DNA of 64,000 bases from Leisingera daeponensis DSM 23529 (GTDB lineage: Bacteria; Pseudomonadota; Alphaproteobacteria; Rhodobacterales; Rhodobacteraceae): NCBI RefSeq assembly GCF_000473145.1, contig NZ_KI421500.1, positions 3,541,225 to 3,605,224 on the forward strand. Direction: 5' to 3'. Made by a program: the position numbers and the translations under genes. The notes below the pieces were generated by a model. It saw only the letters and a program-made list of their open reading frames with translations. It did no database searches and was not told where the DNA came from. Shown here in pieces: positions 1 through 64,000 of this stretch. The number at the start of each line of letters is the position of its first letter. Positions within the stretch are counted from its first letter, which is position 1.

Positions 1-664
1 CGTTGGCGGTCGCCATCCCGAGGTCGTTGTGGCAGTGGGTGGCAAAGACCACCTCATCCGCGCCCGGCACGGTCTCGATCAGGCGCCTGATCAGGTCGGC
101 GCTTTCCGCGGGCGCGGTGTAGCCGACGGTGTCGGGGATGTTGATGGTGGTGGCGCCGGCCTTGATGGCGATCTCGATCACCCGGCACAGGTAATCCCAC
201 TCGGTCCGGGTCGCATCCATCGGCGACCACTGCACGTTGTCCACCAGGTTGCGGGCGTGGGTCACGGTCTCGTGGATCTTGTCGGCCATCTCGTCCATCG
301 TGAGGTTCGGGATGGCGCGGTGCAGCGGCGAGGTGCCGATAAAGGTGTGGATGCGCGGCTGCGCGGCCTTGCGCACCGCTTCGGCGCAGCGGTCGATGTC
401 CTTGAAGTTGGCGCGCGCCAGCCCGCAGATCACCGCGTTCTTCGAGCGCTCGGCAATCTCGGACACCGCAGCAAAGTCGCCTTCGGAGGCAATCGGGAAG
501 CCGGCCTCGATAATGTCCACGCCCATCTCGTCCAGAAGCTCCGCAATCTCCAGCTTCTCGTTATGGGTCATGGTGGCGCCGGGGCTCTGCTCGCCGTCGC
601 GCAGGGTGGTGTCAAAAATCAATACACGGGATTTGTCGCCGGAAATCGGGGATGCGTTGGTCAT
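1..664 (-). CDS. leuA: 2-isopropylmalate synthase, N-terminal 221 residues
   Basis: Partial gene that runs off the left edge. It condenses acetyl-CoA with 2-oxoisovalerate, the first committed step of leucine synthesis in the cytoplasm. The translation begins MTNASPISGDKSRVLIFDTT and has the family signature LRDGEQSPGATM near residue 22 and the metal-binding HCHND motif near the window edge. These mark the TIM-barrel catalytic domain; the regulatory C-terminal domain lies outside. The ATG at 664 is the first start that gives the conserved N-terminus. Its ribosome site is weak (AAGAG about 10 bases upstream). The leader region contains a small leucine-rich ORF and mutually exclusive hairpins, so attenuation control is likely. 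Confidence 0.95.
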   Translation of the reverse strand, partial: MTNASPISGDKSRVLIFDTTLRDGEQSPGATMTHNEKLEIAELLDEMGVDIIEAGFPIASEGDFAAVSEIAERSKNAVICGLARANFKDIDRCAEAVRKAAQPRIHTFIGTSPLHRAIPNLTMDEMADKIHETVTHARNLVDNVQWSPMDATRTEWDYLCRVIEIAIKAGATTINIPDTVGYTAPAESADLIRRLIETVPGADEVVFATHCHNDLGMATAN

Positions 665-690
665 ATCGGTATCTCTTGTCTCTGTCCTAG

Positions 691-773
691 GCCCTTCCAG
701 GGCATCATTAGCCTTCGATGGCGCGCGTGCGGCAATCCTCTGAGCGGGCGCGCCGGAAGGGCACGCTCAGAGG
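691..773 (-). promoter_or_regulatory. Candidate leucine attenuator between leader peptide and leuA
   Basis: A perfect 10-bp stem pairs 737-746 (CCTCTGAGCG) with 764-773 and covers the last codons and stop of the leader ORF. Its loop holds GGAAGGGC (755-762), which is exactly complementary to GCCCTTCC at 691-698. GCCCT at 691-695 can instead fold with AGGGC at 699-703 into a small hairpin before leuA. The pairings exclude one another, as in ribosome-mediated attenuators. No T-run follows the last hairpin, so termination by a classic intrinsic terminator is not shown; translational or Rho-linked control is an alternative. Confidence 0.6.
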
Positions 774-853
774 CGGGCTAGGATCAGTAGGGCGCGCAGG
801 GCCGCACCGCGGAATGCGGCGGCGGCAAAGGGAATATCTGCGCAAATGCTCAT
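767..853 (-). CDS. Leucine-rich leader peptide (28 aa) upstream of leuA
   Basis: The small ORF starts with ATG at 853 and stops with TGA at 769-767. Its last ten residues are LRALLILARL, with leucine at five of ten positions; two of these leucines use CTA, a rare codon in high-GC Rhodobacteraceae. This suits a ribosome that stalls when charged leucyl-tRNA is scarce. The stop codon lies inside the 10-bp stem of the downstream hairpin. No Shine-Dalgarno precedes it, and a TATAAA box ends only 8 bases upstream of the ATG, so it may be read from a near-leaderless transcript. It is not a recognised family; the call rests on position, composition and RNA structure. Confidence 0.6.
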   Translation of the reverse strand: MSICADIPFAAAAFRGAALRALLILARL

Positions 854-861
854 GGCACGGA

Positions 862-867
862 TTTATA
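862..867 (-). promoter_or_regulatory. Likely -10 box for the leuA leader transcript
   Basis: TATAAA on the minus strand with 8 bases to the leader ATG, which puts the expected start of transcription at or next to that A. No good -35 hexamer is visible 16-18 bases upstream (CTTCCC or TTCCCA). Confidence 0.4.
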
Positions 868-960
868 CAGAGGTGCAGCCGAATGGGAAGGGGGATTTTG
901 ACCTTGCGGCATGGCGGTGTGCTGGCAGCAGCAAACCTCCGTAAAACCTTGCCCGGTAAT

Positions 961-990
961 TTCAAGACAATGTTGAAAAAAGTGTATAAT
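961..990 (+). promoter_or_regulatory. Probable promoter region of the stress protein operon
   Basis: TATAAT at 985-990 is a perfect -10 hexamer. An inverted repeat TTCAA-N7-TTGAA (961-977) lies just upstream, where an activator or the -35 contacts would sit. The stretch from 991 to 1151 is an untranslated leader with a short hairpin (GGCGTC 1111-1116 with GACGCC 1129-1134) before the AGGAGGA ribosome site at 1141-1147. I see no other gene between 854 and 1151. Confidence 0.45.
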
Positions 991-1151
991 ATAATTAAGG
1001 GCCGTAGCCAGTTTCAATGCGACAGTTTGTCTGCGCTGTATCAGCCCTAAGGTCAGATGCGGTAGACAGCTTCGCGTTGGGAGAATTCCTGGCTCCTGCA
1101 GCCGGGATCCGGCGTCCTGATTAGAAGAGACGCCATCGATAGGAGGAAACA

Positions 1152-1586
1152 GTGTCGAAAAAAATTGTCCTTGGATATGACGACAGCGAGGCTGCCAAGT
1201 CGGCGCTTGCTTTTGCCGTCAGCCTTGCCAAAGCACAAGGGGCAGAGCTGGTGATCGCGCATGTGCTGGAGTGGTCGCCCTATTCCTTCCTCACCCCGGA
1301 GGAGATCGAGCAGCGCCACAAGCGCCGCGAGGAGGAATTGAAGCGCGCAGAGGATGCCCTGCTGAAACCCGTGTGCAAAAGCCTGGAAGATGACGGTGTC
1401 ACCTTCGTGACAGAGCTGAAATACGGCCATATCGCGGAAACGTTGATTGATGTGATCAAGAAGCATGGCGCCAGCCACCTGATCATCGGCCGCACCGGCC
1501 ATTCCGGGCTGTCATCGCGGCTGTTCGGCTCTGTCGCGGGCACTCTGGCGCAGGCCGCGCCGGTTCCGGTCACCATTGTTCCGTAA
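1152..1586 (+). CDS. Universal stress protein, UspA family (144 aa)
   Basis: Cytoplasmic single-domain Usp fold. The C-terminal ATP-binding signature G-2x-G-9x-G-S is intact (GRTGHSGLSSRLFGS), so it should be an ATP-binding member. The start is GTG at 1152, chosen because AGGAGGA lies 4-5 bases upstream and the protein then begins MSKKIVLGYDDSEAAKSAL, the usual first beta strand with its D-D-S loop. It lies 21 bases ahead of a sodium:alanine symporter on the same strand, so the two are probably cotranscribed from the TATAAT at 985. Usp proteins next to transporters often modulate them; that role is inference here. Confidence 0.88.
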   Translation: MSKKIVLGYDDSEAAKSALAFAVSLAKAQGAELVIAHVLEWSPYSFLTPEEIEQRHKRREEELKRAEDALLKPVCKSLEDDGVTFVTELKYGHIAETLIDVIKKHGASHLIIGRTGHSGLSSRLFGSVAGTLAQAAPVPVTIVP

Positions 1587-1607
1587 AGATAAACTCAGAG
1601 GACAGTC

Positions 1608-3152
1608 ATGAGTAATTCAATTAAGGCGGCAGCCCTGTCTGCGCCGCTGCTGCTGGCGGCAACCGCCCCGGCGATGGCACAAACCGTCGACGAGCGCGTC
1701 AATGAGATTTTCGCCAATTCCACCGGCTGGTTCGTCAACCTGATCTTCAGCCCGTTTCCGGGCACCAGCTTTCCCTGGATCGTTGCCTGGCTGGTGGTCG
1801 CGGCCACCGTGTTCACCTTCTACTTCGGCCTGATCCAGTTCCGCGCCTTCCCGCACTCGATCTCGCTGGTCAAGGGCGATTATTCCGACCCCAATGACGC
1901 CGGCGAAGTCAGCCACTTCCAGGCGCTGGCAACCGCGCTGTCGGGCACCGTCGGCCTGGGCAACATCGCAGGCGTTGCCGTTGCCGTCGGCATCGGCGGC
2001 CCCGGCGCGACATTCTGGATGATCCTGGCGGGCCTGATGGGCATGGCCTCGAAATTCACCGAATGCACGCTGGGCGTCAAATACCGCAACGAGTTCCCGG
2101 ACGGCCACGTGTCGGGCGGCCCGATGTACTATATGACCAAGGGCTTTGCCGAACGCGGGCTGCCGATGGGCAAATTCCTGGCGGTGATGTTCTCGATCTT
2201 CTGCATCCTCGGCGCGCTGGGCGGCGGCAACATGTTCCAGGCCAACCAGGCGCACGCGCAGATCTCCGGTGTTATCGGCGAGTATCCTGGCTGGATCACC
2301 GGCGTGGTGTTTGCGGGGGTTGTGTTCGCCGTGATCGTGGGCGGCCTGAAATCCATTGCACGAGTGACCGAGAAGGTCGTTCCGTTCATGGGCGTCATGT
2401 ATGTCGCAACCGCGCTGGTCATCCTGGCGATGAATGCCGACAAGATCGGCTGGGCCTTTGGCCAGATCTTTGACGGGGCTTTCACCGGTCTCGGCGTTGC
2501 CGGCGGCATGGTTGGCGCACTGATCCAGGGCTTCAAGCGTGCGGCCTTCTCGAACGAGGCCGGCGTCGGCTCGGCAGCCATTGCCCACTCCGCCGTGCGC
2601 ACCAAGGAGCCGATCACCGAAGGCTTCGTGTCGCTGCTGGAGCCGTTCATCGACACCGTGGTGATCTGCACCATGACCGCACTGGTGATCATCATCACCG
2701 GCCAGCTGGTCCAGGACCCGAACACCGGCCTCTACCTGCTGGATGAGGGTGCAGCCACGATCCAGACCATTGACGGCAACAAGGGCGTGGCGCTGACCTC
2801 GGCGGCCTTCTCCTCGGCCTTCGGCTGGTTCCAGTACGTGCTGGCGCTGGCGGTGATCCTGTTTGCCTTCTCCACCATGATCAGCTGGTCCTACTACGGC
2901 CTCAAGGCCTGGACCTTCCTGTTCGGCGAGGGCGAAACCAAGGAACTGGTGTTCAAGGTGATCTTCTGCATCTTCGTGGTGATCGGCGCCGCCGCCAACC
3001 TCGGCCCGGTGATCGACTTCTCCGACGCGGCGATCTTTGCCATGGCGGTGGTCAACATCATCGCGCTCTACTTCCTGATGCCGATCGTCAAGCGTGAGCT
3101 GAACAGCTACATGTCGCGCCTGAAAGCAGGCGAGATCAAGAAGTACGTCTGA
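1608..3152 (+). CDS. Sodium:alanine/glycine symporter, AGCS family (514 aa)
   Basis: Inner-membrane transporter that couples uptake of alanine or glycine to sodium. The first 25 residues are hydrophobic and end in AMA-Q, resembling a cleavable signal, which is common in alphaproteobacterial AGCS proteins. About ten membrane segments follow. Family hallmarks include ALSGTVGLGNIAGVAVAVGI (around residue 110) and the GFKRAAFSNEAGVGSAAIAH block near residue 310. AGAGGAC precedes the ATG. It follows the Usp gene in an apparent two-gene operon closed by a strong terminator. Exact substrate cannot be read from the sequence. Confidence 0.9.
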   Translation: MSNSIKAAALSAPLLLAATAPAMAQTVDERVNEIFANSTGWFVNLIFSPFPGTSFPWIVAWLVVAATVFTFYFGLIQFRAFPHSISLVKGDYSDPNDAGEVSHFQALATALSGTVGLGNIAGVAVAVGIGGPGATFWMILAGLMGMASKFTECTLGVKYRNEFPDGHVSGGPMYYMTKGFAERGLPMGKFLAVMFSIFCILGALGGGNMFQANQAHAQISGVIGEYPGWITGVVFAGVVFAVIVGGLKSIARVTEKVVPFMGVMYVATALVILAMNADKIGWAFGQIFDGAFTGLGVAGGMVGALIQGFKRAAFSNEAGVGSAAIAHSAVRTKEPITEGFVSLLEPFIDTVVICTMTALVIIITGQLVQDPNTGLYLLDEGAATIQTIDGNKGVALTSAAFSSAFGWFQYVLALAVILFAFSTMISWSYYGLKAWTFLFGEGETKELVFKVIFCIFVVIGAAANLGPVIDFSDAAIFAMAVVNIIALYFLMPIVKRELNSYMSRLKAGEIKKYV

Positions 3153-3188
3153 CCGGCTCCGGCCTGGCAATCAGACAGCTTTCAGACC

Positions 3189-3221
3189 CAAGCCTCTCCG
3201 GTCCGCCGGGGAGGCTTTTTT
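3189..3221 (+). terminator. Rho-independent terminator after the symporter
   Basis: AAGCCTC-TCC pairs with GGGGAGGCTT across a short loop and is followed by six T residues. It closes the stress protein and symporter operon. Confidence 0.85.
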
Positions 3222-3243
3222 GATGAGAAGGGCAGGGGCGGCT

Positions 3244-4620
3244 TCAGCCGCCGTGTTCCACGATCCGGCGCAGCCCGGCAATCTGGCCTGGCAGATCCGT
3301 GGCGCTTGACTGGCAGAAGCCGGTCAGCAGGCCCCCGGACCGGCCTTCGGGATCGTGCGGCGACAGAGGCCGGACCCCATAGCCTGCACTTGCGGCGCGG
3401 CGGCAGATCCGGACGTCCGCCAGCCCGCCCGCCAGGTGAAAGGCAATCTGCATCCCAGCGTTGTGCCGCCTGAAGGACCCCAGGGCCTCGGGCCATTGCG
3501 CAAGCGCATCCGCCGCCGCGGCATAGCGTTCGGCATAAAGCCTGCGGGCGCGGCGGATGTGCCGGTCGTACTGCCCGGAGGCCATGAATTCCGCCAGCGG
3601 CCGCTGCGCGGTGATCGCGGCGCCGGCGCTGGGCTGGAAAAACCGGGCCCGGAACCGCGGCACCAGCGCCGGCGGCAGGATCGCATAGCCCAGCCGCAGC
3701 GCGTGCGAGAACGTCTTGGAGAAGGTGCCCACATAGATGCAGCGCCCCTCCCGGTCGAGCGCGGCCATGGCGGGCACCGGCTGGCCGGCATAACGGAACT
3801 CGCTGTCGAAATCATCCTCGATGATCCAGCCGCCGCGCTCCTTGGCCGCCTGCAGGAAGGCCTGGCGCTGCGGCACCGGCAGGGTGCCGCCCAGCGGAAA
3901 CTGGTGCGAGGGCGTCAGCAGCGTGACCTTGGCCATCTGCCGCGGCACCTCCGCCCCGCGCTCCCCGGCCCGCAGCCAGCGCACCGGCCAGCCGCGCGCC
4001 ACGGCAAAGCGCTGTGTCGGGGTAAAGCCGGGGGCCTCCAGCGCAATATCCTCGCCCTCCACCAGGAAATCCATCGCCAGCTCCAGCGCCTCGCGCGCGC
4101 CGCTGGTGACCAGCACCTGATCCGCGCTGCACTCTATCCCGCGCCAGCGCGCGGCATAGGCGGCAATCTCGCGCCGCAGTTCGGGATCGCCAAAGGAATC
4201 TTCCTGATGGCTCAGGCTGAGCGGATCCATCCGTGCCACACGTGAAACACAGCGCGCCCAGGACCGGGCCGGAAACACCGCCGGGTCCGGCGCGCCTGGC
4301 TGCAGCATCCCCGGCGCGGGCGGGACCGCCGCAGGCTGCGGCCGCGGCGGCGCTTCGGGCGGCCGGATCGGCGCCACGTCGCAGACAAAGATCCCCGCAC
4401 CCCGCCGCGCCTCGGCAAAGCCTTCGGCCGCCAGCTGCTCATAGGCTGTCACCACGGTGGAGCGCGCCACCCCCAGATCCTGCGCCAGCGCCCGGGAGGA
4501 CGGCAGCCGGGTGCCGATGGCCAGACTGCCGCTGCTGATCTGGCGGCGCAGCGCGCTGACGATTTGCAGATAGATCGGCTCGGCGCTGGCCTTGGACAGC
4601 AATCCGGAAAGGTCAATCAT
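3244..4620 (-). CDS. MocR/PdxR-type regulator: GntR helix-turn-helix fused to aminotransferase fold (458 aa)
   Basis: An N-terminal winged helix (about residues 10-75, PIYLQIVSALRRQISSGSLA, PSSRALAQDLGVARSTV) is joined to a class I aminotransferase-like domain from about residue 115 to the end. That domain keeps the PLP-binding lysine region TFSKTFSHALRLGY. Such proteins bind PLP as a ligand and act as repressor or activator. It is divergent from a flavin-binding oxidase-family gene, and three ACTGGA elements lie in the 97-bp gap, one directly against its own start codon, which predicts autorepression. It may control vitamin B6 or amino-acid metabolism; the exact target is not determined. Confidence 0.88.
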   Translation of the reverse strand: MIDLSGLLSKASAEPIYLQIVSALRRQISSGSLAIGTRLPSSRALAQDLGVARSTVVTAYEQLAAEGFAEARRGAGIFVCDVAPIRPPEAPPRPQPAAVPPAPGMLQPGAPDPAVFPARSWARCVSRVARMDPLSLSHQEDSFGDPELRREIAAYAARWRGIECSADQVLVTSGAREALELAMDFLVEGEDIALEAPGFTPTQRFAVARGWPVRWLRAGERGAEVPRQMAKVTLLTPSHQFPLGGTLPVPQRQAFLQAAKERGGWIIEDDFDSEFRYAGQPVPAMAALDREGRCIYVGTFSKTFSHALRLGYAILPPALVPRFRARFFQPSAGAAITAQRPLAEFMASGQYDRHIRRARRLYAERYAAAADALAQWPEALGSFRRHNAGMQIAFHLAGGLADVRICRRAASAGYGVRPLSPHDPEGRSGGLLTGFCQSSATDLPGQIAGLRRIVEHGG

Positions 4621-4668
4621 ACTGGACTGCTCTTTTTGTCTGAAACTGGAAGTTAATTACAGTCCAGT
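4621..4668. promoter_or_regulatory. Operator cluster between the MocR regulator and the flavoprotein
   Basis: ACTGGACTG at 4621-4629 is exactly repeated in inverse at 4660-4668 (CAGTCCAGT). A third ACTGGA stands at 4645-4650 in direct orientation to the first. MocR proteins typically bind a direct repeat plus an inverted half-site, which matches this layout. The left copy abuts the regulator start codon. Confidence 0.65.
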
Positions 4669-4717
4669 TTGCGCATAGCACTCACCCTGACACAACCAGA
4701 ATTGACGAGGTCCGCCA

Positions 4718-5383
4718 ATGCGCCAGCCCGATACCGAAACCGCCCTGAAATCCGAGCGCAGCCGCCTGCGCCGCGCCCATGAACGCGGGCTCTATGACCG
4801 CGAGACCGTGTATCAGGTGCTCGACGCCATGCCGCTGGCCCATATCGGCTATCAGATCAATGGCGCCCCTTCGGTGCTTCCGACGCTGCAATGGCGCGAG
4901 GGCGATCACGTCTATTGGCACGGCTCCGCCGCCAGCCGGGCGATCCGCGCGATGGAGGGGGCGGAGGTCTGCCTGACGGTCACCTGCATGGACGGATACG
5001 TGCTGGCCCGTTCGGCCTTCCACCACTCGGTCAACTTCCGCTCCGCGATGCTGTTCGGGGTGGCCGAAAAGGTCACGGAGGAGGAGGCCAAGGCCGCCAG
5101 CCTCAAGGCGATGGTCGACCACATCTTTCCCGGCCGCTGGGACGCCCTGCGCCCGATGACCGCGCAGGAGCTGAAGGCCACCGCCCTGATGCGGATGCCG
5201 ATCGAGGAGGGGGCGGCCAAGATCCGCTCCGGTGCGCCCAAGGACGACGAGGAGGATTACGCCCTGCCGATCTGGGCGGGTGTGGTGCCGATAGCGATGG
5301 AGCTGAAGCTGCCGCAGCCGGACCCTGCCAATCTGGAGGGTGTCGAGATGCCGGACCACCTGAGCCGCATCCGCATCGGCTGA
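4718..5383 (+). CDS. Pyridoxamine 5'-phosphate oxidase-family flavin-binding protein (221 aa)
   Basis: Split-barrel FMN-binding fold of the Nim/PNPOx-like class. Recognisable blocks are the ALKSERSRLRRAHERG N-terminus, the strand with AHIGYQINGAPSVLPTLQW, and HGSAASRAIRA followed by VCLTVTCMDGYVLARSAFHH. The C-terminal part ends in IWAGVVPIAM. Close relatives are usually annotated as pyridoxamine 5'-phosphate oxidase family, but true PdxH residues for PLP are not obvious, so substrate is unknown. It is divergent from a MocR regulator with shared operators, so it is probably that regulator's target. ATG at 4718 is preceded by GACGAGG. Confidence 0.8.
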   Translation: MRQPDTETALKSERSRLRRAHERGLYDRETVYQVLDAMPLAHIGYQINGAPSVLPTLQWREGDHVYWHGSAASRAIRAMEGAEVCLTVTCMDGYVLARSAFHHSVNFRSAMLFGVAEKVTEEEAKAASLKAMVDHIFPGRWDALRPMTAQELKATALMRMPIEEGAAKIRSGAPKDDEEDYALPIWAGVVPIAMELKLPQPDPANLEGVEMPDHLSRIRIG

Positions 5384-5388
5384 ATCGA

Positions 5389-5417
5389 AAAGGGCGCGCC
5401 GCTCTGGCGCGCCCTTT
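5389..5417. terminator. Bidirectional terminator between convergent genes
   Basis: A perfect 12-bp stem (AAAGGGCGCGCC and its complement) with a 5-base loop and A/T tracts on both sides. It serves the flavoprotein gene and the MORN gene. Confidence 0.88.
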
Positions 5418-5429
5418 GTTCTTGCAGGC

Positions 5430-6851
5430 CTATTCTGTCTGGCTGGCGCCCTCTGCCCCGGTGCTGACCAGCGCGCCGTTCTCCCAGGTGCCGTCCGCCT
5501 TCTGGCCGCTGGCGTATTTCATCGTGCCCGGCCCCTGGCGCTTGCCGTTGACAAAGCTGCCCTCGTAAACGTCGCCATTGGCATAGGTCGCCACGCCCTG
5601 GCCAAAGATCTTGCCTTCTTGCCATTCGCCTTCGTAGGTGAAGCCGTCAGGCATCACGATCTTGCCCCGCCCGTGGCGCTGGCTGTCAGCAAATGCGCCA
5701 GTGTAGACCGAGCCGTCGGCATAGGTGACCACCGCCTCGCCGTGGCGCTGCCCGTTCTGCCAGCCGCCGTCGTAGCGGTAACCGTCGGCATAGGTCATCA
5801 CCCCCTGGCCGTGGTTCTTGGCGTTTTTGAAGCCGCCGGTATAGGTGATCCCGTTGGGGTAGGTGGCAGTGCCTTTGCCCTCGATCACGCCAGCAACCCA
5901 TTCACCTTCGTAGGTGGAGCCGTCGGGATAGGTGATCTTGCCCTTGCCTTCGGCCAGATCATCGCGGAAATCGCCTTCATAGACCGATCCGTCGGGATAA
6001 ACTGCCTTGCCCTTGCCTTCGATCTGCCCCTTCACCCAGGCGCCGGTGTAGCTGTAGCCATCCTTCTCGGTGAAGGTGCCGGTGCCGTGGCGCTGATCGT
6101 CCAGGAAGTCGCCCGTGTAGACATCGCCATTGGCGTAGGTCTGCGTGCCGGTGCCGTGGCGGCGGCCATTTTGCAGCGCGCCTTCATAGATGTCGCCGTT
6201 GGGCTGCACCAGGCGGCCGGTGCCATGCATCTGGCTGGACATCCATTCGCCTTCGTAGACCAGCCCGTCGGAGGTCTCCAGCCGGCCTTGCCCCTGCAGC
6301 TGGCCATCCGCCACGCTGCCCTCGTAAACGGTGCCCTCGGCATAGGTGATTTTCGCCTGGCCCTGCTGGCGCCCCCCGGCCCAGTCGCCGTCGTAGGTAT
6401 AGCCGTCGGGCGATTGCATCACGCCCTTGCCGTGCCGCTTGCCGTCGGCAAAGCTGCCCTGATAGCGCACGCCACTGGCATAGACCGACACTCCGTCGCC
6501 GTGGATCTGGCCGTCCTGCCATTCGCCCTCGTAGGTGCTGCCGTCGGCGCGGGTCAGCTTGCCCAGACCGTGCGGCTTGCCCTGCGCGAACTCGCCTTCA
6601 TAGATTGAACCGTCCGGGAACCGCGCCACACCCTGGCCGCGGACCTCTCCCTCGACCCACTCGCCGGTGTATTCATATCCGTTCGGCAGCTTGTAAGTGC
6701 CGGTGCCATGCTGCAGCCCGCCTTTGAAGGTGCCCTCGTAGACGCCGCCGATCTCATCCTGCGTGGTGATGATCTCCCCCTCCTGGGCAAAGGCCGGCGC
6801 GGCCAGTGCCAGGATCGTGGAAAGCGCGATTGCGGTGCCGAAACGGGTCAT
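5430..6851 (-). CDS. Secreted MORN-repeat protein (473 aa)
   Basis: A signal peptide (MTRFGTAIALSTILALAAPA, cleavage after AFA) is followed by 18 consecutive 23-residue MORN repeats of the form (I/V)YEG-(E/D)(W/F)-x4-(H/Q)GxG-x5-(P/A)(D/N)G and a degenerate nineteenth. The repeats fill the whole mature protein; no enzymatic domain is attached. MORN repeats form a beta-hairpin ribbon and bind lipids or proteins. The protein should be periplasmic or exported. DNA-level repetition every 69 bases makes this gene prone to copy number change. Its molecular role is unknown. It converges on the flavoprotein gene, with the terminator between them. Confidence 0.85.
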   Translation of the reverse strand: MTRFGTAIALSTILALAAPAFAQEGEIITTQDEIGGVYEGTFKGGLQHGTGTYKLPNGYEYTGEWVEGEVRGQGVARFPDGSIYEGEFAQGKPHGLGKLTRADGSTYEGEWQDGQIHGDGVSVYASGVRYQGSFADGKRHGKGVMQSPDGYTYDGDWAGGRQQGQAKITYAEGTVYEGSVADGQLQGQGRLETSDGLVYEGEWMSSQMHGTGRLVQPNGDIYEGALQNGRRHGTGTQTYANGDVYTGDFLDDQRHGTGTFTEKDGYSYTGAWVKGQIEGKGKAVYPDGSVYEGDFRDDLAEGKGKITYPDGSTYEGEWVAGVIEGKGTATYPNGITYTGGFKNAKNHGQGVMTYADGYRYDGGWQNGQRHGEAVVTYADGSVYTGAFADSQRHGRGKIVMPDGFTYEGEWQEGKIFGQGVATYANGDVYEGSFVNGKRQGPGTMKYASGQKADGTWENGALVSTGAEGASQTE

Positions 6852-7033
6852 TCAAAACCTCTGCCTGCCCAGGAATTACGGTGCTGCTGCCATATTGGGT
6901 TGCTCGCCCGGAAACTAAGCTACCGCAGGCGGGGCCGCAATGTCTTTTCCCCGGCACCAGGCCCTTGCTCTTTTCCTTGGCTGTCAATCTGGTAAATGGC
7001 TGAGGAAGGATTTTTGCAAAGGGCCGATGCAGC

Positions 7034-8692
7034 ATGGCAGACCGTTTCCGCGTGACACTGGCGCAGCTGAACCCCACCGTGGGCGATCTGGCAGGCAACG
7101 CCGCCAAGGCCCGCGCCGCCTGGGAGGAAGGCCGCAAGGCCGGCGCCGATCTGGTCGCGCTGCCGGAAATGTTCATCACCGGCTACAACACCCAGGATCT
7201 GGTGATGAAGCCGGTCTTCCACCAGGCCGCCATCGCCGAGGTCGAAAAACTGGCGGCGGACTGCGCCGATGGTCCGGCTCTGGCGGTTGGCGGGCCGTGG
7301 GTCGAGGGCGGCAGGCTCTACAATGCCTATCTGATCCTGAAGGACGGCAAGATCGCCTCGCGCTGCCTCAAGCACCATCTGCCGAACGAGACCGTGTTTG
7401 ACGAGGTCCGCCTCTTCGAGGCCGGCCCCTTGGGCGGCCCGTATTCCGTCAGCAACACCCGCATCGGCTCCCCCATCTGCGAGGACGGCTGGCACGAGGA
7501 TGTGGCGGAAACCCTGGCCGAAACCGGCGCCGAATTCCTGCTGATCCCCAACGGCTCGCCCTATTTCCGCAACAAGATGGAAGTGCGCTTCAACATGATG
7601 GTGGCGCGCGCTGTCGAAACCCACCTGCCGGTGATCTACCTCAACATGGTGGGCGGCCAGGACGATCAGGTGTTCGACGGCGGTTCCTTCGCCCTGAACC
7701 CGGGCGGCGCACTGGCAGTTCAGATGCCGCTGTTCGACGAGTGCATCACCCAGGTCGACCTCATCCGCACCGGGGACGGCTGGCGCGTGGAGGAAGGCGA
7801 AAAGGCGCATCTGCCGGACGAATGGGAGCAGGACTACCGGGTGATGGTGGACTCCCTGCGCGACTACATGGGCAAAACCGGCTTCAAGAAGGTGCTTCTG
7901 GGACTGTCCGGCGGCGTTGACTCGGCGATTGTCGCGGCCATCGCGGTGGATGCGCTGGGGGCGGAGAATGTCCGCTGCGTGATGCTGCCGTCTGAGTACA
8001 CCAGCCGGGGATCGCTCGACGATGCCGAAGCCGTCGCCAAGGCGCTGGGCGTCCGTTATGACTATGTTCCGATCAGCGAGGCACGGGCTGCCATCACCAG
8101 CACGCTGGCGCCGCTGTTTACCGGCCTCGATGCGGATATCACCGAGGAAAACATCCAGTCCCGCCTGCGCGGCCTGCTGCTGATGGCCATGTCCAACAAG
8201 TTCGGCGAGATGCTGCTGACCACCGGCAACAAGTCCGAGGTGGCTGTGGGCTATGCCACCATCTATGGCGACATGAACGGCGGCTACAACCCGATCAAGG
8301 ACCTCTACAAAACCCGCGTGTTCGAAACCTGCCGCTGGCGCAACGCCAACCACCGCCCCTGGATGAAGGGCCCGGCGGGCGAGGTGATCCGCCCCAATGT
8401 GATCGACAAGCCCCCCTCGGCGGAACTGCGCGAAGATCAGAAGGACAGCGACAGCCTGCCGGATTACCCGGAACTGGACGCCATTCTGGAAATTCTGGTC
8501 GATCTGGAGGGGTCAATCGCAGATTGTGTTGCGGCGGGCTTTTCCCGGGACGTGGCCAAACGGGTCGAGCATCTGCTTTATATCAGCGAATACAAACGCT
8601 TCCAGTCCGCGCCCGGTGCCCGGCTGACGCCGCGGGCGTTCTGGCTGGACCGCCGGTACCCGATCGTGAACCGCTGGCGCGACCCGACCTGA
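7034..8692 (+). CDS. nadE: Glutamine-dependent NAD+ synthetase (552 aa)
   Basis: Catalyses the last step of NAD synthesis, amidation of nicotinic acid adenine dinucleotide with ATP and glutamine. The N-terminal nitrilase domain holds the triad Glu45 (LPEMFITGY), Lys113 (CLKHHLPNE) and Cys149 (SPICEDGWHE). An ammonia-channelling C-terminal synthetase domain has the pyrophosphatase loop LGLSGGVDSAIVAAIAVDA and TTGNKSEVAVGY. Length fits the bacterial two-domain form. ATG at 7034 gives the conserved start (MADRFRVTLAQLNPTVGD). It stands alone, divergent from the MORN gene. nadD lies elsewhere in this window. Confidence 0.95.
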   Translation: MADRFRVTLAQLNPTVGDLAGNAAKARAAWEEGRKAGADLVALPEMFITGYNTQDLVMKPVFHQAAIAEVEKLAADCADGPALAVGGPWVEGGRLYNAYLILKDGKIASRCLKHHLPNETVFDEVRLFEAGPLGGPYSVSNTRIGSPICEDGWHEDVAETLAETGAEFLLIPNGSPYFRNKMEVRFNMMVARAVETHLPVIYLNMVGGQDDQVFDGGSFALNPGGALAVQMPLFDECITQVDLIRTGDGWRVEEGEKAHLPDEWEQDYRVMVDSLRDYMGKTGFKKVLLGLSGGVDSAIVAAIAVDALGAENVRCVMLPSEYTSRGSLDDAEAVAKALGVRYDYVPISEARAAITSTLAPLFTGLDADITEENIQSRLRGLLLMAMSNKFGEMLLTTGNKSEVAVGYATIYGDMNGGYNPIKDLYKTRVFETCRWRNANHRPWMKGPAGEVIRPNVIDKPPSAELREDQKDSDSLPDYPELDAILEILVDLEGSIADCVAAGFSRDVAKRVEHLLYISEYKRFQSAPGARLTPRAFWLDRRYPIVNRWRDPT

Positions 8693-8712
8693 GGCACGCG
8701 TTAACCCCTTGA

Positions 8713-8735
8713 AGGCGCGGGTCTTTTCCGCGCTT
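8713..8735 (+). terminator. Possible terminator after nadE
   Basis: GCGCGG (8715-8720) and CCGCGC (8728-8733) form a short hairpin with flanking AA and TTT; weak, without a long T-run. Confidence 0.35.
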
Positions 8736-8870
8736 TCCGCCCTTTCCCCGGGCAGCTTCCGTGACGGTAAAGTCCTGATATGCGGCGAAAAAAACACAAT
8801 ACCGCAATGCGCGGCAGAGGCGGCCGCGTGGACGCTGGACCGCCGATTCCGCAGCGGGCATAGAGACCTC

Positions 8871-10202
8871 ATGCCTGGACCGAGACTGCCTCATTTCCAA
8901 TCCAATCTGGCCTTGCCCAAGGCTGTCGACGCCGTGGTGATCGGCGGCGGCATCATTGGTGCCGCCACCGCGCTGGAACTGGCCGAGCGCGGCCACTCCG
9001 TGCTCTTGTGCGAAAAGGGGCAGATCGCGGGCGAGCAAAGCTCGCGCAACTGGGGGTGGGTACGGATCTCCTGCCGCGATCCGCGGGAAATCCCGCTGAT
9101 GGCGGAATCGCTGCGCCTTTGGGAAGGGCTGGCGGCGCGCACCGGGCAGGACACCGGGTTCACCCGCTCCGGCATCCTCTACACCGCCGGCACGGCCAAG
9201 CGCGAAGCCCAGCTGGAGCGCTGGCTGCGCAACCTTGATGGCTGGGGGCAGGGCGCCCGGATGGTGCGCGGACCGCAGCTGGCGCAGCTGATGCCGGGCC
9301 ACCAGACCAAGACCCGCAGCGCCCTGCTCACGCCGATGGACGGGCGGGCCGAGCCGCATATGGCCACCCACGCAATCGCCACTGCCGCCCAGGCCGCGGG
9401 CGCCAAGATCATGACCGAATGCGCGGTGCGCAGCGTCGAAACATCGGCCGGGCGCATCAGCGGCGTGATGACGGAACGCGGCCGCGTTGCCTGTTCGGCG
9501 GTGGTGGTGGCGGGCGGCGCCTGGTCGCGGCTGTTTCTCGGCAATGCGGGCATCAGCCTGCCGCAGCTCAAAGTGCTGAACTCGGTCCTGCGCACCTCGC
9601 CGGTGCCGGGCGGGCCGGACATCGCGGTGCGCACCGGCAACCTGGGCCTGCGCAAGCGGGCCGATGGCGGCTACACCGTCTCGGACGCGCTGGAGAACAT
9701 GGTCGATATCGTGCCCGACAGCTTCCGCCTGGGCTGGGCGTTCCTGCCCAGCCTGCGGCACGAATGGCGCGCCCTGCAATTCCGGCTCACCAGCCGCTGG
9801 CGCGAGGAGGCGGCGCAGGCCCGCCGCTGGCAGCCGCAGCAGACCACCCCGTTCGAGCTGTGCCGGGTGCTGGATCCAGCCCCTTCGCAAAAGGCGCTGA
9901 AAAGCGGCTGGGCGGCAGCGCAAAAGGCCTTCCCTGTGCTGCAGGGCGCCGATGTGGTGCAAAGCTGGGGCGGGCTGATCGACGTGACCCCGGACGCGAT
10001 CCCGGTGATCTCGCAGGCCAACCAGCTGCCGGGCCTGTTCATCGCCACCGGGTTTTCCGGTCACGGCTTCGGCATCGGCCCGGCCGCGGGCAAGCTTGCC
10101 GCCGATCTGGTGACTGGCGACAGGCCTGTCGTGGATCCGCATGACTTCCGCCTGTCCCGCTTCACCGACGGCAGCAGATACGGCCCGCGAAGCGGCTACT
10201 GA
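8871..10202 (+). CDS. FAD-dependent oxidoreductase, DAO/DadA-like (443 aa)
   Basis: The N-terminal Rossmann motif (AVVIGGGIIGAATALELAER) starts about residue 18 and binds the ADP part of FAD. The DAO-family C-terminal segment GLFIATGFSGHGFGIGPAAG is intact. Such enzymes oxidise D-amino acids, sarcosine or similar amines in the cytoplasm and pass electrons to quinone or oxygen. I chose ATG 8871, which leaves a short N-terminal tail before the Rossmann strand. An in-frame extension up to 8709 lacks a ribosome site and crosses the putative nadE terminator. Substrate is not defined by the sequence or the neighbours. Confidence 0.82.
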   Translation: MPGPRLPHFQSNLALPKAVDAVVIGGGIIGAATALELAERGHSVLLCEKGQIAGEQSSRNWGWVRISCRDPREIPLMAESLRLWEGLAARTGQDTGFTRSGILYTAGTAKREAQLERWLRNLDGWGQGARMVRGPQLAQLMPGHQTKTRSALLTPMDGRAEPHMATHAIATAAQAAGAKIMTECAVRSVETSAGRISGVMTERGRVACSAVVVAGGAWSRLFLGNAGISLPQLKVLNSVLRTSPVPGGPDIAVRTGNLGLRKRADGGYTVSDALENMVDIVPDSFRLGWAFLPSLRHEWRALQFRLTSRWREEAAQARRWQPQQTTPFELCRVLDPAPSQKALKSGWAAAQKAFPVLQGADVVQSWGGLIDVTPDAIPVISQANQLPGLFIATGFSGHGFGIGPAAGKLAADLVTGDRPVVDPHDFRLSRFTDGSRYGPRSGY

Positions 10203-10211
10203 CCGCGTCCC

Positions 10212-11144
10212 TTACCCCATCAGCTGATAGCTCACTGGCACATAGCGGAAACCGTCGCCGCGGGGTTCGACAAATCCCGCCGCCGGGAACGGCATGTGAT
10301 AGCCGATCATCGGGAGCTTGTCCGCCGCCAGCATCCCCAGCACCCGGCGGCGCGACTCCGTTGCCGCCGCCTTGTCCATGTCGAACATCACTTCCCAATC
10401 GGGCCGGGCGAAGCTCCAGACATAGTGGTTGGCCAGATCCGCGGTCAGCACCAGCTGGCGGTTGCCGCTCTCCAGCATATAGCACATATGCCCCGGCGTA
10501 TGGCCAAAGCCGGCCATTGCGGTGATCCCCGGCGCCACGCTGGCGCCATCATCGATAAAGGTGGTCTTCTCGGCCAGCGGCGTCATGTTCTGGGCCACCA
10601 GATCGCCCACCCGGTCGCCCGGGTCGCGCTTGGACCAGAAATTGTATTCCGCCGCCCCGGTCACATAGCGGGCGTTCGGAAAGGTCGGCGCGCCATCGGT
10701 CATCAGCCCGCCGATATGGTCCGGATGCATATGGGTGATCACCACGACGCTGATCTGGTCCGGCGTCACCCCGGCGGCGGCCAGCGACCTGGCAATGCCG
10801 CCATTGCCCAGCCCGGTGTCGAACAGCACCAGCTCCCCGCCGGTATCGACGAGCGTGGGCGTGAAATAGAACTGAACGGTTTCGGCAGAGATGAAATTCT
10901 CCTCCGACACCTCGGCAAACTCCTCATCGCTTGCATTGCCGCCAAAGATGGCTTTCGGCTCCTCCCGCTGCGCCGAGCCATCCAGCAGAGTGGTGACCGG
11001 CATTTCCGCCAGTTTGAACGAATGGGCAATCTGCGCTTCGGCGCGGCCGCCATGGGCACCGGCCAGCAGCGGCGTTGCAGCCCCGGCGAGGGGCAGGGCA
11101 GCGGCCCCGGCGAGGGCGGCGCGGCGGGAGAGGGAAACAGTCAT
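10212..11144 (-). CDS. Metallo-beta-lactamase-fold hydrolase, probably Tat-exported (310 aa)
   Basis: The N-terminus carries a twin-arginine type signal (SLSRRAALAGAAALPLAGAA). The mature part has the zinc motif HMHPDHIGG (HxHxDH), a downstream GHTPGHMCY histidine and an LTADLANH aspartate, so the dinuclear metal site looks complete. Related periplasmic proteins include lactonases and aryl hydrolases; an N-acyl-homoserine lactone lactonase is possible but unproven. It converges on the FAD oxidoreductase with a 9-base gap and no visible terminator. Confidence 0.85.
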   Translation of the reverse strand: MTVSLSRRAALAGAAALPLAGAATPLLAGAHGGRAEAQIAHSFKLAEMPVTTLLDGSAQREEPKAIFGGNASDEEFAEVSEENFISAETVQFYFTPTLVDTGGELVLFDTGLGNGGIARSLAAAGVTPDQISVVVITHMHPDHIGGLMTDGAPTFPNARYVTGAAEYNFWSKRDPGDRVGDLVAQNMTPLAEKTTFIDDGASVAPGITAMAGFGHTPGHMCYMLESGNRQLVLTADLANHYVWSFARPDWEVMFDMDKAAATESRRRVLGMLAADKLPMIGYHMPFPAAGFVEPRGDGFRYVPVSYQLMG

Positions 11145-11251
11145 GGCATAACCTCCGGTGGTGTTGGGCTGGCTTAACCCTAGCGCTCCGGACGCAGAGG
11201 GCTGTAAACAATCCCGTGAGGCGGGTTAAGATGCGGTCAGGAGGCAGCGTC

Positions 11252-11680
11252 ATGAGCCAGAACAAGACCGTTCCGACGGGGGCAAGCGTTGAGGCGTTCC
11301 TTGCCGGTGTTGAACCGGCCCGCAAGGCGGCGGAGGCGCAGCAGCTGGATGCGCTGTTCCGCCGGACGACCGGCTACGCACCGCAGATGTGGGGGCCGTC
11401 ACTCGTCGGCTACGGCCGCTACCACTACCGCTATGCCACGGGGCGGGAGGGCGACTTCCTCGCCACCGGCTTCGCGCCGCAAAAGGCGCGCCATTCGATC
11501 CACATCATGCCGGGCTATCAGGACTACGGTGCCATCCTCTCCCGCCTCGGCAAGCACAAGCTTGGCAAAAGCTGCCTCTATGTGAACAAGCTCGACGATA
11601 TCGACCTGGAGGTGCTGGCCGAACTGATCCGCGCAGGCCTGCGGGATCTGAACGACATCTGGCCGGTGCAGCCGGCTTGA
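11252..11680 (+). CDS. DUF1801 (YdhG-like) protein (142 aa)
   Basis: Small cytoplasmic protein. The region MWGPSLVGYGRYHYRYATGR followed by FAPQKARHSIHIMPGY and GKSCLYVNKLDDID matches the DUF1801 fold. No catalytic residues are known for this family. ATG 11252 is chosen because TCAGGAGG lies 7-8 bases upstream. An intergenic space of 127 bases separates it from gltX. Confidence 0.8.
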   Translation: MSQNKTVPTGASVEAFLAGVEPARKAAEAQQLDALFRRTTGYAPQMWGPSLVGYGRYHYRYATGREGDFLATGFAPQKARHSIHIMPGYQDYGAILSRLGKHKLGKSCLYVNKLDDIDLEVLAELIRAGLRDLNDIWPVQPA

Positions 11681-11807
11681 CGGGCCGCGGCTTTCATCTT
11701 TCCCGAAATACTCCCGCCGGAGGCCTGCGCCGCAGGCGCGCGCACTCTGCCGAAACTGGACAAACCGCGGCCCATGTGACAAGGGGCAAGGCAACAGGAG
11801 ACTCGTG

Positions 11808-13133
11808 ATGACCACCACCCGTTTTGCCCCGTCGCCGACCGGCTATATCCACGTCGGCAACCTGCGCACCGCGCTGATGAACTATCTGATCGCCCGTAAG
11901 GCCGGCGGCACCTTCATCCTGCGCATCGACGACACCGACCCGGAGCGGTCCAAGGAAGAATACGTCGATGCCATCAAGCAGGACCTGGAATGGCTGGGCC
12001 TGACCTGGGACAAGGTGGAGCGCCAGTCCGAGCGGCTCGACCGCTATGTTGCCGCGGCTGACAAGCTGCGGGAAATCGGCCGCTTCTACGAGGCGTTCGA
12101 GACCCCGACCGAGCTGGACCTGAAGCGCAAGAAGCAGCTGAACATGGGCAAGCCGCCGGTCTATGACCGCGCCGCGCTGGCGCTGTCGGCGGAAGACAAG
12201 GCCAAGCTGCGCGCCGAGCGCGGCGATGGCGTCTGGCGCTTCAAACTGGATCAGGAACGGATCGAGTGGACCGACGGCATCCTGGGCGACATCTCCATTG
12301 ATGCGGCCTCGGTCTCCGACCCGGTGCTGATCCGCGGCGACGGCCAGTTCCTTTACACCCTGGCCTCGGTTGTGGACGACACCGAAATGGGTGTGACCCA
12401 TGTGGTGCGCGGCTCTGACCATGTGACCAACACCGCCACCCAGATCCAGATCATCGAGGCGCTGGGCGGCACCGTGCCGTCTTTCGCGCACCACTCGCTG
12501 CTGACCGGCCCGCAAGGCGAAGCGCTGTCCAAGCGCCTGGGCACGCTGGCCCTGCGCGATCTGCGCGAAGCGGGCGTGCAGCCGATGGCGCTCCTCAGCC
12601 TGATGGCGCGGCTCGGCTCCTCCGACCCGGTGGAGCTGCGTTCGGAGCTGGCGGAGCTGATCGACGGTTTCGACATCAACCGCTTCGGCGCCGCGCCGAC
12701 CAAGTTCGATGTCGAGGATCTCTATCCGCTGACCGCCCGCCACCTGCAGTCGCTGCCGCTGGCGGCGGTGCAAGCCCACGTGGATGCGCTGGGCGTCCCG
12801 GCTGAGAAACAGGCGGCGTTCTGGGACATGGCCAAGGAAAACATCACCACGCTCAAGGATCTGGCGGGCTGGTGGGAGCTGTGCCGCGACGGCGCCGAGC
12901 CGCTGGTGGCCGATGAGGACAGGGACTTCATTGCCGAGGCGATGGCGCTGCTGCCCGAAGGCCCCTATGACAGCGACAGCTGGGGCAAGTGGACCGCCGC
13001 CGTCAAGGACGCGACGGGCCGCAAGGGCAAGGGGCTGTTCATGCCGCTCAGGAAGGCCGTGACCGGCATGGAGCGCGGCCCCGACATGTCCGCGCTGCTG
13101 GCGCTGATGGACACCGTCCGCGCCCGCGGCTGA
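11808..13133 (+). CDS. gltX: Glutamyl-tRNA synthetase (441 aa)
   Basis: Class I synthetase that charges tRNA-Glu (or mischarges tRNA-Gln where Gln is made by GatCAB). The HIGH-type motif is FAPSPTGYIHVGNLRTALMN at the very N-terminus; the KMSKS-type motif is ALSKRLG. The anticodon-binding alpha-helical part follows. At 441 residues it is shorter than the usual ~470. Many Rhodobacteraceae carry two gltX genes; this may be the shorter paralogue. ATG at 11808 is preferred over GTG at 11805 because AGGAG at 11796-11800 gives better spacing. Confidence 0.93.
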   Translation: MTTTRFAPSPTGYIHVGNLRTALMNYLIARKAGGTFILRIDDTDPERSKEEYVDAIKQDLEWLGLTWDKVERQSERLDRYVAAADKLREIGRFYEAFETPTELDLKRKKQLNMGKPPVYDRAALALSAEDKAKLRAERGDGVWRFKLDQERIEWTDGILGDISIDAASVSDPVLIRGDGQFLYTLASVVDDTEMGVTHVVRGSDHVTNTATQIQIIEALGGTVPSFAHHSLLTGPQGEALSKRLGTLALRDLREAGVQPMALLSLMARLGSSDPVELRSELAELIDGFDINRFGAAPTKFDVEDLYPLTARHLQSLPLAAVQAHVDALGVPAEKQAAFWDMAKENITTLKDLAGWWELCRDGAEPLVADEDRDFIAEAMALLPEGPYDSDSWGKWTAAVKDATGRKGKGLFMPLRKAVTGMERGPDMSALLALMDTVRARG

Positions 13134-13171
13134 GGCAGCCTGCGGCGGAAAAAGCCGGTCAGAAACAGTTC

Positions 13172-13202
13172 AGGGGCGGCGCCGAAAGGGCCGCCCTTTT
13201 TT
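13172..13202 (+). terminator. Terminator after gltX
   Basis: GGGGCGGC pairs with GCCGCCC around a short loop, followed by six T residues. Confidence 0.85.
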
Positions 13203-13224
13203 CGTGCGGTTCCGTCAAGGGGCG

Positions 13225-13378
13225 GGACGGCGGCGCTCCCGTCCGCCGGAGCTGCATCGCAGATGCATCCCCTGCGGTTGGGCCGGGCGCCGCGCGGATG
13301 CGCGGCGCGGCACCGCGCCTTGGCGCGGTGCCATGCCCAACTGGGCAAAGGGGCAGCTTGCCTGCGCCTGAACAGGCG
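13225..13378. repeat. Array of at least six GC-rich hairpins between gltX and the DUF2254 gene
   Basis: The 13203-13437 gap holds no gene but a chain of inverted repeats: GGACGG/CCGTCC (13225-13244), GCATC/GATGC (13254-13266), a perfect 9-bp hairpin at 13287-13308, a perfect 11-bp hairpin with a TT loop at 13309-13332, GCCCA/TGGGC (13335-13346) and CGCCTG/CAGGCG (13365-13378). The third and fourth abut one another. This resembles a palindromic repeat cluster (REP/BIME-like) or a structured RNA. Confidence 0.6.
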
Positions 13379-13437
13379 GGAGAGCGCCGCAGCACCGCAG
13401 GAAAACAGCGGACCGCCCGCCGGGAGGCGCTAGCGGA

Positions 13438-14631
13438 TCAGCCGCTGCCGCCTTCGCCAAGCTCCTTGCGCATCTCCGCCGCCGCCTTGGCCATTTCCGG
13501 GTTGGAGTGGCTTTCCAGCTCCTCCAGGGTCTTCTGCATCCAGCCCATGACCGAGGGGGACTCGCTGCCGCTGCGGGCAATCGGCGGGAAGGCGCAGCGC
13601 AGCAGGTGGCGCGCGGTCACCGGCGGCACCTTCACGTTGGGAAAGTCCGGCTTCCGGGTGCTGCTGATCTCATCGGCGGGCATGGTTTCCCACAGCAGCC
13701 GCCCCAGCCGTCCCATCACCTCAATCGCGGTGCCCGGATCATTGATGCCGGGTGACAGCGCCCGCTGCGCCGTCTCCGCCAGCAGGGTGAGGCCAAAGGA
13801 CGGGTCCTGATCGAAACTGCGCACGTCTCCGATGTCGACCGCCTTCGAGGCCGCCTTGCAGAAGTCGTTGTCTCCGCCCGTGGCCCAGGCCACCGGCTGG
13901 CCGCGCAGGATGTATTCGCCGGGCGCGCGTGCCAGGGTGATCTCGGTGCCGGCCTCCTGCGCAAGCTCGTCCAGCTGCGCCATCCCGGCAAAGCGCACAA
14001 AGCCGCTGCGGGCGGCCGGGATGACCACCGCACCGGCGGGAACGCCGCCGCTGTCAGAGCATTGGCCGCCCAGGCAGGGCGCGTCGAGCCGCGCGCGCAT
14101 GCTGTCGCGGGTCCGGGATTCGATCAGCCGCAGCGTATGGTCCATGCTGCCCAGCCCGGACAGGTGATCAATCCAGCGCAGGATCGCGCCGACGATCAGG
14201 AACACGACCACGATGGTGATGCCGAACACCACCAGCGCGCCTTCAGGGGTGTAATACCGCGCCCGGAACAGGATCACGCCGCTGAGCGAGAAGATGAACC
14301 CGCCCACAAATGTCGCCAGCACCCGGTGGGTCACGGTATCTTCCAGCAGCAGCCGGTAGACCCGCGGCGTCGCCATCGAGGCAGCGGTGCGGTAGGCGCT
14401 GACCATGACGTTGAGCGAAAAGGTGGTGACGGCCAGCATGCCCGACGCCAGGATCGTCAGCACCGGCAGCACCGCCTCGCGCCCGAAGTCCTCGCTCAGG
14501 CTGTCGGGCAGCAGCGGTTTGGCCAGCGGTGCCAGCAGCAGCGCCAGCAGCGACAGCACGGAAATCAGAACCACCCGGAACCAGAGCTTGCGGGCAATCC
14601 GCCTGAGGTGCAAAAGAAACTGCTCAATCAT
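13438..14631 (-). CDS. DUF2254 membrane protein (397 aa)
   Basis: Four membrane segments occupy the first ~170 residues (FRVVLISVLSLLALLLAPL, AVLPVLTILASGMLAVTTF, VLATFVGGFIFSLSGVILF, ALVVFGITIVVVFLIVGAIL), followed by a soluble C-terminal half with the family block FDQDPSFGLTLLAETAQRAL and SPGINDPGTA. This is typical of DUF2254, whose role is unknown though some members are discussed as channels. The gene overlaps the preceding cyclotransferase-like gene by 8 bases, so the two are translationally coupled. Confidence 0.85.
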   Translation of the reverse strand: MIEQFLLHLRRIARKLWFRVVLISVLSLLALLLAPLAKPLLPDSLSEDFGREAVLPVLTILASGMLAVTTFSLNVMVSAYRTAASMATPRVYRLLLEDTVTHRVLATFVGGFIFSLSGVILFRARYYTPEGALVVFGITIVVVFLIVGAILRWIDHLSGLGSMDHTLRLIESRTRDSMRARLDAPCLGGQCSDSGGVPAGAVVIPAARSGFVRFAGMAQLDELAQEAGTEITLARAPGEYILRGQPVAWATGGDNDFCKAASKAVDIGDVRSFDQDPSFGLTLLAETAQRALSPGINDPGTAIEVMGRLGRLLWETMPADEISSTRKPDFPNVKVPPVTARHLLRCAFPPIARSGSESPSVMGWMQKTLEELESHSNPEMAKAAAEMRKELGEGGSG

Positions 14632-15199
14632 GAGCGGAGCTTATCCTGCGCGCGCCGGTGCTGTCGATCAGATCGTCGAACAGAGCGCGCTCCGTCCGGC
14701 TCAGGCGCTGGTGGCGCGGATAGCGGGGCGCCGCCCGGTCATCCAGGAGGGGCGCGTCCCAGCCATCGGTGGTGGCGATGAAATCCAGCACGCCCGCCTC
14801 GCCGAACACCTGAAGATAGCCCTGCAGCACCACATCCAGATAGCTCAGCAGAATCGGGTGCTGCTCGGTGGCGCCGTTTTGCTTGTCCGCAGCCACCGCA
14901 TAGACGGAAATCTCCGGCGATCCCGGCAGCCCGTGCTGCACCTTGCCGGATGCGGGCAGACGTTCATAGGCGAACTCGCGTTCGTCCAGCGCCGCCCAGT
15001 CGGCGCCCGGCACCTCGGCAATCAGCCCGCCGATGGTGCTGGCCTCGCAAGGCACTGCCGACAGAAACGCCGCCTCGCGCAGGCCCGTATGCACCCAGGC
15101 GCGCCGCCAGCCGCTAAGCCGGGCCGGCTGCGCGCCGCCATAGCCATGCGTCGCCGTGTTCACCAGGCTGCCGTAGCCAAAGAAGTAAGGAGCCGTCAT
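14624..15199 (-). CDS. Gamma-glutamylcyclotransferase-fold (GGCT/AIG2-like) protein (191 aa)
   Basis: The N-terminal FFGYGSLVN motif is the substrate-binding loop of the GGCT fold. A mid-protein DEREFAYERLP segment supplies the expected acidic catalytic position. Such enzymes cleave gamma-glutamyl amines or peptides to 5-oxoproline; the exact substrate is open. I prefer ATG at 15199 over a TTG at 15220, because GGAAAGG lies upstream of it and the protein then starts just before the conserved motif. It leads a two-gene unit with the DUF2254 gene and is divergent from the Rrf2 regulator. Confidence 0.75.
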   Translation of the reverse strand: MTAPYFFGYGSLVNTATHGYGGAQPARLSGWRRAWVHTGLREAAFLSAVPCEASTIGGLIAEVPGADWAALDEREFAYERLPASGKVQHGLPGSPEISVYAVAADKQNGATEQHPILLSYLDVVLQGYLQVFGEAGVLDFIATTDGWDAPLLDDRAAPRYPRHQRLSRTERALFDDLIDSTGARRISSAHD

Positions 15200-15229
15200 C
15201 AGCGCGCCTTTCCGCTGCAATTCCGGTTA

Positions 15230-15243
15230 TTGATGTATGTCAA
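15230..15243. promoter_or_regulatory. FnrL-type box in the divergent GGCT/Rrf2 promoter region
   Basis: TTGAT-GTAT-GTCAA matches the TTGAY-N4-RTCAA consensus of FNR-family regulators in Rhodobacteraceae. Its centre is about 39-41 bases upstream of a start inferred from the -10-like TGCAAT (15263-15268), as at class II activated promoters. GATGTAT inside it also resembles one half of an NsrR box, so autoregulation by the adjacent regulator is an alternative. Confidence 0.5.
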
Positions 15244-15299
15244 ACCGCTTTTTCCTCCCGTGTGCAATAAGCGATGCACCATAGCTGCGGGAGCGACCC

Positions 15300-15749
15300 A
15301 TGCGGATTACCAAAAGGACCAACATTGCGGTGCGGCTGCTGATGTATTGCGCTGCGCATGAAGACCGCCTGGTGACCAAGGCCGAGATTGCCGAATGCTG
15401 CAACATCTCGGAAAACCACCTGGCGCAGGTGATCAACCAGCTGAGCCAGCTGGGCTACCTGACGACCCAGCGCGGCCGCAACGGCGGCATGAACCTGGGC
15501 CGGCCCGCGGCGGAGATCCGGATCGGTGACGTGTTCCGGGATGTCGAGGGCAACCTGCCGATGGTGGAATGCTTTGCCGATGCGGACAACACCTGCCCGC
15601 TGGCGGGGGCCTGCCGCCTGAAGGTGGCGCTGGCCGACGCCGCGCAAGCGTTCTATGCCTCGCTGGATGACATTTCCCTGGAAGCGCTGGTCTGCGACAA
15701 CCACGATCTGCTGCGCATCCTGCAGCCGGTGTCCTGCGGCTCCCGCTGA
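15300..15749 (+). CDS. Rrf2-family iron-sulfur transcriptional regulator, NsrR-like (149 aa)
   Basis: An N-terminal winged helix (MRITKRTNIAVRLLMYCA, VTKAEIAECCNISENHLAQV) is followed by three cysteines spaced C-x7-C-x5-C (ECFADADNTCPLAGAC), the cluster ligands of Rrf2 sensors. Overall resemblance is to NsrR, which loses repression when nitric oxide damages its cluster. The ATG at 15300 starts the standard MRIT N-terminus. The upstream FnrL-type box suggests expression at low oxygen, consistent with nitrosative stress. No NO-detoxifying enzyme lies next to it, so its targets are elsewhere. Confidence 0.85.
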   Translation: MRITKRTNIAVRLLMYCAAHEDRLVTKAEIAECCNISENHLAQVINQLSQLGYLTTQRGRNGGMNLGRPAAEIRIGDVFRDVEGNLPMVECFADADNTCPLAGACRLKVALADAAQAFYASLDDISLEALVCDNHDLLRILQPVSCGSR

Positions 15750-15769
15750 ACGGCCTGCCGCAGAGCTGA

Positions 15770-18291
15770 TCATTCGCGGGCCCGCAGGATCCGGGCCGGT
15801 TTGGCGGCCAGCGGCCGCAGCGCAAAGGCCAGCCCGGCCAGCAGCGTGGTCAGCACCCCGCCGGAAATGACCATCACCGCGTTCGGCCAGATCACCGTGT
15901 ACCCTGTCTCGAACACATAGGCGTTGATCGCCCAGGCCCCGGCGATGCCTGCCGCCAGCGCCACCAGCCCGGCGGCCGCCCCAAGAAGGGCAGAGCGCAG
16001 GGCAAAGCTTGCCAGGATCTGCTTGCGCGGTGCGCCAAGCGTTTTCAGCAGCGCGGCCTCATACCGGCGCGCAGGCTCCCCGGCAGCGGCGGTGCCCAGC
16101 AGCACCAGAAACCCGGTCAGCAGCGTCGCTGCGGCGCCATAGGCAGTGGCGGCGGCCAGCTGGCGCAGGATGTCCGACACCCGGTCGATGGCATCCCGCA
16201 TCCGGATGGCGGTGATATTCGGCATCTCGCGGGCCAGATCGCGCAGGATCGCCGCCTCCGCCTGCTCCTCGGCATAGACGGTGGCAATGAAACTGTGCGG
16301 CGCGCCGGCCAGCGCGGCCTCGTTCAGCACCATCACAAACCCCATCCCCGCGGTGGAGAAATCCACGTTGCGGAAGCTGGTGATGGTGCCGGTGATGTCA
16401 CGTCCCAGGATGTTCAGCGTCAGTGTGTCCCCCAGCTTCAGCCCCAGTTCCTCGGCCTCCTCGGCGGCAAAGCTGATTTGCGGATCACCTGCATAATCGT
16501 CGGGCCACCACGCGCCGGCGGTGATCTCGGTGCTGCCGGGCCGGGCCGCGGCATAGGTGATGCCGCGGTCGCCGCGCACCACCCAGTGATCGCCCGCAAC
16601 TTCTGTCGCAGGCTGGCCGTTGATCCGGGTCAGCACCCCGCGCAGCATCGGCGCGTTTTCCACCCGGGTGACGGAGGGGTCGTTCTCCACCCGCTCCAGG
16701 AAGGCAGGCATCTGGCTGCGCTGGATGTCGACGAAGAAATAGGACGGCGCCACATCGGGCAGGTTGCCGGCAATTGCCCGGCGCATGTTGCCGTCGATCT
16801 GGCCGATGGCCGCCAGCACGGTCAGGCCCAGCCCCAGCGCCAGCACCGCAGGCACCGCGCCGTCGCGCGCGCTGCCGATGGACGACAGCGCCCACCGCAG
16901 GGCAGGGCGCCCGCGGGCGGCCCCGGTGCCGCGGCGCGCCGCAAAACCGATGGCAAGCGCGGCACCCAGCAGCACCAGCAGTGCGCCCATCAGCCCGCCC
17001 GCGGTCCAAAGCGTCAGCTGCGCCGAACCGCTGAACCACGCCGCCAGCCCGACCAGCGCCGCCAGCGCCAGCGCGGTCGCCAGCAGATAGCGCGGCGCGG
17101 GCAGCCGGGTGCGGCTGGCAAAGGCATCGCGGAACAGCGAGGCCGCGCGGATGCGTTCGGCCCGCGCCAAGGGCCAGAGCGCAAAGATGAAAGCGGTCAG
17201 CACGCCATAGACCGCGGCCTCTGCCAGCGCCGAAGGGTAGAGCGAAAACACCGCCGGAAACGGCAGCTGCGCCGCAATCAGCGGCCCCAGCAGCAGCGGC
17301 CCCAGCCCCCCCAGCACCAAGCCGATGCCCACACCCACCAGCGTCAGCGCGCCGATCTGCAGAAAGTAGGTGAGGAAAATCGTCTGCCGCTCCGCCCCCA
17401 GCGTGCGCAGCGTAGCGATGGTTGCGGTCTTGGTCGCCAGATAGGCCCGCACAGCGGCAGAGACGCCAACCCCGCCCACAGCCAGGCCCGAGAGGCCCAC
17501 CAGCACCAGGAACCCGCCCAGACGCTCTACAAAGGCGGTGATCCCCGGCGCGCCGTTCCTGGCATCGCGCCAGCGCATTCCGGTGGTCTCAAACAGCCCT
17601 TCGGCCTCGGCCTGCACGGCGGCCAGATCACTGCCCGGCGGCAGCTCCATCCGGTATTTGGTGTCAAACAGCGTGCCCGGCTCCAGCAGGCCGGACTCTC
17701 CCAGATCCGCTGTCCGCACCATCGTGCGCGGCCCCAGCTCAAAACCGGAGGCCGCGGCATCCGGCTCCAGCGCGATCATTGCCATCAGGCGGAAATCCTG
17801 GGTGCCCAGCCGGAAAACATCCCCCGGCTGCAATCCCAGCCGGTCCGCCAGCACCCGGTCCATCACCGCGCCGGGCAGGCCGTCCGCACCGGCCAGCGCA
17901 GCATCCAGCGGCATGTCAGGGGCCAGTTTCATCTCTCCCTTCAAGGGATAAAGCCCGTCCACCGCCTTCACCTGGGTCAGCCCGCGCTCCTCGCCCACCG
18001 TGGCCATGGAGCGGAATTCGGCAATTTCGGAATGGCGCAGCGCCGTCCGCTCCACCCAGTCCCGCTCATCCTCGTTGGCAAACCGGTAGGTGAAATTCAG
18101 CTCCGCATCGCCGCCCAGGATCGTGGCGCCTTCGCGCTCCAGCCCGGTCTCGATCGACGCGCGGACGGAGCCGATGGCGGCGATCACCCCGACCCCCAGC
18201 GCCAGGCAGGCGAGGAAAATGCGAAAGCCCTTCAGCCCGCCGCGCAGCTCCCGCAGGGCAAAGCGCCAGGCCAGGCGGAGGGCGGAGCCGC

Positions 18292-18295
<4 letters not shown>
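15770..18295 (-). CDS. ABC transporter permease, YbbP/FtsX type (841 aa)
   Basis: Large permease with two FtsX-like blocks. The first membrane segment (FRIFLACLALGVGVIAAIGS) precedes a ~230-residue periplasmic domain. Groups of membrane segments follow around residues 255-480, and a second periplasmic domain precedes the last three segments at the C-terminus. This is the YbbP arrangement, used with a LolD-like ATPase to move lipophilic substrates or envelope components rather than small solutes. It overlaps the ATPase gene by 4 bases (ATGA). The pair lies divergent from a tesA-type gene, as in E. coli ybbAP-tesA. Confidence 0.88.
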
Positions 18296-18996
<701 letters not shown>

Positions 18997-19044
18997 CGGG
19001 CCTGCCTGTTGGGTGCACCTAACGGATATGGAGTGTTTGCCGCC

Positions 19045-19686
19045 ATGCACAAGACATTGGCACTGCTGAGTTTGCTGCTTTTCACCGCCCCCGCCTGGGC
19101 GGATCCGCTGCGGATCACCGCCCTGGGCGACAGCCTGGTGCAGGGCTACGGGCTGCCGCAGGGGCAGGGGCTGGTGCCGCAGCTGGAACGCTGGCTGAAC
19201 GAAAACGGCGCCGAGGTCGTGTTGCAGAATGCGGGCGTTTCCGGGGACACCACGGCCGGCGGGGCAGAGCGGGCCGACTGGACCCTGTCAGACAACCCCG
19301 ACGGGCTGATCGTGCTCCTGGGCGGCAATGACATGCTGCGCGGGCTTGAGCCGCAGGAGGCGCGCGCCAACCTGACCCGCATCCTGCAGACGGCGGAGGC
19401 AAAGGGGATCGAGGTCCTGCTGATCGGCATGAAAGCCCCGCGCAACTACGGGCCGGACTACAAGCAGGCGTTTGACGCGATCTACCCGGAGCTGGCGGCA
19501 GAGTTCGGCGCGGTGCTGCACCCGGATGCCTTTGCGGGCATGGCGGCAGAAGCCGGCGGGGATCCTGCGGCGGCGCAGGCCCTCATGCAGGACGACGGCA
19601 TCCATCCCAACGCCCGCGGCGTGGCGCTGAATGCGGCTGCCATGGGGCCGGCGGCCCTGCAGCTGATCGCCGCGATCGGCAGCTGA
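19045..19686 (+). CDS. tesA: SGNH/GDSL esterase, TesA-like periplasmic acyl-thioesterase/lysophospholipase (213 aa)
   Basis: A signal peptide (MHKTLALLSLLLFTAPAWA) is followed by the GDS block with nucleophile Ser (ALGDSLVQGYGLP), block III LLGGNDMLRG, and the catalytic DGIHPN near the C-terminus. The residue order and length match TesA, a periplasmic thioesterase I/protease I/lysophospholipase L1. It is divergent from the ybbA/ybbP-like pair 48 bases away, a conserved arrangement across proteobacteria that supports orthology and a shared role in envelope lipid handling. ATG at 19045 gives the proper signal peptide. Confidence 0.9.
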   Translation: MHKTLALLSLLLFTAPAWADPLRITALGDSLVQGYGLPQGQGLVPQLERWLNENGAEVVLQNAGVSGDTTAGGAERADWTLSDNPDGLIVLLGGNDMLRGLEPQEARANLTRILQTAEAKGIEVLLIGMKAPRNYGPDYKQAFDAIYPELAAEFGAVLHPDAFAGMAAEAGGDPAAAQALMQDDGIHPNARGVALNAAAMGPAALQLIAAIGS

Positions 19687-19687
19687 A

Positions 19688-19716
19688 AACAGCCCTGGCC
19701 GTCAGGGCTGTTTTGG
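19688..19716. terminator. Terminator between tesA and the cold-shock gene
   Basis: A perfect 10-bp stem (AACAGCCCTG with its complement) around GCCGT, followed by TT; it lies between convergent genes and may work in both directions. Confidence 0.8.
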
Positions 19717-19745
19717 AAGTTTCAAAGCAGATCGGAAGATCCGGA

Positions 19746-19955
19746 TCAGGAGACCAGCGCGATATCCACTGCGGATTCACGGCCGTCGCGGCCTGCGCGC
19801 AGCTCATAGGTCACTTTCTGATTGTCCGCGAGGCCGGTCAGCCCGGAACGCTCAACAGCGGAAATATGGACAAAAATGTCCTTGCCGCCGTCTTCGGGTG
19901 CAATAAAGCCATAGCCTTTGGTGGTGTTGAACCATTTGACGGTGCCGGTGGCCAT
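19746..19955 (-). CDS. Cold-shock domain protein, CspA family (69 aa)
   Basis: Single OB-fold RNA chaperone. RNP1 is KGYGFIAP and RNP2 is DIFVHIS; the N-terminus MATGTVKWFNTTKG is typical. It binds single-stranded RNA and DNA in the cytoplasm. TTAGGAGA lies about 6 bases before the ATG. The 208-base space up to the next gene start holds no ORF and could provide the long structured 5' leader usual for cold-shock mRNAs; I could not place a convincing promoter in it. Confidence 0.93.
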   Translation of the reverse strand: MATGTVKWFNTTKGYGFIAPEDGGKDIFVHISAVERSGLTGLADNQKVTYELRAGRDGRESAVDIALVS

Positions 19956-20163
19956 CGTCGATTTCTCCTAAGTCGTCTTCAGTTCCCTGCCCGCTTATGC
20001 GGCAGTCCGGCAAGGTTTGCGGATGATCATGACCGCGCCGGGTGAGGCACAGTGATGGCATTCGCGTAACATCGCCGTGACAGAATTGGGTGCGAATCCC
20101 CTCTGGTGCAAGAAAAATGCGGTGTAAAACAGGGGTTCGCGGCAAATTTCCGCAGGCCGGGGC

Positions 20164-20742
20164 CTAAAGCACCGTCACAACCGTGCCCAGCGGCACCCGC
20201 TCGTACAGGTCCATCACATGCTCGTTCAGCATCCGGATACAGCCGTTCGACACCGAGTGGCCGATGGTCTGCGGCTGGTTGGTGCCGTGGATGCGGAAGT
20301 AGGTGTCCACCCCGTTCTGGAACAGATAAAGCGCCCGCGCGCCCAGCGGATTGTCCGGCCCGCCGGGCTGGATATACTCATTGTCGACGAATTTCGCATA
20401 GGCCCTGGGGTCGCGTTCGATCATCTCGTCGGTGGGGCGCCAGGTGGGCCATTCCTTCTTGCGCTGGATCACTGCCTGGCCGGTGAATTCCAGCCCGGCC
20501 TTGCCGACCCCCACGCCATAGCGGATCGCCTTGCGCTTGTCGGTGACGAAATACAGGTAATAGGACCGCGGCAGCACCAGGATCTGGCCCGGGGCGAAAT
20601 CCTTCCTGATCCGCACTTCCTGCGGGGCCGGGTCAAACACCACCGGGTCTTTTGTGCGGGCCAGGGCAGGCAGCGGCAGCAGAGAGGCTGCGGCGGCTGC
20701 GGTGCCCGAGCTCAGAATCTTGCGGCGTGAAATCATGGCCAT
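20164..20742 (-). CDS. L,D-transpeptidase (YkuD domain), Tat-type signal (192 aa)
   Basis: The N-terminus carries SRRKILSSGTAAAAASLLPL, a twin-arginine signal ending in ALA. The YkuD catalytic motif is IHGTN...HSVSNGCIRM, with the histidine and the S-x-G-C active cysteine present. These enzymes make 3-3 cross-links in peptidoglycan or attach proteins to it, in the periplasm. ATG at 20742 (MAMISRRK) has GGGG six bases upstream; ATG 20736 is also possible. Confidence 0.9.
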   Translation of the reverse strand: MAMISRRKILSSGTAAAAASLLPLPALARTKDPVVFDPAPQEVRIRKDFAPGQILVLPRSYYLYFVTDKRKAIRYGVGVGKAGLEFTGQAVIQRKKEWPTWRPTDEMIERDPRAYAKFVDNEYIQPGGPDNPLGARALYLFQNGVDTYFRIHGTNQPQTIGHSVSNGCIRMLNEHVMDLYERVPLGTVVTVL

Positions 20743-20968
20743 TTCCCCGTAGTCTGTTGCAGTTCCCCTCATCTTCAGGTTGGAACGGCGGCCGGTCAAC
20801 GGCTTTCCGAACCCGCGCGGGCAAGTGTTGCATGCAGCGCCGCCCAAGGCGGCAAATCCCGGCGCCGCGCCCCCGGCTGCGGCTATGCGGCGGCGGCTGC
20901 CTGCAGCCTTGCGCCGCGGCGCCGGGCGGCTATACCAAGGCCATGCGACTGCTTGAGGAGGCAAACCC

Positions 20969-21394
20969 ATGGGAGCCAAGACCCTGACCTGCCTGGCCTG
21001 CGCCCAGCTGAACCGGGTGCCGGAGGACAAGCTGGGCCGCGGCCCGAAATGCGCAACCTGCGGGGCCGCGCTGCTGCCGGGCACGCCGGTGGATGTGGAT
21101 CCGGCGATCCTGCAAAAAGCCGTGAAAAACGATGATCTGCCGCTGGTGGCGGATTTCTGGGCACCGTGGTGCGGGCCCTGCCGGTCCATGGCGCCAGAAT
21201 TCGCCAAGGCGGCCAAGACGCTGGGCGTGCAGGCCCGGCTGGTCAAGCTCAACACCCAGGATCACCCGTCCGCAGCCGCCCGCTACCGGATCCGCGGCAT
21301 TCCCGCCCTGATCGCCTTTGAACGCGGCAAGGAGAAAAAGCGCCAGGCCGGCGCCATGCGGCAGGGCCAGATCGTCAGCTGGCTGCGCGGCTAA
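20969..21394 (+). CDS. trxC: Thioredoxin 2, TrxC type with N-terminal zinc ribbon (141 aa)
   Basis: Cytoplasmic disulfide reductase. Two CxxC pairs at the N-terminus (TCLACAQ and KCATCGA) form the zinc ribbon that distinguishes TrxC from TrxA. The active site WAPWCGPCRSMAPEF is intact, followed by IRGIPALIAF with the cis-proline. TrxC is usually induced by oxidative stress. GAGGAGG precedes the ATG. It stands alone between genes on the opposite strand. Confidence 0.94.
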   Translation: MGAKTLTCLACAQLNRVPEDKLGRGPKCATCGAALLPGTPVDVDPAILQKAVKNDDLPLVADFWAPWCGPCRSMAPEFAKAAKTLGVQARLVKLNTQDHPSAAARYRIRGIPALIAFERGKEKKRQAGAMRQGQIVSWLRG

Positions 21395-21429
21395 GGCGCG
21401 CTGCGCAGGCTTCCGGCCGCACCGCGCGC

Positions 21430-21660
21430 TCAGAACGGCCGCTGCCCCAGACCCTGCGGTTTGTCCGGCCTCTGGCTGGCTTTTGCGCTGCTGCGGCGGT
21501 TGCGCCAGGACAGCGAAGCGATCACGGCAAATGCCAGAAGCGCGGCCAGAAGGGGATAAAGCAGGACGGCAATCCAAACCGGCCAGCCGGCCAGGAGGAC
21601 TGCGGCCAGCATCAGGCCCAAGGCGGCAGCCGCCCCTATGACAGAACTCACCCAGGCCAT
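21430..21660 (-). CDS. Small two-helix membrane protein (76 aa), paralogue of the next gene
   Basis: Two membrane helices (SSVIGAAAALGLMLAAVLLA and VWIAVLLYPLLAALLAFAVI) are followed by a basic, proline-rich tail (SWRNRRSSAKASQRPDKPQG). The PVWIAVLLYP...SWR block lines up with PLWLSLLMYP...AWR in the protein encoded at 21837-22058, and both begin MAW. No function is known. It converges on trxC with a 35-base gap. Confidence 0.6.
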   Translation of the reverse strand: MAWVSSVIGAAAALGLMLAAVLLAGWPVWIAVLLYPLLAALLAFAVIASLSWRNRRSSAKASQRPDKPQGLGQRPF

Positions 21661-21732
21661 GCTTGGTCTCCAATACGCCTTGATCGTTGGCAGAAAGGTA
21701 GAACAGGAGTACCGCGAAACAACTGTGCTAAA

Positions 21733-21750
21733 GAGGCGGCTTTCCGCCTC
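21733..21750 (-). terminator. Hairpin between the two small membrane protein genes
   Basis: GAGGCGG/CCGCCTC with a 4-base loop; on the minus strand it is followed by TTTAG, so it probably ends the 21837-22058 transcript. The two genes may therefore be separate units. Confidence 0.55.
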
Positions 21751-21836
21751 ATAAGTGGAAATATCAGCTTTCCGCTATGCCTTTGGTGGTAATACCGGCC
21801 TCTGCCGCATCCCGCCGCCGCGCTGCGCTGGCCGGG

Positions 21837-22058
21837 TCAGGCGGCGGCTGCCTCCCGCCAGCAGTGGCCTGCCCCGCCCGCAGGGCCGGAGGGGAAGCTG
21901 CGCCAGGCCAGCAGAACGGTCACCGCAAGGGCCACCACAGTTCCCGCCGCCGGGTACATCAGCAGGCTGAGCCAGAGCGGCAGCCCGAACGCCGCATATC
22001 CGAACACTGCAGCGAACAGCCCCGCGATCATTCCAAGGAAAATGCCTGCCCAAGCCAT
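21837..22058 (-). CDS. Small two-helix membrane protein (73 aa)
   Basis: Two predicted membrane helices (IFLGMIAGLFAAVFGYAAFG and WLSLLMYPAAGTVVALAVTV) and a short polar tail (AWRSFPSGPAGGAGHCWREA). It resembles the 76-residue protein downstream and probably arose by tandem duplication. AGGAGG stands a few bases before the ATG at 22058. Function unknown. Confidence 0.6.
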   Translation of the reverse strand: MAWAGIFLGMIAGLFAAVFGYAAFGLPLWLSLLMYPAAGTVVALAVTVLLAWRSFPSGPAGGAGHCWREAAAA

Positions 22059-22213
22059 GAAGCCTCCTGTTCCGCTGCGCAGGCCGGGATTGCCCGGTTG
22101 CAGCCGCTTGCTTGCGGCACATCCTGCAGGGGAAAGTATTTACGATGAGTTAACATTGCGGAACTTCCCGCGCCTGCACCCGCGAAGCGCGGCCGGCAGG
22201 CCCTGACAGCGCC

Positions 22214-22585
22214 CTATTTCGAGGTCAGCGCCACGCCGTCTTTTGCCTTGGGCATCTTGCCCTTGCCCTGCTGCAGCACATGGGCCAGCTCATGCGCCAG
22301 AAACGCGCTGTCCTTGGCAAAAGCGGGCTTCATCACGAAGATATCGTTGCCCACGGTGAAGGCCCGCGCCTTCAGTTCCTTGCAGACATCCTTGGCATTG
22401 CCGCCGCTGTGCACCCGCACCTTGCCCAGATTACCGCCGAAATGCGCCTCCAGCCCCTTGCGCAGATCGCTGGGCAGCTTCTTTTCCGTGGTGCCTTCCG
22501 GCGCGGTCTTCAGCGTCTTGCGCTTGGCCTTTTTGCCCTTGGCCGCCTCGACCTCTGCCTTCACCTCTTCCGGTTTCAAAGCCAT
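22214..22585 (-). CDS. DUF4157 (eCIS-core) domain protein, orphan (123 aa)
   Basis: A lysine-rich N-terminus (about residues 1-45) is followed by the DUF4157 core: LPSDLRKGLEAHFGGNLGKV, VRVHSGG, ARAFTVGNDIFVM and the zinc-protease-like HELAHVLQQGKG. This domain is usually found in much larger toxin or effector proteins linked to extracellular contractile injection systems; here it is the entire protein and no injection genes lie nearby. ATG 22585 was chosen because GGAAAGGA lies upstream; the C-terminus follows the HELAH motif closely. No signal peptide is visible. Confidence 0.8.
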   Translation of the reverse strand: MALKPEEVKAEVEAAKGKKAKRKTLKTAPEGTTEKKLPSDLRKGLEAHFGGNLGKVRVHSGGNAKDVCKELKARAFTVGNDIFVMKPAFAKDSAFLAHELAHVLQQGKGKMPKAKDGVALTSK

Positions 22586-22784
22586 GCGGGATCCTTTCCA
22601 ACGCTTTAACCAACCCATGGCGCACGGGCGCCTGCCATGATGTTAGCGCAGGGCGGGGCAAAGGAGAAATGGCCAAGAGGTTAGTTATCGACCCTTTTGG
22701 GTGCGGCGCACAGCGGCATGGCTTGTGTATTAGAACGTGACGGGGGCGTCTTGCCTTCTTGGGGCGTGAGGCGACAGCCGCACG

Positions 22785-22871
22785 GCCCGCGCCTGACCTT
22801 CCCGTCATACCGGAGGCATGCTTTCAGCATGACGAAGGCGCATCCGCGCCCTCCCAAGGTCAGGCGCGGGC
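22785..22871. repeat. 87-bp element with perfect 16-bp terminal inverted repeats
   Basis: GCCCGCGCCTGACCTT at 22785-22800 is exactly complementary to 22856-22871. The 55-base interior has nested symmetry (CGTCAT 22803-22808 with ATGACG 22829-22834; CATGCT 22817-22822 with AGCATG 22826-22831). The gap 22586-22944 holds this element and no credible gene. It could be a small non-autonomous mobile repeat or a structured RNA/terminator marking the edge of the AT-rich gene next door. Confidence 0.6.
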
Positions 22872-22944
22872 TTTGTTCTGCGTGGAGCTGCATGCCCCTC
22901 GGATACATCTCGTTGCAGGCGAGCAATGAGTAGATCTGCTCCTC

Positions 22945-23895
22945 TCAATCTTCTTTTGACCGAGCTAAAGGAAATTTTCGTGAAAATTCATCACCTAAGC
23001 TTTGCAGTAGTTGCGAGCTGCAATGCGGGCGCATCAATTCTGCAACGACATACTGAGTGGAAATAACAAAATCTAGTGATTGCCTCTCATCTAAGGCTTC
23101 TTTGCCATATCTAACGTTTACGAAATTCGGTGCGCTCGTGAGAACGCTTTCTACTCTCGGCCAGTCCAACATTTCCAATTCACTCTTTAACGCGATGAGG
23201 AAGTCGTCCGGTTTGTGTGAAAGCTTAACTAGCTTTTTTTCATCCCATCCATTCGACGCCAAAACTGCTTTGACCGAAAGCTCTATCGCCAAGAATGCGC
23301 TCAACACACATTCACGAGCATCTAAGCCTGTGGAAGCTAATGTACAAGCCGCGACGAAATTTCGCCTGGCCTCCGTAGCCAGCTGATATGCCTGATTGAA
23401 ATGAGTATTTTTGGATGACGAATGGAGTGTAAGAAAGTTACCGATCCCCGACATGCAATCGAACGCATCCCCGATCTGAAAAATGCAACTTTCATAAAGG
23501 TCGTGGTTCGAGTGAATAATTTGAACTTGGAGGTGAGTTAGATCTGTGTGCTTGAAAGGGTCTATTCTAACAGTCCCGAAGATCAGAGGCGGCCTAACTA
23601 GATAGCCTACACCTCGGAATGCCACCACCCCTAAACCAAAAGCGCCTATAAAAGCAGGTGCTCCATAAATTTCCCTTAGTATCGCGCCCAATTTTTTGTC
23701 AAGAAGGTCTTTCCTTGCAAGGATTGAGCGTCCAAGCGCCTTTCCAAGTCCCAGGCGTTCTCGCGCGAGCGGGATAATTTCCCACTCGCGCTGCCGTAAA
23801 GGCAAGCCTTGCTCAGCAAGTTCTTCATCCGATTGTAAGACGGCCAGAAGAAGCTCTTGATCTGAATAAGTCGAGTTTCCCAACTTACCGCACAA
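22945..23895 (-). CDS. Unknown AT-rich gene with HEPN-like C-terminal part (316 aa)
   Basis: Base composition is clearly more AT-rich than both neighbours, suggesting transfer. The C-terminal half (from about residue 165) reads as a HEPN-type helical bundle: ATEARRNFVAACTLAS, then LSAFLAIELSVKAVLASNGW, LSHKPDDFLIAL. The Rx4-6H catalytic motif of HEPN RNases is not evident. The N-terminal part has a hydrophobic stretch (FIGAFGLGVVAFRGVGYLV) and is not recognised. The only early in-frame start is TTG at 23895, overlapping the ettA stop by 11 bases; the true start could be a little downstream. Possible defence or stress function is inference. Confidence 0.6.
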   Translation of the reverse strand: MCGKLGNSTYSDQELLLAVLQSDEELAEQGLPLRQREWEIIPLARERLGLGKALGRSILARKDLLDKKLGAILREIYGAPAFIGAFGLGVVAFRGVGYLVRPPLIFGTVRIDPFKHTDLTHLQVQIIHSNHDLYESCIFQIGDAFDCMSGIGNFLTLHSSSKNTHFNQAYQLATEARRNFVAACTLASTGLDARECVLSAFLAIELSVKAVLASNGWDEKKLVKLSHKPDDFLIALKSELEMLDWPRVESVLTSAPNFVNVRYGKEALDERQSLDFVISTQYVVAELMRPHCSSQLLQSLGDEFSRKFPLARSKED

Positions 23896-25540
23896 ACTTC
23901 TTGTGCTTCAACCGCTTGGGCTCCAGCGCGTCCGGACCCAGACGGCGCTTCTTGTCTTCTTCGTAGTCCTCGAAGTTGCCCTCGAACCACTCCACATGCG
24001 CGTCGCCCTCGAAGGCCAGGATGTGGGTACAGATCCGGTCGAGGAAGAAACGATCATGCGAGATCACCACGGCGCAGCCGGCGAAATCGACCAGCGCGTC
24101 TTCCAGCGCCCGCAGGGTTTCCACGTCGAGGTCGTTGGTCGGTTCGTCGAGCAGCAGCACGTTGCCGCCCTCTTTGAGCAGCCGCGCCATGTGCACCCGG
24201 TTGCGCTCACCGCCCGACAGCAGCGACAGTTTCTTCTGCTGGTCGCCGCCCTTGAAGTTGAAGGAGGAGCAATAGGCGCGGGAATTGACCTGCGCGTCGC
24301 CCAGCTCGATGATCTCGGCACCGCCGGAAATCGCCTCCCACACGGTGTCGTTGTCGTTCAGATCGTCGCGCGACTGGTCGACATAGGACAGTTTCACGGT
24401 GTCGCCGTATTCGACAGCCCCTTCGTCGGGCTGCTCCTGGCCGGTCAGCATCCGGAACAGGGTCGATTTACCGGCGCCGTTGGGGCCGATCACGCCGACA
24501 ATGCCGCCCGGCGGCAGCGAGAAGTTCAGGCCCTCAATGAGCTGCTTGTCGCCATAGTGTTTGGCGAGGCCGTTCACCTCGATCACCTTCGACCCCAGGC
24601 GCGGGCCGTTCGGGATCACGATCTGGGCGCGGCCGACCTTCTCGCGCTCGGACTGGCCTGCCATCTCGTTATAGGCCTGGATACGGGCCTTGGATTTCGC
24701 CTGACGGGCTTTCTGGCCCTGGCGCATCCACTCCAGCTCGCGTTCCAGCGTCTTCTGCTTGGCCTTGTCCTCGCGGGCTTCCTGCGCCAGGCGTTTCGCC
24801 TTCTGCTCCAGCCAGCTGGAGTAGTTGCCCTCGTAGGGAATGCCGCGGCCGCGGTCCAGTTCCAGGATCCAGCCGGTGATGTCATCCAGGAAGTAGCGGT
24901 CGTGGGTGACACACAGGATGGTGCCCTTGTAGTCGATCAGATGCTGCTGCAGCCAGGCGATGGTCTCGGCGTCCAGGTGGTTGGTCGGTTCGTCGAGCAG
25001 CAGCATGTCGGGCGCTTCCAGCAAGAGCTTGCACAGCGCGACGCGGCGGCGCTCACCGCCCGACAGGTTGGCGGGCATCGCGTCATCCGGCGGGCAGCGC
25101 AGCGCCTCCATCGACACGTCCACCTGGCTGTCCAGGTCCCACAGGTTCTGGGCGTCGATCTCGTCCTGCAGCTTGGCCATCTCCTCGGCGGTCTCGTCCG
25201 AGTAGTTCATCGCCAGCTCGTTGTAGCGGTCCAGGATGTCCTTCTTAGCCTTGACGCCCAGCATGACGTTCTCGCGCACGGTCAGGCTTTCGTCCAGCTT
25301 CGGCTCCTGCGGCAGGTAGCCGACCTTGGCCCCCTCGGCGGCCCAGGCCTCGCCGGTGTAATCCTTGTCGAGGCCCGCCATGATTTTCAGCAGCGTGGAC
25401 TTACCGGCGCCGTTGACGCCGACCACACCGATCTTCACGCCGGGGAGGAAGGAGAGGTGGATGTTTTCAAAGCATTTCTTGCCACCCGGGTAGGTCTTGG
25501 AGACACCCTGCATGTGGTAGACGTACTGGTAGGAGGCCAT
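23885..25540 (-). CDS. ettA: Energy-dependent translational throttle protein EttA, ABC-F family (551 aa)
   Basis: Two ABC domains without membrane segments. The first has GVVGVNGAGKSTLLKIMAG and LSGGERRRVALCKLLLEAPD; the second has GVIGPNGAGKSTLFRMLTG and LSGGERNRVHMARLLKEGGN. An arm is inserted in domain 1 and a lysine-rich linker (AKRLAQEAREDKAKQ) joins the domains. EttA binds the ribosomal E site and gates the first elongation step according to ATP/ADP ratio. The start MASYQYVYHMQGVSKTYPGG is the conserved N-terminus. A foreign-looking gene overlaps its stop codon. Confidence 0.94.
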   Translation of the reverse strand: MASYQYVYHMQGVSKTYPGGKKCFENIHLSFLPGVKIGVVGVNGAGKSTLLKIMAGLDKDYTGEAWAAEGAKVGYLPQEPKLDESLTVRENVMLGVKAKKDILDRYNELAMNYSDETAEEMAKLQDEIDAQNLWDLDSQVDVSMEALRCPPDDAMPANLSGGERRRVALCKLLLEAPDMLLLDEPTNHLDAETIAWLQQHLIDYKGTILCVTHDRYFLDDITGWILELDRGRGIPYEGNYSSWLEQKAKRLAQEAREDKAKQKTLERELEWMRQGQKARQAKSKARIQAYNEMAGQSEREKVGRAQIVIPNGPRLGSKVIEVNGLAKHYGDKQLIEGLNFSLPPGGIVGVIGPNGAGKSTLFRMLTGQEQPDEGAVEYGDTVKLSYVDQSRDDLNDNDTVWEAISGGAEIIELGDAQVNSRAYCSSFNFKGGDQQKKLSLLSGGERNRVHMARLLKEGGNVLLLDEPTNDLDVETLRALEDALVDFAGCAVVISHDRFFLDRICTHILAFEGDAHVEWFEGNFEDYEEDKKRRLGPDALEPKRLKHKKFVR

Positions 25541-25577
25541 TTGATTGCTCCGTTAAGGGGGGAATTTGCTGGCGGGA

Positions 25578-25606
25578 GTGATAGCCGAAGGGGGGACGGG
25601 GGGCAA
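25578..25606 (-). promoter_or_regulatory. Predicted ettA promoter
   Basis: On the minus strand TTGCCC (25606-25601) is separated by 17 bases from TATCAC (25583-25578), about 38 bases before the ettA start. Moderate match to a housekeeping promoter. Confidence 0.4.
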
Positions 25607-25788
25607 TGAGGGATGCGGGGACTGGCCGGGTCAGGCTCCGCACCGGCGCGTTCAGGCCGCCGCGCCACCCCGCCCTTGCCCGACTCACCTCTTCGGGCGC
25701 AGACTGGGGGACACCAGAAACCCGAGGGCGCCCCGGATTGCCGTTTGCCGCGCCCAGACCTGAAAATGCCGCCGGAGTGCGGGCCGCG

Positions 25789-25850
25789 CCGGCCCCGGTA
25801 TCACACTGGACCGTTCCGGCCCCGCTATGACACTGGCCATTCCGGCCCGA
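25789..25850. repeat. Two and a half tandem copies of a 26-27 bp unit upstream of the deacylase gene
   Basis: Unit 1 (25789-25815) and unit 2 (25816-25841) share CCGGCCCCG, TAT, ACACTGG and a terminal TT; a third copy begins CCGGCCCGA at 25842. The gap 25541-25911 otherwise contains the predicted ettA promoter and no convincing gene. The repeated ACACTGG could be a protein-binding half-site. Confidence 0.55.
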
Positions 25851-25911
25851 TGGCGGCGCAGACCTGAGCCAGAGCGGCCCGGGGCCCTTCACAGCACAGG
25901 AGGACCCTACG

Positions 25912-26379
25912 ATGATCGCCTCACGCCTGAAACATCATCTCGAGGCACAGGGCCTGCCGTTCGGCACCGTCCGCCACCCCTATACTGCCACTGCTGCGGA
26001 ATGCGCGGAATCGGCGCATGTGCCGGGGGATCACCTGGCCAAATCCGTGCTCATCCACATGGAGGAAGGCCCGGTTCTGGCCGTCGTGCCGTCCAACCAG
26101 ACGGTTGACCTGCACGCGCTGCAAACGATCATGGACCGCCGCCTGGGGCTGGCGCCGGAACATGAGCTGAACCAGGTCTTCGACGACTGCGATCCGGGCG
26201 CGGCGCCCTGCGTCGGCGCGGCCTATCATGTGCCCACCGTCATCGACGACAGCCTGACCGGCCTGGACAAGGTCTGGTTCGAGGCCGGTGACCACAAGAC
26301 GCTGATCGAAATGAAGGGCGACGATTTCGACACCCTGATGAAGGACGCCAAGCACGGTTCCTTCTGCACGGTCCACTGA
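25912..26379 (+). CDS. YbaK/EbsC-type aminoacyl-tRNA deacylase (155 aa)
   Basis: Single-domain trans-editing fold. Features are the N-terminal IASRLKHHLEAQGLPF, the segment AAECAESAHVPGDHLAKSVL with the conserved catalytic lysine, and the GAAPCVGAAYHVPTVIDDSL loop. Members hydrolyse mischarged Cys- or Ala-tRNA-Pro and related species; which tRNA is corrected here cannot be told. CAGGAGGA lies upstream of ATG 25912. It seems to stand alone. Confidence 0.85.
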   Translation: MIASRLKHHLEAQGLPFGTVRHPYTATAAECAESAHVPGDHLAKSVLIHMEEGPVLAVVPSNQTVDLHALQTIMDRRLGLAPEHELNQVFDDCDPGAAPCVGAAYHVPTVIDDSLTGLDKVWFEAGDHKTLIEMKGDDFDTLMKDAKHGSFCTVH

Positions 26380-26463
26380 CCCGCTCACGCGCGCGTCAGC
26401 GGCCCGCTGATCTGCCCTGCCGGCCGGCTGCCCCGATTCCCCGGGGCGGCGCCTGCCGGTGCG

Positions 26464-26724
26464 TCAGAAATCGAACAGATCTTCCAGGAAGTTCTTCTTG
26501 CTCTTCTTCTTGTACGGCTTGCTGTAGCGCGGATCGTGATGCCCGCCGCGTTCTTCATGGCGCGGCGGCTGCGGCGCGGCCTGCGCGGGCTGGGCGGAGC
26601 GTTCGATGATCTTGTCCAGCTCCCCCCGGTCCAGCCACACACCGCGGCACTGGGGGCAATAGTCGATCTCCACCCCAGCGCGGTCGGCCATGACCAAAGT
26701 GGTTCCGTCAATCGGGCACTGCAT
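26464..26724 (-). CDS. Zinc-ribbon (TFIIB-type) domain protein (86 aa)
   Basis: MQCPIDGTTL and DYCPQCRGVWLDRGELDKII are the two halves of the bacterial zf-TFIIB domain. A low-complexity linker (QPAQAAPQPPRHEERGGHHD) and a basic tail (YKKKSKKNFLEDLFDF) follow. Function unknown. The start was set at 26724 because AAGGAG sits 6 bases upstream of that ATG; the in-frame ATG at 26730 directly abuts the ribosome site and could not be used efficiently. Confidence 0.8.
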   Translation of the reverse strand: MQCPIDGTTLVMADRAGVEIDYCPQCRGVWLDRGELDKIIERSAQPAQAAPQPPRHEERGGHHDPRYSKPYKKKSKKNFLEDLFDF

Positions 26725-26877
26725 CTGCATCTCCTTCCTCAACTCCTGCCCTTCACGTGGGCAGTGCGGCTGTGCTGCGCAAGGCAACGGCAGCGCAAAA
26801 ACGCAGAATTTTCGGCTTTCCGCCCGTTTTCGCGCAGCTGACCCATGGTAAGCTGCCCCAAATCATGGAGGCAGCAG

Positions 26878-27483
26878 ATGAGCAGCAAAACCATCCAGGC
26901 AGGGGTCCTGGCCCTGATCCTCGCGGCGGCCCCGGCCCATGCCAGGGGCGGTGAGGGCGGTGGAGGCGGCGGCGGGCAAGGCGGCGGCGGCCAGAACAGC
27001 GGCCTCAGTTCGCAAACCACGCGGGCGGTTGTTGCCACCCTGACCCGCGGGTTCGACCGCTGCGGTGAGCTGCCGCAAGTCTACAAATTCGACTGCTACC
27101 GCCACACCTACAAGCTGGCGGCGCAGAAACTGGACAGCAACCAGTCCTATGCCGAAGCGGCCAAGGCGCTGGTGCAGGTCGAAGAAACCCTGACGCAGGC
27201 CGTGAAACAGAACCTCGACCCGGCGCAGTCGCCGGTGCGCAAGGGGCTGAACTATTACCGGGCGGTCAAGCCGGCCGCGGTGCCGCAGGTCAAACGGCAG
27301 GCGGAACGGGCGATGCAGCAGGCGGAAACGGTCCTGCTGCGCTCACCCGCGGACAAACAGGTTCACTATGCCCGCATCGCCGAGGCGGTGAATTCCAACA
27401 AGGTGCTGCTGCGCTCCGCGATGCTGCCGGGCGCCGCGGTGCGGCTGGCCTGGCACCTCCTGAAAAGGGCGGTGCCGGCCTGA
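26878..27483 (+). CDS. Secreted hypothetical protein with glycine-rich N-terminus (201 aa)
   Basis: A signal peptide (SSKTIQAGVLALILAAAPAHA) precedes a glycine-rich stretch of about 15 residues and then a helical, basic domain with two cysteines (FDRCGELPQVYKFDCYRHTY) that could form a disulfide in the periplasm. I do not recognise the family. GGAGG lies before ATG 26878. It is divergent from the zinc-ribbon gene and convergent with a stress protein gene. Confidence 0.65.
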   Translation: MSSKTIQAGVLALILAAAPAHARGGEGGGGGGGQGGGGQNSGLSSQTTRAVVATLTRGFDRCGELPQVYKFDCYRHTYKLAAQKLDSNQSYAEAAKALVQVEETLTQAVKQNLDPAQSPVRKGLNYYRAVKPAAVPQVKRQAERAMQQAETVLLRSPADKQVHYARIAEAVNSNKVLLRSAMLPGAAVRLAWHLLKRAVPA

Positions 27484-27501
27484 TCCTGCGCCGCCGCCGC
27501 C

Positions 27502-27909
27502 TCAGCGCACCACATGCACCGCGCAGGCCGCGTGGCGCACCACATGGCCCGACGTCGACCCCCAGAGAAAGTCCTGCATCGACGGGCGGTGCGAGGCGAG
27601 GATGATCAGGTCCGGCTTGTGCTGCTCGGCCCAGTCCAGGATGGTGCGGCCGGAATGGCCCTCGACCAGCACGCCCTCGGCGTTGGGCAGGGTCTGCGCC
27701 AGCCCGTCCAGCTCCGCCTGCAGCGCCTGCCGGGTGTCTTCCATGAAATCCGCGGGCACGTAGGAGATCGCATAGGCCGGGACCTGTTCGATCACATGCA
27801 GCAGCGTCACCTTGGCCCCAGGCGCCGAAAGCAGCCGTGCCACTTTCAGCGGCCCGGTGATATCGCGCTCCGGATCAAAGGAAATCGGCACCAGAACGTT
27901 ATGATACAT
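27502..27909 (-). CDS. Universal stress protein, UspA family (135 aa)
   Basis: Usp fold with the first strand NVLVPISFDPERD and the C-terminal LIILASHRPSMQDFLWGSTS. The glycines of the first half of the ATP motif (G-2x-G) are replaced by ASHR, so ATP binding may be altered compared with the Usp at 1152. ATG 27909 has GGAGG six bases upstream. A good FnrL box and a -10 lie at 27940-27981, predicting induction at low oxygen, as known for Usp genes in Rhodobacter relatives. Confidence 0.88.
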   Translation of the reverse strand: MYHNVLVPISFDPERDITGPLKVARLLSAPGAKVTLLHVIEQVPAYAISYVPADFMEDTRQALQAELDGLAQTLPNAEGVLVEGHSGRTILDWAEQHKPDLIILASHRPSMQDFLWGSTSGHVVRHAACAVHVVR

Positions 27910-27939
27910 AGGTCGCCTCCATTGCTTGAAACCTGAGTC

Positions 27940-27981
27940 AGAGTAGCGAGGCCCGCAGCGCCCTGCCTTGACCCGCGTCAA
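27940..27981 (-). promoter_or_regulatory. FnrL-activated (class II) promoter of the stress protein gene
   Basis: TTGAC-N4-GTCAA at 27968-27981 fits the FNR/FnrL consensus and is part of a larger perfect palindrome (CCTTGAC/GTCAAGG). TACTCT at 27945-27940 is a fair -10 hexamer. If transcription starts about 7 bases downstream of it, the box is centred near -41.5, the standard class II activation position. Confidence 0.65.
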
Positions 27982-28014
27982 GGCAGCGGCCGGCCCGCGG
28001 GGCGGGGCAGGGGG

Positions 28015-28338
28015 TCACGAGCCAAAGACCTCCGCCACGTCGTACATCACCGGCTCAAAGCTGCGGCACAGCTCATTGATCTTGCGGTTGCGCTCACGCA
28101 TTTCCGCGGTGCGCAGCATCGCCATGAAATCCTCCCGGCGGCGCCACTGCGAATAGTTGGCGATGCGGGTCTGGGCGTCATTCACGTGCAGACCGGCCGA
28201 AATGAAGCCGGGCTGCTTGGAGATGAACTCGCGATAGGCATCCTCCAGCGCCTCCAGCAGGTCCTGGCAGGTCCCGGGCGTCATCTCGAAGGTGGTGATA
28301 ACGGTCTGGATATCAGCGGTTTTTGCTATTTTGGGCAT
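28015..28338 (-). CDS. ABM/dimeric alpha-beta barrel domain protein (107 aa)
   Basis: Small ferredoxin-like fold of the antibiotic biosynthesis monooxygenase type: TVITTFEMTPGTCQDLLEAL then FISAGLHVNDAQTRIANYSQW. Many such proteins are cofactor-free monooxygenases, haem-degrading enzymes or simple dimer modules; the sequence does not decide. ATG 28338 was chosen because GGAGG lies 5 bases upstream. It precedes the stress protein gene on the same strand with 105 bases between, but the FnrL promoter in that gap suggests independent control. Confidence 0.72.
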   Translation of the reverse strand: MPKIAKTADIQTVITTFEMTPGTCQDLLEALEDAYREFISKQPGFISAGLHVNDAQTRIANYSQWRRREDFMAMLRTAEMRERNRKINELCRSFEPVMYDVAEVFGS

Positions 28339-28491
28339 TGGCTCCTCCGTTGACTGCCCCCAGCCTACGCCTGTTCGCGGCGAAAGCGCACGGGTTTTTT
28401 TCGCGCACATCCATAGGGGTCTTTCAGGCTGGTTAATACAATCTTAACCGTAAGGGGGAACCCTTTGCACACGCCAACCTGAGGCTCCGGG

Positions 28492-29151
28492 ATGAAACCT
28501 GCCCTTGCTGCTGCTCTTGCCCTGGCGCTGGCCCAGCCGGCGGCGGGCGGGGCGTGGCTGGAACAGCCGGGGCAGGGCTTTGCATCGGCCAGCGCCGCCT
28601 GGCGGCACAGCGGCCGCACCGCCGCGTATGAGCTGGGGTATTACGGCGCCTACGGGGTCACGCCCAAGCTGACCCTGGGGGTCGATTTGAACCGGAACGC
28701 GGATGTGTCGGGCCACGCGCTGTTCTTTGCCCGGCTCCCCTTGCATACCGGGCAGCGTGCCCGGCTGGCGGTGGAGACCGCGGCGGGCGGCAATCATGAC
28801 CGGGGCATGTGGCAGCTGATGCAGAGAACCACCCTGTCCTACGGGCGCGGCATCGAGACCGGCCGCGGGTCCGGCTGGCTGGCCATCGATGCCGCTTACG
28901 AGCTGCGCAACAGCGGTCTGGACGCGATCTGGAAGCTGGACGCCACCCTCGGGCTGAACCGTCCCGGCAAGGCCGCGCCGATGCTGCAGGCCGAGCTGTC
29001 CAAGCCGGAGGGCGGGCAGCTCACCTATGCGCTGACCTCCTCGCTGCGCTACCCGCTGAAGCAAAAGCGGGAGCTGATTGTGGGCTTGGAATACCGCCAG
29101 GCAGGCCAGCGCAGCCTTGGCCTGAAACTGGGCCTGTGGCAGAAGTTCTGA
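28492..29151 (+). CDS. Secreted protein, probable outer-membrane beta-barrel (219 aa)
   Basis: Signal peptide (MKPALAAALALALAQPAAGG) followed by alternating hydrophobic and polar strands rich in aromatic residues and glycine (AAYELGYYGAYGVTPKLTLG, LIVGLEYRQAG, SLGLKLGLWQKF). The terminal phenylalanine fits the C-terminal signature used for outer-membrane insertion. I do not recognise a family. It is followed 27 bases later by an FMN-type split-barrel gene, perhaps cotranscribed. Confidence 0.6.
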   Translation: MKPALAAALALALAQPAAGGAWLEQPGQGFASASAAWRHSGRTAAYELGYYGAYGVTPKLTLGVDLNRNADVSGHALFFARLPLHTGQRARLAVETAAGGNHDRGMWQLMQRTTLSYGRGIETGRGSGWLAIDAAYELRNSGLDAIWKLDATLGLNRPGKAAPMLQAELSKPEGGQLTYALTSSLRYPLKQKRELIVGLEYRQAGQRSLGLKLGLWQKF

Positions 29152-29178
29152 ACCCTGCGCCAAACTCAGGAGGTGCCC

Positions 29179-29670
29179 ATGCCCGCGCCCGTCCGCCCCA
29201 CCGATGACGACGCCCGCCAGCTGGCGCAAAGCCTGATGGCTGAGGCCCGCTTCGCAGCGCTTGGCGTGCTGCTGGAGGAGGGCACCCCGCTGGTCACCCG
29301 GGTGGCGTTCGGCCTGGACCCGCAGGGCGGCCCGGTCAGCCTGGTCTCGGACCTGGCCCAGCACACCCGGGCGCTGCGCAGGACCCCCGCCTGCTCGCTG
29401 CTGGTGGGGGAGCCGGGCGGCAAGGGCGATGCGCTCAGCCATCCCCGCCTCAGCCTGATCTGCCGGGCGGAGTTCCTCAGCCGCCAAAGCCCGGACCACG
29501 GCCCGCTGGCCGCGCATTACCTGCGCCGCCAGCCCAAGGCGAAGCTGTACCTGCAGCTTGCCGACTTCGCCTTTGTCCGGTTCCGGGTGACGGCGGCCTA
29601 TCTGAATGGCGGTTTCGGCAAAGCCTTCCATCTTGACGCCGCCGATCTGCAGCCGCCGCCCCGGCCCTAG
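29179..29670 (+). CDS. FMN-binding split-barrel protein, HugZ/PNPOx-like (163 aa)
   Basis: The pattern DDDARQLAQSLMAEARFAAL, PLVTRVAFGLDPQGGPVSLV, SDLAQHTRALRRTPACSLLV matches the pyridoxamine-phosphate-oxidase-like family that includes the haem-utilisation protein HugZ. The C-terminal haem-binding extension of HugZ is absent. ATG 29179 is preferred over GTG 29173, because AGGAGG (29168-29173) gives 5-base spacing. The stop overlaps the stop of the convergent beta-helix gene by 4 bases. Confidence 0.78.
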   Translation: MPAPVRPTDDDARQLAQSLMAEARFAALGVLLEEGTPLVTRVAFGLDPQGGPVSLVSDLAQHTRALRRTPACSLLVGEPGGKGDALSHPRLSLICRAEFLSRQSPDHGPLAAHYLRRQPKAKLYLQLADFAFVRFRVTAAYLNGGFGKAFHLDAADLQPPPRP

Positions 29671-31952
29671 GCGTCCATCCTCAGCAGCACCTGAACCTCG
29701 CCCTTCAGCGCCTCCTGCCAGCGCAGGCGGATTTCGTCGTTATTGGCGCCCTGCTGGGTATCGCAGTAGGGCATGCTGTAGCGGGTGCTGTTGCCGCCGG
29801 TGCGCACCGGCCCCTGCGGCACCACGCTGTCGACATAGCGCGCGTAGCCCTGAAACGGCAGCTGCCCGTTGGCCCTGACCGCCCAGGACGACGACGCCGA
29901 GGTCTGATTGTGCCGGATCCGCAAGGGGTTGGCGGTATGGGTGGTGACGTTGTGGTACATGTTGCCCTCGAACACCACATCGTTGGCGCGGGAGAAATCC
30001 AGGTCCGAAAAACTGGTATCCACCCGCTCCGCCCGGTCGATGCTGCCGTTGAGCGAGCGGAATTTGTTGCCGGTCACCGACAGCCCGTTCAGGTAATGGC
30101 CGCTGCCGTAGGGCTTGATCACGATATAGCTGAACCAGGGCGCCACGTCGCCGGACAGGAACACATTCGCAGTCACCGACAGCGCGCTGAAGGAGAAACC
30201 GGTGGTGAAATCCGGCGACGGGTCGCGCTCGTTGGTCCATTCGATAAAGCAGTTGTCGATGTAATTGTCCGACACCGTGGTGGTGCAATTGTTGGCCGCC
30301 AGCACCAGCCCGGCGGAGCGGACCCCGTTCGCCACGCTGTCACCCTGAAAGAAATGATTGCCCGTTACCGTGTTGTTGGCGCCTGCCAGCAGGGCGAAAT
30401 GGCGGAACTTGGTGGCGCGGTTGCTGCGCAGCTTGGCGTCATTGGCGTTCACGTTCAGGCCGATGCTGATGCGGTCCTCCACATCCAGCGGGTCTTCTGC
30501 CGAGAGGAACTGGCAGTTGTCGACCAGAATCCCCTGGCAGCCGGTCCCGGTCGAGGTGATGCCGCGGTCCTTGGGCCGCGAGAAAAAGCAGCCGTCCAGC
30601 GAGAACACCGACCCCGAGGGCGCCAGCCGCAGGGCGCTGCAGCGGGCATTGCACTGGAACTCGATGCCTTCCATGCCGAACTTGCTGAGCGCGCTGAAGC
30701 CGGCGAAATCCACCAGGTACTTGAAGTCGCGGAAGGTGAAGGTCTGGGTGCCCGCCGCGTCATAGAGCGGCGCGGTCAGCGTCAGCTCGCCGGCGCCGGT
30801 GTTCTTGGACTGCACGTAGATCTCGCGGCCGACCCCGGCGCCCTCCACCAGGGAGCCGACCCTGATATTGGCGATGTTGGCAACATTGGTCAGCTTGGTG
30901 GACCGCGAGGGGCTGTAGGTCGCCTGCGAGGTGACGGTATCGGTGTCCCAGGCGGCGCTGCTGGCGGCTTCGAGCTGGCCGTTGCGGATGATCCGGCGGG
31001 TGGCATAGGAGGTCTTGTTCGGCACCGCCGCCTGCATGTCCAGCGGTGCGGTCACGGTGATCTTGCGGCCCTTCAGGTCCAGCGATTCATGGTCCACGTT
31101 GTTCAGCAGGGCCTGAAACGCCTTCTTGAAACCCAGCTCCTCGTCGCCGAAGGCCGCCGCGTAAGAGGGAAAATCGAAGTTCTTCGTCAGCAGCAGCATC
31201 TGGCTGGCGGGCATCGACACGGTGCCTTCAAACACCGCTTCGTGGCTCAGCGACACGGTGCTGGCGAGGTGGAAGTCCCCCGCGGGGACCAGGATGCGGC
31301 GCCCGGCGGCGGCGGCATCGGCGGCCTCGAACGCGGCGGTGCAATCGGTGCTGCCGTCGCCCACCGCGCCGTAGTCGGTCACGTCCACAACGCTCAGCAT
31401 TTTACGCAGGAAGGCGCTGGTGATGTCGGTGATCTCGATATCGTCGATCCGCACGACACCGCCGTTGGCGCCAGTGAGGTCCAGCCCGAAATGGCCATAG
31501 GCGGCGGTGCGGCCCCAGGGCATATCCACGCCGGGGCGGTCGCCGCTGCCGACGATGCCGGTGACCTCAAGCACCCTGCCGTATTGGCTGAGCGCATATT
31601 GCATCCCGGATTCGGACACGCCGCTGATGTGGCTGCCGCCCGCCGCCGCCGCCCAGCCGGCCACGCGGACCGCGGGCAGCGCGCCGCTGACGGCCTTGAT
31701 TCGCACCTTGATCTGCAGATAGCAGCCCGGCTCCAGCGGCGTCTGGCCCATGAAGCGCAGCTTCTGGATGTTTTCGGTCTTCTGGATCTCCAGGCAGCCG
31801 CCGAAATCCGCATCCGCCGCCACAAAGACCGCGTTGGCGGCGCCGTCATAGGTGTCCGACCCGGGGGTGCCGTTGCCGCTGGACCAGACATTGAGACCTT
31901 CCGCAAAGGCGGGGGGCATCAGCTGCAGACCGTCGGTGATTGCCTTGTTCAT
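29667..31952 (-). CDS. Large right-handed beta-helix protein, pectate-lyase-superfamily type (761 aa)
   Basis: The first ~190 residues form a carbohydrate-binding-like beta sandwich (IQKTENIQKLRFMGQTPLEP, VVRIDDIEITDIT). Then comes VTDYGAVGDGSTDCTAAFEA, the classic start of the GH28-related/pectate lyase 3 domain, followed by parallel-helix coils rich in NN and GN turns (ANNTVTGNHFF, VTGNKF). No signal peptide is present, so export, if any, is by another route, or it is a phage-tail-like depolymerase. Catalytic residues cannot be assigned by eye. No phage or polysaccharide genes flank it. GGAAAGGG precedes the ATG. Confidence 0.75.
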   Translation of the reverse strand: MNKAITDGLQLMPPAFAEGLNVWSSGNGTPGSDTYDGAANAVFVAADADFGGCLEIQKTENIQKLRFMGQTPLEPGCYLQIKVRIKAVSGALPAVRVAGWAAAAGGSHISGVSESGMQYALSQYGRVLEVTGIVGSGDRPGVDMPWGRTAAYGHFGLDLTGANGGVVRIDDIEITDITSAFLRKMLSVVDVTDYGAVGDGSTDCTAAFEAADAAAAGRRILVPAGDFHLASTVSLSHEAVFEGTVSMPASQMLLLTKNFDFPSYAAAFGDEELGFKKAFQALLNNVDHESLDLKGRKITVTAPLDMQAAVPNKTSYATRRIIRNGQLEAASSAAWDTDTVTSQATYSPSRSTKLTNVANIANIRVGSLVEGAGVGREIYVQSKNTGAGELTLTAPLYDAAGTQTFTFRDFKYLVDFAGFSALSKFGMEGIEFQCNARCSALRLAPSGSVFSLDGCFFSRPKDRGITSTGTGCQGILVDNCQFLSAEDPLDVEDRISIGLNVNANDAKLRSNRATKFRHFALLAGANNTVTGNHFFQGDSVANGVRSAGLVLAANNCTTTVSDNYIDNCFIEWTNERDPSPDFTTGFSFSALSVTANVFLSGDVAPWFSYIVIKPYGSGHYLNGLSVTGNKFRSLNGSIDRAERVDTSFSDLDFSRANDVVFEGNMYHNVTTHTANPLRIRHNQTSASSSWAVRANGQLPFQGYARYVDSVVPQGPVRTGGNSTRYSMPYCDTQQGANNDEIRLRWQEALKGEVQVLLRMDA

Positions 31953-32359
31953 GGAAGTACCCTTTCCTGCTGCGCATCTCGCGTTCGGGGAAAAGGAAGT
32001 ACAGGAGCGGCGTTAAAACCTGCCAAGCGGTGCGTACGCTGCCCTGCGGTCAGGCGCTCTTGCCCGGCCTTTGCAGGAGGTTTAACGCGTTGATTTTACA
32101 TCCGCTTTACTGATTAACCATTTGGTAATCCAGAGGATGCACGGCGCGGTTTTGGCCGGTGGCCATCAGACGCTGCCTCTGGCCGCCGGCCGCCTTGCGC
32201 AGATCCGGGTAACGCGCCCCGGCCGGGCGCCGGACCATCGGGAGGCCCTGGCGCGCCAACCTGGCGGCCCGTTCCGGAGGGGGGCGGTCATACGCCGGAC
32301 GTTCGGGGAGGCGTCAGTGAACGCCGTCTCAGCATCATTGTTCAGGAAGGCCTCAAACT

Positions 32360-32389
32360 GAGAGCCGGTCACGGCTGCGACCGGCTCTC
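32360..32389. terminator. Strong hairpin in the lysS/beta-helix gap
   Basis: GAGAGCCGGTC at 32360-32370 pairs perfectly with 32379-32389 around an 8-base loop. No T-run follows on either side, so it may be a terminator remnant, a processing site or part of a small RNA. Confidence 0.4.
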
Positions 32390-32584
32390 TCACTGGGCTT
32401 GGGCCCGGAAGGCAGAAGAAAAACACTTACCCCCGCAAACAGAACACTGCGCATCTGCCAGACCCGGACCGTTTCTTAATGTTAGGACAAGGTGACGCCG
32501 CGTCAAAACATTTTTTTCGATTTGGTAATTTTATTGCGCACAGGACGGCCGCGGGCGGCTGTGCGCGACAGGGCCGAAACCGAA

Positions 32585-32607
32585 AAAGGGCGCGGAAAAC
32601 CGCGCCC
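32585..32607 (-). terminator. lysS terminator
   Basis: GGGCGCGG/CCGCGCCC with an AAAA loop (32588-32607); on the minus strand it is followed by TTTTT. Confidence 0.85.
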
Positions 32608-32631
32608 TAAAGGATTGTTGTTTAATGCAGA

Positions 32632-34275
32632 TCAGGCCAGCTCGCCCGCCAGCGCCTTTTCGATCAGGGCGATGGTCTCCTCGACCCCGTAAAGCGCGAT
32701 GAAACCGCCGAAGCGGGGGCCCTGGGAGGCGCCCAGCAGCACCTCGTAGATCGCCGAGAACCAGGCGCGCAGCGGCTCGAATCCGTGGATTTTGCCGATG
32801 GCAAAGACCACGGACTGCAGGAATTCCTCATCCGCGAAGTTCGCCTCGGGCAGCGGGTCGGTGCTGCCTGCGATCTCGTTCTTTTTCGCAATCGCGGCCA
32901 GCGCGGCTTCGGGAGATTTCAGCGCATCCGCCAGATCCTGCAGCGCTGCGCGCTCCTGATCGGTGGGCAGGCGGAACTGCTTGGCCGGCTTCACGAAGTC
33001 GTTGAAGTAGCGCACCGCAAAGCCCGCCGCCTGGTCCATGCCCGGATGGGTGTCGGGGGTGGCGTTCGGGGCGTATTTGTTGATGAAGCCCCACATGGTG
33101 GCCTTGTCCTCGGCGCTGGAAGCGGAGGCGAGGTTCAACAGCATCGAGAACGGCACCACCATATCCGACTGCGGCACCTCGCCGCCGTGAATGTGCCAGA
33201 CCGGGTTATTGAGCTGCGCTTTCAGGTCCTGCCCGTGGTAGGCGCGCAGCTGCTGGTGGTATTCGTCCACCGCCTTGGGGATCACGTCGAAATGCATCCG
33301 CTTGGCGGTCTTGGGCTTCTGGTACATGAAATACGCCAGGCTCTCGGTCGAGGCGTAGGTCAGCCATTCGTCGATCGAGACGCCGTTGCCGGAGGATTTG
33401 GAGATCTTCTGGCCGTTTTCATCAAGGAACAGCTCATAGGTGAAATGCTCCGGCGCGGGCACGCCCAGCACCCGGCAGATGCCGTCATAGATCGGCGTAT
33501 TGGTGGAGTGGTCCTTGCCGTACATCTCGAAATCGACTTCCAGCGCGGCCCAGCGGGCGCCGAAATCGGGCTTCCACTGCAGCTTCACGTTGCCGCCGGT
33601 GACCGGCAGGGTCCATTCCTTGCCGTCCTCGTCGTCGAAGGTGACGGTGTAGGTCTCGGTGCAGACCTTCTTCATCGGCACATAGAGAACGCGGCCGGTT
33701 TCCGGGTGGATCGGCAGGAAGATCGAATAGGTCTGGCGGCGCTCCTCGCGCAGGGACTTCAGCATGATCTCCATGATGTCGTCGTATTTCTCGACGGCGC
33801 GCTTCAGGATCTCGTCGAACTGGCCGGAGCGGTAGAATTCGGTGGCCGAGTAGAATTCATACTCGAACCCGAAGGTGTCCAGGAACCGGCGCAGCATGGC
33901 GTTGTTGTGGTGGCCAAAGCTTTCGTGCGTGCCGAACGGGTCCGGCACCGAGGTGAGCGGCTTTTGCAGATGCTCGGCCAGCGCCTCCTGGTTGGGGACG
34001 TTGCCCGGCACCTTGCGCATCCCGTCGAGGTCGTCCGAGAAGCAGATCAGCCGGGTCGGGATGTCCGAAATGGTCTCGAACGCCTTCTTGATCATGGTGG
34101 TGCGGGCGACCTCGCCGAAGGTGCCGATGTGCGGCAGGCCGGAGGGGCCATAGCCGGTCTCGAAGAGGACATAGCCCTTCTTGGGCGCGCCCTTGGCATA
34201 ACGTTTGAGAACCCGGCGGGCTTCTTCAAACGGCCAGGCTTTGCTCTTCAGAGCTTCTTCGCGCACATCAGACAT
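32632..34275 (-). CDS. lysS: Lysyl-tRNA synthetase, class I (547 aa)
   Basis: Class I LysRS, structurally unrelated to the common class II enzyme and typical of alphaproteobacteria, spirochaetes and archaea. HIGH-type motif [19 protein letters not shown] is near residue 35; KMSKS-type motif is [11 protein letters not shown]. The zinc/anticodon C-terminal domain completes the length. I set the start at ATG 34275 ([16 protein letters not shown]), because GGAGA is then 6-7 bases upstream; ATG 34278 and 34287 are alternatives. Confidence 0.94.
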
Positions 34276-34527
34276 CATGTTCTCCATCGGCGGCGGTTGC
34301 GTCAGTTCTTCGGGGTGCCGCATGATCTGCCCGGATACCCTCTGTATCCGGCCCTTCCCTCTATTGTGCCGATGCAGCATGAGTCAATAATGCCGGCCCC
34401 GCCACAGCCGGGATTTGCGGCGTTGCGCCGCGCAAAATCCGGCGCTTGGGCGCAGGCTGTTATTGAACCTGCCCGCGGGCGTACCTATCCTGTCGGAGTG
34501 AATACTGCGCAAATAAGGATTTCGTCC

Positions 34528-34950
34528 ATGAGTGAGCAAACCCCGCATCCGATGACCCCGCAGGACTGCCTTGTGGCCCTGATGGTGGCGGTCTCGGCCT
34601 CGGACGAAAACATCCGCACCGCGGAGCTGGTCAAGATCCAGTCGGCGGTCAACATGCTGCCGGTCTTTGCCGATTACGACATCGACCGGGTGAGCCGGGT
34701 GTCGCGCACCGTCTTTGACCTGTTCGAGCAGGAGGACGGGCTGGAGGCGCTGTTCGGCCTGATCCGCGATGACCTGCCGGAGCGGCTGTTCGAGACCGGC
34801 TATGCGCTGGCCTGCGATGTTGCCGCCGCCGATGGCATCCTGGGCGAGACCGAGCTCGAGTTTCTGGCCGAGGTCCGCTACGAGCTGAACATCGACCGGC
34901 TGCACGCCGCCGCGATCGAACGCGGCGCCCGTGCCCGGCATATGGTCTGA
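34528..34950 (+). CDS. TerB-like (tellurite resistance fold) protein (140 aa)
   Basis: All-helical domain with MTPQDCLVALMVAVSASDEN, the metal-binding-type acidic helix, and ACDVAAADGILGETELEFLA, the repeated D-x-D/E pattern of the TerB family. Cytoplasmic; function in this stand-alone context is unknown. AAGGA lies upstream of ATG 34528. The gene is divergent from lysS. Confidence 0.82.
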   Translation: MSEQTPHPMTPQDCLVALMVAVSASDENIRTAELVKIQSAVNMLPVFADYDIDRVSRVSRTVFDLFEQEDGLEALFGLIRDDLPERLFETGYALACDVAAADGILGETELEFLAEVRYELNIDRLHAAAIERGARARHMV

Positions 34951-34981
34951 CCGCCCTCTGAGGCTGTGAACAGAACCGCAT

Positions 34982-35005
34982 TGCCCGGGGCAGGGACCCC
35001 GGGCA
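34982..35005. terminator. Hairpin between convergent TerB and VOC genes
   Basis: TGCCCGGGG at 34982-34990 pairs perfectly with 34997-35005 around a 6-base loop, flanked by TT on both sides. Confidence 0.65.
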
Positions 35006-35015
35006 TTGGCCGGCA

Positions 35016-35513
35016 TCAGCTGTAGGCGCCGGCTGAGTAGGTCAGCTCATAGCTGTGGCTGTACAGCTCGAAAATGATCCCGAACGGGTCTTCGACGTAG
35101 ACCATGCGGTAGGGCTTCTCGCCGGGGAAATACTCCCGCACCGGCATCCGCTGCTTGCCGCCGGCCGCGACGATCTTTTCCAGCAGCCCTTCGACGTCGG
35201 GGTCCTGCACGGCGAAATGGAAGGTGCCGTGCTTGCGGTACTGGAAGTTGTCCTGCGGCGCTTCGTTGCCGTCAAATTCGAACAGCTCGATGCCGATGCC
35301 ATCCGCGGTGGACAGATGCGCAATGCGCAGGCGGGTCCAGCCTGGGCCGAACACATCGGTGCACATCTGCCCGATGGCGCTGTCGTCCTCGGTCACTTCG
35401 CTGGGCTGCATCAGCACGTAAAACCCCATGACGTCCGCGTAAAACTTCACGGCCGCTTCAAGGTCCGGCACCGACAGGCCGATGTGCGAGAAGGTTCTGG
35501 GCGTGGTGGTCAT
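35016..35513 (-). CDS. VOC-family (glyoxalase/dioxygenase-like) protein (165 aa)
   Basis: Two beta-alpha-beta-beta-beta modules: FSHIGLSVPDLEAAVKFYAD with the first metal histidine, GTFHFAVQDPDVEGLLEKIV with the second, and YVEDPFGIIFELYSHS with the glutamate, so a metal site of the H-H-E type is present. The family includes glyoxalases, dioxygenases and fosfomycin enzymes; the substrate is unknown. ATG 35513 has AGGAG upstream. It is divergent from a LysR gene with a long palindrome between, which makes it the likely target of that regulator. Confidence 0.82.
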   Translation of the reverse strand: MTTTPRTFSHIGLSVPDLEAAVKFYADVMGFYVLMQPSEVTEDDSAIGQMCTDVFGPGWTRLRIAHLSTADGIGIELFEFDGNEAPQDNFQYRKHGTFHFAVQDPDVEGLLEKIVAAGGKQRMPVREYFPGEKPYRMVYVEDPFGIIFELYSHSYELTYSAGAYS

Positions 35514-35573
35514 TTCTGGTCTCCTCATGCTTGGGATGGCAGAAAGGTAGACACGCACCCCTCTCCTGTGAAA

Positions 35574-35598
35574 TTATCATTTCAAATTGAAATGATAA
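35574..35598. promoter_or_regulatory. 25-bp perfect palindrome, likely LysR operator
   Basis: TTATCATTTCAA and its exact complement TTGAAATGATAA surround a single central base in the 101-bp gap between the VOC and LysR genes. It contains the T-N11-A core of LysR-type sites and is strikingly AT-rich for this genome. It ends 16 bases before the LysR start, so it should mediate autorepression as well. Confidence 0.7.
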
Positions 35599-35614
35599 CA
35601 TAGCGGAATGATCC

Positions 35615-36505
35615 GTGCTGAACGCCACCTGGCTTGAAACCTTCACAACGCTGGCTGAGACCGGCCATTTCACCCGCGCGGCGCAGCGGCTGAACATGAC
35701 CCAGCCGGGCGTCTCGCAGCACCTGCGCAAGCTGGAGGCGCAGCTTGGGCAGGTGCTGATCGCGCAGGACGGCAAGAGTTTCTCGCTGACCCCGGCGGGG
35801 GAGGCGGTGCGGGCGCTGGGACAGGCCCGGCGCGATGAGGAACGGCGCTTGCGAGAGGCCATCGCCACCGACAGCCCCGACGCCGGAGAGGTGCGGATCG
35901 CCTGTTCCGGCAGCTTTGCAACGCTGCTGTACCCGCGCATTCTGGAACTGCTGGAGGCCGCGCCGCACCTCACCGCGCATCTGGAAGCGGCGCCGCAAGC
36001 GGCGATAAAGCGCGGTCTTTTGGAAGGGGCGTTCGACCTGGGCATTCTGGACCACGACCCCGGCCACCCCCGGCTGGAGGCGGAGCATCTGGGGGAGGAG
36101 GAACTGTGCCTTGTGCTGCCAAGCTGTGATGCGGCTGCGGAGGTCACGTTCGAGGCTCTGGAGGCACGCGGCCTGGTCGCCCATCCCGATGGCTTTGCCC
36201 ATGCGGACGAACTGCTGTCCCTGAACTTTCCGGAGGCCTATCAGGGCGCCGACCGCCTGCGCGTGCGGACCTATGTCAACCAGATCGGCCAGATCCTGGA
36301 CCCGGTCGCGCGCGGCATCGGCTATACGCTGCTGCCGCGCAGCGGGGTTGAGGCCTATGCGCAGCGGGGCCTGCTGGCGGTGATCCCGCTTCCCAGGCCG
36401 CGCCGTCATGGGCTTTGGCTTACCAGCCGCAAGGGCCGCCCGCTGAGCGCGCGGCTGAAGCGGATGCAGCGGCTGGCGCAGGAGGTGGCGGCGGAGCTGG
36501 GGTAG
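35615..36505 (+). CDS. LysR-family transcriptional regulator (296 aa)
   Basis: The N-terminal helix-turn-helix (WLETFTTLAETGHFTRAAQR, MTQPGVSQHLRKLEAQLGQ) is followed by a periplasmic-binding-protein-like effector domain from about residue 90. The start is GTG at 35615. It is divergent from a VOC-family gene, and the 25-bp palindrome lies between them, so it probably regulates that gene and itself in response to a small ligand. Confidence 0.9.
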   Translation: MLNATWLETFTTLAETGHFTRAAQRLNMTQPGVSQHLRKLEAQLGQVLIAQDGKSFSLTPAGEAVRALGQARRDEERRLREAIATDSPDAGEVRIACSGSFATLLYPRILELLEAAPHLTAHLEAAPQAAIKRGLLEGAFDLGILDHDPGHPRLEAEHLGEEELCLVLPSCDAAAEVTFEALEARGLVAHPDGFAHADELLSLNFPEAYQGADRLRVRTYVNQIGQILDPVARGIGYTLLPRSGVEAYAQRGLLAVIPLPRPRRHGLWLTSRKGRPLSARLKRMQRLAQEVAAELG

Positions 36506-36520
36506 CCATGCCTGGGCTGG

Positions 36521-37243
36521 TCAGGTCCCGGCCTGCGCCGCCCTGAGCCGGGCCAGAGACTGCTTTTGCTGGCCGTCTGCGTCGAAATTTCCGGGGTCGA
36601 GCCAGGCCTTGAAAGCCGCCTCCAGCTGCGGCCACTCGCCATCCAGAACCGAATACCAGGCGGTGTCGCGGTTGCGGCCCTTGTAGACGATGGCCTGGCG
36701 GAACAGCCCCTCATAGGTGAAGCCAAGCCGCTCCGCCGCGCGCCGGGAGGGGGCGTTCAGCGCGTCGCATTTCCATTCATAGCGGCGGTAGCCCAGGTCG
36801 TTGAACACCCGCGCCATCATCAGATACATCGCCTCGGTCGCCGCCCGTGTCCGCTGAAGCGGCGGGGCAAGGGTGATGCCGCCCACCTCGATGACGCCGT
36901 GTTCCGGCTGAAGGCGCATATAACTGGCGATGCCCTCAGCCTTGCCGCTGGTGCCGTTGATGACCGCGAAATAGGGCTGCGCATCCACTGCGCTGGCGGC
37001 CTCGACCCAAGTGTGCAGCGCCTCGGGGGCGGCAAAGGGGCCATAGGGCACGTAGGTCCAGACCGCATCGGTGCGGTCCTGCCGGAACGCCGCGAACAGA
37101 TCCGCGCCGTGTCGGTCTGCCTGCAGCGGCTCAACCCGGCAGTACTGCCCCTCCATGCCGGTGTGTCCGGGCGCGCGGGCACCGGTCCAGTGCGGCAGCG
37201 GCGCGCCGATGGGCTGGCCGTGTTCGTTGAAGAAATCCGTCAT
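36521..37243 (-). CDS. GNAT acetyltransferase, RimJ/RimL-like (240 aa)
   Basis: Acetyl-CoA-dependent N-acetyltransferase fold: YCRVEPLQADRHGADLFAAF, VIEVGGITLAPPLQRTRAAT as the CoA-binding region, and KCDALNAPSRRAAERLGFTY, EGLFRQAIVYKGRNRDTAWY typical of the RimJ/RimL branch that acetylates protein N-termini, amino acids or aminoglycosides. AAGGA precedes ATG 37243. The substrate is unknown. It ends 15 bases from the convergent LysR gene. Confidence 0.85.
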   Translation of the reverse strand: MTDFFNEHGQPIGAPLPHWTGARAPGHTGMEGQYCRVEPLQADRHGADLFAAFRQDRTDAVWTYVPYGPFAAPEALHTWVEAASAVDAQPYFAVINGTSGKAEGIASYMRLQPEHGVIEVGGITLAPPLQRTRAATEAMYLMMARVFNDLGYRRYEWKCDALNAPSRRAAERLGFTYEGLFRQAIVYKGRNRDTAWYSVLDGEWPQLEAAFKAWLDPGNFDADGQQKQSLARLRAAQAGT

Positions 37244-37367
37244 CAGGGCGTCCTTTGCAAAGCTCTGCCGCGGTGCCCGCGCACCGCCGCCTTGCCAGGA
37301 TCTGCCATGACGCTGGTCTGGGCGGAACGTCCAGTAGCGGATAATTTTCCCAGACCAGTCCCGGCTG

Positions 37368-38861
37368 TCAGCTGCCGTAAACGGCGCTCCAGCGCTCGAT
37401 CAGCTGCTGCTGCAGCTGCTTGGCGCGCCGGTTCCAGCCGCGGGCGCCCTGGGGGCTTTCGCGCTCGGCGCGGGGGATGCGGGCGCGGGTTTTCAGATCC
37501 GCGGTGAAGATGGTGAAGGCCAGTTCGGTGCCGTCGGCCGCGGTCATGAAACCGCCGAGGCCCGAGACAAAATTCAGCGTGCCGGTCTTGGCAGCGACCT
37601 TGATCGGGTGGTTCTTCAGCGGGCGGCCGTTGGCATCGCGCAACTGGAAGGATTTCAGAAGCGGTTTCAAATGGCCGCCCTTGTAAGCCGCCACCAGCGC
37701 GCCCGTGAGGTCTGCCGGGGTCATGCGGGACTCTTCGCCGAGGCCGGAATGATCCACCAGCCGGGTGCCGGACATGCCGTATTTGCCGGCGGCCCAGCGG
37801 TTCATCTCCGCGGCGGAGGCCTTGAGCGAAGCCGGCCGCCCGCTGCGCGCGGCGCTGGCGGCTATGCCGATCATCTCGGCCATCAGGTTGTTGGAGAATT
37901 TCAGCATCGCCTTCAGCATCACGTCCATCGGCGGGCTGTGATGCTGCGCCAGCAGCTGTGCCTGGGGCAGCGATCTGGCGGCTTCCGCCCGGGGCAGGGC
38001 GATGCCGTTGGACCGCGCCAGGGTGCGGAACACGTCGCCCGCATAGGCGCCCGGATTGCGCACCGGCAGCCAGCGCGAGCCGCCCTTGCCCAGGGCCTTG
38101 CTGGCCACGGTCCAGTGGTCGGTGCCGGATTTTCCGGCATAGGTGTAGACCGGCACCGCGCGGGAGGCGATCGCCATTTGCGAGGTGGCAACCTCGGGGC
38201 GGTATTTCTCGGTGCGGGCATCCATGGTGACGGCCCAGCCGCTGGCGGCGCGCTTCCACTCGAAATGGACCCGGTTGAAGTTCAGCGCAATGCCGGAGAC
38301 CGCGGGCGAATAAGCCACGTGATCGGGCTGCTCCGGGTCGATGGCGGAGACCTGCGGCAGGGCACCGTCCCAGACCAGGAACCTGCCCCGCACCTCGCGC
38401 ACGCCGGCGGTTTTCAGCGCCTTGGCCAGCAGCGCCAGATGGTCGGTGTTCAGCATCGGATCGCCGCCGCCCGCCAGGATCAGATCGCCGCCCACCACGC
38501 CGCCGGCAACGCCGCCGGTGGCCAGAAGGCGGGTGTCGAACCGGTGGTCCGCCCCCAGCACATCCAGCGCGTAAAGCGCGGTCAGCGCCTTGGCGACGCT
38601 GGCTGGCGGCAGGGCCTCGCCGCTGCCGGAGGCTTCCAGCAGCTTGCCGGTTTTCACATCCGCCACTGCGCAGACCGCATGGCCCGGCAGGTTGGCCCGC
38701 GACAGCAGCGCCTTCAGACCGTCGGCGCCGGCCGCCAGAGAGCTGACCTTGCGCGCAACAGGGCGCAGCGAGACGGCAGGCGCATTGGCCAGGGCAGAGG
38801 AGCCCGCCACTGCGGCAAGCCCGGAAAGAAGGAACGTCCGGCGTGAAGTCATCGTGTTCAT
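37368..38861 (-). CDS. dacB: D-alanyl-D-alanine carboxypeptidase/endopeptidase, PBP4 type (497 aa)
   Basis: A clear Tat signal (TSRRTFLLSGLAAVAGSSAL) leads into a class C penicillin-binding protein. Motifs are SVAK (Ser88-Lys91), SNN in LKFSNNLMAEM, and KTG in AAKTGTLNFVSGL. A large insertion between SxxK and SxN is typical for PBP4. It trims or opens peptidoglycan cross-links in the periplasm. Start at ATG 38861 (MNTMTSRR); ATG 38852 is possible. It is divergent from a DMT transporter. Confidence 0.93.
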   Translation of the reverse strand: MNTMTSRRTFLLSGLAAVAGSSALANAPAVSLRPVARKVSSLAAGADGLKALLSRANLPGHAVCAVADVKTGKLLEASGSGEALPPASVAKALTALYALDVLGADHRFDTRLLATGGVAGGVVGGDLILAGGGDPMLNTDHLALLAKALKTAGVREVRGRFLVWDGALPQVSAIDPEQPDHVAYSPAVSGIALNFNRVHFEWKRAASGWAVTMDARTEKYRPEVATSQMAIASRAVPVYTYAGKSGTDHWTVASKALGKGGSRWLPVRNPGAYAGDVFRTLARSNGIALPRAEAARSLPQAQLLAQHHSPPMDVMLKAMLKFSNNLMAEMIGIAASAARSGRPASLKASAAEMNRWAAGKYGMSGTRLVDHSGLGEESRMTPADLTGALVAAYKGGHLKPLLKSFQLRDANGRPLKNHPIKVAAKTGTLNFVSGLGGFMTAADGTELAFTIFTADLKTRARIPRAERESPQGARGWNRRAKQLQQQLIERWSAVYGS

Positions 38862-38963
38862 TTTTATGGTGCGGACCCGCTCTTCTTCAATCCCCGATCC
38901 CCGCCGCAGCGCCGCAAGGTCCGGGGTTTTGCCCCATCAAAAGTCCTGCTACCGCTGGCAGCC

Positions 38964-39791
38964 ATGTTACAGGCAGTCATCCTCATGTTTGCGGCCATGT
39001 CAATGATCCCGGCGGGCGATCTGTGCGGGAAGCTGCTGACCGGCAGCGGGCTGGCGACGCCGGCATTTGTGGCCTGGTCGCGGTTTTCGATCGGCGCCGC
39101 GCTGATCCTGCCCTTCGTGCCGCGCCGGGCGTTCACGCTGCTGGGCGACTGGCGGCTGTGGCTGCGGGCGGGGCTGCTGACCGGCGGCATCTTCTCGATC
39201 CAGATGGCGCTGGTGACAGAGCCGATGGCCAATGTCTTTGCCGCCTTCTTCATCGGCCCGGTGATCAGCTATGTGCTGTCGGTGCTGCTGCTGCGGGAGC
39301 AGGCGACAGTGCTGCGCAGCCTGTTGATGGCACTGGGATTTCTGGGCGTTCTGATGGTGGTGCGGCCGGGGTTTGGCGGCTCGATCAACCTTTTGTGGGC
39401 GGTGCTGGCGGGCTGTTTCTACGGCGGGTTCCTGACCAGCTCGCGCTGGCTGGCGGGGGTGGGCTCGCCGCTGGAGCTGAGCCTGACGCAATTGCTGCTG
39501 TCGGCGCTGCTGATGCTGCCCTTGGGCCTTGCCAGCCTGCCGGAGTTCTCGGCCCCGACTGCGGCGCTGACGGTGGGGAGCGCCGCGTTTTCGATGGTCG
39601 GCAACCTTCTGCTGCTGTTTGCCTACGGGCGGGTGCAGGCGGTCAAGCTGGCGCCGATGGTCTATTTCCAGCTGGTGGCGGCTGTGGGGCTGGGCTGGGC
39701 GGTGTTCCGCCAGCTGCCGGATGCCTGGACCTGGGCCGGGCTGGCGGTGGTGCTGAGCGCCGGTCTGGCCTCAGCCCTGCTGCGCCGCTGA
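38964..39791 (+). CDS. EamA/DMT-family transporter (275 aa)
   Basis: About ten membrane helices in two EamA repeats; the first helix ([20 protein letters not shown]) and the block [20 protein letters not shown], then [13 protein letters not shown] at the end of repeat one, are typical. Members export amino acids, metabolites or drugs; substrate unknown. Its 3' end overlaps that of the convergent nadD gene by 21 bases. Confidence 0.85.
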
Positions 39792-40403
39792 CCATTCGCC
39801 GCGGGCGCGCAAGGCGGTCGAGCTGACATCCACCATCGGCAGGTTGACGAAACACCAGGCCGGGCTGTCCGCCCGCGCCAGAAGCTGGCTTTCGCTGCCT
39901 TTCAGCATCGCGTGGCGGTAGATCCGGGCCGCGGGCGAAAACCGGGCCGATATCCGGTCCCCCGGCCGCGCCAGCACCCCCACGGGGACCGTGTCCAGGA
40001 TCTGCTGCCAGTCCTTCCAGCGGTGGAAATGGGTGAGATTGTCGGCCCCCATCAGCCAGACGAAGCGCACGCCGGGATGGCGGCGGCGCAGGTGGCGCAG
40101 GGTCTGGGCGGTGTAGCGGGTGCCGAGGTCCGCCTCGATGCCGCTGACATGGATGCGCGGGTGCTGGATGAGGCCGCGGCTGGCGCTGATCCGCCGCTCC
40201 AGCGGGGCGGGCTGGCGCGCCTTCAGCGGGTTGCCTGGGGAGACCAGCCAGAACAGGTGGTCCAGCCCGAAGCGCTTGAGCGCGGCATGGGAAATCGCCG
40301 CGTGGCCCCGGTGCGGCGGGTCAAAGGACCCGCCCAGCAGCCCGACGCTTTGGCCCGGGCGGATATGCGGCAGCTTGCAAACCATGAGGAGCTTGATGCG
40401 CAT
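39771..40403 (-). CDS. nadD: Nicotinate-nucleotide adenylyltransferase (up to 210 aa)
   Basis: Transfers AMP from ATP to nicotinate mononucleotide, making the substrate used by NadE. Motifs are [20 protein letters not shown] (HxGH-type nucleotide loop), [14 protein letters not shown] and the C-terminal [14 protein letters not shown] (ISST-type). The N-terminus is uncertain: ATG 40403 and ATG 40385 are both in frame, and neither has a good ribosome site. Confidence 0.92.
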
Positions 40404-40713
40404 AATTTCGCGGGGAGTTCAATTGCCGGATGTGCGCAGGGGCCTGCGGCGGGTGGAGGATCGTAAGAAACCGGCCAGCGGAGTTGGAGTTTATCGCCCT
40501 AAGGGAGTGGAGCCGGGGCTGGACGGGCGCACGCGGCGGCCCGGGTGGGGTGCGCCGCCTGCGTGCGTGAGGCGGCAGCGAGCACGCCAGAGGTATATTG
40601 CCTACTGCTGGGCCAATCCTGTGGCACGCAAGCGGTCTGCCAAGCCGACGGATTGGGCGATTCCGCCCACCAGTTATTTTGGCAGCCGTGGAATGGCCGT
40701 CCGATTACCCACC
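40404..40713. other. Intergenic region between nadD and uvrB
   Basis: About 310 bases with no credible coding frame or domain. It must hold the nadD promoter. GGCGCACGCGG near 40527 and GCGCCGCCTGCGTGCG near 40553 could fold into a GC-rich hairpin. I see no terminator with a T-run after uvrB. Confidence 0.4.
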
Positions 40714-42912
40714 CTACGAAAACTTCTTCTGCGATTTCCCCCTGTACGCCCGCGTCCCGGCTTTGCCCGCCGTTGACCGCCCCCGCGACTTGACGGCGGC
40801 CTCGGACGCCGCCTCCACCGCCGATTGCCGCGCCAGCGGGTCGTCGGAGATGGCGAGGTCCACTGCCTCCAGCCGCTTGATCTCGTCGCGCAGGCGGGCG
40901 GCTTCCTCGAACTCCAGGTTCTCCGCCGCCTTGCGCATATCGTCGCGCAGGCCGTTCAGATGCGCCTCCAGGTTGGCGCCGTGCATCGGCTTCCCGATCT
41001 GGGCGGTGACGCGGTTCATGTCGACGTCGCCCTCGTAGAGACCGGCCAGAACGTCCTCGACATTTTTCTTGACGGTCTCCGGCGTGATGCCGTGTTCGAG
41101 GTTGTAGGCGATCTGCTTTTCGCGGCGGCGGTTGGTTTCATCCAGGGCGCGCTCCATCGAGCCGGTGATCTTGTCGGCATACATGATGACGCGGCCGTCG
41201 GCGTTGCGGGCGGCGCGGCCGATGGTCTGGATGAGGGAGGTCTCGGAGCGCAGGAAGCCCTCCTTGTCCGCGTCCAGAATGGCGACCAGGCCGCATTCGG
41301 GAATATCCAGCCCCTCGCGCAGGAGGTTGATGCCAATGAGCACGTCAAACGCGCCGAGGCGCAGGTCGCGCAGGATCTCGATCCGTTCCAGCGTGTCGAT
41401 GTCGGAGTGCATGTAGCGGACCTTGATGCCCTGTTCGTGCAGGTATTCGGTCAGGTCCTCGGCCATGCGTTTGGTGAGCGTGGTGACAAGGGTGCGGAAG
41501 CCGTCGGCGGTGACCTTGCGCACCTCGTCCAGCAGGTCGTCCACCTGCATCGAGACGGGGCGGATTTCGACCTCCGGGTCCAGGAGGCCGGTGGGGCGGA
41601 TCACCTGTTCGGTGAAGACGCCGCCCGCCTGTTCCAGCTCCCACGCGGCCGGGGTGGCGGAGACGAAGACGGATTGCGGGCGCATGGCGTCCCATTCCTC
41701 GAACTTCAGCGGGCGGTTGTCCATGCACGACGGCAGGCGGAAGCCGTGTTCGGCCAGGGTGAACTTGCGCCGGTGGTCGCCGCGGTACATGCCGCCGATC
41801 TGCGGGACGGAAACGTGGGATTCATCGGCAAAGACGATGGCGTTGTCGGGGATGAATTCAAACAGGGTCGGGGGCGGCTCACCCGGGGCGCGGCCCGTGA
41901 GGTAGCGGGAGTAGTTTTCGATGCCGTTGCAGTGGCCGGTGGCCTCCAGCATTTCGATGTCGAAGTTGGTGCGCTGTTCCAGCCGCTGGGCCTCCAGCAG
42001 CTTGCCTTCGCCCACCAGCTGGTCGAGGCGCATCTTCAGCTCCTGCTTGATCGAGATCACAGCCTGGTTCAGCGTCGGCTTCGGGGTCACATAGTGGGAG
42101 TTCGCATAGACGCGGATCTGGTCGAAGCTGCCGGTTTTTTCGCCGGTCAGCGGGTCGAATTCGGTGATCTGCTCCAGCTCCTCGCCGAAGAAGGAGAGCT
42201 TCCAGGCGCGGTCCTCGAGGTGGGCGGGGAAGATTTCCAGCGTGTCGCCGCGGACCCGGAAGGAGCCGCGCTGGAAGGCCTGGTCATTGCGTTTGTACTG
42301 CTGGGCAACCAGGTCGGCCATGATCTGGCGCTGGTCGTACATCTCGCCCGCTTTCAGGTCCTGGGTCATGGCGGAGTAGGTTTCGACCGAGCCGATGCCG
42401 TAGATGCAGCTGACCGAGGCGATGATGATGACGTCATCGCGTTCGAGCAGGGAGCGGGTGGCGGAGTGGCGCATCCGGTCGATCTGCTCGTTGATCTGGC
42501 TTTCCTTCTCGATGTACGTGTCGGAGCGCGGCACATAGGCCTCCGGCTGGTAGTAGTCGTAGAAGGAGACGAAGTATTCGACCGAGTTCTCCGGGAAGAA
42601 GCCCTTGAATTCGCCGTACAATTGCGCCGCCAGTGTCTTGTTGGGGGCGAGGATGATGGCGGGGCGCTGGGTCTCCTCGATCACCTTGGCCATGGTGAAG
42701 GTCTTGCCGGTGCCGGTGGCGCCCAACAGCACCTGATTGCGTTCGCCCTCCATGACGCCCTGCGACAGTTCCTTGATCGCGGCCGGCTGGTCGCCTGCCG
42801 GATCGAAGGTGGTGTTCATGACAAAGCGCCTGCCGCCCTCCAGCTTGGGCCGCTGCTGCGGTGCCCGCTGGGTCATCATCGGCATGGACTTGTCGGAATG
42901 GGCATAGGGCAT
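40714..42912 (-). CDS. uvrB: Excinuclease ABC subunit B (732 aa)
   Basis: Damage-verifying helicase-like subunit of nucleotide excision repair. Walker A is [20 protein letters not shown]; the beta-hairpin region [20 protein letters not shown], the [13 protein letters not shown]alker B/DExx region and helicase motifs [16 protein letters not shown] and [10 protein letters not shown] are intact. A C-terminal UVR motif ([20 protein letters not shown]) that binds UvrC is present. GGAG lies 7 bases upstream of ATG 42912. Confidence 0.97.
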
Positions 42913-43118
42913 CGGGCGACTCCGTTGGGGACCGCGCTGATTTTGGTCTGTTTTTGTTCTTGTTCAAGGGGGCATCGGGGCCTGGTGCGGCCAAACGCCT
43001 GTGGCAGCAGGGCAAAACCGTTGAAATACGCTGCATTTGCTCCCTTGCTGCAGCCGCATATCCGGCGCATAAATGCGCAACTTCGAGATTCACAGGTTGA
43101 GACACCAGGAGACAGCCC

Positions 43119-43430
43119 ATGCAAGCGCGGATTTACCGGCCAGCACGCAATGCCATGACCTCGGGCATGGCGAAGACGCGGAGATGGGTCCTGGAATTTG
43201 CGCCGGCCAGCGCCCGCGAAGTGGATCCGCTGATGGGCTGGACTTCCTCCAGCGATACCCAGAGCCAGGTCAAACTGCGTTTTGACAGCAAGGAAGCGGC
43301 GCTGGAATATGCCAAGGACCATGGCATCGAGGCGCTGGTCGTCGAGCCCAAGCAGCGCAAGGCCAACATCCGCCCGGGCGGTTACGGCGACAATTTCGCC
43401 ACCAACCGCCGCGGGCCCTGGACCCACTGA
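43119..43430 (+). CDS. NADH dehydrogenase accessory subunit, NDUFS4/ETC complex I conserved-region protein (103 aa)
   Basis: Homologue of the mitochondrial 18-kDa subunit, found mainly in alphaproteobacteria. Conserved blocks are [60 protein letters not shown] and [13 protein letters not shown]. It stabilises the N-module of complex I at the cytoplasmic face of the inner membrane. AGGAG lies before ATG 43119. It is encoded alone, away from the nuo operon. Confidence 0.93.
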
Positions 43431-43532
43431 GGCCTGCGCCGCAACCTAAGCGGCTGCCGGACTGCGGAACCGGGCTGCGCTGGTTTCCGGGACTGAGGGT
43501 CTTGTTTCTTCGGGGCAGGGGGGATGCGCGCG

Positions 43533-44174
43533 ATGTCTGAACCCAGGTTTTTGCTGAACGGCGATGTGCCGGGCCGCGCGACGCTGCTGCTCGCCCACGG
43601 GGCCGGGGCGGCGATGGACACGCCCTTCATGAACGCGATGGCAGAGGGGCTTGCCGCCCGCGGGCTGCGGGCTGCCCGGTTTGAATTTGCCTATATGGCA
43701 GGCCGGCGCAGCGGCGGGCCGAAGCGGCCGCCGCCGAAGATCGAGCTGCTGCAGGAGGAATTCCGCACTGCCGTCGAAGCGCTTGCGTGCAGCGGCCCGC
43801 TGTTCATCGGCGGCAAGTCCATGGGCGGCCGGGTTGCAAGCCTGATTGCAGATGATCTTTGGGCGCAGGAGCGGATCCGCGGCCTGGTCTGCCTTGGTTA
43901 CCCGTTCCACCCGCCGAACAAACCCGAACAGCTGAGGACCGCGCATCTGGCCGGGCTGAAAACCCCGGCGCTGATCTGCCAGGGCACCCGCGACCCGTTC
44001 GGCACCCAGGCAGAGGCCGCGTCTTATGCCTTGTCCGAAGCGGTCACGTTCTGCTGGCTGAGCGACGGCGACCATGATCTGAAGCCGCGCAAAAGGGTGA
44101 GCGGGCTGACGCAGGAGCAGCACCTGGAGGCTGCGGCCGAGGAAATCGCCCGCTGGGTCAAGGCGGCGGTTTGA
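43533..44174 (+). CDS. Alpha/beta-hydrolase of the KANL3/Tex30-like type (213 aa)
   Basis: Signatures are LLLAHGAGAAMDTPFMNAMA (HGAG oxyanion loop) and a nucleophile elbow in LFIGGKSMGGRVASLI (G-K-S-M-G-G). The C-terminal catalytic histidine is in WLSDGDHDLKPRKR and the aspartate in CQGTRDPFGT. A complete Ser-Asp-His triad is therefore visible. Substrate unknown, cytoplasmic. ATG 43533 is preferred over 43524, which abuts the G-rich ribosome site. Confidence 0.85.
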   Translation: MSEPRFLLNGDVPGRATLLLAHGAGAAMDTPFMNAMAEGLAARGLRAARFEFAYMAGRRSGGPKRPPPKIELLQEEFRTAVEALACSGPLFIGGKSMGGRVASLIADDLWAQERIRGLVCLGYPFHPPNKPEQLRTAHLAGLKTPALICQGTRDPFGTQAEAASYALSEAVTFCWLSDGDHDLKPRKRVSGLTQEQHLEAAAEEIARWVKAAV

Positions 44175-44623
44175 GCGGCTGCCCTTTGCCCGCGGGCGCG
44201 CTGTCATGGCGGTTTGAACAAGGCGGCCTGCTGTCTGCGCCTCGCTGCAACCCCGGCCTGCCGCCAGCCGCGCAACCCAAGCGGATGATCGGGCTGGCCG
44301 CTTCACAGCGCCGGCGTTTCCCAGTGAAATTGCGGTTGAACTGGAGCCGGAGGCAGGGCGGATCCCCGGCCTGATGGCGGGCGGGTCCGGCGTGGTGATG
44401 CAGGACATGGAGATCAGCCTGCGGGACCGGGCCTGGGGCCTTTTGTGGGTTTGATGCGCAGGTTTTACGGACCGCTGCGGCCCTGCGCAGCAGTCCGGTT
44501 TCCGAGCGGGTGGGCGTCCGGGAAATTTTCTTTCCCTGATGGTAAACCCCGGATAGGGTTCGGGTCAGGCTGGCGCGCTGCGCCGGCGGCTTGCGACAAT
44601 CCAGGTCAGGAAGTTGAGGCGAA
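44175..44623. other. Intergenic region with no recognisable gene
   Basis: 449 bases between the hydrolase and an acetyltransferase. Frames on both strands are open by GC bias only; none has a start with a ribosome site and a recognisable domain. It may hold decayed coding sequence and must contain the acetyltransferase promoter. Confidence 0.4.
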
Positions 44624-45148
44624 ATGGCTGAACCGCAGCACCATATCAGCCCGGAAGGCGCCAGCGTTCCGGTGTCCGCTATCGAAATCAGCCCGGCCAG
44701 CCCGGCAGAGCCGGAGGCCGCCGCGATGATCCGGCGGCATCTGTCGCAAATGGCGGCGCAGTCGCCGGAGGAAAGCTGCCATGCGCTTGACGGCAGCGGG
44801 CTGGAAGAGCCCGGGGTGCAGTTCTTTCTGGCGCGCAGGGACGGCCGGGCTGTTGCGATGGGGGCGCTGAAATCCCTGGGCGGCGGCGCGCGGGAGCTGA
44901 AGTCGATGCACACGCTGTCAGAGGCCCGCGGCAGCGGGGCAGGGCGGGCGATGCTGGATTACCTGCTGACGCTGGCCCGCCGCGAAAACGCCACTGGCAT
45001 TTATCTGGAAACCGGCTCCACGGACGATTACCTGCCGTCGCGCCGCCTGTATGAATCCTTTGGCTTTGTGCAGTGCGGGCCGTTTGCGGACTATGGCGAA
45101 GACCCTTGGTCGGTCTTTATGCACCTGGACCTGCGCGGTGCGGCTTGA
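44624..45148 (+). CDS. GNAT-family N-acetyltransferase (174 aa)
   Basis: Core motif A for acetyl-CoA binding reads LKSMHTLSEARGSGAGRAML, followed by NATGIYLETGSTDDYLPSRR and LYESFGFVQCGPFADY, which is the GNAT C-terminal pattern. Similar proteins acetylate amino acids, amines or peptides. An acidic N-terminal extension of about 40 residues precedes the core. GAGG lies before ATG 44624. It is directly upstream of the tRNA gene. Confidence 0.85.
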   Translation: MAEPQHHISPEGASVPVSAIEISPASPAEPEAAAMIRRHLSQMAAQSPEESCHALDGSGLEEPGVQFFLARRDGRAVAMGALKSLGGGARELKSMHTLSEARGSGAGRAMLDYLLTLARRENATGIYLETGSTDDYLPSRRLYESFGFVQCGPFADYGEDPWSVFMHLDLRGAA

Positions 45149-45183
45149 CCCCCGGCACGAGCCTGTCATAACTGGCGCCACGC

Positions 45184-45260
45184 GGTCCCTTAGCTCAACT
45201 GGATAGAGCAGCTGACTTCTAATCAGCAGGTTGAGGGTTCGAGTCCTTCAGGGATCGCCA
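45184..45260 (+). tRNA. tRNA-Arg (anticodon TCT)
   Basis: Cloverleaf of 77 bases. Acceptor GGTCCCT pairs with AGGGATC (one G-T), followed by discriminator G and an encoded CCA. D arm GCTCAACTGGATAGAGC, anticodon stem CTGA/TCAG with loop CTTCTAA, and T arm with GGTTCGAGTCC are all present. It reads AGA codons, which are rare in this GC-rich genome. It flanks the accessory region to its right. Confidence 0.95.
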
Positions 45261-45564
45261 TTTTCACAGTTTGCTGCCAATGAGGCAGAACCTAGCACGC
45301 TTTGGGGGCGATGCAGACCCTATGCCAAGCGGAACTTGCCTGGCGAGGCTGAGCGCCTGCGGCTTGGCGCAAAGCAGGGCAATGCAGCGCGAAGACAATT
45401 CTTGAAATGGAAGTCCGGCTGGTCCTGATGGGCCAAGGCGCCGGCCGCGCCTGAGATGGCCGGATTTTGCGCCGCCCTGTGGCCGGAAAATCGTAGCGCC
45501 GTTGTCAGCCGCGACCGCAAAACGGTCTGCAGGTCTGCTCAACAGCGGCCGTTGAAAGGGGGCG
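45261..45564. other. Non-coding stretch between tRNA-Arg and the accessory genes
   Basis: No ORF here has a recognisable domain. It could hold degraded integration remnants, as expected beside a tRNA, but I could not identify an integrase or a repeated tRNA 3' end. Confidence 0.4.
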
Positions 45565-46035
45565 TCAGACGTCCGCCTCGCCGTCGCGCCGCGCAGTGGA
45601 CCGCGGATCGCGCCACGTCGTCAGGATCGAATTTGTGTACATTGTTTGAACCAACGGGTGCCTCGCAACGCTGTTGCGCACGTTCTCAACAGCTTCCACA
45701 TCCTTGGCTTCCACGAGCACCATCATGTCGATATCGGAGGATGAGATGCTCCACGCGCCCAGGATCTCGTCGTGCTTCTGCAAGTCGGCAAACAGCTGCC
45801 TGCAGTTCGGCGCGACCAGGCGGATATTGAAGACCGCTCTGAAAGGTTGCGAGGTGAATTCCGCGTCCTCCGCAAGCTCAATCGTGAACCGTTTGATGAT
45901 CTTCTTGTCGACCAGGCGGTCGATCGTCTCTTTGACCTTCTTGCGCGACGCGCCGAGTTCCAAGGCAATGTCAGAGACTGAGGCCCGGCTGTTTTCGCTC
46001 AGAAGGCGAATAATTTTTCTCTGAAATCCATCCAT
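45565..46035 (-). CDS. Lrp/AsnC-family transcriptional regulator (156 aa)
   Basis: The N-terminal helix-turn-helix (MDGFQRKIIRLLSENSRASV, SDIALELGASRKKVKETIDR) is followed by an RAM-like effector domain (RAVFNIRLVAPNCRQLFADL, ILGAWSISSSDIDMMVLVEA). Lrp-type proteins sense amino acids and form octamers on DNA. It is divergent from the YqcI/YcgG-cupin-permease operon; the 171-bp gap between them has two inverted repeats, so it probably controls that operon by sensing its amino-acid substrate or product. Confidence 0.88.
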   Translation of the reverse strand: MDGFQRKIIRLLSENSRASVSDIALELGASRKKVKETIDRLVDKKIIKRFTIELAEDAEFTSQPFRAVFNIRLVAPNCRQLFADLQKHDEILGAWSISSSDIDMMVLVEAKDVEAVENVRNSVARHPLVQTMYTNSILTTWRDPRSTARRDGEADV

Positions 46036-46041
46036 GTGTCA

Positions 46042-46115
46042 CACAGTTATTACGAAATTGACTGTGCCTGAGCCCAAACTGAAACGTCTTTTCCCAATAT
46101 GCATCTATCTGGGAA
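46042..46115. promoter_or_regulatory. Two inverted repeats in the Lrp/YqcI divergent promoter
   Basis: CACAGT (46042-46047) is inverted at 46061-46066 (ACTGTG), and TTCCCA (46091-46096) at 46110-46115 (TGGGAA). Their spacing on an AT-richer stretch resembles multiple Lrp sites. A -35-like TTGACT lies at 46058-46063, without a good -10. Confidence 0.45.
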
Positions 46116-46206
46116 CAGTCTGGGCGTTCATATCACAGGCAGGCCTCGAACTACCAGAGATTACCCGCCCTGGGTGAAGCCCAAGCAAAGATATGAGAGA
46201 CAGTCT

Positions 46207-46953
46207 ATGACCACCAAGATTATTTACAGTCGGGTTGAAATTGACAGCGCATTCGATGCAACTACCTGGCAGAAAAAGATTTTCAATGAGCTGGCGACCA
46301 ATTTCAGGTCTCGCTCCCGGCTCTTCCCCTGCACCTTTGGCGTGGCCGGTTTCGAAGCGGATCAGCTGCGGTTTGCCTTCTCTGAAAACATGGACCCTGG
46401 CGAAGTGTCTTCGGCGCTGAAGTGCTATCTGAAAGACGCCAAATCGTTCGGAAAGAATACCTCCCTTCTCGTTCTGTCGCGTCCGGGTCCGATCCAGAGC
46501 CTGGAGCATTACCGCGCGCGCTTCTGGTCAACCCTGGATGGTATCCATCAGACCGATGACGCAGAGTGGCCCGAGACCATTCCGGCGCAGATCGACAGCG
46601 CGGGGTGGGAATGGTGTTTTGGCGGCGAACAGATATTCGTGGTCTGCAACACGCCCGCGCATGTCAACCGCCAGTCACGGCGCTTTTCGAGTTTCATGCT
46701 GACGTTCCAGCCGCGGTGGGTGTTCAACGGAATTCTCGACACACGAGAGACCGCCGAGAAAGCCACCTCCAAAATCCGTTCCCGCATCCTGCAATACGAC
46801 CTGATCAATCCGTCGGAGGATCTGGGCTTGTACGGCGACCCGGACAACCGCGAGTTCGCGCAGTATTTTCTGGATGACGAAAACCGCGCGGCCACCTGCC
46901 CGTTTCACAGCTTTACCAAGAAAAACCAAAATGAAGAGGAGAAGGTGGCATGA
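46207..46953 (+). CDS. YqcI/YcgG-family protein, putative haem-dependent N-oxygenase (248 aa)
   Basis: Family hallmarks are all visible: FPCTFGVAGFEADQLRFAF (about residues 40-58), SLEHYRARFWSTLDGIHQTD, WCFGGEQIFVVCNTPAHVNR, SFMLTFQPRWVFNGILD and a C-terminal CPFHSF (231-236). The family was long uncharacterised; from memory, relatives such as DcsA of D-cycloserine synthesis are haem proteins that hydroxylate the guanidine nitrogen of arginine. Application here is inference. It is the first gene of a tight operon; its stop overlaps the cupin start by 4 bases. ATG 46207 was chosen over an upstream ATG at 46099 that would add 36 non-conserved residues. Confidence 0.8.
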   Translation: MTTKIIYSRVEIDSAFDATTWQKKIFNELATNFRSRSRLFPCTFGVAGFEADQLRFAFSENMDPGEVSSALKCYLKDAKSFGKNTSLLVLSRPGPIQSLEHYRARFWSTLDGIHQTDDAEWPETIPAQIDSAGWEWCFGGEQIFVVCNTPAHVNRQSRRFSSFMLTFQPRWVFNGILDTRETAEKATSKIRSRILQYDLINPSEDLGLYGDPDNREFAQYFLDDENRAATCPFHSFTKKNQNEEEKVA

Positions 46954-47285
46954 TTTCATCACCTGGAAAATCTGTCGTCGTTCATTCAGCCGCTGCTGAT
47001 CTGTCGGATTTCAGGGGGCTTGTTGAACGCTGCATGCCGGAACAGGGTTGCGTAGAAGTCCAGAACGACCAGTCCGGCAAGGAGCATCCCTGGCACCAGC
47101 ACGATACCGATGAGACCATTGTCGTGCTGGGCGGGCAGCTCCTGTTTTATTGGGAAGGCGGCGAAGCCGTCTGCAAATCGGGGGATGTGATCGAGCTTCC
47201 GAAAGGGGTCAGGCACGGTTCGAAAGCAAGTTTCGGGGACGTGCAGTACCTGATTTCCTTTGCCAATGTGGATTTCGCGAGATGA
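46950..47285 (+). CDS. Single-domain metal-binding cupin (111 aa)
   Basis: Both cupin motifs are complete: motif 1 H49-Q-H51-x3-E55-x6-G and motif 2 G-x5-P-x-G-x2-H89, giving the His/His/Glu/His set for an iron or manganese centre. No other domain is attached. It is coupled to the YqcI/YcgG gene upstream and to the permease downstream through ATGA overlaps at both ends, so the three proteins are probably made in fixed ratio. An oxidative or isomerising step on the product of the first enzyme is the natural guess; a sensory role is an alternative. Confidence 0.85.
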   Translation: MISSPGKSVVVHSAAADLSDFRGLVERCMPEQGCVEVQNDQSGKEHPWHQHDTDETIVVLGGQLLFYWEGGEAVCKSGDVIELPKGVRHGSKASFGDVQYLISFANVDFAR

Positions 47286-48556
47286 CGGATCTTAAAAAGA
47301 CGCTGGGCCCGCTGAAAGGGGCGGGCCTGATGCTGAATATTGTCATCGGTGCAGGGCTTCTGAGTTTGCCGGGGCTTGCCTACCAGCAGGCCGCAGAGAA
47401 CGCGATCTGGGTTTGGGCCTTGTGCGCTGTTGTGGCCCTGCCGCTTCTGTCTGTCTTCATCATCATGGGGGCAAGATTCCCGGATGCCGGAGGGGTGTCT
47501 TCCTTCGCGCAGAAGGCGTTCGGCAAATATGCCTACATAGCCAGCTCCTTTATCTTCCTTGGCGCGGTTGCTTTCGGCCTGCCCGCTATCGCACTCACCG
47601 GCGGCCATTATCTGTCCGTTCTGGTTCCGGTGGATCCTGCAATTCTGGCCATAGCCTTGCTGCTGATCGCGACCGGAACGCAACTCGCCTCACCTGAGGC
47701 GGCGTCAAGGATTTCGGCCATGGTTGCCTCGGTAATCCTGTTCTCGCTCCTGGTGATTGTTGCGGTTGGCCTGTCGGGCATTACACCTGAAATGCGTGAA
47801 GCCCGCGCCTTGAGTGGTCCAACCATCGGATTTTCGCAGCTGAGCGTCCCGTTCATGATGATCTTCTTCGCCTTCACGGGCTGGGAAGTCTCCGCAGGGA
47901 CGTCCGAGGAGTTCAGAAACCCCAAGAGAGACTTCCCGCTGGCGATGGGCCTGTCGTTCCTTGCCGCGATGATGCTCTACTTCAGCATGGCCGTGATCGT
48001 GCATTTCACGCCGATTGAGAGCAATTACGAGGCGGCGTTTTCGTCTATCATGCAGCACCACCTTGGCGTCTGGGGCGGCATTTTGATGTCAGTTCTGGCC
48101 GTTGTCATAATCGTGGCAAACCTGATGGGGGCGATCTGGGCCGTTTCGCGGATGCTGTTGTCGCTTTCCAGGGAAAATGTCGTGCCGCTGGATCTTTCCG
48201 CAGACGAAACCGGTCGTCCGCTGAAGGCCGTGTTTGTGGTCGTGGCGGTTCTGCTGGCCGTGCTCAGCCTGGATCTTTTCAACATCCTGGCGATTGAGGA
48301 TATGCTGTCCTTGGCCGGGCAGAATTTCATCATCCTCTTCGCGGTCGCGGCTGCCAGCTTGATGACGCTGACGTCAAGCCTGTTCGAAAAACTGGTGGCG
48401 TTGGTCGCGGTGGGGGCTGTCGCTGTGCTGCTGGCACAGCAGGACGCAGCCCTGTTGTACCCGGTGCTATTGTCCGTTGCCGCAGCGGTTCTTTGGGCAG
48501 TCCAGAACAGGGTGAACAAGACGAACATTCGAAACAGCCCGCGCAGCACGGGCTGA
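47282..48556 (+). CDS. APC-superfamily amino-acid permease (424 aa)
   Basis: About twelve membrane helices. The N-terminal GPLKGAGLMLNIVIGAGLLS with the GxGx(L/I)SLPG unwound-helix motif, and FAFTGWEVSAGTSEEFRNPK near residue 200, are typical of APC transporters and resemble the YjeH exporter branch. The cupin stop overlaps its start (ATGA). With the Lrp regulator upstream, it could either import the amino-acid precursor or export the product of the operon. A strong terminator follows. Confidence 0.85.
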   Translation: MTDLKKTLGPLKGAGLMLNIVIGAGLLSLPGLAYQQAAENAIWVWALCAVVALPLLSVFIIMGARFPDAGGVSSFAQKAFGKYAYIASSFIFLGAVAFGLPAIALTGGHYLSVLVPVDPAILAIALLLIATGTQLASPEAASRISAMVASVILFSLLVIVAVGLSGITPEMREARALSGPTIGFSQLSVPFMMIFFAFTGWEVSAGTSEEFRNPKRDFPLAMGLSFLAAMMLYFSMAVIVHFTPIESNYEAAFSSIMQHHLGVWGGILMSVLAVVIIVANLMGAIWAVSRMLLSLSRENVVPLDLSADETGRPLKAVFVVVAVLLAVLSLDLFNILAIEDMLSLAGQNFIILFAVAAASLMTLTSSLFEKLVALVAVGAVAVLLAQQDAALLYPVLLSVAAAVLWAVQNRVNKTNIRNSPRSTG

Positions 48557-48605
48557 AGGACAACCCTCGACGTCTTCCTGAGGTGGCGTTCTCCGTCACC
48601 AACTG

Positions 48606-48634
48606 GACCCGGCAGGTAATGCCGGGTCTTTTTT
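48606..48634 (+). terminator. Terminator of the YqcI/cupin/permease operon
   Basis: GACCCGGCA pairs with TGCCGGGTC around GGTAA and is followed by six T residues. Confidence 0.9.
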
Positions 48635-48788
48635 CTGTCCCGTGTTCTGGGTGCGTAAATGGACGGCTGCGCCTGTTGCTCCGCCTGCGGCCGGCTTCAG
48701 AACAAAGGGGGGAGAGCTTGCCCCTGGTGTTTCCATCAGCGGGCCTTGTGGCGCGGGGCGGCTTTACCGTGGCATGGGCCAAACGGAT

Positions 48789-48816
48789 GCTATCCCCGCC
48801 TTTCAGCAGGGATAGC
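48789..48816 (-). terminator. Hairpin at the 3' end of the indigoidine operon
   Basis: GCTATCCC (48789-48796) with GGGATAGC (48809-48816). It lies 35 bases after the MFS gene stop on the minus strand; only three Ts follow. The rest of 48557-48850 holds no gene. Confidence 0.5.
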
Positions 48817-48850
48817 GCGGCAGGACAGAACCTGCTTGGGGGAACGGGTG

Positions 48851-50089
48851 TCAGCTGGCCGCGCGCAGTCCGCGGTCCAGGGACACGCTGCGCAGCATGG
48901 TGGAGAAGCGTTTGTAGCTTTCAGGAGAGTAGCGAACAGCAAGGAAGATCATCAGAAGCGAGCCTGCCGCCATCCCCAGCCAGACGTTGCTGAGGTCCGA
49001 CATCGCATCCCGGATAGCGCCGGCAAACAGGGGCACGAAACTTGCCAGGATATAGCCGCCGCCCTGCACAAAAGAGGTGAAGTTGCCTGCGGTGGTGGGA
49101 TCATCAACGTGGTCGATGGCCACGATGATCGACAGCGGGAACAGGATGCCGATGCCGACACCCAGCAGCGCCATTGCCAGGAACGACATGTCAATCGGAG
49201 CGGTGTAGAGCACGCCAAACCCCAGGGCTGTCATGATCAGTGCAAAGACCAGCGGGCCGCGGCGGTCCGGGAAATGGTGGATGAAGGCTGCCACGCCCAA
49301 GGCTGTGACGGCTTCAATCACCGTCAATGCGGACAACAGCAGGCCCGCAGCCCCTTGATCAAGACCCTGCTCCAGATAGAACGGCGGAATCCAGGCCATG
49401 ACGAGCATGAACGCCCCGGTGCCGACGCCGAAAAACAGCATCAGCGACCAGCAGCGTGCATTGCGCCAGAACTGCGGAGGGGTGGTGCCCGCCGCGGGGG
49501 CAGGCGCGGTGCGCTCGCTGTCGGCGTTGCGCGCGGCGATGACCCAGATCAGCACTGCGAGGACCGCAGGAAGGCTCCAGGCCGCCAGCGTGCCTTCCCA
49601 GTCCAGCGAAGAGGCAAGCCCCGCAGCCGTGCCCGCCGCGATGGAGGCACCGGCCACGATCCCGGTGGAGTAGAGGCCGATCACCCGGCCGGTTGCCGCG
49701 CCGAAGTTGCGCTTGGCGAAGCCCGGCATCAGCGATTGCACAATGGCAATGCCGATCCCGGCCCCGGCGGCGGTGACAAGAAGGCCGGCACCTGTCGGCA
49801 GCCACAGGCGGGCAGCGCAGGCGAGGGCGATGATCAGCGCGCCCAGCGTGATGCCGCCGCGCTCCCCCAATGCCGCGCGCAGCTGGCGCACGTAGATGGC
49901 GCCAATGCCCATCAGAAACACCGGGATCATGGTCAGGAAGCCGATGATGGTGGAGTTGACACCGGTATCGCCCAGGATTTGCGACACCAGCGGGCCGATG
50001 GCGGCAACTGCAGGGCGCAGGTTCAGGGAGATCAGGAATATTGCGAACAGCAGTAACGCTGGTGACGCCTTGGCAATGCGTGTGGTCAT
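48851..50089 (-). CDS. MFS transporter, CynX/NimT-like, indigoidine cluster (412 aa)
   Basis: Twelve predicted membrane helices with the first helix ALLLFAIFLISLNLRPAVAA, typical of the CynX/NimT branch. As the last gene of the igi-type operon it probably exports the pigment or a precursor, or imports glutamine-related substrate; position corresponds to igiE in the published igiBCDFE order as I recall it. ATG 50089 (MTTRIAK) was chosen over TTG 50104, which has no ribosome site. Confidence 0.82.
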   Translation of the reverse strand: MTTRIAKASPALLLFAIFLISLNLRPAVAAIGPLVSQILGDTGVNSTIIGFLTMIPVFLMGIGAIYVRQLRAALGERGGITLGALIIALACAARLWLPTGAGLLVTAAGAGIGIAIVQSLMPGFAKRNFGAATGRVIGLYSTGIVAGASIAAGTAAGLASSLDWEGTLAAWSLPAVLAVLIWVIAARNADSERTAPAPAAGTTPPQFWRNARCWSLMLFFGVGTGAFMLVMAWIPPFYLEQGLDQGAAGLLLSALTVIEAVTALGVAAFIHHFPDRRGPLVFALIMTALGFGVLYTAPIDMSFLAMALLGVGIGILFPLSIIVAIDHVDDPTTAGNFTSFVQGGGYILASFVPLFAGAIRDAMSDLSNVWLGMAAGSLLMIFLAVRYSPESYKRFSTMLRSVSLDRGLRAAS

Positions 50090-50121
50090 GGGATGCCCTT
50101 TCAAGAGGAGGTATGCGGGGG

Positions 50122-50355
50122 TTAAGCCGCCGAATAATCCGGTGATTTGATCAATTCTTGCGGATGGGTTTGGATGTCTGGAACAAAGACGCTGCTGTGC
50201 CAGTCATCGGGCGCCACAGGGCGCAATGCGATGGATACCGCGTGCGGGGAGCAGCCAAAGGCCTGAGTGACCGACTGGGTGATGGCTTCGCAGAGGGTTG
50301 CCTGCTGTTCCGCCGTCAGGGTGGCGGCAAAATGCTTGATGATGACGTGGGGCAT
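50122..50355 (-). CDS. 4-oxalocrotonate tautomerase-family protein (77 aa)
   Basis: Starts MPHVIIKHF; after Met removal Pro1 is the catalytic base of the tautomerase superfamily. The small size, the LTAEQQATLCEAITQSV helix and the C-terminal strand fit the family. It follows the NRPS gene after 4 bases, with AAGAGG inside the NRPS 3' end as ribosome site, so it is translationally coupled. It may assist keto-enol steps in indigoidine formation. Position corresponds to igiF by gene order (recall). Confidence 0.85.
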   Translation of the reverse strand: MPHVIIKHFAATLTAEQQATLCEAITQSVTQAFGCSPHAVSIALRPVAPDDWHSSVFVPDIQTHPQELIKSPDYSAA

Positions 50356-50359
50356 GGGA

Positions 50360-53300
50360 TCAGGCCTCTTGCAGGTTGCGGGTTTCAGGCCGGGCCGGCT
50401 GCCATGCCGGAACGTGGCGGCGGATTGCGGCGGCAAGCTCGGACACGCCGCCGGGTTTGAGCAGCTCATAGTGGTCGGCAGCCAGCGCGTGGACCGGTGC
50501 CGGAGCGGCGAGAGTGCGTGTGGCCTCCTCCAGGAAGGAGAGATTGTCGCCCGCCGCCTTGAACAGGCGCACCGGCGCGGCCACCTGGCGCTGTTCGATC
50601 TGCAGCCCGTATTCGGGCGCATAGGTCTGTGTCACCAGCCGGGTGATGCGCAAGATCGTGCCCGGGTCGAGATCGGGTTTTTCGGCTGCGATATACGCCA
50701 CGAAGCCGTCCAGGTCCGAGACCGTCTCAATCACCGGGGACACCCGCTCCGGTGCGATGGTCTGGGAAAACACCGAATAGAGGATGGTCAGAAAGGACGC
50801 GTCTCGGAACAGCGCAGCCTCCTCCGCGCGTACCGGATCGCCGCCGGGCAGCTCCGGAGAGCCTGGCGCGATCAGGGTCAGCTCCGCCACCTCGCAGCCT
50901 GCCTGCTCCAGCTGATAGGCGGTCTCATAGGCCACCCGTGCGCCGAAGGAATATCCCCAAAGCGTGTAGGGGCCTTCCGGATGCGCCTCCCGGATCAGCT
51001 CGGCATCGCGCGCTGCCATGTCCTGGATCGAGCCGCAGACCTGCTCGCCGGGGTTCACTCCGGAGGCCTGCACGCCGATCACGGGACGGGGCGTGCCGAG
51101 CGCCTGCGCGAGGTGGCGCAGGTTCATCGGATACCCGCCAAGGCCGGGCCAGCAGAACACCGGGCTGCCGGTGCCTTTCTTCAGCGGCACTGCGCGCGAC
51201 AGGCCGGAGCCGGCGCCGCCCTCCGTCAAGCGGCGGGCCAGCGCTTCGATTGTCGTGTCCTCGAACAGCACCTGCACCGGCAGGCTGGTATCAAAGGCGC
51301 GGTTGATGCCCTGCACCAGTTTGACGGCCTTCAGAGAGTCGCCGCCGATTTCAAAGAAATCATCCTGTACCGAGACGTCCTCAAGCCCTATTTGCGCGCA
51401 CCAGATCTCTGCCAGAGCGGTTTCCGTTTCGTTGCGGGGTTTGATGATCTCACGCTCGGCTGCGGCATCGTCGAATTCGGGGAACGCTTTGAGGGCATTC
51501 ACATCCACTTTGCCCGACGCGCTGCAGGGGATCGACGGCACCAGCGCCAGTTTGCTGGGCACCATGTAATCGGGCAGCAGTGACTGCAGATCGCGGCGGA
51601 TCAGTTCAGCCGGTCCTTCCATATGCACGCTGTCCTCATGCATGCCTTCATGCGCAATCTGCTCGGCGCTGACCTTGCCGAATACCGCGCTGTAGCAGGC
51701 GCCGCAGGCAAACCCGTGCTCGTTCAGGATCTCCTTGAGGCGGGTGGCCGCGACGAGGTCGTTTCCGGACTTGGAACTGTAGCCAGAGGACATGGTGCCG
51801 ATCCGGCAGCTGTTCTGCTGCACCCGCTGCAGGCTGCGGCCCAGGTCGATATAGGCGTGCCAGCGCTCTGCGTCCCGGCTGACCATCGAGATCATGCCGC
51901 TGGCGCGCTGATAGACACGCTGGTTGATGGCGATCACGTGGCGCTGTTCCATGATGTGGCGCGAGAACGGCTGCAGCCCGCCATCGCGATAGGCATAATG
52001 CCCCGGCGCCAGCCCGGAGACTTTGCTGCCATGGGCCTGGACGTAGAAATCCACCGGCAATTCGGTCTGCCGGTCTGCATGGGCAGTGACCGCATAGCCG
52101 GCGATATAGACGTGGCCCGGGCCGCAGTGCAGATGGGGAAGCGCGTCCGGAGCATCCGTGCCCGCGCCGATACCCAGGCCATGGGACGGCAGGATATGAT
52201 CCATCAAGCCCAGGATATGGCCGGTCTCAAACTCCAGCACTTCACGGATGTTGTTCTTGTAGACCGGTTCGATGGCCGGAATCTTGCCCACGAAATGCAG
52301 CTGCATCACAGGTGCGGCCGAAGCTGGGCGCGGCGCGGTCTGAACCAGTTCGTGCCGGGCCGGGTGATAGTAGTAGTAGCCGGGTTCAAACCCTGCCACA
52401 TTGGCCAGCTCCACATAGACTTGCGTTGCATTGAGCGCGCCGGGCGAGGCATAGGCGTGTTTCGGCAGCAGCCGTTCCGCGCTGGTGAACTGGCCAAGCC
52501 AGCGGAGCAGATACCCCAGATCCTGCGCACTGAGCTGCTCAAGCCCACCGGTGCCGGAGGCAGGCTGCTCCGGTTGCGTCAGCACCGACAGGACATCCCC
52601 GGCCGTGACCTCTCCGCCTTCGTAGAAGCGGTAGGTCTTGCGGGCAAAGGCCAGCTGCCGCTGAGCAGCGCCGGCTTCTTTGCCTGCCAGGGCATAGGTC
52701 TTGCGCCCTTCGGTTTCGGCCGCACTGCGCAAACCTGCGCCAGAAAGCTGGGCCCGCACCTGCAGGCGGCTTTTCTTGCTGTGGTGGTGGGCGCCGGCGT
52801 TGCCCTGATCCATCAGTGGCGCTTCGCGCGGGTTCAGTTCAATGCCGGCAGCAAGCACCGGCTGGCCGGTGCGGGCATGAGGCTTGATGAACACGCCCGC
52901 TGCCTTGACCCAGTCGTGGTTCTCGATGGCCAGGCGGATTTCATCCAGTTCAATCCGGTAACCGCGGAATTTGACCTGGTTGTCGGCGCGGCCCTGGAAC
53001 TGCAGGCCGCCATCCGGATTGCGGCGCACCAGATCGCCGGTTTTGTAAAGCCGCAGCGGCATGCCGCCCGCCGGGCTGATCCAGGTGATGAAGCGCTCGG
53101 CCGTCAATTCGTCGCGGTTGTGGTAGCCATTGGCCAGCTGGCGGCCGCTGATATACAGCTCGCCCGAAACGCCATCGGCAACCGGCTGCAGGTTTTCATC
53201 CAGCACCCAGCAACTGGTGTTCGCGGCAGGCTGGCCGATCGGGATCATCTCCGGGCCGTTTTCCAGCCCTGCCGGATCCACGGTCTGGGCGGTGGCATTG

Positions 53301-54301
53301 ATCGTGCATTCGGTCGGGCCGTAGAGATTGACCAGCCGGCAACCGGGGCGGGCTTCAAAAATCCGGGTGGCGAGTTTTCGGGTCAAGGCCTCGCCGCCGC
53401 TGAACAGGCTGGTGAGGGTGGTGCAGTTTTCGAATGCCGGCAGGTCAACCAGCGCCTGCAGCAGAGTCGGCACCCCCTGCAGCATGGTGACCCCGTGCTG
53501 TTTGATCTGCTCGATCAGTGCTTCCGGATCACGGTAAACGCCGGGGCGGCCCATCACCACCCGAACGCCGCAGCAGACTGCCAGCAGCTCCCATTGCGCG
53601 GCGTCAAAGCTGACCGGGGTCTTTTGCAGGATGACTTCGCCGACCCGCAGCTTCTGCTCGGTTTGCAGCCAGGTCAGCTGGTTCAGAATTGCAGCGTGGG
53701 AAATGCCGACGCCCTTGGGGGCACCGGTGGTGCCGGAGGTGTAGATCATATAGGCCAGATCGTCTTCCAGCAACGCGGGGCCGCACAGGCAGTCGCTGTC
53801 TTCTCCGCTGGGGACTGCATCCAGGGCATCAAGAGTGATCACGGTGACCCCAGGCAGGATCATTTCGGCCAAGCGGCCGCGCAGCTTGTCCTGGGTGACG
53901 ATCACATCGACGCCAGCGTCGCGGATCATATAGGTGAGCCGGTCCACCGGGTAATCGGTGCCCAGCGGCAAATAGGCGCCGCCGGAGAACAGAATTCCCC
54001 AGAGGCCGGCCATCATTTCGGCGGAGGAGTCCGCAAACAGACCTACCCTGCTTCCCGCGCCGACGCCTGCACGTTTCAGGCGGGCGGCCAGGCGGGCGGC
54101 GTATTCGGCCAGATCGCTGTAGCGCAGCGCGCTGGTATCGTCGCAGACCGCAATTTCTTCGCTGCGGCAGCGCACCTGCAGCATCAGCATATCAACCAGC
54201 GAGGTGCGTTCCGACGCGGCGCGCAGCAACGCGCGGGTGATATCTGTCTGCTGGGGGCGGGCGGCAACGGGGGTGGAGAGGAGCGAGTCAGGAGTGCTCA
54301 T
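50360..54301 (-). CDS. igiD: Indigoidine synthetase, NRPS A-Ox-T-TE (1313 aa)
   Basis: Makes the blue bipyridyl pigment indigoidine from two L-glutamines. The adenylation domain spans about 40-500 and resumes after an inserted oxidase domain (about 550-870, flavin type); the A10 lysine is Lys931 in SASGKVDVNAL. Lining up with GrsA by eye gives the specificity residues D-A-W-Q-F-G-L-I-N-K, the code I remember for glutamine in indigoidine synthetases. The carrier domain has DDFFEIGGDSLK (Ser989) and the thioesterase has WGYSFGARVAYE (Ser1118) with a late ADHYELL histidine. All domains look intact. Confidence 0.93.
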   Translation of the reverse strand: MSTPDSLLSTPVAARPQQTDITRALLRAASERTSLVDMLMLQVRCRSEEIAVCDDTSALRYSDLAEYAARLAARLKRAGVGAGSRVGLFADSSAEMMAGLWGILFSGGAYLPLGTDYPVDRLTYMIRDAGVDVIVTQDKLRGRLAEMILPGVTVITLDALDAVPSGEDSDCLCGPALLEDDLAYMIYTSGTTGAPKGVGISHAAILNQLTWLQTEQKLRVGEVILQKTPVSFDAAQWELLAVCCGVRVVMGRPGVYRDPEALIEQIKQHGVTMLQGVPTLLQALVDLPAFENCTTLTSLFSGGEALTRKLATRIFEARPGCRLVNLYGPTECTINATAQTVDPAGLENGPEMIPIGQPAANTSCWVLDENLQPVADGVSGELYISGRQLANGYHNRDELTAERFITWISPAGGMPLRLYKTGDLVRRNPDGGLQFQGRADNQVKFRGYRIELDEIRLAIENHDWVKAAGVFIKPHARTGQPVLAAGIELNPREAPLMDQGNAGAHHHSKKSRLQVRAQLSGAGLRSAAETEGRKTYALAGKEAGAAQRQLAFARKTYRFYEGGEVTAGDVLSVLTQPEQPASGTGGLEQLSAQDLGYLLRWLGQFTSAERLLPKHAYASPGALNATQVYVELANVAGFEPGYYYYHPARHELVQTAPRPASAAPVMQLHFVGKIPAIEPVYKNNIREVLEFETGHILGLMDHILPSHGLGIGAGTDAPDALPHLHCGPGHVYIAGYAVTAHADRQTELPVDFYVQAHGSKVSGLAPGHYAYRDGGLQPFSRHIMEQRHVIAINQRVYQRASGMISMVSRDAERWHAYIDLGRSLQRVQQNSCRIGTMSSGYSSKSGNDLVAATRLKEILNEHGFACGACYSAVFGKVSAEQIAHEGMHEDSVHMEGPAELIRRDLQSLLPDYMVPSKLALVPSIPCSASGKVDVNALKAFPEFDDAAAEREIIKPRNETETALAEIWCAQIGLEDVSVQDDFFEIGGDSLKAVKLVQGINRAFDTSLPVQVLFEDTTIEALARRLTEGGAGSGLSRAVPLKKGTGSPVFCWPGLGGYPMNLRHLAQALGTPRPVIGVQASGVNPGEQVCGSIQDMAARDAELIREAHPEGPYTLWGYSFGARVAYETAYQLEQAGCEVAELTLIAPGSPELPGGDPVRAEEAALFRDASFLTILYSVFSQTIAPERVSPVIETVSDLDGFVAYIAAEKPDLDPGTILRITRLVTQTYAPEYGLQIEQRQVAAPVRLFKAAGDNLSFLEEATRTLAAPAPVHALAADHYELLKPGGVSELAAAIRRHVPAWQPARPETRNLQEA

Positions 54302-54315
54302 GATATGTCCTGTCA

Positions 54316-54330
54316 GGTAATGGAATGGTC
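54316..54330 (-). promoter_or_regulatory. igi-type operator half-site before igiD
   Basis: Reads GGTAATGGAATGGTC on the plus strand, close to the igiD start. It shares GGTxATGGAAT with the operator at 56188-56215. Confidence 0.5.
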
Positions 54331-54386
54331 GTTACAAAACTGGCTGCTGCTCACCGCCGAAAATGCTGGCAGTGAGCATGTCGCTG

Positions 54387-54406
54387 TGCAGCGGGCACGC
54401 CCGCTG
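54387..54406 (-). terminator. Hairpin between the racemase-like gene and igiD
   Basis: GCAGCGGGC and its complement form a 9-bp stem with a 2-base loop 10 bases after the upstream stop. Without a T-run it may act as a partial terminator or an mRNA stabiliser that sets the ratio of upstream to igiD product. Confidence 0.5.
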
Positions 54407-54415
54407 CGGGTTGGG

Positions 54416-55165
54416 TCAGTGGTTTTCGTAAAGAAGGCCGCGGCCGGGGATCGGATCGGTCACTCCGCAGCTGCGCAAGGCGTGCCAGTAAAGAACCGCA
54501 TTATTCGACAGCACCGGCTTTCCGATCCAGGTTTCAGCGGCGGCGGCAAAATCAGCCATGGGAACATTGGTGCCCACTTGGACAATGGCGTCCACATTCG
54601 GCCCGTCAACGTCCAGCACCGCATCACGCAGGTTTTCCAGGGTAACGTCGGAGATGTTAGACGGCGTCCGCCCGCCAAGCCCGTGCGTGGCTGCAACCTC
54701 TATCCCGCTGTCGGTGAAGAACCGCGAAACCGGCTCATCGCCCAGTTCCAGATAGGGCGAAATGAGGCCAATTCGCCTGATGCCGCCAAGTGCCTTCAGC
54801 GCAGCCAGGATGGCATCAGCGCTCAAAATGATCTTTGCACCCCCTGCTGCTTCCGCAAGACGGCCATGCAGAGCCTCATGCGCAGAGTGGCCCTCCCAAT
54901 AGCCATCAGGCGACACCGCGGCAATGACCGCCCCAACGCCGCAATGGCGCAGGCTGCGGATGGCGTCCGGCGTGGAACTGCGGATGTTTTCAATGACCCG
55001 GTTGAAGCCCGCCTCATGGGTCAGAGAGTCATCGTCGATGATCATCCTGCCGATGTGGTTTGTAACGCCAACGGGGCGCATGGCCTCCATCTCCGGCTGA
55101 GCGGACGTGTTGGTCGATGGAATGGCGACACCGACGCGCAGCCGTTTTCCCAGAAAGTTGCTCAT
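54416..55165 (-). CDS. Asp/Glu racemase/maleate isomerase-like protein, indigoidine cluster (249 aa)
   Basis: The fold is suggested by VGVAIPSTNTSAQPEMEAM at the N-terminus, GVGAVIAAVSPDGYWEGHSA, RRIGLISPYLELGDEPVSRF and VDAIVQVGTNVPMADF, the order seen in maleate isomerases and arylmalonate decarboxylases. At the two catalytic cysteine positions I read serine (AVSPDG) and glycine (VGTNVP), so classical cysteine chemistry seems lost. It corresponds to igiC by position. A half-operator precedes its start. Confidence 0.75.
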   Translation of the reverse strand: MSNFLGKRLRVGVAIPSTNTSAQPEMEAMRPVGVTNHIGRMIIDDDSLTHEAGFNRVIENIRSSTPDAIRSLRHCGVGAVIAAVSPDGYWEGHSAHEALHGRLAEAAGGAKIILSADAILAALKALGGIRRIGLISPYLELGDEPVSRFFTDSGIEVAATHGLGGRTPSNISDVTLENLRDAVLDVDGPNVDAIVQVGTNVPMADFAAAAETWIGKPVLSNNAVLYWHALRSCGVTDPIPGRGLLYENH

Positions 55166-55176
55166 GAATTTTTCCC

Positions 55177-55190
55177 GTAAATAGAATGGT
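55177..55190 (-). promoter_or_regulatory. igi-type operator half-site before the racemase-like gene
   Basis: GTAAATAGAATGGT on the plus strand; related to the sites before igiD and the dehydrogenase gene. Confidence 0.45.
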
Positions 55191-55215
55191 TTTTGTCTAT
55201 GTTTGGGGCGCGGCT

Positions 55216-56115
55216 CTACTGCGAGGCGAGGTAGGTGGCAGCCATATCTGCGCTGCCATGGCCTTGGGCCTGCGCCCGCCTGTACCGGGTCAGGCCCGCC
55301 TCGGCCAAGTCCGCCCTCACACCGGCCTCCAGCGCGGCGCCGACTATCAGGGCACTGTCCTTGACGGCATTGTCGATGGTGAAAGCCGGAGTGAAATTTC
55401 CCGATGCCATGGCCTGGGCTTTCATCTGAAAGAAGGGCGTATCCAGCGGCCCGCCGCGCAGAGTGTCCGCCACCAGTTGCGGGTCCAGCCCCAGGCCGCG
55501 GGCCAGCGCCAGGCTCTCTGCCGCTCCGTGGGTCAGAGCGAAGACCCAGCTGTTCAACGCCAGTTTCAGCCGCGTCGCCATACCGGGGGCGGTATCGAGC
55601 CAGCGGGTGGCTTTGCCGACCGCATCCAGCACCGGCTGGACGGCTTCCTTGGTGCTGTCCGGACCGGCCGCCAGCACAAGCAGCTGGCCCGCCTCTGCGG
55701 GTTGGCGGGTGCCAAGCACCGGCGCGTCGATCAAGGTGAGCCCCTTGCGGGCCGCCAGCGTTTCCAGCCCGGGCATGTCGGCCGGCCCGACTGTGCTCAT
55801 CTGCAGCCAGCAGACGGGCGTAGCGGGCACGCTGTCCGCGTCCGGCAGCGCCGACATCACGTCTGCGATGGCGCTGGCGTCTTTCAGCATGGTCACGATG
55901 ACATCGGCGTGGAGGGCTGCCCCGGCGGGATCCGCAGCCGGAGTGATATTCGGTGCCGCCAAAGAAAGCGCTTTGTCAGGGGTCCGGTTCCATACGCTGA
56001 CCTGGCAGCCGGCCGCCGCGATGTTGCGGGCCATCGGTGCGCCCATCAGCCCGGCTCCCAGAACGGCCACACGCAGGGCGGGGCAGGGCGGCGGCGAAAT
56101 CGCGTCGGTTGTCAT
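55216..56115 (-). CDS. NAD(P)-dependent 3-hydroxyisobutyrate dehydrogenase-family protein, indigoidine cluster (299 aa)
   Basis: Rossmann motif VAVLGAGLMGAPMARNIAAA near residue 16, the substrate loop STVGPADMPG and catalytic lysine region LKLALNSWVFALTHGAAESL (Lys in RLKLALN) are typical of beta-hydroxyacid dehydrogenases. First gene of the igi-type operon; corresponds to igiB by order. It may reduce or interconvert a precursor or shunt product; its role in pigment formation is not established by the sequence. Confidence 0.82.
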   Translation of the reverse strand: MTTDAISPPPCPALRVAVLGAGLMGAPMARNIAAAGCQVSVWNRTPDKALSLAAPNITPAADPAGAALHADVIVTMLKDASAIADVMSALPDADSVPATPVCWLQMSTVGPADMPGLETLAARKGLTLIDAPVLGTRQPAEAGQLLVLAAGPDSTKEAVQPVLDAVGKATRWLDTAPGMATRLKLALNSWVFALTHGAAESLALARGLGLDPQLVADTLRGGPLDTPFFQMKAQAMASGNFTPAFTIDNAVKDSALIVGAALEAGVRADLAEAGLTRYRRAQAQGHGSADMAATYLASQ

Positions 56116-56187
56116 GTCAAGCCTCTGGTTCTCGGGGGCAAGCGCCTGCTGAGGGGGGATCCCGCTTGGACGCCTGGTATCTGGGGG

Positions 56188-56219
56188 CGGTTATGGAATA
56201 TTCATTCCATAACCGTCAA
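56188..56219 (-). promoter_or_regulatory. Promoter and TetR-type operator of the indigoidine operon
   Basis: A perfect 12-bp inverted repeat (CGGTTATGGAAT at 56188-56199, complement at 56204-56215, 4-base spacer) covers a promoter with -35 TTGACG (56219-56214) and -10 CATAAC (56195-56190), 18 bases apart. A repressor bound there would block RNA polymerase. It lies 73 bases before the dehydrogenase start and directly follows the tetR gene's 3' end (56248). Confidence 0.7.
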
Positions 56220-56247
56220 CAACCAAAAGAAGAACTTCGCAATACTG

Positions 56248-56844
56248 TTACACCGTGGCGATGGAGGCTTCGACGATACTGTGCAGATAGGGCTGGCGGG
56301 AGGCTGCCGGAAGCCCCTTGCTGACGACCCTAATTCCCTGAATTACCGCAACAAAATACCTGGATAGCATTTCGCAGTCCTGTTCAGGCGAAATTTCGCC
56401 GGTCTTTTGGCCGTGCCTCAGGAGGCGCAGCAGTCCGCTCTCCAGCCGCTGGAAATGCTGTGCGACCAGCGCGCTGAGTTCCGGATCCCGGCCGGAAATC
56501 TCCAGGCTGCTGTTGGCGGCAAAGCAGCCAAAGCCCTCGTGGTCGCTCAACTCGTCATCAACGATTGATATCAGCAATGCCCGGAGGCTGCCGCGCACAT
56601 CAGAGGAGCGGGAGATCTTCGCGACATTCCCGGTGGTTGCTCTCCGGTATTCCTTAAGAGCCAGCGCGAAAAGCGTTTTTTTGCCGCCAAAGGAATTGTA
56701 TATGGTGCTGCGGGACAGGCCGGTTGCTGCCACCAGATCATTCATCGAGGTTGCGGCATAGCCATTGCGCCAGAATGTGCGCATCACAGCGTCAACCACC
56801 GCACCTTCATCAAATTCTCTGGGCCTCATGATGTGCTCAACCAT
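56248..56844 (-). CDS. TetR-family repressor next to the indigoidine operon (198 aa)
   Basis: N-terminal helix-turn-helix DAVMRTFWRNGYAATSMNDL, VAATGLSRSTIYNSFGGKKT is standard; the C-terminal ligand domain (FGCFAANSSLEISGRDPELS) resembles the AcrR/YcdC class. It is encoded in the same direction just upstream of the operon promoter. A half-operator overlaps its own start (56840-56857), implying autorepression. ATG 56844 or ATG 56829 may be the start. Confidence 0.88.
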   Translation of the reverse strand: MVEHIMRPREFDEGAVVDAVMRTFWRNGYAATSMNDLVAATGLSRSTIYNSFGGKKTLFALALKEYRRATTGNVAKISRSSDVRGSLRALLISIVDDELSDHEGFGCFAANSSLEISGRDPELSALVAQHFQRLESGLLRLLRHGQKTGEISPEQDCEMLSRYFVAVIQGIRVVSKGLPAASRQPYLHSIVEASIATV

Positions 56845-56857
56845 TCTGTACCGAATG
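56840..56857. promoter_or_regulatory. igi-type operator overlapping the tetR start
   Basis: ACCATTCTGTACC on the plus strand plus GAATG (56853-56857) makes CATTC-N6-GAATG; related to the operator before the dehydrogenase gene. Confidence 0.45.
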
Positions 56858-57418
56858 TTTCAGAACTATGCCAGAAAAGTGTCCCGTGCAACTATGTTGT
56901 GTAAGTGATTGGGAGAGGCGGAATAAACGGCAAGGCATCAGCCAACGGCAGGGGCAAACTCCTGCGGTATCATCCGTGGAAACTTGGACCTTATCGCATT
57001 GTTCAGCACCGTACCGGAACGGCCCCCAATTCCGCCGCGCCAGGATGGCCTGACCGGCGTCTTGCACCGGTCATGATCCTCGGGGCTTCTATTGTCACGT
57101 TTTGCCTGGCGCGTGCATCTGCTGATTTCGGTCTCCGCGGAGAACTCTAACAAGCTTCGAGGATGGTTTTGGGGATCACATCATGTCCGCCTGCTGCGCC
57201 GGGCGGAATTTCACTTTTTGAACAGAAGCCGCAGCAGGCGCAGGGGGCGGGAAGGCGCAGCCGCTTTGCACGCAAGGGGAAAGCGGTGACAGGCGAAAGT
57301 CACCGTTTCGGTTTTTTTAAATTATTCTCAACATTCGCTTCCCAGGATGCAGCAGCCGGCCCTAGTCTGCCGGAACGGACACAGAGCCTTGCCGGAATAT
57401 AATAACGACGGACACTCC
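56858..57418. other. Intergenic region between tetR and the hybrid kinase
   Basis: About 560 bases with no gene I can support. It contains a perfect 11-bp inverted repeat (CGCCTGCTGCG 57188-57198 with 57230-57240), and a terminator-like CGGTGAC/GTCACCG hairpin (57284-57305) followed by a seven-T run (57312-57318) on the plus strand. A short frame ending near 57150 (with VMILGASIVTFCLARASADF) could be a decayed gene. Confidence 0.4.
57284..57318 (+). terminator. Terminator-like hairpin upstream of the hybrid kinase
   Basis: CGGTGAC and GTCACCG with an 8-base loop, then TTTCGG and seven T residues. No gene is seen upstream on this strand, so it may end a small RNA or a lost gene, or attenuate the kinase operon. 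Confidence 0.5.
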
Positions 57419-59284
57419 ATGACAAAGCAGCGTGTCACGCGAAGATATCTCAGGCTGCGCAGCGGAATTGCCCTGGCGATTTTACTGGCAGCCGCAGTGG
57501 CCGCCTTTTGCGTCACCCTGACCGGGCACAACAGCGTCGCCCGGCGGGCGGACAACACAATGGTGCTGGACCAGATCCTGGTCTCTCTCGCCGAGCTGGC
57601 GCTGGCGTTTGAAGCCGTTAAGGACGACCCTGGCAGCCAGCAGGCGCTGATCGCGCACGGGCGCATCCGGCGGAGCGCGCGGCCCGCAGCGGACTCGCTT
57701 GCCGCGCTGACCGCCCCTGGTGCGCTGGCGGCCTTTTCGCCGCAGGCGCAGCAGATCCTGTCCCAGCCGGCGCTGAACCCGGTATCCGAGCTGAAGGACA
57801 TTCTGTTCCTGGCTGCGCATCTGACGGATCCCGCCGGAGACCGGCAGGCCGAAGGTGATGCGAAAGCCGCGGCCCTGGCCGCCAATCTGTCCAGGCGGCT
57901 GCTGCCGGTGCTGATGGAGGTGAAGGATGCGGAGGCGCGGACCGGCCGGATCGCGGCGGAGCGGCAGCTGACCTATGCGCTGGCGGCGGTGCTGATCGGG
58001 GCCATAGGGGTATTTGTCGCCATCCGGTTCGTGCATGTGCCAATGGAGCGGTTCATCATCAGCGCGCAGTCGGAGATCGAGGCAAGCCGGCGCAAGGCGG
58101 AGGCGGCGTCGGAGGCCAAATCCGTGTTTCTGGCGACGATGAGCCACGAAATCCGGACCCCGCTGAATGGTGTGCTGGGCCTGGCGGAGCTGCTGAACGA
58201 CACCGCGCTTGATGACAATCAGCGCCATATGATCCGGATGATGATCGTCAGCGGGAACTCTCTGCTGAGCATCATCAACGACGTCCTGGACCTGTCCAAG
58301 GCCGAGGCCGGCAAGCTGGAGATGGAGGCCGAGGCGTTCAACGTCCGGGGTCTGTGCCTGGAGGTGATTGACCTGTTTTCAGCTCGCGCCCAGAGCGCCA
58401 GCATCGGCTTGACCTTGCAGGAGAGCGCCGGGGTCAGCAATTGGCATGTGCTGGGATACGGCACCGCGGTGCGCCAGATCGTCGTGAACCTGGTCAGCAA
58501 CGCGCTGAAGTTCACCGGCAGCGGCTCGGTCTGCGTCATGCTGCAGGAACTTCCCTCAGGTCAGGACGGCACCCGGGTGATCCGGATAGCCGTCAAGGAC
58601 ACCGGAATCGGGGTGCCGCCGGAAGCCCAGGAACGGATTTTCGAGCAATTCGCGCAGGCCGATGCCACCACCACCACGCGGTTTGGCGGAACGGGGCTGG
58701 GGCTGGCGATTGTCAAAAACCTCACCGGGGCGATCGGCGGCACGATTGCGCTGGAAAGCGCGGAGGGCGTGGGATCGGAGTTCACCGTGGAGTTTCCGGT
58801 GAAAGATGTGCCGCCTCCGGCCGAAGTGCCCCAGCCCGGGCCGGTTGGTGCCGTGTTCAGCAAGAAGGTGTTGGTTGCCGACGACAACCGGGTCAACCAG
58901 ATGATCGCGGGCAAGATGCTGGAGCGTCTGGGCTGCACCGTGATGACAGCAGGCGACGGCGTGGAGGCTGTCGGGCTGGCGCGCAGCTGGGCGCCGGATC
59001 TGGTGCTGATGGATGTGCGGATGCCGGAGATGGACGGTCTAGACGCCACCCGGGCGATCCGGGCCAAAGAGCGGGAGCTGGGCCTGCCGCCGGTGCCGGT
59101 CATCGGATTGTCAGCCAATGCGATGAGCGAGCAGCGCGCCGAGGGCCTGGCGGCGGGCATGGACGACTATCTGGCAAAACCTGTCACCAAAGCAGCGCTG
59201 GCGGCCGCCCTGACCCGGCTGTGGCCGGAAGAGGCCGCCGCGCCCGAGGCCTCCGCAGCGGAAGGAAGTTCAAAATGCGCCTGA
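57419..59284 (+). CDS. Hybrid sensor histidine kinase with C-terminal receiver (621 aa)
   Basis: Two membrane helices (about 16-36 and 184-203) flank a ~145-residue periplasmic helical domain. A HisKA domain has [11 protein letters not shown] with His243, the HATPase has [18 protein letters not shown] and [13 protein letters not shown], and a receiver follows ([22 protein letters not shown]). There is no HPt domain, so a separate phosphotransferase is expected. Its stop overlaps the start of a PotD-like binding protein by 10 bases, suggesting that protein presents a ligand to the periplasmic domain. ATG 57419 begins [14 protein letters not shown]. Confidence 0.9.
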
Positions 59285-60354
59285 AGATAATCGCCGCCGC
59301 CCTGTCCGCTGTATCTGCGATGGCCGGTCCGGCCGCCGCCGATCCCGGCCGGGTTCTTCTTTATAACTGGAGCGGCTACATCGCCCCGGAAACGGCCGGG
59401 AAGTTCCAGGACGCAACCGGCAAGAGGCTGGTGCTCGACACTTACGGCGAGGCCGATGAGGCTGAGGCGCGGCTGCTTGCCCGCGGCACCGGCTACGACC
59501 TGGCGGTGGTGTCTTCGGAAACCGTCGGCCGTCTGGTGGAGGCGGGGGCGATCCGGCAGATCGGGCTTTCGGGTATTCCGAACGCGGCGGCCATCGACCA
59601 GCAGCTGATGCAGCTCTATCTGGACGCCACGCCGCAGGCTGAGGGCTATGCGCTGCCGTATCTCTGGGGCACCACTGGCATCGCCTATGACCGAGGCGCC
59701 GTGCTGGAACGGCTGCCGGATGCGCCGCTTGACAGCTGGGCGCTGGTGTTCGACCCCGCCAACGCCAGCAAGCTTGCGGACTGCGGCATCACGATCGTCG
59801 ATTCCGTGGAGGAGGTTGTGGCGGCCGCGCTTGCCTATCTTGGCCTGGATCCGCAATCGCGCTCAGAGCAGGACATGGAGGCGGCCTTTGACGTTCTGTC
59901 GGCCATTGCGCCCTATGTCCGGTCATTCGATGTGGATCAGTATGATGCCCTGTTGCGCGGCGAGGTCTGCCTGGCCGTCACCTGGAGCACAGACGGGCTG
60001 GCGCCGCTGCTGGAGCAGGGGACCGACCGCTATCATTATGCGATGCCCCGGGAGGGCACCAACTTGTGGGCCGACCTGTTTGTCATCCCAAGCGATGCTG
60101 GCGATCTCGGCGCGCCGGAGCAACTGATGGATTTCATGCTGGCGCCTGAGATGATGGCGGCGGCGGCGCGGTTCACCAATGCCATCAGCAGCGTTTCATT
60201 TCCCGAAGCGGGCGCCGGCGAACCGGGCTATGACAGCCCTGCGGCCGCGCTGCCGCCTGACGCCCGCGGCAGGCTCTATCTTCTGCCCTCCCGCAGCGGG
60301 GCGGAAAAGCGCCTTCTGGACCGCCGCTGGAGATTGCTTCAGATCGGGATGTAA
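59275..60354 (+). CDS. PotD/PotF-like periplasmic polyamine-type binding protein (359 aa)
   Basis: Signal peptide ([20 protein letters not shown], cleavage AAA-D), then LLYNWSGYIAPETAGKFQDA, the hallmark of spermidine/putrescine binding proteins, with GYDLAVVSSETVGRLVEAGA and ALPYLWGTTGIAYDRG. No permease or ATPase is encoded near it. Overlap with the kinase gene suggests it is a sensor component, comparable in concept to NspS of Vibrio cholerae. Whether it binds a polyamine is not shown by sequence alone. Confidence 0.85.
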   Translation: MRLKIIAAALSAVSAMAGPAAADPGRVLLYNWSGYIAPETAGKFQDATGKRLVLDTYGEADEAEARLLARGTGYDLAVVSSETVGRLVEAGAIRQIGLSGIPNAAAIDQQLMQLYLDATPQAEGYALPYLWGTTGIAYDRGAVLERLPDAPLDSWALVFDPANASKLADCGITIVDSVEEVVAAALAYLGLDPQSRSEQDMEAAFDVLSAIAPYVRSFDVDQYDALLRGEVCLAVTWSTDGLAPLLEQGTDRYHYAMPREGTNLWADLFVIPSDAGDLGAPEQLMDFMLAPEMMAAAARFTNAISSVSFPEAGAGEPGYDSPAAALPPDARGRLYLLPSRSGAEKRLLDRRWRLLQIGM

Positions 60355-60562
60355 CCGCAGGAGGCGGCACCGCGCCGCGGGCTGCCTTGGCCGTCTGCTG
60401 AAAGTGCAATAGCGCGCCCTGCGCCGGTGCGGGGCGGATGCGCGGGGTCCGATAGGGCAGGGGGCTGTTCACGGCCAGCCTTTGGCGGACTGCTGCCGGA
60501 AATTCCTGTCAGGCTGCTCCGGGGACCGGACGCGCGCAAAGGTCGGGAAGGCGGCTCTGGTA

Positions 60563-61033
60563 TCAGGTTGCCGCCGCGGGGAATTCGACGATCCGCCAAT
60601 AACGGCCGACCATCTCGACGAGCTGCAGAAAATCGCGCCCGGCTGTCTCCTTTACGATATAGCCTGCGGCATTCAAGCCGTAGGCCGCATCAATGTCCTG
60701 GTCATGGCGGGAGGTGGTCAGGAAGAACACCGCCGTGCCGCTGAGTTCAGGGTCCTTGCGCAGTTCCCGGACAAGGTCGATGCCGTTCATCCGCGGCATG
60801 TTGATGTCTGCGAGCAGCACAAACGGCGGCTGGATCCGCTCCTTTCCGCCCGTGCCCCGCAAGATGTCCAGGGCTTCGATGCCGTCGGCCGCCCGGGTGA
60901 TCGTGTTGGAAATGCGGACCTTGCGGAAAGCCCGCAGGACGGCTTTGGCATCGCCGGTGTCGTCTTCAACCAGGAGAATTTTCAGGTCTCCGTGGGGGCT
61001 GGCGCCGCTGCTGCGGGGTGTCATTTTAATCAC
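60563..61033 (-). CDS. Receiver-only response regulator, Rcp1-like (156 aa)
   Basis: A single CheY-like domain of the class that pairs with phytochrome-type kinases: KILLVEDDTGDAKAVLRAFR with the acidic pair, phospho-acceptor Asp in VLLADINMPRMNGIDLVREL, Thr in FFLTTSRHD and Lys in YIVKETAGRDF. No output domain. The gene overlaps the upstream kinase stop by 8 bases, so the two form a coupled pair. Confidence 0.9.
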   Translation of the reverse strand: MIKMTPRSSGASPHGDLKILLVEDDTGDAKAVLRAFRKVRISNTITRAADGIEALDILRGTGGKERIQPPFVLLADINMPRMNGIDLVRELRKDPELSGTAVFFLTTSRHDQDIDAAYGLNAAGYIVKETAGRDFLQLVEMVGRYWRIVEFPAAAT

Positions 61034-62501
61034 GTTCCTGCTGAACCTCCTGCTGCTTGGGCCAGGTAAAGCGGAAGGCGCAGCCTTCCCCGGGGGAGGA
61101 CCGGACCGAGATCTTGCCGCCGGCGCGTTCCAGGTGTTTCTTGACGATCGACAGGCCGATGCCGCTGCCCTCGACCTCGTCGCGCGATTTCAGGGTCTGG
61201 AACATCTTGAAAATCTGATCGTGATATTCGGGGTCTATGCCGGGACCGTTATCGGCCACTGAAAAGATGTAGTGATCCCCGGCATCCTCCACGCTGATCT
61301 CCACCGCGCCCGCGCCCTGGTCATTGTGCTTGATCGCGTTGGAAACCAGGTTCGCGAAGATCTGCTTCAGCGGCATGTTGGGCAGCCGGATGCTGCCAAA
61401 GCCTGGGGTGATGGTGATGGTGAAGCCCTCCGGCTTGTCGATCAGCATCAGAACCTCCCGCATCAGCTCGGTGCCCGGCATGGTTTGCTGATACCTGCTG
61501 TCGGTCTTGCGCCCGGCCCGCGAATACTCAAGCAGATCGTCAAGCAGCCGTTCCATCCGTGCCACGCGCGAGCGCAGCAGCCCCAGGTTTTCGCGGCTGT
61601 CCTCATCCAGCACGTCTGCCAGATCCTCCTCCAGCCAGGTTGAGGCGTTGCCGATCACCCGAAGCGGTGCCCGCAGATCGTGGGAGGCGACATAGGCAAA
61701 ATCGTCGAGATCGCGGTTTGACCGGGCCAGTTCCTCGGTGAAACGCTCCCGCTCCGCCTCTGCTTTTTTTTCAGCGGAGAGGTCGCGCAGAATGCCGCTG
61801 AACAGGTGGATGCGGCCAACCAGGACTTCGCTGACTGACAGTTCGATCGGAAAGACCTCGCCGCATTTGCGCCGCCCCTGAACCTCCCGGCGGACACCGG
61901 TGAACTGCGCTGGGCGGCCGCTGAATAACGCGCCGCTGCCGGTATCTTCGCCGGAACCGGCAGAGACAGGAAGCAGGAGCCTGATATTCCGGCCGATCAC
62001 CTCCCCGGCAGAATAGCCGAACATTCTGCAGCATGTCCGGTTGCAGCTCAGGATCGTGCCCTGCGGGTCGATGTTGATCAGACCTGCGATGCTGTTGTCC
62101 TGAATGGCCGCCAGCTCATTCTGCTTCTGCTCCAGCGAGGCCTGAGAAATTTTCTGCCGGTAGACAACAAATGCGAAGGCCCAAAGGGCGGTCACCGTCA
62201 GAATCCGGTTGGTCAGCACAATCCATTGATCGACCCCGGCAAGCGGGAACAGGAGGTAACCCAGGACCGTCAGCGCGGTTCCCGCCGCTGCATAGGTGTA
62301 GGCTGCGGACGGCTTGTCCGCCCAGACGGAGCACAGGACGACGGCGGTGTAAATCAGCCCGGCGGCGACCCCGAGCGGGGTCAGGAAGTCGAATACAAAG
62401 CCCGCCCCGACCAGCACGGCTGCGGCGAGATGCGCCCAGGACCCGGCGTGGCCGCGCCACAGCGGGGGCTGGTCAGATGTGAAGTGTCTGGCAAGTGTCA
62501 T
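61026..62501 (-). CDS. PAS-domain sensor histidine kinase (491 aa)
   Basis: About four to five membrane helices occupy residues 20-140 (an MASE-like region: WAHLAAAVLVGAGFVFDFLT, AGLIYTAVVLCSVWA). A PAS domain follows (AAIQDNSIAGLINIDPQGTI, GEVIGRNIRLLLP), then a HisKA domain with DDFAYVASHDLRAPLRVIGN and an HATPase with NLVSNAIKHN, DNGPGIDPEY and GSGIGLSIVKKH. It phosphorylates the receiver-only protein encoded downstream. The signal is unknown. ATG 62501 lies next to GGAG. Confidence 0.9.
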   Translation of the reverse strand: MTLARHFTSDQPPLWRGHAGSWAHLAAAVLVGAGFVFDFLTPLGVAAGLIYTAVVLCSVWADKPSAAYTYAAAGTALTVLGYLLFPLAGVDQWIVLTNRILTVTALWAFAFVVYRQKISQASLEQKQNELAAIQDNSIAGLINIDPQGTILSCNRTCCRMFGYSAGEVIGRNIRLLLPVSAGSGEDTGSGALFSGRPAQFTGVRREVQGRRKCGEVFPIELSVSEVLVGRIHLFSGILRDLSAEKKAEAERERFTEELARSNRDLDDFAYVASHDLRAPLRVIGNASTWLEEDLADVLDEDSRENLGLLRSRVARMERLLDDLLEYSRAGRKTDSRYQQTMPGTELMREVLMLIDKPEGFTITITPGFGSIRLPNMPLKQIFANLVSNAIKHNDQGAGAVEISVEDAGDHYIFSVADNGPGIDPEYHDQIFKMFQTLKSRDEVEGSGIGLSIVKKHLERAGGKISVRSSPGEGCAFRFTWPKQQEVQQERD

Positions 62502-62795
62502 CTCCGTCGCTCCCCCCTGGTTTCCGGGCGCGGGGCCTGCGGCCAATTCGCAGCGCGCCCTGCCGCGGGGACGCGGCAACGCCGCCTGACCAGTTCCAAG
62601 CTCAGTTTACAGCCTTCGGGAGGCTTCTCAATATTAATGCAACTAAAGGTTGTTATATCGTTAAGCCGCCGGACGCCGCGGCGGCCTTGCCTGCGGCTTT
62701 CCGCGCGGGCCGCTGGCCGGTGTTAAGAAATTTCTGGTCGAATCAAGCTACTCCGGAGCTGAGCCCAGAGACTCAGAAACGCGCGGAGAAGTTTT
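62502..62795. other. Divergent promoter region between the PAS kinase and the chemoreceptor
   Basis: About 294 bases with no gene. AT-rich sequence with TTGTTATATCG near 62650 may hold a promoter; I could not assign a confident -35/-10 pair or a flagellar-type promoter. Confidence 0.35.
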
Positions 62796-64000
62796 TTGTT
62801 TTTCAAATTCAAGGCAGCACAGCCGGCAGACCACGACAACGGCGCCAGGATCATCGCAGACGTGGTCGACGCCACCCAAGCCACGGTTCAATTCACGCCC
62901 GATGGCACCGTTCTGACGGCAAACGGCAATTTCCTGGCCGCACTCGGCTACCAGCTGGACGAGATCACGGGCCGCCATCACTCCATGTTTGTGGCACCGG
63001 AGCTTGCCGCCAGCACAGAGTATAAGGACTTTTGGGCGGGCCTGGCGTCGGGCCAGGTCTTCACCGGGCAGTTCCCGCGCGTGACCAAGGAGGGCACCAC
63101 GCTTTGGATTCAGGCCACCTATGCGCCTGTCACCGGCGCGGGCGGCACCGTCGAGCGCGTGGTCAAAGTGGCCACAGATGTGACGGTGCGCCGCCTCGGC
63201 CTGCAGGAGATCGCCCGCGGGCTGGAGGCGATGAGCCAGGGGGATCTGGGGGTCCGGGTCACGCTGTCGGAGCAGGCGGACATCGCGGCGCTGGGCGAGG
63301 CGTTCAACCGGTCGGCCGAACAGCTGGAAGCCGCCATCGGGGCGGTGACGCAGGTATCCGGTGCGGTGGAGCGGACGGCAGAGGAAATTTCCAGATCGGC
63401 CGCCGATCTGTCCCAGCGCACCGAAAGCCAGGCGGCAACCCTGGAGCAGACCGCCGCCGCCATCGAGGAACTGACCGGCACGGTGCATTCCTCGGCAGAG
63501 GGCGCGGAAAAGGTGGAGGCCATTGTAACCGGCGCCAAGACCGCAGCAGAGCGCAGCGGCCGGGTGGTGACGGATGCGGTGGCGGCGATGTCGCAGATCG
63601 AGAGCTCGTCCGAGGAAATCGCCAAGATCATCGGAATGATCGACGACATTGCCTTTCAGACCAACCTGCTGGCGCTGAATGCCGGTGTGGAGGCCGCCCG
63701 GGCCGGCGAAGCAGGCCGCGGCTTTGCGGTCGTCGCCTCGGAAGTGCGGGCGCTGGCGCAGCGTTCTGCCGGGGCGGCCGGAGAGATCAAGCAGCTGATC
63801 GGCCAAAGCAAGCAGCAGGTGGCGAGCGGCGTGGAGCTGGTTGGCAGAACCGGCCAGGAACTGCAGCAGATCATTGAAAGCGTCGGCACGATTTCCGACC
63901 ATATCAGCAGCATTGCGGCGGGGGCCAAGGAGCAGGCGACTTCGCTGAGCGAAATCAACCTGGGTGTTTCCCAGCTGGACCAGGTGACCCAGCAGAATGC
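62796..64000 (+). CDS. Cytoplasmic PAS chemoreceptor (methyl-accepting protein), 5' part, >401 aa
   Basis: Partial gene running off the right edge. A PAS domain comes first ([40 protein letters not shown]), then a HAMP-like linker and the signalling helix with [20 protein letters not shown] and [16 protein letters not shown], the receptor tip that binds CheA/CheW. No membrane helix precedes the PAS domain, so it is probably a soluble redox or energy sensor. The start is TTG 62796: GGAG lies 7-8 bases upstream, no ATG or GTG occurs upstream in frame, and a stop is found at 62760-62762. Confidence 0.85.

Follow-up and report, generated by a model that had tools for sequence, protein, structure and literature searches.

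The 64-kb stretch of DNA analyzed here (the window) comes from a marine bacterium and carries a gene for a YqcI/YcgG-family protein followed directly by a gene for a small cupin, and it is this pair, not the pair plus the amino-acid transporter behind it, that forms the conserved unit; the enzyme pair occurs in bacteria of two phyla. We propose, at a probability of roughly 0.55, that the two enzymes, one polypeptide in some bacteria, make up a biosynthetic unit for the N-hydroxylation of free arginine, a cupin step and the export of an amino-acid product. The YqcI protein would act as a heme-thiolate oxygenase and N-hydroxylate the guanidine group on a free amino acid, for which L-arginine is the likeliest candidate. 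The metal-binding cupin would then rearrange or further oxidize the N-hydroxyguanidine, and the resulting non-protein amino acid would be exported, in the window by a YjeH-like APC carrier whose operon an Lrp-type sensor would control. Our leading guess is that the product may contain an N-N bond, for example in a nitroso or diazeniumdiolate group.

Such a unit would be a very small genetic setting for a YqcI/YcgG enzyme and a cupin, natural one-chain fusions included, in such bacteria as Leisingera and Paenibacillus. With it the cupin step on N-hydroxylated arginine, which has not been reconstituted for ChmM, would become directly testable, and the pair points to secreted amino acids of an unrecognized class, produced by Bradyrhizobium, roseobacters and bacilli.

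Gene order and conservation of the pair

The coordinates and both junctions confirm the three-gene operon with ATGA overlaps (46950-46953 between YqcI and cupin, 47282-47285 between cupin and APC) that the sequence-only reading had placed opposite an Lrp gene (Table 1). All Pfam scores in the table lie above their cut-offs, which are 27 for YqcI_YcgG, 27.2 for Cupin_2, 27 for AA_permease_2 and, for the regulator, 27 for the AsnC HTH and 25 for AsnC_trans_reg. An in-frame ATG for YqcI also lies at 46099, and the Leisingera caerulea records begin at the place of 46207. The region between Lrp and YqcI is partly conserved with L. caerulea and Roseovarius albus; no regulator site was identified in it. 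No redox partner gene was found within the operon, a point against the proposed oxygenase. The terminator-like site behind it, a consensus match only, has the longest stem of the six terminator-type sites observed in the window, where 3.8 are expected from shuffles.

Table 1. Features of the locus, in window positions.
Feature	Position	Strand	Remarks
Lrp/AsnC-family regulator	45565..46035	-	Divergent from operon; Pfam HTH_AsnC-type 37.1 bits, AsnC_trans_reg 26.8 bits
Intergenic region, presumed divergent promoters and regulator site	46036..46206		171 bases between Lrp and YqcI start codons
YqcI/YcgG-family protein, 248 aa, predicted heme-thiolate guanidine N-hydroxylase	46207..46953	+	PF08892 214.2 bits
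Stand-alone cupin, 111 aa	46950..47285	+	Cupin_2 37.9 bits; metal site H49-H51-E55-H89
APC-superfamily amino-acid transporter, 424 aa	47282..48556	+	AA_permease_2 95.8 bits; nearest curated family YjeH-type
Terminator-like stem-loop and T-run, 3' of operon	48605..48629	+	10-pair stem, 7 G-C; consensus match only

The gene order is more than chance, because it is kept in other genera at 46-55% YqcI identity, for example in Rhodobacteraceae SC52, Thioclava, a Paracoccaceae MAG, Acidiphilium and Tistrella. For a wider view, genomes were scanned for relatives of the unit, the best 80 of 270 relatives forming the locus set. A cupin lay directly downstream of YqcI or was fused to it in 79 of these best 80 loci, compared with none of 28 distant-YqcI loci; in 11 of the 80 the two are one polypeptide, as in Paenibacillus (L091) and Sutcliffiella (L082), and fusion or splitting changed at least twice on the tree. 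The window's cupin as the sole query recovered 79 of the 80 loci, and among 18 chosen genomes a cupin and an APC gene were present in exactly the five that carry a YqcI protein of this clade. When 398 Pseudomonadota genomes were searched, a single one (G000) carried either of the two, with YqcI at 353 bits (all others at most 72) and the cupin at 135 bits (all others at most 42). A scan of viral contigs yielded no relative. Within Leisingera its spread is patchy (2 of 13 same-genus genomes), and it has been found on plasmids. The 80 loci are not independent, as 44 of them share one architecture, nearly all in Bradyrhizobium; a GNAT-like gene is present in all 44.

The claim that the YqcI-family protein belongs with the cupin is thus borne out, and the unit is not confined to one lineage, an outcome that had been named as damaging. 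The suggested triad with APC fared differently and is ruled out as the conserved unit, since APC is found in just 21 of the best 80 of 270 loci. The APC and Lrp setting is real in the window but is one among several: 19 of these 21 loci have an Lrp-type gene, and a divergent one occupies the equivalent place in 16 of the 80. A transporter of some type does recur, however, at all 79 paired loci, with its midpoint within 4.0 kb of the YqcI midpoint (21 APC, 49 MFS and 9 LysE). In five loci amino-acid-ligase-type ATP-grasp genes are found together with MFS genes.

The earlier suggestion that the APC protein moves substrate or product can be narrowed: product export is likelier than substrate uptake, because the best curated match is YjeH, of the amino-acid efflux branch of the APC superfamily, which is described as an exporter in the available part of the source (PMC8140960). 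The match (PRK11021, 145.8 bits) is below the NCBIfam equivalog cut-off of 284, so the direction of transport is a guess.

The two proteins and their predicted chemistry

The YqcI/YcgG family comprises more than 4,000 members (PMC10849742), and only six bacterial members have been characterized (PMC12866846). Its genes in oxygenase-cupin/NRPS operons and its conserved Cys had already been remarked on in a 2010 genome survey, as far as the available text goes (PMC2922099). By sequence, the window's protein matches AglA with an E-value of 7.7e-25, and AglA was the sole match of its model in the fold search (TM 0.81-0.84). Residues Cys44, Phe152, Arg166, Gln177, Arg179 and Phe182 of AglA correspond to C42, F144, R158, Q168, R170 and F173, which are invariant in 40 aligned rows, while Arg200 corresponds to the nearly invariant R191; the roles of these AglA residues in the heme and arginine pocket have been described (PMC12866846). 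The axial Cys and the Arg residues that bind the heme carboxylates in AglA are kept (C42, R158 and R191), whereas the third carboxylate contact, Lys196, is Thr187 here. Conservation of the predicted heme Cys and of the guanidine-hydroxylase pocket supports the sequence-only reading on this point.

AglA Lys225 is replaced by Glu216 in the window, and AglA in which this Lys is changed to Glu hydroxylates free Arg (PMC12866846). As a clade-specific mark of free arginine Glu216 is nevertheless weakened: Glu is frequent at this position throughout the family, with the Lys of AglA the odd one, and it therefore singles out neither the clade nor arginine.

The cupin was modeled with a pLDDT of 92.6, and the full H-H-E-H site that had been read from its sequence is real. 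Residues H49, H51, E55, H89 and Y100 are invariant in the 43 aligned rows, in which E36, Q38, D40, H46 and S91 are also conserved. The cupins of loci L028 and L041 are not among these rows; the former has lost two His ligands, and the latter could not be aligned through H89 and Y100. Two traits of the N-N-forming cupins of SznF/ChmM type are found here, namely three metal-binding His (H49, H51 and H89) and, 11 residues after the last of them, the Tyr that is essential in that type (Y100), a position at which generic-cupin loci have Tyr in 4 of 29 cases and no aligned residue in 10 of 29. Two others are absent, as the site contains an invariant Glu ligand and the cupin is not joined to an HDO domain, being a separate protein in the window, as had been noted, and YqcI-fused in 11 loci. 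SznF is not supported as its nearest relative by sequence, appearing far down the profile-search list at an E-value of 0.11; the profile matched L096 with an E-value of 1.1e-5 (probability 81.5%) and L009 with 4.9e-5 (67.8%). In the fold search SznF was among the top matches, tied with many other cupins, and its VIA-align rank was set aside as evidence on account of the ties.

The same pair could act on another amine or guanidino compound (homoarginine, or an enduracididine-like or agmatine-like compound), with the cupin an ordinary dioxygenase or isomerase. Characterized YqcI members do differ both in the arginine derivative that they hydroxylate and in the position of the hydroxylation (PMC12866846). 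The model for the guanitoxin N-hydroxylase GntA (NF041366) gives only 47.8 bits against an equivalog cut-off of 145, and in sequence the cupin resembles SznF less than it does ordinary 3His-1Glu cupins. We nevertheless consider another substrate unlikely: the residues with which the AglA pocket grips the arginine side chain are conserved here, and the neighborhood of the pair repeatedly includes amino-acid-type transporters, amino-acid-ligase-type ATP-grasp genes and Lrp regulators.

A role in self-protection, in which Lrp would sense a toxic amino acid, the pair inactivate it and the carrier pump it out, would suit a transporter, a regulator and small modifying enzymes that occur on plasmids and in 2 of 13 same-genus genomes. 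It is improbable, however, as N-hydroxylation usually activates rather than inactivates, and the ATP-grasp ligase and MFS genes of five loci look biosynthetic. Very doubtful, too, is an NO-type pathway, in which YqcI would form N-hydroxyarginine, the cupin would convert it into an NO species and citrulline or cyano-ornithine, and the carrier would export the by-product. N-hydroxyarginine is a known intermediate of NO synthase, which has a thiolate-ligated heme. So has AglA (PMC12866846), but the fold match of the YqcI model with NO synthase does not rise above noise (E 0.35, probability 0.10), and the ATP-grasp ligases of five loci suggest that an amino-acid product is the goal. A non-catalytic cupin serving the heme enzyme as chaperone, metal donor or regulator is the least probable, since its metal site and Y100 are invariant over the 43 rows, even if constant adjacency and fusion fit any obligate partner and L028 and L041 lack part of the site as aligned.

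Relation to the neighboring NRPS

The NRPS beside the unit in the window is of the indigoidine type (igiD) and has no graminine-type module; by annotation, each gene at 48851-56844 has its counterpart in the published indigoidine operon igiE-F-D-C-B-R. Within flanks of at most 7 kb, an adenylation-domain query hit just two of the 80 scan loci, L017 (igiD) and L096, and found no NRPS in the other 78. On these two grounds one pathway with the neighboring NRPS was rejected. A phage or defense role was also rejected: YqcI and the cupin have no PHROGs hit, and the PADLOC matches were confined to weak HTH similarity between the Lrp protein and Cas regulators.

Within the preferred reading of arginine N-hydroxylation, cupin step and export, we put forward as possible, though tentatively, an NRPS-free route from the heme-thiolate/cupin pair to a secreted amino acid whose functional group is N-N bonded or otherwise N-oxidized. 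From free arginine the pair, a natural fusion in several lineages, would make a non-protein amino acid that can diffuse, which ATP-grasp ligases, where present, would build into a small peptide. The Glu-containing cupin chemistry would presumably be unlike that of SznF, and the route would span Alpha-, Beta- and Gammaproteobacteria and Bacillota.

Comparison with known systems

AglA, from the argolaphos pathway, is the only solved relative found, and it has the fold, the heme-ligand Cys and the arginine pocket in common with the window's YqcI. It acts on arginine linked to aminomethylphosphonate and has Lys225 in place of Glu216 (PMC12866846). Among the argolaphos genes (at least AlpA-AlpK) is one for an HppE-like iron enzyme that serves the phosphonate, and the accessible part of the source names no small cupin as a partner of AglA. 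KinJ, of another heme family forming N-N bonds, was set aside because it is another kind of protein, with His as the candidate ligand, the available excerpt giving no link to YqcI (PMC12154649).

SznF, of streptozotocin biosynthesis, likewise couples N-hydroxylation to a cupin, and its Tyr459 follows His448 as Y100 follows H89 (His+11). The parallel to YqcI plus cupin that the sequence-only reading had drawn needs correction. In SznF one large protein combines N-oxygenation by a diiron HDO domain with a three-His cupin, whereas the window has YqcI and a free, Glu-containing cupin. The residue at His+2 is Ala in SznF and Ser (S91) here, and the aligned SznF-type proteins (L008 and L096) have Arg in place of Glu55.

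Closer are the graminine systems, ChmN/ChmM of chalkophomycin (PMC10849742) and GrbE/GrbD of gramibactin (PMC10391617), which, as in the window, encode a YqcI enzyme alongside a cupin. ChmN was shown to hydroxylate arginine once and twice, and for the cupin-bearing protein encoded with ChmN or GrbE, formation of the graminine N-N bond has been proposed (PMC10849742, PMC10391617, PMC11705231). Homologues in Tistrella are the N-terminus of MobF and MobE (PMC10391617). Tistrella mobilis carries both this graminine pair and a unit of the window's type, and graminine is therefore disfavored as the product of the latter. The earlier statement that no such system had been described holds in part: our searches of the open-licence PMC literature, which takes in few subscription papers, listed no paper that treats YqcI together with a stand-alone cupin, but YqcI with an SznF-like cupin is published. 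The cupin of ChmM and GrbD forms the C-terminal part of a protein that resembles SznF, carries an HDO domain and serves NRPSs, and that of ChmM is without metal ligands. Cupins of the window's type are free proteins of about 100-120 residues, or fused to YqcI, contain the Glu and occur with transporters or ATP-grasp ligases. Judged by sequence, what is new relative to the published pairs is a cupin that stands free and contains the Glu, in most loci with no NRPS close by.

Gene order and surroundings of the unit

Gene calls and family searches of the window bore out the sequence-only reading's placing of the four genes, and the ATGA overlaps that it described at both downstream junctions of the operon were seen in the sequence. 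The window features and the pyridoxal-kinase-type genes discussed below are collected in the table. The G+C content of the module is 53-60% (1-kb windows that start at 45.0-48.0 kb), and the other 1-kb windows between 40 and 60 kb are at 61-68%, except for a second dip at 56-57.5 kb. Comparison of window 45536-54730 with two Leisingera caerulea plasmids (L010, L016) revealed 92-93% identity, with no tRNA-side match within the plasmid flank compared; the Lrp-to-APC part of this stretch has low G+C. Leisingera aquaemixtae matched window 40956-53949 with 94% identity over the entire stretch compared. The window copy is located on a chromosome-sized contig of 3.98 Mb, beside a tRNA-Arg gene, and the L. 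caerulea copies on plasmids. Thus, the unit is an accessory cassette, which has apparently moved from one replicon to another. The YqcI gene was found in 2 of 13 same-genus genomes.

The adjoining indigoidine-type operon is complete and contains CynX-like MFS, tautomerase, NRPS, arylmalonate decarboxylase, hydroxyisobutyrate-dehydrogenase-like and TetR genes. The same gene content is described as igiE, F, D, C, B and R of Leisingera in the available part of a published study (PMC5014874). It is a known pathway, separate from the unit.

Features of the window and pyridoxal-kinase-type genes of other loci
Feature	Position	Strand	Remark
tRNA-Arg gene	45184-45260		flanks unit on one side
Lrp/AsnC gene	45565-46035	minus	
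YqcI gene	46207-46953		start most likely 46207
Terminator-like stem	48605-48629		3' of operon
Indigoidine-type operon	48851-56844	minus	other flank of unit
Indigoidine synthetase	50360-54301		1313 aa
Pyridoxal-kinase-type gene, Thioclava	L012 8526-9377; L013 8593-9438; L105 8526-9377		
Pyridoxal-kinase-type gene, Tistrella	L003-L005 about 2970-3695; L074 about 5346		

Pairing of YqcI with the cupin and transporters

A genome-collection scan with an eight-row YqcI alignment as query gave 270 relatives, and the best 80 were kept, the selection being on YqcI alone. With the window cupin as the sole query, a cupin was found in 79 of these best 80, and a 43-row cupin profile gave the same 79, immediately downstream and on the same strand, at 88-155 bits. 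Both proteins share one open frame in 11 of the 79 (six Bacillaceae, three Paenibacillus, one betaproteobacterial MAG and one Acetobacteraceae). The exception was a Streptomyces locus (L096), where YqcI is fused to MbtH, the upstream protein carries a C-terminal cupin of SznF/ChmM type, and the APC, MFS and LysE queries were all without match. The clade cupin was downstream in none of 28 loci with a distant YqcI, whose scores against the clade profile do not exceed 234 bits; the paired ones among the best 80 score at least 315 bits. Among 398 Pseudomonadota genomes, 17 had any YqcI match, and both the clade type and a cupin above 42 bits were found solely in the window's genome. Of 18 selected genomes, five had the clade YqcI, the cupin and the APC together, and the other 13 had none of the three.

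The conserved unit is the YqcI-cupin pair and not the proposed triad, the APC gene being present in only 21 of the best 80 of 270 loci; the pair occurs beyond the lineage, in two phyla. Nineteen of the 21 APC loci have an Lrp-type gene: 16 divergent, two at the far end (halomonads) and one weak match (L080, 34 bits, same strand). Among the same best 80, an AraC/DJ-1-type regulator with MFS was found in 44 loci, nearly all Bradyrhizobium, LysE in nine (with an isochorismatase-type gene in three and a nitroreductase-type gene in six) and ATP-grasp with MFS in five. Thus, all 79 paired loci have a transporter of one of three families. In a 70-row tree, a quick one with several long branches, the transporter label changed at least five times and the fusion/split state at least twice. 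That the transporter varies while the enzyme pair stays constant speaks for selection on product movement, not on a specific carrier.

A third gene is conserved in all 44 AraC/DJ-1-MFS loci; the single one tested (L030) had no Pfam match. In Bradyrhizobium-type clusters this gene encodes 245-250 aa (L030 4952-5707, L035 4943-5677), GNAT-like by inspection and a candidate acyltransferase acting on the product. The pyridoxal-kinase-type gene adjoins the unit in two genera, Thioclava and Tistrella, at different positions, which a pyridoxal-phosphate-trapping product might explain.

Other settings of YqcI were also seen. On two haloarchaeal plasmids (L098 2634-5744, L101 2647-5726), sulfotransferase, adenylyl-sulfate kinase and YqcI genes lie in a row, possibly for a sulfated, N-oxidised product. 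On another (L102 4291-5732), YqcI adjoins a 'urea carboxylase-associated' protein, a family that the next ORF resembles by inspection in L006 and L007. On a Rhizobium etli plasmid (L104 5004-8135), a distant YqcI gene is in a row with genes for an amino-acid permease and a radical SAM protein, and the clade cupin is absent.

Predicted active sites of the two proteins

At a threshold of E 0.001, the predicted model of the window YqcI (pLDDT 90.2) matched five PDB entries, all of them AglA, with TM 0.81-0.84. According to the available part of its description (PMC12866846), AglA is a heme enzyme whose axial ligand is Cys44. Its substrate is held and positioned by Phe152, Gln177, Arg179 and Phe182, and its activity is abolished by changes of Cys44 or by Phe152 or Phe182 to Ala. 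All 40 aligned rows have the counterparts C42, F144, R158, Q168, R170 and F173. In a wider alignment, Cys42 is missing from the L015 fragment and the counterpart of Arg191 from L028 and L071. Asn and His stand in place of Q168 and R170 in most of the far group (L006, L007, L107-L122), and several intermediate plasmid YqcI proteins retain Gln and Arg. The same source describes Lys225 of AglA as contacting the phosphonate of the peptide-like substrate; when it is changed to Glu, which anchors the amino group, free arginine is hydroxylated. This place is Glu216 in the window YqcI and Glu in most of the family, which supports a free amino acid as substrate without singling the clade out. In an Acetobacter pasteurianus plasmid (L015 4144-6855), YqcI is interrupted by an IS1380-type element and the cupin frame is open.

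For the window cupin (predicted model, pLDDT 92.6), P30, G33, E36, Q38, D40, H49, H51, E55, G62, G78, L83, H89, S91, Y100 and I102 are invariant in 43 rows. The next-best cupins of other genomes, from 29 loci, never have Ser at 91; four have Tyr at 100, and ten have no residue aligned at 100. The SznF/ChmM-type cupins of L008, L009 and L096 share Ser at His+2 with the window cupin, as well as Tyr at His+11, and differ from it in having Arg in place of Glu55; SznF itself shares the Tyr but has Ala at His+2. Its N-N step needs H407, H409 and H448, with Tyr459 assisting proton transfer, as stated in the accessible text of PMC11705231. The metal site is thus partly SznF-like and partly ordinary 3His-1Glu. 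Two cupins deviate: that of Phycocomes zhengii (L028 2257-2619) has two metal-ligand His changed, beside a YqcI with a changed Arg, and that of Bradyrhizobium viridifuturi (L041, about 7747-8058) is not alignable through H89 to its end. These are probably decaying or altered copies.

Proposed route and published relatives

In the proposed route, the heme-thiolate YqcI would N-hydroxylate free arginine, for which homology and residues give moderate support. The hydroxylated product would be handed to the cupin, directly if the YqcI-cupin fusions are a guide, and the cupin may rearrange or oxidise the hydroxyguanidine, as the pairing and the partial SznF resemblance suggest. The product would then be exported, in line with the transporter association and the YjeH-type match of the APC. 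The AglA partner is a separate PDR/VanB reductase in the available text (PMC12866846); here, the electron donor would have to come from elsewhere in the genome. The L028 pair, the L041 cupin and the L071 YqcI count against the mechanism.

Graminine is an unlikely product in Tistrella mobilis, because the graminine pair is separately encoded on a plasmid. On the Tistrella plasmid L009, an SznF-like protein (255-1271) is followed by a long frame with YqcI (1351-3606); these are mobE and the beginning of mobF, the graminine genes published for tistrellabactin. A different replicon of this strain (L074) also carries the present unit.

An NRPS adenylation domain was absent from 78 of the 80 loci (best 80 of 270), within flanks of at most 7 kb. 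No description of YqcI with a stand-alone cupin was found in the open-licence literature, subscription papers being mostly outside it. The sequence-only reading knew of no described system with exactly this combination. The general idea, in which an SznF-like cupin receives the product of a YqcI oxygenase, is, however, already in print for chalkophomycin, whose cupin step still awaits reconstitution (PMC10849742), and for gramibactin, by gene knockouts (PMC10391617), as given in the available parts of these papers. Relative to them, four points appear new: a cupin that stands free and contains Glu, the fusion of this cupin to YqcI, the transporter or ATP-grasp setting, in 78 of the 80 loci without an NRPS adenylation domain in these flanks, and the occurrence in two phyla.
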